Of a stretch of 34,482 nt of DNA, positions 1 to 34,482 are shown piece by piece. Source of the stretch: Blastocatellia bacterium (lineage in GTDB: Bacteria > Acidobacteriota > Blastocatellia > HR10 > J050); NCBI GenBank assembly GCA_025054955.1, contig JANWZE010000009.1:1-34482 (forward strand). The letters are read 5' to 3'. Position 1 is the stretch's first letter. Every line of letters starts with the position of its first letter. Under the pieces are notes generated by a model that saw only the letters and a program-made list of their open reading frames with translations, had not been told where the DNA came from and did no database searches. The position numbers were made by a program, and so were the translations under genes.

Positions 1-171
1 CGGGTGACCGAGTCCCCTTGGCCGCCCTGCTCTAACACCCCGTGTCAACAGAAAACTCTTGCCCGTCGCATTTCCAAGCACGTTATTTGAAACGATTACG
101 CCAGTGGGGCTCCGCGTATCGGCAACTCCTGGTCAGACAATACCAATAGTCCGAAGAAACGCCATGTGTGA

Positions 172-269
172 ATCAGGAGCCAGAAGTCAGAAGTCAGGAG
201 TCAGGAGTCAAGAGCCAGAAGTCAGGAGTCAGGAGTCAGCAGCCAGAAGTCAGCAGCCAGGAGCCAAGG
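172..269. repeat. Heptamer tandem repeat, 14 units
   Basis: Fourteen consecutive 7-bp units follow the pattern G[T/C]CA[G/A][G/A/C][A/G], with GTCAGGA, GCCAGAA and GTCAGCA the commonest; the first unit is ATCAGGA. A 7-bp period shifts the reading frame at each unit, so the array is unlikely to be selected as protein. It lies outside any supported gene. Its length is likely to vary between strains by replication slippage. Confidence 0.9.
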
Positions 270-280
270 TCATACAAGAG

Positions 281-480
281 TGAAAGACCATGTGTGATGA
301 AGAGCACTGGAGCACAGTAGTAGAACGCGGCAGTATTCGATGTTCAGTGCGCATCCGGCAGGATTCACTCATGCTCCGTTCGTCTCTGCTGAGCCGGGCA
401 AGCGGCTCATGCGAAGGTAGCCAGACGTGCCACGTCTGCAAGAGCAGATCAAACAATCGTGGCGCGTCTGCAGTCGCGCC
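281..480 (+). repeat. Dispersed hairpin element, copy A
   Basis: This stretch starts with GAAAGACCATGTGTGATGAAG (281-301), and 20 of those 21 bases recur inverted at 20224-20244. About 100 bp further on, TCTGCTGAGCC and a hairpin at 391-408 (arms GAGCCG and CGGCTC) are followed, 30 bp from its start, by a second hairpin at 421-439 (arms around AGACGT and ACGTCT). The same two-hairpin block with the same 30-bp offset lies at 4026-4074. The outer boundaries of the element are uncertain. Confidence 0.7.
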
Positions 481-576
481 CAGATGTGCGCGTTCGTGAC
501 CAGCGACTAGACAACATGAACGAGCCGGTGGGTAAACAGGTAGCGCCCCGTCAAGGCGCGAAGGATTGCGGATGAC

Positions 577-608
577 GCGCGCTCAGGCGTTGCACGTCTG
601 GCTATCCT
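577..608 (-). repeat. Dispersed hairpin element, partial inverted copy
   Basis: On the minus strand this reads GGATAGCCAGACGTGCAACG, matching the core of copies A (415-435) and C (4050-4069), where the sequence is AGGTAGCCAGACG followed by TGCCACG or GGCAACG. Only the second hairpin region is present. Confidence 0.55.
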
Positions 609-900
609 CTGATGGCGGCTGCCGCCGCCGAAGTAATGCTGAGTGAAGATCGCACATTGCTGCTCCGTCACTTCAGTTCCCACCATGCTTTTGGCTTCGT
701 GAACATGGTCTTTCCCTCCGAAAATTTGTAGAACATCGGTTGCGCTGATCGAAGACTTGCTGGCCAAATAAGAACATCAAAACGCTCTCCTGATCTGAAG
801 CGGCGCTCCATTGACGTTGCGATTCGACCGGACTCCTTGACTTGCTCCAGGACACTCATATCTCCAGCTTTCATGGGGTATGATTCGGCGATGCGCTGCA

Positions 901-930
901 TTGACTTTGCAAACTCACCTCGTCTATGAT
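901..930 (+). promoter_or_regulatory. Sigma70-like promoter for the pentahaem cytochrome gene
   Basis: TTGACT (901-906) and TATGAT (925-930) are separated by 18 bp, and each matches the consensus hexamer at five of six positions. Transcription would start near 937, leaving a leader of about 23 nt with a GAGG Shine-Dalgarno core (949-952) before the ATG at 960. The call rests on sequence alone. Confidence 0.65.
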
Positions 931-959
931 GGTCGCCGCATCGCAACTGAGGAAACACT

Positions 960-2348
960 ATGGCACGTGTTAATCCGCAGCCCTGGTCAAGCCAGACGAT
1001 CAAGCGCATCCTGGTTCTGGTGACGCTCATTGGCCTTGCTTCGGTGTTCATTTGGTTATGGCGTCCCCCTCAACCACCGGAAGCGCCGACCCAAGCCAAC
1101 ACGCCGCCCACGACTGACGGGTTCGCCTTCACCGGCGCTGGCTCATGCAGCTCCAGCGCCTGTCACGGCGGCATCGCGCCCCGCCCCAACGAGCGCGTCC
1201 GACTGAATGAATACAGCATCTGGGTTCTGCACGACAAGCACGCGAAAGCCTATGACGTTCTGCTCAATGAAAAGTCGAAACGCATGGCGCGTCTGCTCAA
1301 GCTCGATAAACCAGAAACCAGCGATAAATGCCTGGACTGCCATGCAACCAATGTGCCAACGAACTTGCAAACCAAATCATTCAACATCACTGACGGCGTC
1401 AGTTGTGAGAGCTGTCACGGCCCGGCCGGCGGCTGGCTCAGCGAGCACACGCAGAAAGGATGGAAGCATGCGCAGTCGCTGAGTCTCGGCATGTACGACA
1501 CCAAGAATACGATCAAACGAGCGGAGAAATGTTTGAGCTGTCATCTGGGCACGGATACCAAAAAGGTGGATCACGAGATGATCGCTGCTGGTCATCCCGA
1601 TCTTACGTTTGAGTTAGATACCGACATAGCGATCATGCCGGCACACTGGCTGGAGACAGAGGACAAAGGGCCATGGTTCGGCGTGCGTCAATGGGCTGTC
1701 GGGCAAGCGGTAGCATTGCGCGAGGGCATGAAACGTCTGGCGCGACAGGCGGAAAGTCAAGCGTGGGAGCGAGGCTGGCCGGAATTGGCCGAGCTGGATT
1801 GTTACGCCTGTCATCACAGCTTGCGTGAGCCAAGTTGGCGACAACAGCGTGGCTACAGGAATACGCCCGGCTATCCCTCATATAATGATTCGCGATACCG
1901 CGTCTTTCGTCACGCGCTTGCCTCCATCTCGCCCAACATGCGGCAAACGCTCGACGAAAAAATTGAGCAACTGCATCGCATGTTCGATCAACCAGTCTAT
2001 CGTCGGCGCGACATTGCGGCAACGGCTCAACAGGTCGCCGATATTGCCGATCAACTGGCGCGACAACTGGACAGCATGGCATTTGATCAACAAATCACCC
2101 GCGCCATCCTGCGCGCCGTTTCCAGCGATGAACAAGTCGGGCTGGTCTCTGGCATCCGCTCGGCTGAACAGGCGGTGATGACGATTAACACACTCTTCCG
2201 CACCTACCGAAAAGCTACAACTGTGCCCAACGAAGCGGCTATCACTGCGGCGATTGATCGTTTGTTTGAAGATTTGAAAGACCCGGCACGATTTGATCCC
2301 AACCTCTTTGCTGCTCATCTGCGAGCCGTTCATAAGTTCTTCCAATAA
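960..2348 (+). CDS. Membrane-anchored pentahaem cytochrome c (cytochrome c554-like family)
   Basis: A 462-residue protein with an N-terminal membrane helix (residues about 15-33) and no clear cleavage site, so probably a periplasmic domain tethered to the inner membrane. Haem-attachment motifs are visible at 63-69 (CSSSACH, the CX4CH form), 124-128 (CLDCH), 149-153 (CESCH), 191-195 (CLSCH) and 281-285 (CYACH). Extra histidines (for example HxxxH near 91-94 and GH at 211-212) could supply distal ligands. The C-terminal third is helical and haem-free. The arrangement resembles the cytochrome c554 family, whose members move electrons between quinol or enzyme donors and other cytochromes. The ATG has a GAGG core and an upstream promoter. 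The NADH dehydrogenase-like gene starts 11 bp after the stop, so the two are probably co-transcribed. The exact redox partner cannot be read from sequence. Confidence 0.9.
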   Translation: MARVNPQPWSSQTIKRILVLVTLIGLASVFIWLWRPPQPPEAPTQANTPPTTDGFAFTGAGSCSSSACHGGIAPRPNERVRLNEYSIWVLHDKHAKAYDVLLNEKSKRMARLLKLDKPETSDKCLDCHATNVPTNLQTKSFNITDGVSCESCHGPAGGWLSEHTQKGWKHAQSLSLGMYDTKNTIKRAEKCLSCHLGTDTKKVDHEMIAAGHPDLTFELDTDIAIMPAHWLETEDKGPWFGVRQWAVGQAVALREGMKRLARQAESQAWERGWPELAELDCYACHHSLREPSWRQQRGYRNTPGYPSYNDSRYRVFRHALASISPNMRQTLDEKIEQLHRMFDQPVYRRRDIAATAQQVADIADQLARQLDSMAFDQQITRAILRAVSSDEQVGLVSGIRSAEQAVMTINTLFRTYRKATTVPNEAAITAAIDRLFEDLKDPARFDPNLFAAHLRAVHKFFQ

Positions 2349-2359
2349 CCGCGTAGGCC

Positions 2360-3994
2360 ATGCCACAGGCAACGACCAATGTAGTTATTCTGGGTGGCGG
2401 CTTTGCTGGAGTCTACACAGCGATGTACTTGAGTCGCGCGTTAACAGCCGATGAACGTCGTCGCATCAGGATCACCCTCGTCAACAAAGAAAATTACATC
2501 GTGTTTCAACCATTGCTGCCGGAAGTGATTTCAGGCGCGATTGAAATGTTGCACGTCATCAGCCCGATTCGCCGACTAGTGCCTGGCGCTGAGTTATACA
2601 CTCGCGAGATCGAAGCGATTGACCTGCAGCAGCGAACCGTGCGACTGGCGCCGGGGTTTCGACCCAAACCGCTCACGCTTCCATTCGATCATCTGGTCAT
2701 CGGGCTGGGCACACGGCTGGACGCGGCCAAAGTCCCCGGCATGCAGGAACACGCCATCCCATTTAAGTATCTCGGCGACGCGCTGCGATTGCGGAATCAT
2801 CTGGTGCACGTGCTGGAAGAGGCAGCTATCGAGACCGACCAACAGCAACGAGAGAAACTCTTGACGTTCGTCGTCGCCGGCGGCGGCTTCTCTGGCATCG
2901 AGTGCATGGCTGAACTGAACGACTTTGTGCGCGAGGCGATCAAGCATTACCCGACTATTCAACCGCATGAGCTGCGTATGATCGTGCTGCAAAGCGGCGA
3001 ACGAATCCTGCCGGAAATGGTTGAACGGTTGGCCAACTTCGCTCATCGTTTGTTAACCGAGCGTGGCATAGACATCCGCCTGAGAACTCGGCTGCAGGCT
3101 GTCACGGCTGAGTCGGCCATCATTCAGAACCAACTCACTCATCAGCGAGAGGCCATCCCGACGCGAACCGTGGTCGCCACCGTGCCTGCCGGCGCACATC
3201 CGCTGTTAGAACAACTGCCTTGCCAACGCCAGGCTGGACGGTTGTGTGTCACCGAATTTCTCAACGTGCCCGATTGGCCCGGCGTATGGGCGCTTGGCGA
3301 CTGCGCCGCCGTGCCGCAACCGGACGGCATCCTCTCGCCGCCAACGGCGCAGCATGCTCTTCGTCAAGCGCGAACCTGCGCCGCCAATGTACTGGCTGAA
3401 ATTCGGGGCGGCCGGAAACAACCGTTCAGCTTCACCGGTCTTGGCAAACTCGGATCGTTAGGACGTCGCTCGGCTGTGGCCGAACTGTTCGGCGTTAAAT
3501 TTTCAGGACTGCCCGCCTGGTTGATATGGCGCGCTGTCTATCTCTGGAAGCTTCCCGGCTTCGACCGAAAAATCCGCGCGCTGATGGACTGGTTCCTGGA
3601 CGTCATCCTGCCCCGGGACATCACACAAGTGCGAATCTTTCAACCTGACGCTGTCATCCAAGAACACTTCGAGCCGGGCGAAATCGTATTCGATCAGGGC
3701 GACTTCGGCGACAAAATCTACTTCATCGTGAAAGGAGAAGTGGTGGTCATCAGAGACAACGAAGTGGTGGCGCGCTTAAGCGACGGCGATGTATTTGGCG
3801 AAATCGCGCTCGTTTCCGATACCGCCCGCACAGCTAGTGTGCTGGCGACGACGCCACTTGATGTGGTCACCGTCTCACGCAGCGCATTTAAGAAATTGCT
3901 TGCTCATTTGCCCGGCGTTCGTAGCACGATGAGCGAGATCATGCGCCAACATCTAGCAGAATCAGCCGAGCTGAGACAACAGATCAACTCGTGA
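2360..3994 (+). CDS. Type II NADH dehydrogenase-like flavoprotein with C-terminal cyclic-nucleotide-binding domain
   Basis: A 544-residue protein. Residues 8-19 (LGGGFAGVY) form the FAD-binding Rossmann motif, 171-181 (VVAGGGFSGIE) the NAD(P)H-binding motif, and 310-318 (WALGDCAAV) the C-terminal flavin motif, as in NDH-2-type NADH:quinone oxidoreductases. Residues about 385-420 are aromatic and amphipathic, matching the membrane-association segment of that family. Residues about 430-530 add a cNMP-binding domain whose phosphate-binding cassette keeps the key glycine-glutamate (G480-E481) and arginine (R490, followed by TA). NDH-2 proteins normally end near 400-430 residues, so the extra domain is a fusion. 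It probably feeds NADH electrons to quinone without pumping protons, with activity tuned by a cyclic nucleotide; the tuning is inference. It follows the cytochrome gene by 11 bp. Confidence 0.9.
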   Translation: MPQATTNVVILGGGFAGVYTAMYLSRALTADERRRIRITLVNKENYIVFQPLLPEVISGAIEMLHVISPIRRLVPGAELYTREIEAIDLQQRTVRLAPGFRPKPLTLPFDHLVIGLGTRLDAAKVPGMQEHAIPFKYLGDALRLRNHLVHVLEEAAIETDQQQREKLLTFVVAGGGFSGIECMAELNDFVREAIKHYPTIQPHELRMIVLQSGERILPEMVERLANFAHRLLTERGIDIRLRTRLQAVTAESAIIQNQLTHQREAIPTRTVVATVPAGAHPLLEQLPCQRQAGRLCVTEFLNVPDWPGVWALGDCAAVPQPDGILSPPTAQHALRQARTCAANVLAEIRGGRKQPFSFTGLGKLGSLGRRSAVAELFGVKFSGLPAWLIWRAVYLWKLPGFDRKIRALMDWFLDVILPRDITQVRIFQPDAVIQEHFEPGEIVFDQGDFGDKIYFIVKGEVVVIRDNEVVARLSDGDVFGEIALVSDTARTASVLATTPLDVVTVSRSAFKKLLAHLPGVRSTMSEIMRQHLAESAELRQQINS

Positions 3995-4025
3995 AACGGT
4001 CGCGCTGCTCGAAGCCCACTCTCTT

Positions 4026-4074
4026 GAGCCGCGCAAGCGGCTCATGCGAAGGTAGCCAGACGGGCAACGTCTGG
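4026..4074 (+). repeat. Dispersed hairpin element, copy C, between convergent genes
   Basis: Two hairpins lie in tandem. The first, at 4026-4043, has 7-bp arms GAGCCGC/GCGGCTC closed by a GCAA (GNRA-type) loop. The second, at 4056-4074, has arms CCAGACG/CGTCTGG and loop GGCAA. Homology to copy A continues to about 4115. The position between the converging stops at 3994 and 4128 would suit a bidirectional transcription stop, but there is no T-tract, so intrinsic termination is doubtful. Confidence 0.7.
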
Positions 4075-4127
4075 GACAACAGAGCAAATCAGAGCGGCGT
4101 GTTGGAGACGCGCCAAGACATTCAATG

Positions 4128-4832
4128 CTACACCTGAATGCCGAGCTTCAACGTCGGGTCTTCGTGCTCGTCTACCTCGCCGACCCGACCGGCCGCATGT
4201 TGCTGCTTGAGGGTAATAATGGCAAACAAGAACAACGCCACATAAAATCCTACGCCTATCGCCAACGCAATCTTTCCTGGTATCGGCCCAATCGTAGCTC
4301 GCCGCCAGAGCTCCTGCCATGTGGTCAAGGCCGTAGGATGGATAATGATTTTGCCCATGTAGCTAATTCCTAGGATCAGCAGAATCCAGGCATAATTGCG
4401 ACGCAGCCGCCGCCCCAGGGCTTCCCAATAGCTAATGTGGAAGTGCAAGTTCGTATAATCATCGGCCAGCACCTGATGCCAGTTGTTATCAACCCGCACG
4501 CCTTCGCCGCGCAAAATGGGCGCATAGAAGCAGACTTCCAACAACCGCACCCGGGTCCGCCAAATGTCGAAGTAACGATACCGCCGAGCCTCGATTCCTA
4601 AAAAGACCAGCACGAGCAATCCGACCAGGACGAGCGGCAATGGTGAATTCTCCGGATTGCTGAACGTCAATGAGAGCGCCAAGCCGGTGGTGGCCACTGC
4701 CCAGTTGGTCGTCGTATCCAGGCGTGTGCGCCAGACTTTGCTGCGATACATCTCGCCTCGATACAGATGGGCCAAGGCTCCCATCTCGGCTGTATCAAAG
4801 AAAGGTGTCGACATGTGGTCGCGTGCATTCAT
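4128..4832 (-). CDS. DUF2270 integral membrane protein
   Basis: This is the last gene of the minus-strand operon, 234 residues from the chosen ATG. That ATG (4832-4830) overlaps the TGA of the decahaem cytochrome gene (4831-4829) in an ATGA arrangement, which argues for translational coupling; an alternative ATG lies six codons on, at 4814. The sequence matches the DUF2270 family: an N-terminal segment rich in YRGE and W-R-T-R-L-D, two membrane helices with a [14 protein letters not shown]-type segment after them, an aromatic and charged middle, then two further helices near the C terminus, giving four in all. DUF2270 proteins have no established biochemical function to my knowledge. Placement directly after a large cytochrome suggests a membrane partner for electron transfer or assembly, which is inference. 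Confidence 0.85.
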
Positions 4833-7800
4833 CGCGGTGAGATTATTCTTGGTCGGCTCCGCTGCCATGTCAAGAACACGAGAACAACCATCGGCCCCAG
4901 CAACCACGAGAGCCACCCGGCGCGACGCGCGCTCACCGGTTGCGTGGGAATGTCGTTCGTCACCGTATAGAGACGGCCTGCTCGCAGGTAGAGGCGTTGC
5001 ATCTCCGTCAAGTTGAACGGACGCGAACCACGGCGACCAAACACAGCCAGTTGATAGCCACTCTCATCAACGGCGCGGTCGCGGTCGAGTCCTTCGGAAA
5101 TGGCCAACGCCGGCCCGTGTGTGTGATACGTGGCAATTAACCTTGGATTGGGGCGCGGGCTGAAGCCTAAATAGTGAGGTGTATCACGCGGCGAAAAAAG
5201 CTGAACAACACGCAGGCCATTATGCCCATCGGCGATGTAGGCAAACTGACTGGCGTTGGTCATGCCGACTTTCACATCGCGCGCATCATTGATCGCTCCA
5301 TTAGCGTTGAACCATTGATCCAGCCGCGGCTGTTCAGGCCGTTCAATATCAAGGATAGCCAGTCCTTGCTTTCCAGCGGCCACGTAGGCATACGTGCGAA
5401 CCAGGTAGAGATTGTTGGCTTCGGCCAACGGGACGACAGCTCCGGGCACTGGACGAGGTTGGTCCAGCGCCGTCACGTCCAGCACTTTGACGCCCTCAGC
5501 GTCACACACGAACGCATAGCGAAACTGCACAGCGACGGCTTTCGGTCGAACAAGGACAGGCGGGCCGATCTCAGCCACCACCTTCGGCTCAAGCGGATTC
5601 TCTAAACTGACCACCACCACCCCACGATCACAGCAGATGTAAGCATACAAACCGGCGATGGTGATATTGACGGCGCCGTTGAGTATTCCATTGGGATTGA
5701 ACGTGACGGCTCGCTTCAGAAAATTGTTCTCTGGATTTCCGTCGAGTAACGTGGCGACGCCCGCGTTGTTGGGATCACCTGGCGGATTACCAATCACAAT
5801 CAATCCTTCGTACTTGTCCGTCACATAGAGAAATGCATAAAGCAGCGGAATGCGCTGTTTGTCATCACGGTACTCTGCTTCTTCGTTTTCTGGACGATGC
5901 GGGCGAGTCGGATCAATCGCCATGGTGGAGGGAGAGGCCACTGCCGTGGCATAGCGCGTCTTGACGTAAAGCTGCTGGCCGAGCGGCGAAACCGGCGCTG
6001 TGACGATCCGTTCGGAAAAGCCCTTCTGATCAATTTGCGCCACATCATAAACGCGGAAACCGCCAGCCCCGTTGGCCGTGTAGAGATATTCACCGCGCAA
6101 CTGAAGGCTCAGCACCTCGGTGTCGTGCCCAGGCCAGCTCAGAACGTCGTTGCCCGGATGATGATAGGCTTCTTGCAATTGATCGCCACGTTGCTTGTGT
6201 TTCTTGTACCGCTCAGGGTAGGCCACCTGATGAAGCGTGCTGCCAATGACGGCCTGTGGCTCGTCATGTTCGGTGACCACGACTGCTTCAAATCCCTTCC
6301 GGCCCTCGGCCACGTAGACGTAGCGTCCAAGGAAGTTATAGAAATTGGTCCCCTGCATCAGCACCATCGCCATCCACGCATTGTTATCGTTCTCGCGCGA
6401 TATATGGCAATCGGTGCACTGCTTGGTCTCTCGTGAGCGAACCGTGTGCGGCACAAATGGACTGAACGCCGTTCCGCTGTAGCCTTCGGCTGAGACGGTC
6501 TGTTGCTGCGAATAAATCCACTCGCGATTTTGATTCTGCGAGCCAACTAAGACGGCGCATGCCGAACGAATCGGATTGATACGACGCCCCGTCACCGTTC
6601 CGTTCAAACCGAGCATGAAGACGTCATCGCGCAACGTCTGAAAGTTATACTCGACGTAGTTGCGCAATTCTTCACCTTCATTGTGCAACATCGGCTTTCG
6701 TTTATTAGCCTTCTGTGGCAGATGGCAGCCAAAGCAGCTCGTCGTCCATGAGGTATGGCAGGCGATGCAGGTCATCGTTTTGTTGGCGTGAGCTAGGCGA
6801 TCATCCGAGACAACCGTTCCCCAGCTTTGCCCGTCGCGCTGAAGCGTTTTGGCCAAGGCCGATTTTTGATTGAAGTCGGTATGACCTGGCGTGATCGTAT
6901 CCTTGACTTGGCGAACCGGCCACTCCTGTCCTGGGTTGACCATCGAGCGTTGGTAGAGGCGGTTGCCGCGCCAGACGAAGCGTCGCGGTCCCCACGGCGT
7001 TGACAAGCGGCTCAGATCAGTGCCGCCGGGCGGAGCGGCCGGCCCCGACGTTCGCAAATTCGTATACCGCTCAATCGTGCCATGACAATCAATGCAATCA
7101 ATCTCGATGGCGGCACGAACTTCGCCATACAGTTTGCCGTTGCCATGAACATCCTGCTCGAAATGGCAATCCACGCAGTGCATGCCGCGCTCCAGATGAA
7201 TGTCTCTCAGATGAACGGCTTTTTTGAACCGGTCAGGATCATCATGCGGGACAATTTGACCATTGGCATCGAGCAGGTTGCCCTTCCGGTCTTGACTGTA
7301 GACAGCGCGAAAGACCCAGCCGTGCCCGTGAAAATCGGCAAACTGTGTGCGCGATAATTTCGGGTTGATGTCGGTATAAAGGTTGGCCAGAAATTCTTTA
7401 TCTCCCCACAGGCCGCGCTGCGCCGAGCCTTCCGGGTTGGCCCGCTGAATCTGTTCGAGTTCTTCAGGCGAGCGTTTCAGCTCCTTGGCCGGATACATCC
7501 ACTCGCCGTCGGTTTCGTTGTCCCACCACGTGTACCCCAGATAGCTTTGCGTCACCGTCGTGCCGGGATGAACATGACAGACGATGCATTGGCTTGATGG
7601 AATGGCTCGCGTCAGCACGTGCTTGATTGGGTGACCGGACTCGTTTTTGGGAATCGTCGGATCGGCCGAGAAGCTGTGACCACGATGTTTGAACGGGGCG
7701 TATGGGCCGGCGTGCATGGGGTCGCGGTCGTTGGCATACACGACATGGCAAGCTGTGCAGCCGCTGGAACGATAATCGCCCGGCTGATCATTCGTCCCCA

Positions 7801-8716
7801 TAAAGGAGAGCATCGGATCAAGCAGCCGCGTCTTTTGCAGTCCGATGAATACCGGATCAGTTCGATTCAGCGTGCCGAGTCCGCGCACGCTCAGTCCTTT
7901 ATCCGGTTTGCCGCCTTCTTCTTCAGGATCAGGATTTCCCACTTCCAGTCGGCGGCGTCCGCCTCTCTCGAAGACTCGTAGGATATTGCCTGGTTGCGTC
8001 ACTTCCCATCGTGGCAGCGGGTCCAGATATGGCAGAATCCCTTTCAGCAACGTATCACGCGGCGTCGGCGGCGGGATCGTTTGCAGCCTTCGTGGTATGC
8101 CATCAGCCGTATAGCTTTCGCCATAACGTGGGTCTTTGAACGGCACCGAACCGTTGTTATACAGCGCCGCGCCCCACAACATGGCTCCATGCGTCATCAT
8201 GCTCTTTTGCACGTTGGCGACAATCTGGGTATGACAGCCGGCGCTCCCACAACTTTGCATAGCCACGCGCAAATCACCGGGATTAACGAAGCGAATAAAT
8301 TCCGGACTTTCATCATTGAGTTTGGCGAATGATTGAACCGGATTGGCCGAGCTTTTCCACAGTTCTGGCCGGCGCGGTTGCACGTGGGCGCGTTGTTTGG
8401 CCAACTGATAGGATTTTGAATAAGGCGGCTGATTGGCCGCGTCAGCCGGTTTCTGGACAGTGGCATCGCCGCCGTGACAATCCACACAGCCGATGCGCAC
8501 CGTCCGCGTCGGGTGCATGGTCGGTTCATCCATCGGTGTGTGGCAGCTCAAACAACCGGCGCTCTTGCGGTCAGCTTCGTCTTGCCGTTGAGACAGCAAC
8601 GTCGGTTCCTGACCGGTGGCCGTTGAAATCAACAGACTACTCAAGCCGATGCTCAGCGCCAACGCCAAACAGAATCGCTTCACGTGAAGTGTGACCTTGC
8701 CGATGCTTCTGTTCAT
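4829..8716 (-). CDS. Decahaem cytochrome c with LVIVD-repeat beta-propeller and C-terminal membrane anchor
   Basis: About 1,295 residues. The ATG at 8716 has an AGGGAG Shine-Dalgarno sequence 7 nt upstream; the TTG seven codons earlier is rejected. A signal peptide (about residues 12-35, ending near TATGQ) sends it out of the cytoplasm. Ten haem motifs are visible: nine CxxCH (near residues 55, 77, 320, 377, 514, 541, 650, 661, 767) and one CX4CH (CGSAGCH, near 156). From about 860 to 1230 come at least six repeats of the type YAYVAxGxxGLxxxDIxxPxxP, the signature of LVIVD beta-propellers. A hydrophobic helix near 1269-1285 ([14 protein letters not shown]) followed by arginines would anchor the C terminus in the inner membrane. 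It probably stores or relays electrons in the periplasm while the propeller binds a partner or substrate. The gene is 17 bp downstream of the barrel gene and overlaps the DUF2270 gene. Confidence 0.9.
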
Positions 8717-8733
8717 CACATCTCCCTGTGACG

Positions 8734-11073
8734 TCAAAACGTGAACCGCGTGCTCGCAAATGCGACGTAGAGCACACGCGAATTGAAAATATCCTTCAAT
8801 CCATTGCCAGGCACCAGCGCCGCCACGCCGCCTTTCAAGATAATGTTATTGTTCAGCAGCGGGCGATACTGCACGCCAATGCTGTAATCCGTGCCGATGA
8901 AACGCCGAATCGGCGCTTGATAGAGCAACTGCTCAATCGGCTCCGTGTGATGGAACCACAACAAATTCACATTGACCAGCGAGCGGAGCTTTGGCGTGAG
9001 CTCCAGATCGGTTCCCATATTGAACAAAAACAGGCCGGGATTGACGAAATTCGATTGCCCTTCCCCCTTGCTCGTGCGCAGGCTGGGAATCAAGCTATTG
9101 GGTTGAACCAGTCCGACGCCGGTGCCGGTCAGACGAAGGCCCTGACGATTCCAAAAACTAAATTCGCCGCCGGCAAACACCGGCTCGTCAAAGATGGTAT
9201 CAAACCCGCGCGCGCGACGATCTGTCGGCCGGTCATCGCCGGATGACCAGAAGAAGGAACTTTTCAATCGCAACCAATCGCGATCCACCGAGGCTTCAAC
9301 AGCGGCCATCTGCGCATTGACATCAACACGGCGATTGGCAATCGGATTGAAATCATCTTCGCCCAGCGCCTGATAGAAGGCATGCGTTAGATTCAACCGG
9401 CCAATGTGACCATCGCCGGCGATGCCCAGATAGACGATGTTCAAATTATGCGGCCTAAACCCGCCAATCGGCGCAGGCCGCTCAAGGAAATTGTTTCGAT
9501 TGAAGTGCAACCCGCCTTTGTCACGATGACCGGCGTGATCGTCGTTGTAATGAATGCTGCCCTGAATGGTATAGCCTTTGACAATGAAATCTTGCCGGTA
9601 CATGTTGAAGACGGCCACATTCTGATGACGCGATTGAAAGACGGTGTTGAGCTCGCTGTTGGTGTCTTTGTCTAGTTGCGTGAAATAGGCCAGGTTCCAT
9701 TGATAGAGATTGTTATGATTGTTGCCAAACAACCGATAGCCCATATTCTGCTCGCGAAAGATGAACCCACGAAAATCACTATTGAATTTCTGGATACCGA
9801 CGCGTAGCGAGGTGAAATCGAAATAGGGGCTTTTATCGCGTTTGAATAGGCCGCGAAAAAAACCAATCAAGCCAGGCGGCGAGTCAGCCAGCTTGATTTC
9901 GCCAAACAGTTCCTGCAATCCCACGTGGCCATCCAGCCGATTGGTCCCGCGACGAACGTCTATATTGACCACACCGTTTTCTCGCGTGTTCAGATAATTG
10001 ATGTTGAACACCGGCGTGATACGAAATACCCAATCCTGCGGCTTAAACGCCGTGCTGCCGCGAAACAACTCAAAGGTCAGTTCAAAATTTTGTCGCAGGA
10101 AAAACATCTCGCCGCGACCGAAGAAGTCTTCGCTGCCCGCTTCGGCGGCGCTCGGTGGGCTAGGAATGTAGAGCCGACGCGCCTCCGTCAGCGTTTCGCT
10201 CGAACCTGTCACAATCGCGAACACGTTTTGCCCGATGATCGGATAATCGCCTTTGAGCACATTCTGATTATATGGGTCATAGGGTCGGCCCCGATGGTAG
10301 GGCGCTTCGTAGCCGGTTTGCCGATCCCAATCGGGCCAGCCCAGCCGCCAGCGGTCGGCGACGCGATCGGTCTTCTGGCCGCGCCGAGGACGACTGCCCG
10401 AGCCTGTGTAACCAATGGGCGGATCAACCGGCGTGATAATTTCGCTTACGTCCAACGGGAGAACCGGCGTGGGCCGTGCCTCAGCAGGCCGTTCATCGGT
10501 TGCACGTCGAACATAGGAGGCTTCAGAGCCAGGCTCCTCAGTCACCACGAGCGAGCCGTCGCTTTCCGGCTTCAGCAGCGGCTGATAAGGCAATCGCTCG
10601 ATGCGCGCTGGCGGCAACGTTGCCGGTTTCATCTGCACACAGAGCGTCAGAACCTCTCCGGCAACAATCCGCAGATGCTGCTGGACTACGGACACAAACC
10701 CGCTTTTGTCGGCTTGGAGCTCATACTCACCCGGCGGCACATCAAGCACACGAAAAATGCCATCACCATCGGTCAACCGCAAAAATGTTTTGCCTGTGGT
10801 CAAATGCCTCAGTTTGATCGCAACGCCGGGAATCGGCGTTGTCGAAGGACCGGTCACCAATCCCTGCAAATCACCTGCTTGCGGTAGCGGCTGACGCGGA
10901 ATGCGCTGTACGGAGGACTCTCCCAACTCAATCGGCTCAATCCATTGCGCCAGGACAACTGGTTGACCGACGAAGCAAAATCCAATCAACCACCACGAAA
11001 CAATCGCCACCGTGATAGCGGCTCGGCAATCCCGGCATTGCTCAAGCCGACCTCTTGCGATTATTCGACTCAT
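8734..11073 (-). CDS. Outer-membrane beta-barrel protein with N-terminal carboxypeptidase-regulatory-like domain
   Basis: First gene of the minus-strand operon, about 779 residues. The ATG at 11073 is preceded by GGAG with a 5-nt spacer; a GTG four codons upstream has no such site. A signal sequence (hydrophobic core near residues 18-40, ending VLAQ) precedes a CarboxypepD_reg/Ig-like domain (about 60-145, with [18 protein letters not shown]). A proline-rich linker follows. From about 300 the sequence alternates polar and aromatic residues in long beta-strands and ends in FASTRFTF, the terminal phenylalanine recognised by outer-membrane barrel assembly. It lacks the clear plug domain and TonB box of a standard TonB-dependent receptor, so a porin-like barrel is as likely. 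Co-transcription with a decahaem cytochrome raises the possibility of a porin-cytochrome conduit, but the cytochrome's inner-membrane anchor argues for caution. Confidence 0.85.
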
Positions 11074-11179
11074 ACCGCTCCGCACAGCAAGGCGGCATCA
11101 GAGTAACATAGCCTCCATCAACTATCAACCAATTTGATTGCTGGACAGCGTTGGCGCAGCATGATAATTTGATAACCCG

Positions 11180-12757
11180 ATGAAGCGAACGCTTTTCACA
11201 GCCAGCCTGGTGATCATTGCGCTGCTGTTGGCTGAAAAGAGTCGCCACGATGCCCAAACCGGTTCGCCGATATTGACCGCCAGCGATGTCCAGCAACTGA
11301 TCGGACGGGCTGCGCGGGCGCTGGCTGACCCAACGATGGTCATCGCCGTCACCGACCGGGCCGGGCGGATTCTTGGCGTGTTCCGCAAGCCGCAAGCGCC
11401 GCAGCTTGCGCTGGGCAATTTTGGCCGGATGGTCAACGCCAACGACCTGGCTGTCGCGCTGGCTCGCACAGGCGCGTTTTTCAGTAACGATCAAGCGCCG
11501 CTCTCATCACGCACAGTGCGCTTCATCAGCGGCATTCACTTCCCGCCGGGGATTGCGTTCACACCCAACGCTGCGCTCTACGGCATCGAGAACACCAATC
11601 GAGGCTGCCCCCTCGATCCAGAACTTGACACCCTCATTCCGCGCGCGCGGGCGCTGGACGGCGGTTTCGGCTTGGGCATCATCACCGGCAAGGCCGATCT
11701 GCTGGACACAATTCCCTACCCTGATGCGCTCAATCCGGGCGGCATACCGATCTTCAAACAGGGGCGGGTCGTCGGCGGCATCGGCGTGGTGCTCGGCGCG
11801 CGCGGCGAGCGCGTGACGCAAGCTGAACTGGTAGCATTCACGGCAGCGTGCCCGTTTATCGCCTCAGCTTTGCCGTTGCCGTCGCCTGGGGTCATTTTCC
11901 TTGACGGCATTCGACTGCCGTTTGCCGTCATCAATGGCCAAGAGCTGCCGCCAATTCCAAGCTCCTTTCAATGCCCAGCAGGGTCAACCGTTGACGTGAG
12001 CAACTTCCCGCAGCCTGGCGAAGGCTCATACGTGGTCATGCCGCGAGATGGCGGAATTGTGCCCGATGGCTGGCTGCTTGGACCACGAGACGGCCTAGGT
12101 CTAACGCGAGATGAAGTGCGCCGCATTATCCAGCAGGCGGTGGAACGCGCCGAACGCACGCGGGCGGCTATCCGGCTGCCAGCCGGCAGTCGCGCCCGAT
12201 TCGTCATCGCTGTGGGTGACGTGAGCGGAAGGATGCTCGGCGTCTTTCGCATGGCGGACGCTACTGTGTTCAGCATTGACGTAGCGGTGACCAAAGCGCG
12301 TAATGTCGTCTATTTCAGCAGCAGCTCTGTTGACCCACGTGATATGCCCGGCGTTCCACCCGGCACAGCCGTGACCAATCGGACCATCAGCTTTGGCGCG
12401 CAACCCTTATACCCACCGGGCATTGGTCCGGGTCGCGGTCCGTTTGATCCGACCGCCGCTGGCCCGTTCTTCGACCTCTATCAACGCGATACGAATTCGC
12501 TTTGCACGCAAGGCCATCAACCACCCAACGCCAGTCAGAGCGGCGTGGTCTTCTTTCCCGGCGCCGTCCCGCTTTACCGCGATGGCCAGCTCATTGGCGG
12601 CCTCGGCATCAGCGGCGATGGCGTTGAACAAGATGACTATGTGGCGGCAGCCGGCGCCGTAGGCTTTGAGCCTCCTGCGCAGATTCGCGCCGACAACGTG
12701 ATCGTGCGCGGCGTCCGATTGCCCTATCTGAAATTTCCACGCAATCCTGAAAGGTGA
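11180..12757 (+). CDS. Secreted heme-binding protein with two GlcG/HbpS-like (DUF336) domains
   Basis: A 525-residue protein with a signal peptide (hydrophobic residues 5-17). The first DUF336/GlcG-like domain (about 33-245) opens with DVQQLIGRAARALADPTMVI, then a VTDRAGRILGVFR strand and a late glycine-rich GRVVGGIGVVLG segment. The second (about 305-520) repeats the plan: DEVRRIIQQAVERAERTRAA, then VGDVSGRMLGVFRM, and GQLIGGLGISGDG. GlcG/HbpS proteins bind haem or small ligands, and HbpS acts as an extracellular haem and redox sensor. The gene is divergent from the barrel-cytochrome operon across a gap of about 105 bp and is followed after 4 bp by the phosphodiesterase gene. A role in haem handling or redox sensing for the nearby cytochromes is inference. 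The ribosome-binding site is weak. Confidence 0.85.
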   Translation: MKRTLFTASLVIIALLLAEKSRHDAQTGSPILTASDVQQLIGRAARALADPTMVIAVTDRAGRILGVFRKPQAPQLALGNFGRMVNANDLAVALARTGAFFSNDQAPLSSRTVRFISGIHFPPGIAFTPNAALYGIENTNRGCPLDPELDTLIPRARALDGGFGLGIITGKADLLDTIPYPDALNPGGIPIFKQGRVVGGIGVVLGARGERVTQAELVAFTAACPFIASALPLPSPGVIFLDGIRLPFAVINGQELPPIPSSFQCPAGSTVDVSNFPQPGEGSYVVMPRDGGIVPDGWLLGPRDGLGLTRDEVRRIIQQAVERAERTRAAIRLPAGSRARFVIAVGDVSGRMLGVFRMADATVFSIDVAVTKARNVVYFSSSSVDPRDMPGVPPGTAVTNRTISFGAQPLYPPGIGPGRGPFDPTAAGPFFDLYQRDTNSLCTQGHQPPNASQSGVVFFPGAVPLYRDGQLIGGLGISGDGVEQDDYVAAAGAVGFEPPAQIRADNVIVRGVRLPYLKFPRNPER

Positions 12758-12761
12758 AGCC

Positions 12762-13538
12762 ATGACGATGCAAGTCAAACTCCTGGCCAGTCATTGCGCA
12801 GACCCGGCTCATCTTCAGCCGCTGACCACATTTTTGGTTAACGACCAACTGGCCATTGACGCCGGCAGCCTCGGCATTGCGCTGCCGCTTGATCAACAAC
12901 GCCTCATCCGTCACGTCGTTATCACACACGCGCATAGCGATCACACAGGGGCGCTCCCGATTTTCATGGCCGAAGTCTTTCCCTTTTTGGATAGCCCGGT
13001 GGTCATTCACGCCATTGAGCATGCGATTCAGTCTCTCCAGCGACATATTTTCAATGACGCCATCTGGCCTGACTTTCATCAGATTGCGTTGATCAATGGC
13101 AAAGGCCCATCGTTGATCTATCACACGATCAGCCCCGGCATTCCGTTCGAGGTTCATGGATTGCGTATCACGCCGGTCGCTATGAATCACACGGTCCCGT
13201 GCGTCGGCCTCATCGTCGAGGACGGAGCGCATGCCGTCATCTTCACGTCTGACACGTATCACACGGATGAAATTTGGCAGCTCGCCAACCAACTGGAGAA
13301 CCTGCGAGCTATCTTCGTTGATGTCTCGTATCCCAACGAGCACGAGCAACTGGCGGCTGTCTCAAAGCACTTGACGCCGCAGTCGCTTGACGCAGAGTTG
13401 AATAAACTGACACGCCCAACCGATGTCTATGCCGTGCACCTGAAACCACAGTTTCGTCAACAAGTGATCGAGCAGTTGGCCCGATTGAACCGACCTCGCG
13501 TGTTCGTGGCCGAGATCAATCGCCAATACTCTTGGTGA
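12762..13538 (+). CDS. MBL-fold class II 3',5'-cyclic-nucleotide phosphodiesterase-like protein
   Basis: A 258-residue metallo-beta-lactamase-fold protein. The metal-binding signature HAHSDH lies near residues 64-69, followed by a late histidine (MNHTVPC, near 145), an aspartate (SDTYHTDE, near 165) and a histidine near 226 (VHLKPQF), as needed for a two-zinc centre. The order and spacing, with TFLVNDQLAIDAGSLG at the front, fit the class II cyclic-nucleotide phosphodiesterases (yeast PDE1 and Vibrio CpdP type) rather than RNase Z. It would hydrolyse cAMP or cGMP to the 5'-monophosphate in the cytoplasm; there is no signal peptide. AAGGTGA precedes the start, with ATGACGATG giving two possible initiators. 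A class III adenylate cyclase gene begins 17 bp after its stop, so maker and breaker are probably co-expressed. Confidence 0.85.
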   Translation: MTMQVKLLASHCADPAHLQPLTTFLVNDQLAIDAGSLGIALPLDQQRLIRHVVITHAHSDHTGALPIFMAEVFPFLDSPVVIHAIEHAIQSLQRHIFNDAIWPDFHQIALINGKGPSLIYHTISPGIPFEVHGLRITPVAMNHTVPCVGLIVEDGAHAVIFTSDTYHTDEIWQLANQLENLRAIFVDVSYPNEHEQLAAVSKHLTPQSLDAELNKLTRPTDVYAVHLKPQFRQQVIEQLARLNRPRVFVAEINRQYSW

Positions 13539-13555
13539 ACAAGTAAGGAGTGAGT

Positions 13556-15190
13556 ATGGCCAAGCTGAAAGTCACCCTCCCGGCTACCGGTCAAGCGTTT
13601 GATCTTCCGGTGAGTGACACTGAAGTCCGCATCGGGCGGCACCCGGATAACCATATCGTTGTTCAAGACAACCGCGCTTCACGGTTTCACGCGGTCATCA
13701 AGCGGGAAGCGAAGAGTTACATGGTTAAAGACTTGGGCAGCCAGAATGGGACAACAGTCAACGGGCAGGAGATTGCCCGCGATCAATGGGTTCCATTCAG
13801 CGCGGGTGATCGTGTCGTGCTGGCCAAAGGGGCGGCCATCATTGAGCTCGTTGAAGACGGCGACGTATCGCCTGCTTTGTCCTTCAGCGACATGCCGGTA
13901 TCCGGCGCGACAATCGTGCGTTCCTCCGATCAAATCATCGGTGAAGTAGCCGTCTCCGATGCAACGAAGCTGCTGGCGGGCGGGCCGCAGCAAATCCTGT
14001 CGGAACTGACGCGACTGAAAAAGCACATTGACAAACAGGCCGAGCGAATCAAATTGCTTTCACGACTCAGTCAAGCGCTCGGCTCGATCACCAACCTAGA
14101 CCAAATCTACGAGCGCTCGGTTGATCTGCTCTTTCACTTCACGCCGGCTGATCGTTGCCTCATTCTGCTGCGCGCGCCGGAGAGCGATGAACTTCAGTTG
14201 GTCTATTCGCGCTATCGCCCAGATCGAATCGGGATACAAGCGATTCCGGTCAGCCGCACCATCACAACGCGCACGTTTCAGGAGCAACAATCGGTGCTCT
14301 GGTCACAGGTGGCAGCCGATTCAAAAGCGCCCGGCACGTTGGTCAAGCATGGCATTCATTCGGTCATGTGCGCTCCGCTGATCGGTCGCCACCAGCTTTT
14401 AGGCGTGATCTATGCCGACCGACAGTCTCCCACTGATGTCTTCGAGGTGGACGATCTGGAGCTTCTCAACACTGTCTCAGGACCGACGGCGATTGCCATT
14501 GACAATGCGCTCGCCTTTGAGCAACTGCGTCGAGAAGAGATCGCCCGTGCTGCGTACAATCGCTTCCTGCCACCCCATCTGGTGAACAAACTACTGGCCA
14601 ACCCCGAAGCTATCCATTTAGGCGGTGTCAATCAGGTTGTCACCATTCTTTTCTCCGACGTCCGCGGATTCACCTCACTGGCCGAGCAGGCTGATCCACA
14701 AAAGGTGGTGAGCGCGTTAAACGACTACTTCTCCGAGATGACGGAAATCATCTTTCAAAACAACGGCACGCTCGACAAATTTATCGGCGATGGATTGATG
14801 GCGCTGTTTGGCGCACCTGAGTCCTCGCCTGACGATCCCACCAATGCCGTTCGCACCGCCATCCAGATGCAGCGGCGCATGGTTTCTCTCAGCCATGAAT
14901 TAACCCGATATGGCTTCCCACCGATCAATATCGGCATCGGGATTAACACCGGTGAAGTCACCGTCGGATATATCGGCTCGGAGCGCCGCATGGACTACAC
15001 GGCCATCGGCGACGCAGTGAACCTCACAGCCAGACTGGAGAGCAAAGCCGCGCCCGGCCAAATCTTGATCAGCCAGGCGACCGCAGCACTGATTCAAGGA
15101 ACCTTCCCACTGCGTTCGCTCGGCCCACTACAGGTCAAAGGCAAAATGAATCTGGTAGAGACCTACGAAGTCCTCTGGCAAGAAATCTGA
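13556..15190 (+). CDS. FHA-GAF-adenylate cyclase (class III, predicted IIIb)
   Basis: A 544-residue cytoplasmic protein. The ATG at 13556 is set by AAGGAG (13545-13550) with a 5-nt spacer; the GTG at 13550 overlaps that site. An FHA domain (residues 23-75: RIGRHP, SRFH, NGTTVNG) should bind a phosphothreonine peptide. A coiled linker and a GAF domain (about 165-325) follow, then the catalytic domain (about 350-540). The two metal-binding aspartates are in FSDVRGF and FIGDGLMA. The adenine-selecting lysine is present (TLDKFIGDG), and threonine occupies the second base-selecting position (DYTAIGD), as in class IIIb adenylate cyclases; guanylate cyclases carry Glu and Cys there. The NLTARLE helix supplies the transition-state Asn and Arg. 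It probably makes cAMP in response to a phosphorylated partner and a GAF ligand. Confidence 0.93.
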   Translation: MAKLKVTLPATGQAFDLPVSDTEVRIGRHPDNHIVVQDNRASRFHAVIKREAKSYMVKDLGSQNGTTVNGQEIARDQWVPFSAGDRVVLAKGAAIIELVEDGDVSPALSFSDMPVSGATIVRSSDQIIGEVAVSDATKLLAGGPQQILSELTRLKKHIDKQAERIKLLSRLSQALGSITNLDQIYERSVDLLFHFTPADRCLILLRAPESDELQLVYSRYRPDRIGIQAIPVSRTITTRTFQEQQSVLWSQVAADSKAPGTLVKHGIHSVMCAPLIGRHQLLGVIYADRQSPTDVFEVDDLELLNTVSGPTAIAIDNALAFEQLRREEIARAAYNRFLPPHLVNKLLANPEAIHLGGVNQVVTILFSDVRGFTSLAEQADPQKVVSALNDYFSEMTEIIFQNNGTLDKFIGDGLMALFGAPESSPDDPTNAVRTAIQMQRRMVSLSHELTRYGFPPINIGIGINTGEVTVGYIGSERRMDYTAIGDAVNLTARLESKAAPGQILISQATAALIQGTFPLRSLGPLQVKGKMNLVETYEVLWQEI

Positions 15191-15256
15191 GGTAACAGTG
15201 CCGGCTGCTCCATCGCCGGCTGACGCTTGAGAGCGCCGAGGCGCTACCTCTGCTCA

Positions 15257-15287
15257 TCATCGGCGGAATCATCACCGAGCCGGCAAC
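15257..15287. repeat. Partial duplicate of the 3' end of the DUF4920 gene
   Basis: These 31 bases match 15331-15360, the last codons and stop of the DUF4920 gene, with one inserted A and one substitution. The copy lies in the convergent gap between the cyclase stop and the DUF4920 stop. A small hairpin (AGCGCC at 15232-15237, GGCGCT at 15240-15245) precedes it. There is no T-tract, so I do not call a terminator. Confidence 0.6.
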
Positions 15288-15330
15288 GTTTCGCGCTCCG
15301 CAACAGGCAGAGCCGCCGCCGTGCTCACCG

Positions 15331-15840
15331 TCATCGGCGGATCATCACCGAGCTGGCAACCATCGTGAAACCTTTTTGATCGCCGACAATCTTCTCAATC
15401 TCTTCCTTGCTCTTGCCGGCATCTTCAGCATAGTGACGCGCCTGCGCCTCTGAGATCGTCGTCTCCGAGACTTGGCCTTCGACAATCACCATTCTTCCGG
15501 CGCTGTTTTTGGGAACGAAGAATCCATAATCTTTGAACGTGACTCGTACTGTGTGCTCGCCATCCACGAGCACCATCCAACATCCCTTCATCTGGCACAC
15601 TTCGGCAATCTTGGCTTCAATGCGAATCGGCTTGTTCAGGTTAGCTGGTTGTAACGCCTCAGCCAGCGTCAGCGGCTTGCTGTCAAGCTGAGGCTTTGCA
15701 CCGTAAATTTGATAACGAGCATCAGCTTGATGTTTCCGCTGGGCTGTCACCAACTGATGAGACACACTGCCAATCAGTAAGAGTATAATGGCTACGAGCC
15801 TCACCGCGAGCGCCGATCTATGGTGCGTGTCTATCTTCAT
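15331..15840 (-). CDS. DUF4920 domain-containing exported protein
   Basis: About 169 residues from the ATG at 15840, which has an excellent AAGGAGGC site 5-8 nt upstream; the longer frame back to 15948 has no such support. An N-terminal hydrophobic signal segment (residues about 9-28) indicates export. The body has the DUF4920 hallmarks: YQIYGAKP, then AEVCQMKGCWMVLVDG with two cysteines near 89 and 94, then VRVTFKDYGFFVPKNSAGR and a VEGQV strand. The family has an OB-like fold, and the CxxKGCW segment has been proposed as metal- or redox-binding, but no function is established. It stands alone, converging with the cyclase gene. Confidence 0.85.
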   Translation of the reverse strand: MKIDTHHRSALAVRLVAIILLLIGSVSHQLVTAQRKHQADARYQIYGAKPQLDSKPLTLAEALQPANLNKPIRIEAKIAEVCQMKGCWMVLVDGEHTVRVTFKDYGFFVPKNSAGRMVIVEGQVSETTISEAQARHYAEDAGKSKEEIEKIVGDQKGFTMVASSVMIRR

Positions 15841-16418
15841 AAATGCCTCCTTGAATTTATTCAGCGCATGATATTGACACCGTCTCCGGCAAAAGCGCAA
15901 GGGCCGCCGCTGGCCGTTGTTAACGCTTGCAAAATATGCTTGCTCCACAAGCGGACGCGACCGCCAAGCCAGCGTCAGAACGAATCAACAAACGAAAAAT
16001 GGAAACGGGCCTGGGGATTTTGGAATTGTCACATGTTCACAGGAACCCAGGCCCATGCGTGTTGTGGATAATCAATTAAACATCACCGATTGTGCCACAA
16101 GCGCCTGCCGGCGCGTATTGGTAAAAACACCTACTTCTTTCAGGGATGTTACCTACTGCTCATGTCTCCTTCGCCAGCGTGCGCGAGCGCATTCAACCCG
16201 CTTGTGCAAAGCCAGCAGATTGCTGAACGAATCTGGTCGCTTCTGCCTGCTGCCGTCAGGTGACTGAGCTCGTCACCATGAGCCAGCCCATTCGGTGCTA
16301 CTGATAAGAAGCTCGATTCGTTCCACCGCACTCAATTCAGCAATGCGTAGCCTATCAATTATGAACTCGCACCAAAGAGCTGTGTGTAGGAATTGTGTGA
16401 TTCGCTGCCGCCGACTTT
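15841..16418. other. Intergenic region with one long-range inverted repeat
   Basis: No gene is supported between the DUF4920 start and the stop of the TIGR00725 gene. The part next to 15840 must hold the DUF4920 promoter, but no hexamer pair is convincing. The only clear structure is an inverted repeat at 16007-16054. Short open frames across the rest show no domain and no ribosome-binding site. Confidence 0.6.
16007..16054. repeat. Inverted repeat, 9-bp arms
   Basis: GGGCCTGGG (16007-16015) and CCCAGGCCC (16046-16054) are perfectly complementary, with a 30-nt loop. On the minus strand this lies about 165 nt upstream of the DUF4920 start and about 365 nt past the TIGR00725 stop. It could be a leader structure or a late terminator, and no T-tract settles which. 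Confidence 0.5.
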
Positions 16419-16919
16419 TTACGATTTTGCTAATTGCAGAGCCAGCGTCACGGCCTCAGCCGGCGTCTCCGCCCGATGAACGTTGGCCATCGAGACAGGC
16501 GGCTCAATCTCAAATCTCCAGGAATGAAGCAGCACAACCGGCTTGCCGATTTTCAATGCCAGCGCAATTTCCGAGAGCGTCCCAAATCCGCCTCCGACGG
16601 CAATGATCACATCGGATGAGCTTGCATTGATGGCGTTGCGCGCGTCGGACATGCCGGTGAAAATCGCCACATCAATGAACGGGTTCGGCGGTGATTCCCG
16701 CTCGTTGCTCCCCGGCATGATGCCGATGGTGAGGCCGCCTTCAGATTTGGCTCCCTGAGCCGCCGCTTCCATCACACCGGTCCCGCCCCCGCACAACAGC
16801 ACAGCCCCGCTGCGTGCAATCAATTGGCCAACCTCTACCGCTTCACGATAGGTCTTTTCATCGCACTGAGCCGCGCCCATCACGCCGATGACAAGTTGAC
16901 GATGCCGCTGCTGGTTCAT
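16419..16919 (-). CDS. TIGR00725 family (LOG/SLOG-like) protein
   Basis: A 166-residue Rossmann-like protein. It shows IGVMGAA near residue 11, the nucleotide-binding loop CGGGTGVMEAAAQGA at 43-57, and AVGGGFGTLSEIALAL near 107-122, which replaces the PGGxGTxxE of cytokinin-activating LOG enzymes. These features and the short length fit TIGR00725, whose physiological role is unsettled; related LOG proteins release nucleobases from nucleotides. It starts 19 bp after the SDR gene, with only a weak ribosome-binding site, so it is probably translated as the second gene of a two-gene operon. Confidence 0.85.
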   Translation of the reverse strand: MNQQRHRQLVIGVMGAAQCDEKTYREAVEVGQLIARSGAVLLCGGGTGVMEAAAQGAKSEGGLTIGIMPGSNERESPPNPFIDVAIFTGMSDARNAINASSSDVIIAVGGGFGTLSEIALALKIGKPVVLLHSWRFEIEPPVSMANVHRAETPAEAVTLALQLAKS

Positions 16920-16938
16920 AGGACTTTGCTCAAACAGC

Positions 16939-17784
16939 TCATGACGAACGCGCTCTGGCCGCGCCGACGCGATCGGTCTGTGCCGCGCGGTTTCGAGCTT
17001 TCTCCATCATCTTGCGGATGCCCCAATCAACAGCCCGCGGCGCAAGCGCATTGAGCACGGCCAGGAGCCGCGCTGGCTTGTAGGTCATGATCTCCGGTCG
17101 AGGCCGCCGTGCCACCTCAACGATTGCCTGCGCCACACGTTCAGCCGATTGCACCGGGCCGATCGGCCTGCTACGTTGCGGCAACTTCGTCTCAGCCACA
17201 TCGAAGAACTCCGTTGCTGTGCCCGCCGGACACACCACACTGACGTTGATGCCGGTGCCGACCAGCTCCAAGCGCAATGATTCGGAAAACGCAATCATCG
17301 CTGATTTGGTCGCGCAGTAGGCGCCGGAAAACGGAAGCCCACGTCGCCCCACGACAGATGATACGTTGATGATGTGACCTCGACGTTGCCGCTGCATAAT
17401 CGGTAGCACAGCCTTCGTCGCGTAAAACGCTCCCATGAAGTTCACCTGCATGATGCGACTGAGAGCCTCCGTTGTAGTTTCTTCAACTGCGGCAAACAGG
17501 CCGTAGCCAGCGTTGTTCACCAAAATGTCAATGCGCCCGAAGCGGGCGATCGCTTCTTCGATCATAATGCCGACGGTGCGCTCAACGGCCACATCGGTCG
17601 GGACGACTAATGATCCAACGCCCATGGCTTCGATTGCTGCCGCTACCTCGCGTAGTCTCTCTTCACGCCGCGCGGCCAGAACCAGTTGAACCCCTTCACG
17701 CGCAAACGCCAGCGCCGTTGCCCGACCTATGCCGCTGGAAGCGCCGGTGATGATCGCCACCTGTCCTTGTAGCTTTCGCGCCAT
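16939..17784 (-). CDS. SDR family NAD(P)-dependent oxidoreductase
   Basis: A 281-residue classical short-chain dehydrogenase/reductase. The ATG at 17784 is chosen because GGAGAGG lies just upstream and the protein then opens with MARKLQGQVAIITGASSGIG; 30 extra upstream codons have no such support. It has the cofactor loop TGASSGIG (13-20), an arginine pair after beta-2 (AARRE, 38-42) that favours NADP(H), NNAG (90-93), the catalytic serine region VSS (141-143), and YCATK (Y156, K160). A positively charged helical tail (about 245-281) is longer than in minimal SDRs and resembles members that act on lipid or ketone substrates at membranes. The substrate cannot be assigned. The TIGR00725 gene follows by 19 bp. 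Confidence 0.9.
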   Translation of the reverse strand: MARKLQGQVAIITGASSGIGRATALAFAREGVQLVLAARREERLREVAAAIEAMGVGSLVVPTDVAVERTVGIMIEEAIARFGRIDILVNNAGYGLFAAVEETTTEALSRIMQVNFMGAFYATKAVLPIMQRQRRGHIINVSSVVGRRGLPFSGAYCATKSAMIAFSESLRLELVGTGINVSVVCPAGTATEFFDVAETKLPQRSRPIGPVQSAERVAQAIVEVARRPRPEIMTYKPARLLAVLNALAPRAVDWGIRKMMEKARNRAAQTDRVGAARARSS

Positions 17785-18015
17785 ATCGCCTCTCCGCTCA
17801 GTGATGATTGAGGAAAGGAGCCGATAGGATATTGCAATTGATGCGTTGACGCAATGATCGCCGGAGTGCGGCAACTAAGAGCTGGCAGATTCGATTTAAC
17901 GAGAAGGCACGAGAGGAAGAAAAGAGAGAGCCCCAGGCTGCTTTCTTCGGCCGCTCGGCGGTTGATTACACGAGCTACCAACTTTCCTCCGCCGCGCGTC
18001 ACTAGGACCGCATCG

Positions 18016-18045
18016 TTGGTGGTCTGCCCTGCCCAGTGCTATACT
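18016..18045 (+). promoter_or_regulatory. Candidate sigma70-like promoter
   Basis: TTGGTG (18016-18021) and TATACT (18040-18045) are 18 bp apart, 37 bp upstream of the ATG at 18083. It could serve the Uma2 remnant and, by read-through, the symporter gene at 18513, which has no other obvious promoter. Confidence 0.4.
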
Positions 18046-18082
18046 TGCAGCCTCTTGATCGCCGAAATCTTGGAGAAACTGC

Positions 18083-18466
18083 ATGAACAGTCAGCGTCTG
18101 AGGACGAACACTGAAGCTCTCGCCGAGCGCTTGCCAGCGGACAGCACGCTGGTCCTACGTCGTGCCGGTTGGCAAGAGTATGAATCATTGCTGGAGGCAG
18201 TCGGGGAAGAGGCAGGTCTTCGCATCAGTTTCGATCGGGGGATACTGCACATCATGACGACCTCAGCCCAATGTGAAAGCTACACCCAATTCATCGAAAA
18301 TCTCGTGCGTTTATGCGCTCTGCGGCTGGGCCTGACGCTGCGCTCCTTTGGCTCGGCCACAATCAAAAAACAACGTCAACAAAAAGGCTCCGAGCCCGAC
18401 TGTCGCTCCTACGCGCAGAGCGCCCTTCTGATCGGACAGCGTAAACAGATTGCTCACGGAGTGTGA
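18083..18466 (+). pseudogene. Truncated Uma2 family (PD-(D/E)XK-like) protein
   Basis: A 127-residue frame with GGAG 8 nt before its ATG. The sequence from RAGWQEYESLLEAVGE through ISFDRGILHIMT, then QFIENLVRLCALRLGL, SFGSATIKK and GSEPDCRSY follows the N-terminal half of Uma2/DUF820 proteins almost segment by segment. It then stops within about 20 residues, where family members continue for another 60-90 residues with a PPDLVVEID-type strand and catalytic lysine. The predicted nuclease core is therefore incomplete, and I read it as a decayed gene. No continuation was found in the 46 bp before the symporter ATG. Uma2 genes are often multi-copy and of unknown function. Confidence 0.65.
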
Positions 18467-18512
18467 TTGAACCAGCGCTACATCCACACGCCCTTTCAAG
18501 AGAGACGAGATC

Positions 18513-19961
18513 ATGAGCGATTCACAAAATCCGCATCCTACGCCCAAGCTCGAAGCGGATGCCTTCGAGCGTGAGCTAACGACCGACCTGAATGCTCGCA
18601 CACCTGACCCACCTCGCGGTATGCCACTGCACAGACGAATCCTCATCGGACTGATTGTCGGTGTCGCAGCCGGGCTGGCCGTCAATGTGACGCTCGGCGG
18701 TCAACATCCTGTCGTTGTGTGGCTGGTAGCTAACATCAGTGATCCCGTAGGGACGCTCTTTTTGCGCTTGTTGCTGCTGGTGGTGGTGCCGCTCGTCTTC
18801 TCTTCGTTGGTGGTGGGCGTTTCCAGTGTCGGCGATGTCCGGCAACTGGGGCGACTCGGTGCAAAATCCTTTGCCTACACATTTATCATTTCAGCGATCT
18901 CGGTCATTATCGGATTGAGCTTGGCCAATACGCTGCGGCCCGGTCACCGCATTCAGGAAACCACCAAAGTTCAACTGGAAGAACGTTACAAATCGGACGC
19001 CACCAAGCGTGTCCAGGAGCGGCAACTGGGCGGCCCCGGATCAGATTCCATGCTGGTTCAGGTGGTGAAAACGCTTGTTCCGTCCAATCCGCTCAATTCC
19101 ATCTCCGGCGAAACGCCGAACATGCTTCACCTGATGTTTTTTGCCCTGCTGGTCGGGATTGCGCTGACGCTGATCCCGAACAAATCGGCTACGCCGTTTT
19201 TGCAGGTCATGCAAAGTCTCTATGAAACGACGGCCAAGATTATTGACATTGCGATGAAGTTTGCGCCGTATGCCGTCGCCTGTTTGCTGTTCACCAACAT
19301 CGCGCGGTTTGGACTCGATCTTTTGCAAGCGCTCTCCTGGTTTGTGATCACGGTGTTGCTTGGCTTGTCGCTGCACTTTTTTGGCGTCTACTCGCTCTCT
19401 GTCTATTTTCTCTCGCGCATCTCGCCGCTGGAATTTTTCCGGCGGGTGAAGACGGTGGTGCTGACAGCGTTCTCCACGTCGTCATCGAACGCCACGTTGC
19501 CGACGGCTCTGCGCGTTGGCGAAGAAAACCTCGGCATACCGAAAGGGATCAACAGTTTCGTATTGACGATCGGCGCGACAGCCAATCAAAACGGCACTGC
19601 GCTGTATGAAGGCGTCACCGTGCTGTTTTTGGCCCAACTGGCCGGCGTTGAGCTTTCATTTGGACAACAACTGACCGTCGTCTATCTGGCCATTCTGGGC
19701 GGCATCGGAACGGCGGGCGTGCCGGCCGGTTCGATTCCATTTATCATCGGCGTGCTCGCTCAGATTGGCGTTAATCCGCTGCTGATTGCCATCATCCTCG
19801 GCGTGGATCGCATCCTGGATATGTGCCGCACGACGCTGAATGTCGTTGGTGATCTGACTGCCGCCACCTATGTCGCGCGCTCAGAAGGCTACGAGCTGCT
19901 CACACCTCAGCCAAGCGCACCGATGACTGACGTGATCGTCAGTGAGCCAGGCGCCGATTGA
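18513..19961 (+). CDS. Dicarboxylate/amino acid:cation symporter (DAACS family)
   Basis: A 482-residue inner-membrane transporter of the GltP/GltPh/DctA fold. After a 45-residue polar N terminus come the membrane helices. The re-entrant serine-rich hairpin is visible as TAFSTSSSNATLPTAL, TM7 as TIGATANQNGTALYEG (the NxxGTALY form of the sodium- and substrate-binding motif), the second hairpin as GIGTAGVPAGSIPF, and TM8 as ILGVDRILDMCRTTLNVVGD, where D and R contact the substrate. The R-T-N pattern fits glutamate, aspartate or C4-dicarboxylates. A loop of about 65 residues after TM3 (QETTKVQLEERYKSDA and following) is longer than in GltPh. The start has AGAGACGAGA upstream. It follows the Uma2 remnant by 46 bp and has no metabolic partner next to it. 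Confidence 0.93.
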   Translation: MSDSQNPHPTPKLEADAFERELTTDLNARTPDPPRGMPLHRRILIGLIVGVAAGLAVNVTLGGQHPVVVWLVANISDPVGTLFLRLLLLVVVPLVFSSLVVGVSSVGDVRQLGRLGAKSFAYTFIISAISVIIGLSLANTLRPGHRIQETTKVQLEERYKSDATKRVQERQLGGPGSDSMLVQVVKTLVPSNPLNSISGETPNMLHLMFFALLVGIALTLIPNKSATPFLQVMQSLYETTAKIIDIAMKFAPYAVACLLFTNIARFGLDLLQALSWFVITVLLGLSLHFFGVYSLSVYFLSRISPLEFFRRVKTVVLTAFSTSSSNATLPTALRVGEENLGIPKGINSFVLTIGATANQNGTALYEGVTVLFLAQLAGVELSFGQQLTVVYLAILGGIGTAGVPAGSIPFIIGVLAQIGVNPLLIAIILGVDRILDMCRTTLNVVGDLTAATYVARSEGYELLTPQPSAPMTDVIVSEPGAD

Positions 19962-20404
19962 AAGCAAATTCCTTATACCAAGCGCGTCGCTAAAGGCCAC
20001 GCTCTTTGCAAGGATGTTGCTGTGTGCACGCCCGCTGACGTGTGTGATTTTTGAACCGAGCAAACGCCGAGCCGCCTTCGAGACGTCGCATGTCGGCACT
20101 GTTGTCATACGCCCTTGCGCGGCTCAGCAGAAACGAGCGTAGTCTGAGCAAATAATGCAAATGCACACAGGCACTCGGAGACCGCCGCTTGGGACGCTCT
20201 GCTGGCCGCTGCTTTCCATGGCGCTTCATCAAACATGGTCTTTCTCTGGGCTATTGGTATAAGCCCCATCGAGAAATTGCTGCTTCAGGCCGATATGCCC
20301 TGATGCCTATGCACAAACACCAGCCGCTGCCTGCAATGGCACGCCGGCGAGTGCACGCCCCGACGCGCGTTAGTTGCTCAACTGGAAGGTGACAGGCACG
20401 CAAA
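19962..20404. other. Intergenic region with repeat copy B
   Basis: No supported gene. The part from about 20030 to 20244 carries an inverted, diverged copy of the dispersed element found at 281-480. The remaining 160 bp to 20404 show no recognisable structure, and no terminator is evident after the symporter stop. Confidence 0.55.
20114..20244 (-). repeat. Dispersed hairpin element, copy B
   Basis: Read on the minus strand from 20244, GAAAGACCATGTTTGATGAAG matches copy A at 20 of 21 positions, and TCTGCTGAGCCGCGCAAG (20131-20114) matches 385-402 at 17 of 18. The two blocks are 113 bp apart here and 104 bp apart in copy A, so the middle has diverged. Similarity past 20114 is weak. Confidence 0.65.
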
Positions 20405-20557
20405 TCAAATCCCGATCCAAATCATCATCACACGAATAACGGATGGTTGGGTAGCAGCCTCGGACGCGATGGGGCGGTGGGTGAAGTCAATGAAGAGAAG
20501 TCCTAAAACAAGCGCGATCGCCGCGCGAGAAAGGTCCTTTCCTGTGAATTGAATCAT
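20405..20557 (-). CDS. Small single-helix membrane protein, unknown
   Basis: A 50-residue frame from the ATG at 20557, which has AGGAG with an 8-nt spacer; another ATG lies two codons earlier, too close to that site. Residues about 11-24 (AAIALVLGLLFIDF) make one likely membrane helix or uncleaved signal, followed by a short polar stretch and a hydrophobic end (VIRVMMIWIGI). I recognise no family. It lies downstream of the truncated Tat-signal frame. It could be a true small membrane protein or the surviving start of a larger exported one. Confidence 0.4.
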   Translation of the reverse strand: MIQFTGKDLSRAAIALVLGLLFIDFTHRPIASEAATQPSVIRVMMIWIGI

Positions 20558-20689
20558 AAGCATTGCTCCTGGGCCGGCGTGATTCTTGCCCAGCCCTCTC
20601 TTCTGATTCATCAAGGAAAACGATGCGGTCGCAGATGTCTGCCAGCCGCAGCGTATACCAACTCAGTTTCCGTCACCACACAGGCCCCA

Positions 20690-20775
20690 TCGAAAACGGC
20701 CACAGAGGCCACAGAGGAAGCAGAGGCTCTCGGTGAACTCTGTGACTTCGGTGACTTCATTTTCATTCTTCACGG
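20690..20775. repeat. Low-complexity CACAGAGGCC-type intergenic repeat
   Basis: Repeated CACAGAGG units (GGCCACAGAGGCCACAGAGG) lead into TGAACTCTGTGACTTCGGTGACTTCATTTTCATTC. A related block sits at 31292-31364, around GTGAATCTGTGAAATCTGTGGC. Such blocks are frequent between genes in many environmental bacterial genomes. This one abuts the broken end of the Tat-signal frame at 20770. Confidence 0.6.
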
Positions 20776-20970
20776 GTCCGCAGGGATGCGGAGCCGATTG
20801 ACAAAGCCTGTCGCCTGTCGCGGATCGTGAGGAGTTTGAGTCGGCGACAGTGGCTGAGCAGGAATCATGGGCGAGCGATCTGCCATCATCCAAAGCCCAC
20901 CAGCCGTCAACACCAACCCGCTCCCGCCTGCCACACGGAGAAAATCTCTGCTTGTCAATTTGGCGGTCAT
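20770..20970 (-). pseudogene. N-terminal remnant of a Tat-exported protein, possibly a multicopper oxidase
   Basis: A 66-residue frame whose ATG has GGGAG with an 8-nt spacer. It opens with TSRDFLRVAGGSGLVLTAGGLW, a Tat-like signal (SRDFLR in place of SRRxFLK, so only one of the twin arginines is present). It then reads SPTQTPHDPRQATGFVNRLRIPADP and stops. The last segment resembles the mature N terminus of some multicopper oxidases, but I hold that loosely. The stop falls where an intergenic repeat begins, so the rest of the gene has probably been lost. A 66-residue product with a signal and no domain is unlikely to work. Confidence 0.45.
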
Positions 20971-21084
20971 TGCGCTCGCTCCCGGTTCTTCTTCTGATCT
21001 TCACGCCTACCAAAAACGGCCTCAAGACTACCACAGAACAGATACGTCCACCACGCCCCAGTCGGATTTCCGCGAACCTCAAAC

Positions 21085-22350
21085 TCACGTGACTCCGTTT
21101 TGCGCACGAGACGCAGAGAATCGTTCGATGCCCGCTCGAGCGGTCTGCACACGCGCGAGCAACACGGCGCCGATCACGTAGAGCGCAATGATTGACAGGA
21201 TGGCGATGCGTTGATTGCCGCCTGTTTGACTAGAAACGGCGCCGAACAGAATCGGTCCCATGACCGAAGCTGATTTGCCACACAGCGCATAGAGGCCGAA
21301 ATACTCAGCCTCCTTGCCAACAGGAATCAGCAAGGCCATGAACGCCCGCGAAGCCGCTTGCACAGCGCCTAATCCCGAACCGGCCAGCACAGCAATGACG
21401 AAGAATTGGAGTTTGGTTTGCACGAAATAGGCGAGCCCAACAACCACGATCCATTGCGCCAGCATGGTCATCACGACAAATTTCGGGCCGCGCCGATCCG
21501 TTGGTTTGGCCCAGAGCAAGGCGCCGACCAGCGCGCTGATTTGCACGGTTGCGAAGAGGTAGATCAGCTCAGCCGGCGTGAAGCCGAGCGTCTTCGCGGC
21601 AAACAGAGCAGCCACGTTGATGACCGTGTTGACGCCGTCTTCATAAAAGAAAAACGAGATGAGAAATCGTCTCATCTGTTTTAAGTGCCGCAGTGAACGG
21701 AACGTTTCAATCACACCGCGCGCGCCATGCGACGCAGCCTCTCGCGCCGTCATTCGCGCCGGCTCATCGGCCGGCAGCAGCAGGAGCGCCGGCAAGGCAA
21801 ACAGGAAAAATCCTAAGCCGGCCAGCAGGAATGTCATCTTGAACATCTCGTTTTGCACCAGCGGCAGCGCCACCAACAATCCAATGAGCGAGCCTGCATA
21901 ACCGAGCGCAAATCCCCAGCCGGAGACGCGCCCTTGATAGTCCGCCGGCGCGATTTCCGGCAAATAGGCATTGTAAAAAACGAGGCCCCCTTCGACGCAC
22001 ATGTAGGCGACCACAGAGAGGAGAAATCCCCACAGGATCATGCCAGGCTGAACCGTGGCCAGTAAGCACGTGCCGATGATGGATAACAACGTGTACACCA
22101 CCAGCAGCCGCTTTCGCACACCCGTGTAATCGGCAATCGCTCCCATCACTGGCGACGTGACTGCAACAAGCAACATAGCGGTCGAGACAACGCGCCCCCA
22201 CCACAGGTCGCCTTGCCCCGTCTCATTGCCGACAATGGCATTTGCATAGTATGACGACCATATCGTCGCCGGAATGATCGCGTAGAAGATCGAATTAGCA
22301 AAATCGTAAAGACACCAGACGAAGATTGTTTTCTTGTTCATGACGTTCAT
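21085..22350 (-). CDS. MFS transporter, Atg22/UMF1-like
   Basis: About 421 residues from the ATG at 22350, which overlaps the TGA of the acyltransferase gene (22349-22347) as ATGA; a second ATG three codons on (22341) is possible. The protein starts NKKTIFVWCLYDFANSIFYAIIPATIWSSYY, the hallmark of the Atg22-like/UMF1 branch of the major facilitator superfamily, and has about 12 hydrophobic helices with a charged central loop (LLPADEPARMTAREAASHGARGVIETFRSLRHLKQMRR). The loop after TM2 (MGAIADYTGVRKRLL) is the MFS signature between helices 2 and 3. Yeast Atg22 exports amino acids from the vacuole; bacterial substrates are not established. Overlap with a lipid acyltransferase suggests joint translation but does not reveal the substrate. 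Confidence 0.88.
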   Translation of the reverse strand: MNVMNKKTIFVWCLYDFANSIFYAIIPATIWSSYYANAIVGNETGQGDLWWGRVVSTAMLLVAVTSPVMGAIADYTGVRKRLLVVYTLLSIIGTCLLATVQPGMILWGFLLSVVAYMCVEGGLVFYNAYLPEIAPADYQGRVSGWGFALGYAGSLIGLLVALPLVQNEMFKMTFLLAGLGFFLFALPALLLLPADEPARMTAREAASHGARGVIETFRSLRHLKQMRRFLISFFFYEDGVNTVINVAALFAAKTLGFTPAELIYLFATVQISALVGALLWAKPTDRRGPKFVVMTMLAQWIVVVGLAYFVQTKLQFFVIAVLAGSGLGAVQAASRAFMALLIPVGKEAEYFGLYALCGKSASVMGPILFGAVSSQTGGNQRIAILSIIALYVIGAVLLARVQTARAGIERFSASRAQNGVT

Positions 22351-23639
22351 TGCCGTTCCAGCAAGGACGCCAACGACTCCACCTCGTTGACGATTTGCTG
22401 ACGCAACCGAGCCAACTTGTCCAACACACGCGGCGAAGGCTGGCCGATGAACCACGACGAAAGCGCCGAAGGTGTCGTTCCTGCCTCAGCGCGCCACTCC
22501 ACAAATAGCAACGTGAAATAACTGAGCGGCACGATCAACACGGCAAAGGCAATCGCTGCCGATGCGCCCAACCATCGCGCGATCAGCCAGGCCTCTAGCG
22601 CATACGCCAATGGGAAAACGATCAGCGAGAAGAGTATCTTGCTTGTAGCGGCCATTGACGCATCCTGCTTGGTGAGCGTAACCAGCAAGGCGATGAACTT
22701 ATACGGCGCATAATTGAGCGCGACTCCAACCATCGCGACGAGCGCGCCGATCCACATCAGCAGCACATTGCCGCCGGATGGCGGTGATGTTCGTGGCACA
22801 GGGTCTTTGACGCCGAATGCGCGGGCAATCCGCTCATATCGTCCCAGCAATCGCCGTAGCGCATCAATGCGGGCTGGACAGACATGCCGCAGCCGCGCAA
22901 GCCCTGACTCAAATGCTTTGAGGCGATCCCAACGCTCAGCCCACGTTTGCCGATCGTCACCTTCGGCATACAGTCGTTCAAGCAATAGCATCAGTTCACG
23001 ATCACGGAACGTCTCCGCCTGAAGCACGCGCTGGGCCAGCGCGCCATTGATCGCCGAGGTTAATTGCCGGACGGCGTGCGCGGGATCAATGGCGTATTGT
23101 GCCACAAACGGCGCGGTGTCAATTGACGGGGCAACGGCAATCAGCACCGACGAGCGAAAAATAGCGCCGTGCTCATAGTTCAACCCGACCGGCACAAGCT
23201 TGGCGTCAATGCCTCGGTCTCGCGCCATGAAGAAGAGCCGGGCTGCGCCCGTGCGCAGTGGCGCCATCATGGGTTGAGCCAATGACCGCCCTTCAGGAAA
23301 GATGACGACGCAACTGCCGTCGGCCAGCGCCTCAACGCAAGCAGCGAAAAATGCTGTGTAATCCACCTCCCCTTGCGCATCAAGCCGACGCACGACCGGT
23401 ATCGAACCCAGATGACGAAGCAAGGCGCCGAACAGGGGAATCTGGAAGAGCGGGGCCTTCGCCACAAACCGAATCGGCGATGGCAGTGACAGAAAAAATA
23501 AGAGCATGGGATCAAGCAACGCGTTCGGATGATTCGGCGTAATGATCGCTGCTTTGAGGCCGGCCAGATGTTCTTCGCCTTCGATGATAATTTCGCGAAA
23601 GAAGGTGCTGACGATCCACCGAACGAGTCGTGTCAGCAT
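22347..23639 (-). CDS. PlsC-type 1-acylglycerol-3-phosphate acyltransferase with C-terminal membrane region
   Basis: A 430-residue protein. Its ATG has GGAG 8 nt upstream. The acyltransferase motifs are present: NHPNALLD (the NHxxxxD catalytic pair, near residues 36-43), a PLF-GALLRHLGSIPVVRR segment, and FPEGRS near 115. These place it in the PlsC/LPLAT family, which transfers acyl chains to lysophosphatidic acid or similar acceptors at the inner membrane. After about residue 290 come three or four hydrophobic segments, making it nearly twice the length of minimal PlsC. This long form is common in Bacteroidota and Acidobacteriota, and its acceptor is not fixed. It overlaps the MFS transporter gene by 4 bp. 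Confidence 0.88.
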   Translation of the reverse strand: MLTRLVRWIVSTFFREIIIEGEEHLAGLKAAIITPNHPNALLDPMLLFFLSLPSPIRFVAKAPLFQIPLFGALLRHLGSIPVVRRLDAQGEVDYTAFFAACVEALADGSCVVIFPEGRSLAQPMMAPLRTGAARLFFMARDRGIDAKLVPVGLNYEHGAIFRSSVLIAVAPSIDTAPFVAQYAIDPAHAVRQLTSAINGALAQRVLQAETFRDRELMLLLERLYAEGDDRQTWAERWDRLKAFESGLARLRHVCPARIDALRRLLGRYERIARAFGVKDPVPRTSPPSGGNVLLMWIGALVAMVGVALNYAPYKFIALLVTLTKQDASMAATSKILFSLIVFPLAYALEAWLIARWLGASAAIAFAVLIVPLSYFTLLFVEWRAEAGTTPSALSSWFIGQPSPRVLDKLARLRQQIVNEVESLASLLERQ

Positions 23640-23841
23640 TGTTGGTTACTCCAGCTCATAAGGCTCCTCGCCGATGTCAGCTTTGATTACAAGACCGTGG
23701 GAAGCGATGAGATAAACGCGGCGCGGCGCTCACATCAAACAGCATCCCAACACTCAACCAACTATCATGCCGGTATGGTGTGATCCATTGCGGCAACAGA
23801 GTGAGCTTACCGTGACCGTATAGCCATCAGCGACCACACGC

Positions 23842-25956
23842 TCACTGCGGCCCCATGTCGGCGAATCTTTTCCCTTGCTCAGCCAATCGCTGGAGCAATG
23901 GAGCCGGCTTCCATAGCTCGCCATGCACGCGATGAAATTCACACACGCGCTCGTAGACCGTCTTCAATCCAATCGTATCGGCATACCACATGGGGCCGCC
24001 ACGCCAGGCCGGAAATCCGTAGCCGTAGACATAGATGATGTCAATATCCACAGGCCGCGCTGCAATGCCTTCCTCCAGAACGTTGGCGCCTTCGTTGACC
24101 AGCGCGTAAATCGTTCGCTCGACGATTTCATCTGAGCTGATTGCGCGCCGCTGGATACCAGCTTCGCGAGCCACTTGCTCAATGAGCTGATCCACGATCG
24201 GGTCGGGCCGCGCTTGCCGATTCTCATCGTAGCGATAATAGCCCGCGCCGGTCTTCTGGCCATAGCGTCCCATCTCGCACAACCGATCGGCAATCAATGG
24301 CTGACGGATACCTGCGGGTTCAAGGTGCTTGAACTCTTGACGAATCCGCCAACCGACATCCAATCCAGACAGGTCGCCAACAGCCAGCGGCCCCATCGCC
24401 ATACCAAATTCGGTTAGCGCGCGATCCACCTGCTCAACGGTTGCGCCTTCTTCCAATAGGAATTCGGCTTCGCGCTTGTAACAGGCATACAACCGATTTC
24501 CTACAAAGCCTCGACAATTTCCGACAAGCACGCCGACTTTACCGAGCCGCTTAGCCAATGCCATGGAGGTAGCAATAACCGGTCGGCTGCTCTCTTTGCC
24601 GCGCACGATTTCCAACAACCGCATCACGTGCGCCGGACTGAAAAAATGATGCCCAATGACCATCTGCGGGCGTGATGTAGCTCGGGCAATCTCGTCAATA
24701 TCGAGCGTAGACGTATTGGACGCCAGGATGGCATCCGGTTTGCACACCTGATCCAATTCGGAGAAGACTTGCTTCTTCAACGCCATGCCTTCAAACACAG
24801 CCTCAACGACAATATCGGCTGCCTCAAAGCCATCATAATCGAGCGTAGGGCGAATCAAGCTCATGCGCCGATCCATCTCGTCCTGCGTCATCTTGCCTTT
24901 ACTCACGGACGAGGCATACTGCTTGCGAATGGTGGCAAGACTTCGCTCAAGCGCCTCGTGCGAGACCTCTTTCAAGACGACGGGGATGCCGGCGTTGGCA
25001 TACGACATAGCGATACCGCTGCCCATCGTGCCGCCGCCAACGACGGCAGCGGTGCGAATCTCCATCACCGGCGTTTCTTTCGGCACATCGGCGATCTTGG
25101 CCACCTCGCGCTCGCCAAAAAAGATGTGAATCAACGCTTTCGACTGATCAGAATAAAGGCATTGGGTAAACAACTCAGCCTCTCTTTTCAGTCCGTCGGC
25201 GAACTTCAGTTGCGTGGCGGCTTCAACCGCGTCAATCGCTGCCTGGGGAGCCAATTGGCCGCGCCTGACCTTGTTGGCTTGCTCACGCGCAGCGGCAAAG
25301 ATGCGAGCGTTTGTTTCCGCATCGCCCAATTTATCGTGACGCTCACGGGTCTTGGGCGGTGGCTGTGATTGTGCGATGCACTCTCGCGCAAAAGCCAGCG
25401 CCCCCTGAAGCAATTCACCATCAATTAACCGATCCACAATGCCACATTCAAATGCCTCCGAAGCGGATATTGGCTCGCCAAACGCGCACATCTGGACAGC
25501 CTTCTGGACGCCGGCCAATCGCGGCAGTCGCTGTGTCCCGCCCGCACCGGGAATCAATCCCAGTTTGACTTCCGGCTGGCCCACCTTGGCCGAGGGCACA
25601 GCCACGCGATAATGACAGGCCATTGCCACTTCCAAGCCACCGCCGAACGCCGTTCCATGAATGGCGGCAATGACCGGCTTGGGGCAATCTTCAATCGCTT
25701 CTAACAACCAGTGTAAATCCACCCGCGCTTTCTGGCCCGACGTAATCTTGCCAAATTCACGAATGTCGGCGCCGGCGATGAACGTCTGACCACCGCCGAT
25801 CAAGATCACGGCTTTGACCGCATCATCGCTCCGCGCCTGCTCGATGCTCGCGCCAATCCCTTCGGGCACGCCCGGACTCAACGCATTCACCGGCGGATTA
25901 TTGATGGTGATAATGCCAATGCCGTCTTCGACTCTGAAGTCTACCAATGCGCTCAT
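23842..25956 (-). CDS. Bifunctional enoyl-CoA hydratase/3-hydroxyacyl-CoA dehydrogenase
   Basis: A 704-residue beta-oxidation enzyme. The ATG at 25956 has AGGAGG 8 nt upstream. The N-terminal crotonase domain (1-190) shows FIAGADIREF and HGTAFGGGLEVAMACHYR for the oxyanion hole, then QPEVKLGLIPGAGGTQRLPR with the catalytic glutamate. The dehydrogenase Rossmann domain starts near 303 (GGGTMGSGIAMSYANAG) and includes GHHFFSPAHVMRLLEIV with its catalytic histidine. Two C-terminal 3HCDH domains follow (about 485-690). It hydrates enoyl-CoA and oxidises 3-hydroxyacyl-CoA with NAD+ in the cytoplasm. The length and domain order match FadB/FadJ and peroxisomal multifunctional enzyme type 1. No thiolase or acyl-CoA dehydrogenase lies next to it. 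A conserved hairpin sits 26 nt upstream of the start. Confidence 0.93.
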   Translation of the reverse strand: MSALVDFRVEDGIGIITINNPPVNALSPGVPEGIGASIEQARSDDAVKAVILIGGGQTFIAGADIREFGKITSGQKARVDLHWLLEAIEDCPKPVIAAIHGTAFGGGLEVAMACHYRVAVPSAKVGQPEVKLGLIPGAGGTQRLPRLAGVQKAVQMCAFGEPISASEAFECGIVDRLIDGELLQGALAFARECIAQSQPPPKTRERHDKLGDAETNARIFAAAREQANKVRRGQLAPQAAIDAVEAATQLKFADGLKREAELFTQCLYSDQSKALIHIFFGEREVAKIADVPKETPVMEIRTAAVVGGGTMGSGIAMSYANAGIPVVLKEVSHEALERSLATIRKQYASSVSKGKMTQDEMDRRMSLIRPTLDYDGFEAADIVVEAVFEGMALKKQVFSELDQVCKPDAILASNTSTLDIDEIARATSRPQMVIGHHFFSPAHVMRLLEIVRGKESSRPVIATSMALAKRLGKVGVLVGNCRGFVGNRLYACYKREAEFLLEEGATVEQVDRALTEFGMAMGPLAVGDLSGLDVGWRIRQEFKHLEPAGIRQPLIADRLCEMGRYGQKTGAGYYRYDENRQARPDPIVDQLIEQVAREAGIQRRAISSDEIVERTIYALVNEGANVLEEGIAARPVDIDIIYVYGYGFPAWRGGPMWYADTIGLKTVYERVCEFHRVHGELWKPAPLLQRLAEQGKRFADMGPQ

Positions 25957-25982
25957 CACAACATCCTCCTTTATGAATGTGG

Positions 25983-26002
25983 CACAGGCGTTCGCGCCTA
26001 TG
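25983..26002 (-). repeat. CACAGGCG-type hairpin upstream of the bifunctional beta-oxidation gene
   Basis: The plus strand reads CACAGGCG, loop TTCG, CGCCTATG, with one mismatched pair in 8-bp arms. On the minus strand the hairpin ends 26 nt before the ATG at 25956, followed by CCAC and then the AGGAGG site, as at 31497 and 34305. Flanking similarity (minus strand AAACGATGAAGATGGAG) extends to about 26020. Confidence 0.75.
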
Positions 26003-26213
26003 CTCCATCTTCATCGTTTCTGCCGCGTCGCCACCGGCGACATGAACAACTGCTTTGGTGATACTATGCTCAAAGTGAGCGCTAACGTACAACCGCCCGT
26101 CTGCTGCTGTCAAGAAACAACCATGAGGGAAGCAGTGTTTTTGACTTCACGTTGGCAATGTGATATTAAAATTGCCGCATTTCGATCATCTTGCCAATCT
26201 ATCGGAGGTAGCG

Positions 26214-27509
26214 GTGGCAAACCGAGACGCGGGCCGAACTAAGCCACAGGCGAACCGTTCAGCGCCTGTAGCACTCACGGCCATTCTCTTCTTATGCTGC
26301 CTGCTGCCAGCAACATGTTCCGACGCCGTTTCGTCGCACACGGGCCGTCAAGATGAAGTCCGCGCTCTCTGGGTAACCCGCGCCACGCTCACTTCACCGG
26401 AGAAAATTAAGCAACTGATCAACCAAGCGACCGAGGCTGGATTCAACACGTTGATCGTTCAGGTTCGCGGTCGAGGTGACGCTTATTATCAATCGCGCTG
26501 GGAACCACGAGCAAAAGAACTCACCGGCCAGGAGCCAACATTTGATCCGTTGGCACTGGTGTTGAAAGAGGCCAAATCTGCCAATCTCAAGGTGCATGCC
26601 TGGATCAACACGGTGTTACTGGCCAATCTGGACGACCTGCCGCCGATGCCCACACATGTGTTGAACAAGCACCCTGAATGGCTGGCCGTGCATCGTTCTG
26701 TAGCTGCTCAGTTGTACACACTTGATCCTGCCGCGCCGCAGTACCGCCAACAATTGATTGAAGCGTGCAAACGCGACATGTCGGAGCTGGAGGGGCTGTA
26801 TCTTTCACCGGCGCATCCGGCGGTCAAGGAGCATCTCTATTCGATTTTCATGGATGTGCTGGAGAAGTACGATGTTCATGGCCTGCACTTTGATTATGTC
26901 CGGTTGCCGAACCCTTCGTTCGATTATAGTCGGACGGCGCTCGACCGGTTTCGCCACGTGATCGAGAAACAGTTGAGCGAGCGTGAGCGACAGTTACTGG
27001 CGCGCGTGGCGGCCACCGACCCGTTGGTCTATGCAAATACCTATCCAGAGGAGTGGCAGCAATTTCATCGTGACCAGGTGACCGAACTGGTCGAGCGCAT
27101 CTATCACGGCGTCAAGGCGCGCAAACCTCACGTCGAAGTGAGCGCCGCCGTTTTCGGCAACGATCAAGATGCTTTCACCCGTCGGTTTCAAGATTGGAAA
27201 CGCTGGTTGCGCATGGGCATTTTAGACATCGTCTGTCCGATGGCCTATTCACCGGATACGGAGACGTTCCGTCAGCAGATCGCGATCGCGTATGCTCATG
27301 CCGCCGGTCGGCGCGTCTGGGCCGGCATTGGCGCCTACCGCATTCCGGTTGAAAGCACGCTGGAAAAAATTCGGACAGCGCGCGAAATTGGCGTCCAAGG
27401 GTTCGTGCTTTTTTCTTACGACAGCGCCATTCGGGTGAGCGAAACCAATCCGGGCGGCGATTACCTGCTTCGGATCAAACAAGCGGTTCTCGATGCGAAG
27501 GAGAAATGA
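26214..27509 (+). CDS. GHL10 (DigH/YngK-like) family glycoside hydrolase
   Basis: A 431-residue exported protein. I place the start at the GTG at 26214, because GGAGG (26204-26208) lies 5 nt upstream; the longer frame to 26160 has no such site. A signal segment (LTAILFLCCLLPATC, about 19-34) is followed by the family opening EVRALWVTRATLTSPEKI, then FNTLIVQVRGRGDAYY, VHAWINTVLL, GLHFDYVRLP (with the acidic pair typical of family-10-like barrels), VSAAVFGND, IVCPMAYS and VQGFVLFSYDSA. This is the GHL10 alpha/beta-barrel family, which includes E. coli DigH (YddW), a glycosidase acting on peptide-stripped peptidoglycan strands. It probably works in the periplasm or at the cell surface on wall glycan. 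It is divergent from the beta-oxidation gene and is followed 151 bp later by a TonB-dependent receptor. Confidence 0.88.
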   Translation: MANRDAGRTKPQANRSAPVALTAILFLCCLLPATCSDAVSSHTGRQDEVRALWVTRATLTSPEKIKQLINQATEAGFNTLIVQVRGRGDAYYQSRWEPRAKELTGQEPTFDPLALVLKEAKSANLKVHAWINTVLLANLDDLPPMPTHVLNKHPEWLAVHRSVAAQLYTLDPAAPQYRQQLIEACKRDMSELEGLYLSPAHPAVKEHLYSIFMDVLEKYDVHGLHFDYVRLPNPSFDYSRTALDRFRHVIEKQLSERERQLLARVAATDPLVYANTYPEEWQQFHRDQVTELVERIYHGVKARKPHVEVSAAVFGNDQDAFTRRFQDWKRWLRMGILDIVCPMAYSPDTETFRQQIAIAYAHAAGRRVWAGIGAYRIPVESTLEKIRTAREIGVQGFVLFSYDSAIRVSETNPGGDYLLRIKQAVLDAKEK

Positions 27510-27634
27510 TGATCCAACTCACCATTCATCCGCGACAGCATCCACCGGACCACCGTGGCGAGCGTGAATGCGGCAGGCCGGTACGCAACGGGCTGTCGTC
27601 AGGGCTGAGAAGGGGCAGCCTGGGCAGCCGTTGA
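27506..27634 (+). CDS. Possible small ORF overlapping the GHL10 stop
   Basis: A 42-codon frame begins at ATGATG (27506 and 27509), overlapping the GHL10 TGA as ATGA and preceded by AAGGAG. The product (MMIQLTIHPRQHPPDHRGER and 22 more residues) is rich in Arg, Gly, Pro and His and has no recognisable family, signal or helix. The good ribosome-binding site and overlap are the only support. It may be the surviving start of a lost gene or chance. Confidence 0.22.
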   Translation: MMIQLTIHPRQHPPDHRGERECGRPVRNGLSSGLRRGSLGSR

Positions 27635-27660
27635 GCGCGCTGCCCAAAGTCTTCAGGTCT

Positions 27661-30600
27661 ATGCTCAACAGGATTTCGATCTATGCGTTCGCCGTCTTCA
27701 TCTGGCTGTTCATGGGCGCGGACAGCATCCAGGCGCAGACCGTCACTGGCACGTTGGAAGGAAGAGTTGTTGATGCCAGCGGCGCTGTGATTGCCGATGC
27801 CACGGTGACAGCCACGAATTTGGAAACAAGCTTTGAGCGAAAGTCGGTGACCACAGCCGACGGGCTTTATCGCATGACATTCTTGCCCATCGGTCGGTAT
27901 AAAGTCACGGCTGAGAGTGAAGGATTCAAAGTCGTCACCAAGGAAGGCATTGACATCCGGCTGAATGAAACCACCGTTGTCGTCTTCACGCTGGAGCCGG
28001 CGGCCGTTCGTGAAGAGATCACGATCACGGCCAGCGACGTCGCGACTATCAACACAACGAGCGGCGAGATTAAAACCTCATTTGATGAACAGGTCGTAAC
28101 CGACCGCCCGTTGCCCACGCGCAACTTCCTGAGCCTGGCCGAGATCGTGCCGGGCTTTCAAGCCAACTTGTTCTCAGGGCAAAACAATCCGACCTTGTCC
28201 AGCGGCAGCTCGATCAACTTTAACGGCACAGGCACGCGCGGCGCGACATTTCAAACCGACGGCGTCAATAATGATGACGCGTCGGAGAATCAAAACCGCC
28301 AGGGCGTCAATATCAGCACCGTTAAGAATTTCCAAATTCTCACCAACAATTTCAGCTCGGAATTCGGTCGCGGCTATGGCGCTGTCGTGCTCGTGCAAAC
28401 CAAGTCGGGCACCAATGATGTTCACGGCGATGTCTACTGGTATCACCAAAACAGCAAACTCAACGCCAATACGTTTTTCAACAACGCCGCCGGCAGTCGC
28501 GTCAACCCTGTCACCGGCGTCTTTGGCCCGACCGCGCCTGTGCCGCCGAGTCGGCGTCACCAGTACGGGTTCACGGTCGGCGGGCCGGCCATCAAGGATC
28601 GGCTCTTCTGGTATGGCAGTTTTGATCAGACGCGCAGCGGCGGCTCACTTTCGATCACCCGCGACATCCTGCTGGCGAACGAGCGCACGCCCGATCCTTC
28701 AGTGACCGATCCGAGAAATCGGCAATGGATTCTCGATCAAATCAAGCGGTTCCCCAATGTCGCGCCGAATAACCCGGCCAGCCCGCGCGCGTTCACTACA
28801 ACGGCGCTCTTCAGCTTCCCCGACGAGGACTACACCGGACGACTCGACGGACGCATCGGCAACAATCACAGCTTCGTGCTTCGCTATCAGTACAGCCGCC
28901 AAAAGCGCCAGACGGAAGATGTCATCATCGGCGAGCAAGCTCGCCAGAACAATAAGCAGCAAAATGTCGGTTTCACCTACACGCACGTCTTCACGCCGCT
29001 GACGGTTGGCGAATTCCGCGCCGCGCTGGGCCTGCGCTCCACCATCGTGAACATCGCGGCAGGCAACGATACGCCTATCATCCGATTTGCCGGAACGACG
29101 TTCCCCTCCATCATCGGGAATGCTGGCACATTCCCCATCCAACGCTACCAAACCGACTGGCAATTCGTTTACAACCTGACGACACTCCAAGCGCGGCGGC
29201 ACAACCTGAAGTTTGGCACCGATATCCGACAAGGGCGATTGGATGATCTGGCTGACGCCTTTTCTCGTGGTTTTTGGACCTTCTCGACAACCGGCGGATT
29301 CAATCAATATCAAAATTTCCTGCGTGGCTTTGTCACCACCTATATCAAAGCCTACGGAAATTTCTTCCTCGAAAACCGGCTGCGTGAGGTCAATTACTAC
29401 GTTCAGGATGACATCAAGCTGCGGCCCACGTTCACACTGAATCTCGGCTTCCGCCATGAAATCGTGGCAGCGCCGAAGGAGATCAAGGGCCGCATTGAGT
29501 ACGGCTATGGCACCGATGCAGATAATGTTCAACCTCGCATCGGCTTTGCCTGGAGTCCATCGGCAGACGGCGGTTGGATTGGGAAACTGACCGGCGGGCC
29601 GGGCAATTTTGTTGTGCGCGGCGGCTACGGCATCTTTCATGGCCGACAATTTCAATCCATCTTTGCCAACGGCGGCGCCGGCATGCGTTACAACCCTCCG
29701 AATGCCGCGCAACTGACGTTCTCCAATTCGCTGAACGTGGCCGATCCATCCGGTGGATTTGTCTTCACGCCCGGTCCGGCCACAACCCGCGTGCAAATTA
29801 CCATTGCAGACCCGAACCTGGAACTACCCTACACGCAACAATGGAATCTGACGCTGGAGCGACAGTTGCCCGCCAATCTGGCATTGAGCATCAGCTACAA
29901 CGGCAACCGGGGCATCGGCCTCCCCTTTTATGATTGGGGCAACCGGCCTGATTTTCCTGCTTGCGCGCCGGATCATCCATTCGTGGCTGCTCAGTTCCGC
30001 AATGTCTGCTTCACCATGATTGATCCCAATCTCAACAACACGAATCCGGCGCCCGGCTTCATCTCACGCGTGCAAACGAGAGTCAACGAGCGACGGCCTG
30101 ACCCACGTTACTCCAATGTTCTTCGCGTCTTCAACGCCGCTTGGACCTACTATCACGGCATGCAGGTGAAACTGGATAAGCGCCTCAGCAACAACCTATC
30201 GTTCAACCTGGCCTACACATGGAGCAAAGCAATTGACACCGGCTCTGAAGCAACCTCGACCGGCATAGATACCAATGCCGTGCAGAGCCGATTGCTTGGC
30301 CCGCGCAGCATGCGCGCTGTTAGCTCATTTGATACGCCGCATCGCTTGACGCTCAACTACAGTTACTATCTGCCGTCGCTGAGCAACTCCATGTGGATTG
30401 TTCGTCACACGTTGGGCGGATGGCAACTATCGGGCACGGCGACGTTCGCTTCAGGCAATCCGTTCACGGTGTTCATCGGCTATGATTACAATGCCGATGG
30501 CATCAGCGGCGACCGACCGATTCTGGTTAATCCGTCGGTTCTGGGCAGGAGCGTGGACAATCCACGACCCGATCCGGCTAATCCGAGTCAGCAGATTGCC

Positions 30601-30930
30601 CAATCACAACTGCCGGCCTCAGCCTTCTTCCCCAATGTCAATGTGCCAAACACCAACTGGCTGATTGCGCCTGGTCTGGGCAGTTTGGGGAGTCTAGGGC
30701 GGAATACATTTCGCTCGGATGGAATCGCGACGTGGGACCTTGGGCTCTACAAAAACTTCAAGATCACTGAAACAAACAAGCTGGCGTTTCGCGCCGAGTT
30801 TTACAATGTGTTAAACCATCCCATTTTCGCTGTTCCTGGTCAAACGGTGACGCTGGCTAGTTTCGGACGGATCACCAGCCAAAGGAATTTGCCACGATTC
30901 CTTCAGTTCGCGTTCAGATACGTGTTTTAA
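27661..30930 (+). CDS. TonB-dependent receptor, Oar-like, with carboxypeptidase-regulatory-like domain
   Basis: About 1,089 residues from the ATG at 27661, chosen because a standard signal peptide starts there (NRISIYAFAVFIWLFMGADSIQAQ); the frame extends upstream to 27568 without signal-like sequence, and neither start has a strong ribosome-binding site. A CarboxypepD_reg domain (about 28-110: GTLEGRVVDASGAVIADATV, then GLYRMTFLPIGRYKV) leads into a plug-like region (VVTDRPLPTRNFLSLAEIVPG, then GYGAVVLVQTKSGTNDVHGD), followed by a long 20-plus-strand barrel ending RFLQFAFRYVF, with the terminal aromatic residue. This is the Oar-like receptor class expanded in Acidobacteriota, thought to import large glycans, peptides or complexes. 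Its position between two peptidoglycan-active enzyme genes suggests uptake of cell-wall fragments; that is inference. Confidence 0.9.
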   Translation: MLNRISIYAFAVFIWLFMGADSIQAQTVTGTLEGRVVDASGAVIADATVTATNLETSFERKSVTTADGLYRMTFLPIGRYKVTAESEGFKVVTKEGIDIRLNETTVVVFTLEPAAVREEITITASDVATINTTSGEIKTSFDEQVVTDRPLPTRNFLSLAEIVPGFQANLFSGQNNPTLSSGSSINFNGTGTRGATFQTDGVNNDDASENQNRQGVNISTVKNFQILTNNFSSEFGRGYGAVVLVQTKSGTNDVHGDVYWYHQNSKLNANTFFNNAAGSRVNPVTGVFGPTAPVPPSRRHQYGFTVGGPAIKDRLFWYGSFDQTRSGGSLSITRDILLANERTPDPSVTDPRNRQWILDQIKRFPNVAPNNPASPRAFTTTALFSFPDEDYTGRLDGRIGNNHSFVLRYQYSRQKRQTEDVIIGEQARQNNKQQNVGFTYTHVFTPLTVGEFRAALGLRSTIVNIAAGNDTPIIRFAGTTFPSIIGNAGTFPIQRYQTDWQFVYNLTTLQARRHNLKFGTDIRQGRLDDLADAFSRGFWTFSTTGGFNQYQNFLRGFVTTYIKAYGNFFLENRLREVNYYVQDDIKLRPTFTLNLGFRHEIVAAPKEIKGRIEYGYGTDADNVQPRIGFAWSPSADGGWIGKLTGGPGNFVVRGGYGIFHGRQFQSIFANGGAGMRYNPPNAAQLTFSNSLNVADPSGGFVFTPGPATTRVQITIADPNLELPYTQQWNLTLERQLPANLALSISYNGNRGIGLPFYDWGNRPDFPACAPDHPFVAAQFRNVCFTMIDPNLNNTNPAPGFISRVQTRVNERRPDPRYSNVLRVFNAAWTYYHGMQVKLDKRLSNNLSFNLAYTWSKAIDTGSEATSTGIDTNAVQSRLLGPRSMRAVSSFDTPHRLTLNYSYYLPSLSNSMWIVRHTLGGWQLSGTATFASGNPFTVFIGYDYNADGISGDRPILVNPSVLGRSVDNPRPDPANPSQQIAQSQLPASAFFPNVNVPNTNWLIAPGLGSLGSLGRNTFRSDGIATWDLGLYKNFKITETNKLAFRAEFYNVLNHPIFAVPGQTVTLASFGRITSQRNLPRFLQFAFRYVF

Positions 30931-31496
30931 GCTTAACAGCACGATGGGCGGCTCGGCTGAATTCCGACCCTCTGACTTTCAGCAGGAGCCGCTACACATC
31001 TTGCACCAGCCTTTCCATCTGCGATATGAGGAACGGACAATCCGTTGCAAAGGCGATACGGGCGCTGAAATGGGTGGCCGAATCTGACTTCCTCCGGCCA
31101 CTCATTTTCTCGAGTCGGGATCATCCAGAATGATTCTTCCTCAGCCAGTTTAAAGATGGTGCGCGCTGATGCGAGAACCTTTGCTGTGTAAAAATCCATG
31201 CGATCGATGCACTGAGTAAGTTTCGAGGGAATCGCCCATGTGCAACGGCACACCACGAAGCATGAAAATGGTTATTTTCGAAGGAGGAATCGGCCACAGA
31301 TTGCACCGATTGTCACCGAGAGAACCATCGGTGTGAATCTGTGAAATCTGTGGCTATTTTCAAGGGGATCGTCCCTATGCAAAGCACGCTATGAACGATG
31401 AAAATACAATTCTTTCGTCAGGTTCATGTGTTTCGTGGGCGATTTTCAGAGGAGTTGTTCATGTCGTCTGGACGGCGCGAGAGAAACGATGAAAAA
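30931..31496. other. Intergenic region upstream of the AmiE-NamZ fusion gene
   Basis: No convincing gene. A minus-strand frame (31196 down to 30933) has a protein-like stretch, MDFYTAKVLASARTIFKLAE and onward, but no ribosome-binding site or known family. From 31230 the DNA is made of repeats: an AATCGCCCATG block (31230-31275), a CTGTGAAATCTGTGGC block (31292-31364) and a GAACGATG...TACAATTCTTTCGT block (31393-31454) that recurs at 34248-34304. Confidence 0.55.
31393..31454 (+). repeat. Shared leader block, copy 1 (upstream of AmiE-NamZ gene)
   Basis: The block runs GAACGATG, TACAATTCTTTCGT, AGG, a TTCATGTG/CTCGTGTT variant, TGGGC, ATTTT, then GAGGAG. It matches 34248-34304 with scattered substitutions and a short insertion of A residues after GAACGATG. 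Both copies lie upstream of a gene in the cell-wall cluster and before a CACAGGCG-type hairpin, here with 42 bp between block and hairpin. Confidence 0.7.
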
Positions 31497-31516
31497 CACA
31501 GGCGGGAACGCCTGTG
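31497..31516 (+). repeat. CACAGGCG-type tetraloop hairpin upstream of the AmiE-NamZ gene
   Basis: Perfect 8-bp arms CACAGGCG (31497-31504) and CGCCTGTG (31509-31516) are closed by GGAA, a GNRA-type tetraloop. It ends 26 nt before the TTG start at 31543, and the sequence CCAC follows it directly. Confidence 0.85.
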
Positions 31517-31542
31517 CCACTTTTTCTGAGGAGTGAGATAAC

Positions 31543-33927
31543 TTGAAAAAGAGTCTACGCAAATCACTGGCTGGTGCTTTGGTCATGAGCATGTTGAGTG
31601 TTGTCGCTCTGCCAGCGCATAGCGCAACGAGACTCAGCTCAGAGCCGACCGACGCGTCGCCGGCGAGCGTTGGGTTGTCGGCTGAGCGGTTGCAGCAGAT
31701 TGACCATATCGTCAACGAGGCGATTGCCAAAGGCGAATGTCCGGGCGCTGTGGTTGTGGTCGGGCGACACGGTCGCGTCGTCTATCGAAAAAGTTTCGGT
31801 TATCGCGCTTTACAGCCGGCGCGAACGCCGATGACCATAGACACAGTTTTTGATCTGGCCTCGCTGACCAAAGTGGTGGCCACGGCCACATCGGTCCTCA
31901 TCTTAGCCGAACGTGGGTTGATTCGCCTTGGCGACCGCGTGGCTCGCTACATTCCTGAGTTTGCTCGCAACGGAAAAGAGAGCGTCACAATCGAACAATT
32001 GCTAACGCATCGTGCCGGCTTTATAGCTGACAACGACATCGCCGATTATCAACGCGGCCCGGCTGAGGCGCTGGAACGCATCTATTCGCTCAGCCCAATC
32101 TATGAACCCGGTAGCAAATTCGTATACAGCGACGTCGGATACATTGTGCTTGGAGAACTGGTTCGTCGCGTCTCCGGCCAACGGCTTGACGTCTTCGCTC
32201 ACCAATACATCTTTCACCCGCTGGGCATGCACGACACAACATTCACGCCTGACCCCATCCTGCGTGAACGAACGGCTCCGACCGAGCAGCGCGAAGGCCG
32301 CTGGATGAATGGCGAGGTTCACGACCCACGCGCGTTTTTATTGGGCGGCGTTGCCGGACACGCCGGATTGTTCTCCACAGCGGACGATCTTTCGATTTAT
32401 TGCCAGATGATCCTCAATGGCGGCCATTACCGAGGCGTTCGCATCCTGAGTCCGCTCGGCGTCAAGCGCATGACCTCATCCGTCAACCTACCCGCGCACG
32501 AAGCGCGTGGACTGGGCTGGGACATCAATACCGCTTACTCGGCCAATCGGGGAGACTTCTTCCCTATCGGCTCATTCGGCCACACTGGCTTCACAGGCAC
32601 ATCATTGTGGATTGATCCACAGTCGAATTGCTACGTGATCTTCTTGAGCAATCGCGTGCATCCGGACGGGAAAGGCGACGTCAGTAGTCTGCGAGGTCGC
32701 GTTGCTTCAGTCGTCGCTGCATCCATCATGGATATGGACGCGGGAGCGCGACAGCTCCAAAGCCAAACGTCAACATCAACAGGCCGCGAGCAACACTCCT
32801 GGACGTTGACCGGCATTGACGTGCTCAAACGCGACGGGTTCAAACAACTGGCCGGGCGCCGCGTAGGATTGATCACTAATCACACGGGCAAAGATCGAGA
32901 CGGCAACAGCACAATTGATCTGTTGTTTCAAGCGAAGTCGGTCAAGCTGGTCGCCTTGTTCAGCCCTGAGCATGGCATACGTGGTCAAGCTGATGAAGCA
33001 GTCGGTGACACGAAAGACCCGAAGACGGGATTGCCGATTTATAGCCTCTATGGCGAGCGAAAGCGCCCATCGCCTGATACGCTCAGAGGCATTGATACGC
33101 TCGTGTTCGACATTCAAGACATTGGCGCGCGGTTCTACACCTACATCACCACGATGGGCTATGCGATGGAGGAGGCGGCCAAAGCCGGCATTCGATTCGT
33201 TGTGTTAGATCGCCCGAATCCGATCAACGGCGTGGATGTGGAAGGACCGCTGGCCGATCCCGATCAACTTTCATTCACCGCTTATCATTCGTTGCCTATA
33301 CGTCACGGCATGACCGTTGGCGAACTGGCCCGGCTGTTCAATGCTGAACGCAAGATCGGCGTTCAACTGGAGGTCATTCCGATGGAGGGCTGGCGACGAA
33401 CAATGTGGTTTGACGAAACTGGTCTGCTGTGGATCAATCCGTCGCCCAACATGCGCAGTTTAACGGCGGCTACACTCTATCCCGGCATCGGATTGCTGGA
33501 GACAACCAACCTGTCAGTCGGGCGCGGCACGGATCGTCCGTTTGAACTGATCGGCGCGCCATGGCTGGATGGCCAACGATTGGCTGAACGATTGAATCGC
33601 GCCGGGTTGACCGGCGTGCGATTCATACCCGTTCGATTCACGCCAAACGGGAGCGTCTTCGCCAATCAAGAATGCGGTGGCGTCAACATCATTGTGACCG
33701 ACCGACATGCTTTCGACTCAGTTCGATGCGGCATTGAAGTGGCGGTCGCCTTGCGGGAGCTTTTCCCGTCCCAGTGGCAGATCGAGCGATATGGACGACT
33801 ACTGGCCAATCAGGCCACGTTGCGAGCTTTGCAACAGCGCGCATCTGCTGACGAGCTGATCGCTCAATGGCAGCGTGCATTAGACGATTTCAGGCGCCTC
33901 CGAGCGAAGTATTTGATCTATCCGTGA
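31543..33927 (+). CDS. Fusion of AmiE-like serine hydrolase and NamZ exo-beta-N-acetylmuramidase (DUF1343)
   Basis: A 794-residue secreted protein. It starts at TTG 31543, supported by GAGGAG (31528-31533) 9 nt upstream and by a perfect signal peptide (MKKSLRKSLAGALVMSMLSV, then VALPAHSA). Residues about 40-400 form a beta-lactamase-fold serine hydrolase (PF00144): SLTK (107-110) holds the nucleophile and lysine, YSD (195-197) stands for YxN, and HTG (347-349) for KTG. After a Ser/Thr/Gln linker, residues 424-785 are the NamZ domain: VGLITNHTGKD, FSPEHGIRG (473-481), FDIQDIGARFYTY (522-534), DRPNPINGVDVEGP. B. subtilis makes the same two activities as separate neighbours: AmiE (YbbE, removes peptides from MurNAc) and NamZ (YbbC, cuts MurNAc from non-reducing ends). 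The fusion would couple peptide removal with glycan trimming; a different substrate for the hydrolase half is possible. Confidence 0.9.
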   Translation: MKKSLRKSLAGALVMSMLSVVALPAHSATRLSSEPTDASPASVGLSAERLQQIDHIVNEAIAKGECPGAVVVVGRHGRVVYRKSFGYRALQPARTPMTIDTVFDLASLTKVVATATSVLILAERGLIRLGDRVARYIPEFARNGKESVTIEQLLTHRAGFIADNDIADYQRGPAEALERIYSLSPIYEPGSKFVYSDVGYIVLGELVRRVSGQRLDVFAHQYIFHPLGMHDTTFTPDPILRERTAPTEQREGRWMNGEVHDPRAFLLGGVAGHAGLFSTADDLSIYCQMILNGGHYRGVRILSPLGVKRMTSSVNLPAHEARGLGWDINTAYSANRGDFFPIGSFGHTGFTGTSLWIDPQSNCYVIFLSNRVHPDGKGDVSSLRGRVASVVAASIMDMDAGARQLQSQTSTSTGREQHSWTLTGIDVLKRDGFKQLAGRRVGLITNHTGKDRDGNSTIDLLFQAKSVKLVALFSPEHGIRGQADEAVGDTKDPKTGLPIYSLYGERKRPSPDTLRGIDTLVFDIQDIGARFYTYITTMGYAMEEAAKAGIRFVVLDRPNPINGVDVEGPLADPDQLSFTAYHSLPIRHGMTVGELARLFNAERKIGVQLEVIPMEGWRRTMWFDETGLLWINPSPNMRSLTAATLYPGIGLLETTNLSVGRGTDRPFELIGAPWLDGQRLAERLNRAGLTGVRFIPVRFTPNGSVFANQECGGVNIIVTDRHAFDSVRCGIEVAVALRELFPSQWQIERYGRLLANQATLRALQQRASADELIAQWQRALDDFRRLRAKYLIYP

Positions 33928-34002
33928 AACGGCTCGCCGGCCAGAAGTTGAGGCGTTGTCCATATCGTCGGTGACGACGCAGGTGAAACGATGAAAATGG
34001 AG

Positions 34003-34022
34003 CACAGGCGGGAATGCCTATG
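34003..34022 (+). repeat. CACAGGCG-type hairpin, imperfect copy
   Basis: CACAGGCG, loop GGAA, TGCCTATG: two arm positions are changed relative to 31497-31516 (one remains a G-T wobble pair), and CCACATTCTCTGAG follows. This copy is not directly before a supported gene. Confidence 0.65.
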
Positions 34023-34037
34023 CCACATTCTCTGAGC

Positions 34038-34069
34038 AATCGCCCATGCGCCCCGCGCTCACCACGAAC
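34038..34069 (+). repeat. 32-bp direct repeat, copy 1 (copy 2 at 34220-34251)
   Basis: The 32 bases beginning AATCGCCCATGCG and ending CACCACGAAC recur without change at 34220-34251, 182 bp further on. A diverged version starts at 31230 (AATCGCCCATGTGCAACGGC). Perfect identity of the two close copies suggests a recent local duplication. Confidence 0.85.
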
Positions 34070-34219
34070 CATGAAAATGTTATTTCCAGAGAAGAATGCG
34101 TTTTGGAGCGCGGCGGCAAGCCCGCAGGGCGCGACGCCGATTTGGCCCGGTGCGGAGTGTCGGGTCATAAAGCGCCTTCGCCTCTTCTCTCTGGCGGCGC
34201 TCTCCAAGACAAAGTCAGG

Positions 34220-34251
34220 AATCGCCCATGCGCCCCGCGCTCACCACGAAC
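34220..34251 (+). repeat. 32-bp direct repeat, copy 2
   Basis: Identical to 34038-34069. Its last four bases begin the shared leader block (GAACGATG) that leads into the hairpin and the second GHL10 gene. Confidence 0.85.
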
Positions 34252-34304
34252 GATGTACAATTCTTTCGTGAGGCTCGTGTTTTCCTGGGCTATTTTTCGA
34301 GGAG
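34248..34304 (+). repeat. Shared leader block, copy 2 (upstream of second GHL10 gene)
   Basis: Homologous to 31393-31454 (GAACGATG, TACAATTCTTTCGT, TGGGC, ATTTTTCGAGGAG). Here it joins the hairpin at 34305 directly. Confidence 0.7.
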
Positions 34305-34324
34305 CACAGGCAGGAACGCCTGTG
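34305..34324 (+). repeat. CACAGGCG-type hairpin upstream of the second GHL10 gene
   Basis: CACAGGCA (34305-34312), loop GGAA, CGCCTGTG (34317-34324): seven of eight pairs match, the exception being the loop-closing A-C. It ends 24 nt before the ATG at 34349 and is followed by CCAC and then GGAGAGG. Confidence 0.8.
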
Positions 34325-34348
34325 CCACAATCCCAGTGGAGAGGCTCG

Positions 34349-34482
34349 ATGAATTATCTCGCTGGTTTGTTATGTCTGAGCATGACGTTGATCGTCGCCT
34401 GCTGTGCGGAGACTTCCATGATGGCTTCCCTGCGCCAAGCGCCTACCGGGCAATTCCGCGCCTTCTGGGTTGATGCGTTCAA
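34349..34482 (+). CDS. Second GHL10-like glycoside hydrolase, lipoprotein, 5' part only
   Basis: The ATG at 34349 follows GGAGAGG (34338-34344). The 44 visible codons begin MNYLAGLLCLSMTLIVAC, a lipoprotein signal with the lipobox IVAC. After a short spacer they read TGQFRAFWVDAF and run off the window. RAFWVDAF matches the opening strand of GHL10 barrels (compare RALWVTRA in the gene at 26214). The protein is probably anchored by lipid to a membrane and hydrolyses glycan, as a companion of the first GHL10 enzyme. Only the start is visible, so family assignment rests on about ten residues. Confidence 0.65.
   Translation, partial: MNYLAGLLCLSMTLIVACCAETSMMASLRQAPTGQFRAFWVDAF

Follow-up and report, generated by a model that had tools for sequence, protein, structure and literature searches.

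In the MtrB-type conduit a barrel of 26 strands surrounds a slim decahaem cytochrome of the MtrA type, and Cyc2 has a 16-stranded barrel and a single haem, located at its periplasmic end, the substrate entering its pore (PMC8406198). ExtI, the porin of a Geobacter cluster that also holds ExtM, was proposed to be a selenite-selective channel (PMC5877670). Porin-MHC clusters of Verrucomicrobia, in which a porin of at least 20 strands is encoded beside a multihaem cytochrome, were described in Opitutus-type genomes (He et al., 2017; PMC5615132). In June 2026, 'group 1' porin-cytochrome complexes were reported from MAGs of the Sterkfontein ghost-rock, in which porins of about 20 strands are encoded next to large decahaem cytochromes, 7 of 11 cases having a ferredoxin-NADP reductase in the vicinity; the PCC-bearing MAGs of this site were largely Acidobacteriota and Gammaproteobacteria (PMC13264449). 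Our literature searches for LVIVD repeats with multihaem cytochromes and for the combination of FHA, cNMP and multihaem found nothing relevant.

Here we analyzed a contig of a Blastocatellia bacterium (JANWZE010000009.1, positions 1 to 34,482); this whole stretch of 34,482 nucleotides is referred to as the window. An earlier note, made from its sequence alone, had described an operon of an outer-membrane barrel, a decahaem cytochrome and a DUF2270 protein. The natural unit at this locus is the barrel-cytochrome pair together with other neighbours rather than the trio with DUF2270. As the earlier note had suggested, the pair is unlike MtrCAB and the known PCC types, to which no homology was detected by Pfam, profile and fold comparison.

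Gene organization and the DUF2270 gene

The ORF list confirmed three genes on the minus strand of the window, in the order barrel (ORF 8734-11085, ATG at 11073), cytochrome (ORF 4829-8737, ATG at 8716) and DUF2270 gene (ORF 4128-4916, ATG at 4832). They are tightly packed, as previously noticed: 17 bp separate the barrel stop from the cytochrome ATG, and the cytochrome stop and the DUF2270 ATG overlap as ATGA (4829-4832). The trio is flanked by an HbpS-like gene (11180-12757) and a c554-like gene (960-2348). The window also carries a GHL10 glycosyl-hydrolase-like gene (26160-27509) beside a gene for a TonB-type outer-membrane barrel (PF25183) with a CarboxypepD_reg domain (27568-30930), and one ORF (31543-33927) that combines a beta-lactamase-family domain (PF00144) with a NamZ exo-beta-N-acetylmuramidase.

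The DUF2270 gene (4128..4832, minus strand) encodes a membrane protein of 234 aa, which scored 218 bits against a Pfam cut-off of 25. It is co-operonic with the pair in this genome, and the ATGA overlap would fit a single envelope-spanning complex of barrel, cytochrome and DUF2270. However, the ordered trio expected across Acidobacteriota was not conserved, since DUF2270 lay beside the pair in its own genome only and near the cytochrome at no other locus examined. It was detected in 50 of the 297 Acidobacteriota genomes and in nine of the 32 genomes with the cytochrome, a co-occurrence that was not significant (Fisher p 0.08). In relatives possessing both genes, DUF2270 was located on another contig or about 96 kb from the cytochrome. 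DUF2270 was therefore rejected as the inner-membrane partner and judged to lie outside the system, and the three-protein complex is considered very improbable.

Distribution and linkage of the barrel-cytochrome pair

Profile searches detected 32 strong orthologues of the cytochrome among the 297 Acidobacteriota genomes, according to our own count of strong rows. The barrel was present in 31 of the 297 genomes, and all 31 also encoded the cytochrome, leaving a single cytochrome genome among the 32 without it (hypergeometric p about 3e-41, relatedness ignored). In 92 of 105 testable loci, which include a few cases of one genome from two collections, the barrel gene was directly upstream of the cytochrome gene and had the same orientation, with a median gap of 16.5 bp. 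Where the two genes were not adjacent, a full barrel was encoded elsewhere in nine of ten tested genomes. The proposal of a functional pair would have suffered had barrel and cytochrome occurred mostly apart; in the 297 genomes the two went together, and co-occurrence (31 of 31) and adjacency (92 of 105) both support it.

A scan of GTDB contigs yielded at least 574 candidate loci of the cytochrome family, and the cytochrome-barrel family spans at least nine phyla. Among the matches listed were Planctomycetota, Verrucomicrobiota, Nitrospirota, Chlorobi, Ignavibacteriae, Binatia, Rokubacteria and Deltaproteobacteria; mis-binning may affect some MAG contigs among these relatives, such as two 'Kuenenia' contigs. 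The family tree grouped largely by phylum with some scatter, Verrucomicrobiota forming one starred group, and the family therefore looks old, with some transfer. The family is common in lineages generally taken to be aerobic heterotrophs, a distribution that gives no pointer to metal respiration. The pair was also found in the cultured planctomycete Roseiconus nitratireducens (L118) and in the completely sequenced Planctomycetes bacterium Pan216 (L104), and laboratory study is therefore possible.

The decahaem LVIVD propeller cytochrome

The cytochrome (4829..8716, minus strand) is a protein of 1295 aa with a Sec signal peptide. Its ten haem sites occupy residues 62-778 of the 4829-8737 ORF (6404..8554, minus strand) and comprise nine CXXCH motifs and one CX4CH at residue 163. 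In an alignment of 19 orthologues, the CX4CH shared columns with ordinary CXXCH motifs, and each of the ten sites was at least 97% conserved across 40 homologues drawn from many phyla. The ten haems that had been read from the window are thus no chance count. A further 13 histidines outside the CXXCH motifs were conserved at 95% or more in the same homologues, which suffices to ligate each haem on both sides.

The LVIVD repeats (PF08309) scored 40 bits against a Pfam gathering cut-off of 20.2. They correspond to a beta-propeller domain of roughly seven blades in the model (residues about 804-1219; 5081..6328, minus strand), with propeller fold matches of Z 25-30. The model of the cytochrome is of moderate quality only (mean pLDDT 71), and the propeller dominated the match lists when the whole model was used in fold searches. 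Profile comparison with solved structures gave only a short haem-pair match to octahaem nitrite reductases (profile positions 65-119, E 3e-6), which we judged to be a local motif. The haem regions 510-558 and 643-781 matched ExtM, ExtN and ExtO weakly, and the score against the ExtM model (NF040943) was 81.2 bits, below the equivalog cut-off of 800.

A C-terminal TM helix with a basic tail (4865..4921, minus strand; hydropathy) is present in the window cytochrome, as had been reported. It is lineage-specific: a crude hydropathy scan detected it in no more than 15 of 107 relatives, so it is no feature of the family and does not settle the location of the cytochrome.

The outer-membrane barrel

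The barrel protein (8734..11073, minus strand) has 779 aa, a signal peptide and a C-terminal Phe. Pfam identified a CarboxypepD_reg-like N-terminal domain (PF13620; about 10630-10869, minus strand), and a disordered linker leads to an AlgE-like barrel domain (about 8737-10224, minus strand), for which AlphaFold2 predicted 18 strands, with pLDDT mostly 85-98 in the barrel blocks. The best fold match of the model was AlgE (Z 28.7, rmsd 2.8 A over 358 aligned residues), and its nearest folds were the substrate channels AlgE, OprD/OccK and chitoporin. A sequence match to the alginate export family (PF13372) was obtained for five of 40 barrel homologues (best 9.7e-9); the window barrel itself gave none. 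MtrB_PioB was matched neither by the window barrel (Pfam, E up to 0.1) nor by the 40 homologues (E up to 0.01), and the barrel profile matched no PDB sequence. MtrB was also missing from the VIA table, a second look at Foldseek's list, which by itself excludes nothing. The estimated charge facing the pore was near neutral to slightly negative, which is uninformative on the substrate.

A wide MtrB-like barrel of about 26 strands is ruled out if the predicted 18 strands are correct. A decahaem wire inside the window barrel is therefore unlikely, but a Cyc2-like pore is plausible. The earlier note had reached the same view from the C-terminal anchor of the cytochrome; this anchor is not general, and the strand number provides the stronger argument.

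The window barrel has no CXXCH. In contrast, the barrels of four relatives carry a class III tetrahaem domain, with four CXXCH motifs, at the N-terminus (L035:4991-7306, L036:4691-7066, L038:11904-14264 and L062:5695-8016). This domain shares homology with a small tetrahaem protein encoded separately in the clusters of L035 and L038. Most other barrels carried Ig-like N-terminal domains, comparable to the CarboxypepD_reg domain of the window barrel, or no recognised domain. The tetrahaem-barrel fusion is the strongest hint of redox chemistry at the pore.

Conserved neighbours and the inner-membrane set

Five other proteins recurred around the pair, namely an HbpS-like protein, a c554-type cytochrome, a decahaem cytochrome, a cytochrome b and a cytoplasmic 4Fe-4S protein with cNMP binding. 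The locus counts given here refer to 85 loci of 14 kb or more. The HbpS-like protein (PF03928) was the most frequent (54 of 85), and many of its members had signal sequences or lipoboxes. In the window it is a secreted protein (11180..12757, plus strand) whose gene diverges from the barrel gene at a distance of about 95 bp. The HbpS-like proteins of planctomycetes (L079, L087, L096, L099, L118, L126 and L131) displayed an N-terminal motif of the LESR/LETR/LEGR type, which may be a lineage-specific secretion signal. The c554-type cytochrome occurred in 40 of the 85 loci, in other relatives directly downstream of the LVIVD cytochrome; the window copy (960..2348, plus strand) has one N-terminal TM segment, four CXXCH and one CX4CH.

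The neighbouring decahaem cytochrome, which often has an FHA domain on the cytoplasmic side, was detected in 45 of 85 loci, and the cNMP-binding 4Fe-4S protein and the cytochrome b, counted together, also in 45. Only about half of the loci thus had the inner-membrane module close to the pair, a count limited by contig ends. The cleanest gene order was found in a Nitrospirae bin (L112), where genes encoding cNMP-FeS, cytochrome b, membrane decahaem, HbpS-like protein, barrel, cytochrome and c554 follow each other, with close variants in L105, L100 and L109. Among 11 genomes encoding the inner-membrane decahaem at E < 1e-20, ten possessed the pair. The cytochrome b has four conserved TM-helix histidines, spaced by 14 residues in each of two pairs, which we take to be the pattern of a two-haem b relay of the ferric-reductase/NOX-like type. 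These data point to the cNMP/4Fe-4S protein, the cytochrome b and the membrane decahaem cytochrome as the real inner-membrane partners.

In the genome analyzed here the inner-membrane set is located on another contig, C133 (L156:475-2025, 2034-2972 and 3018-4328). A 72-bp stretch near the start of the window's contig C9 (window 100-171) is 97% identical, in inverted orientation, to a stretch near the start of C133. Bases near it belong to a dispersed repeat family. The stretch was rejected as evidence that the two contigs adjoin, since a dispersed repeat fits the geometry equally.

NAD(P)H-type modules and cyclic-nucleotide genes

The window encodes an NDH-2-like flavoprotein fused to a cyclic-nucleotide-binding domain (2360..3994, plus strand; Pfam), a candidate for the entry or exit point of NAD(P)H electrons. 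Its homologue in L061 (450 bits, L061:1-1128) lies 4 bp from the inner-membrane operon. NuoE/F-like genes were found beside NuoG-like proteins with cNMP domains in L032. The cNMP-FeS protein and the TM cytochrome b form a single polypeptide in L035 (L035:14277-16724), where a further chain (L035:16774-19501, an ORF cut off by the locus end) combines FHA, TM, eight haems, 4Fe-4S and an FAD/NAD(P) pyridine-nucleotide oxidoreductase. Thus, varied NAD(P)H-type modules attach to the same inner-membrane set, and cytoplasmic NAD(P)H or ferredoxin may exchange electrons with the periplasmic haems.

Two more genes on the plus strand follow the HbpS-like gene of the window. A metallo-beta-lactamase/class-II cAMP-phosphodiesterase-like protein (PF02112, 49.9 bits; 12762..13538) is encoded 4 bp after it, and an FHA-GAF-class III nucleotide cyclase (13550..15190) after another 11 bp. 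Homologues of both adjoin each other near the cluster in L112, and cyclases occurred near several other clusters. Within the clusters, cNMP-binding domains sit in the redox proteins. This arrangement is no more than suggestive, and the phosphodiesterase-like protein and the cyclase are possible regulatory associates of the system.

Proposed mechanism and alternative explanations

Co-inheritance and adjacency of barrel and cytochrome, and their recurrent linkage to the HbpS-like protein, the c554-type cytochrome and the inner-membrane set, are direct results of the genome comparison. On balance, we consider it moderately likely that the pair makes up the outer-membrane half of a conserved system for electron transfer across the envelope, with an inner-membrane relay. 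Envelope-spanning electron transfer, as put forward by the earlier note, thus remains likely from the wider neighbourhood of redox proteins; the part that fell away is DUF2270 as the inner-membrane partner.

From this gene content we infer the electron flow and the docking of the cytochrome. In the cytoplasm, an NAD(P)H flavoprotein (in this genome the NDH-2-cNMP fusion) would exchange electrons with the cNMP/4Fe-4S protein, which in turn would exchange them with the two-haem cytochrome b and, through it, with the inner-membrane decahaem. The c554 cytochrome would connect the latter to the LVIVD decahaem, which may dock by its propeller or its haem face where the 18-stranded barrel opens to the periplasm. 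There, electrons could meet a small soluble acceptor or donor entering the pore, as proposed for Cyc2, or could move on to a partner at the surface, for example the HbpS-like protein. The inner-membrane step might be tuned by cyclic nucleotides. Since the dehydrogenases to which the carriers attach are of the NAD(P)H type, outward flow is our first guess. A more specific version is advanced only tentatively: a new system of trans-envelope electron export or import, NAD(P)H-linked and cyclic-nucleotide-gated, built from a propeller decahaem and an AlgE-type barrel whose 18 strands would act as a gate for electrons or a redox substrate, and with an inner-membrane relay that could work independently of the quinone pool.

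The main rival explanation differs in whether electrons leave the cell. According to it, the decahaem-propeller protein acts in the periplasm as a reductase or oxidase supplied by the inner-membrane module, and the AlgE-like barrel is a substrate porin passing an anion, a saccharide or a phenolic, with no electrons crossing the outer membrane. The 18 strands and the nearest folds (AlgE, OprD/OccK and chitoporin channels) are in agreement with such a porin, and so are the anchor of inner-membrane type at the C-terminus of some cytochromes and the weak similarity of the cytochrome to ExtM, since ExtI was proposed as a selenite-selective channel (PMC5877670). The predicted barrel is too narrow for a decahaem insert, so that physical passage of electrons through it is conjectural. 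However, the tetrahaem domain on the barrel of four relatives puts haems at the pore, and the more than ten conserved non-CXXCH histidines can ligate every haem, leaving no obvious open catalytic haem. We regard this explanation as possible but doubtful.

Reduction of ferric or haem iron at the surface, coupled to uptake, would give the HbpS-like protein a role in capturing haem or iron. Its presence at 54 of 85 loci, more than for any other additional neighbour, fits this explanation, as does a weak Ferric_reduct similarity in one cytochrome b relative. However, the clusters showed no recurring TonB-type receptor or siderophore gene, the family PF03928 is broad, and twenty or more haems would be costly for iron scavenging, making this explanation quite improbable.

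If trans-envelope electron transfer by the pair is true, abundant soil and freshwater bacteria own a barely described electron route across the envelope, with a pore architecture different from that of the characterised MtrAB-type porin-cytochrome conduits, and more organisms count in the redox cycling of iron, manganese, humics or chalcogens. The more specific version, if correct, would make such a system common to dominant phyla of soil and freshwater (Acidobacteriota, Planctomycetota, Verrucomicrobiota and others) that are not normally classed as electroactive. The NAD(P)H-type input and the cyclic-nucleotide sensing built into redox proteins are testable links.

Comparison with known systems

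The tetrahaem-barrel relatives resemble Cyc2 in that their barrel is small and bears a haem domain N-terminally, on the periplasmic side; they differ from it in their 18 strands and four haems, and the window barrel has no haem. With AlgE (PF13372) the window barrel shares the 18-stranded fold in its model, and its conserved neighbours are redox proteins. The Geobacter Ext selenite/tellurite cluster (ExtI, ExtM, ExtN, ExtO and ExtP) likewise unites a porin, multihaem cytochromes and a membrane cytochrome b. However, ExtM was described with 12 haems and 68 kDa, compared with ten haems in the window cytochrome, and the Ext set includes a Rieske protein and the ExtKL selenocytochrome in place of the cNMP-FeS and HbpS-like proteins of the window-type system.

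The clusters of He et al. (2017) and the family described here have Verrucomicrobiota in common; compared by description, the cytochrome of the former possesses eight haems and that of the window ten (PMC5615132). Group 1 of the Sterkfontein MAGs, matched by description, is probably the same as the barrel-cytochrome pair. It was given as a cluster of motif counts only, and the propeller, the AlgE fold, the inner-membrane module and a cross-phylum analysis were not part of that description (PMC13264449).

As in MtrCAB, MtoAB and PioAB, an outer-membrane barrel is encoded with a decahaem c-type cytochrome. The adjoining of the two genes, a trait of the MtrAB/PioAB type, was found in the window with its 17-bp gap as well as across the family (92 of 105 loci). 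In contrast to these systems, the barrel has 18 predicted strands and no Pfam relation to their porins, and the cytochrome contains a propeller. We therefore rate the pair as one that works like a porin-cytochrome system, yet stands outside the MtrAB type by sequence and strand number.
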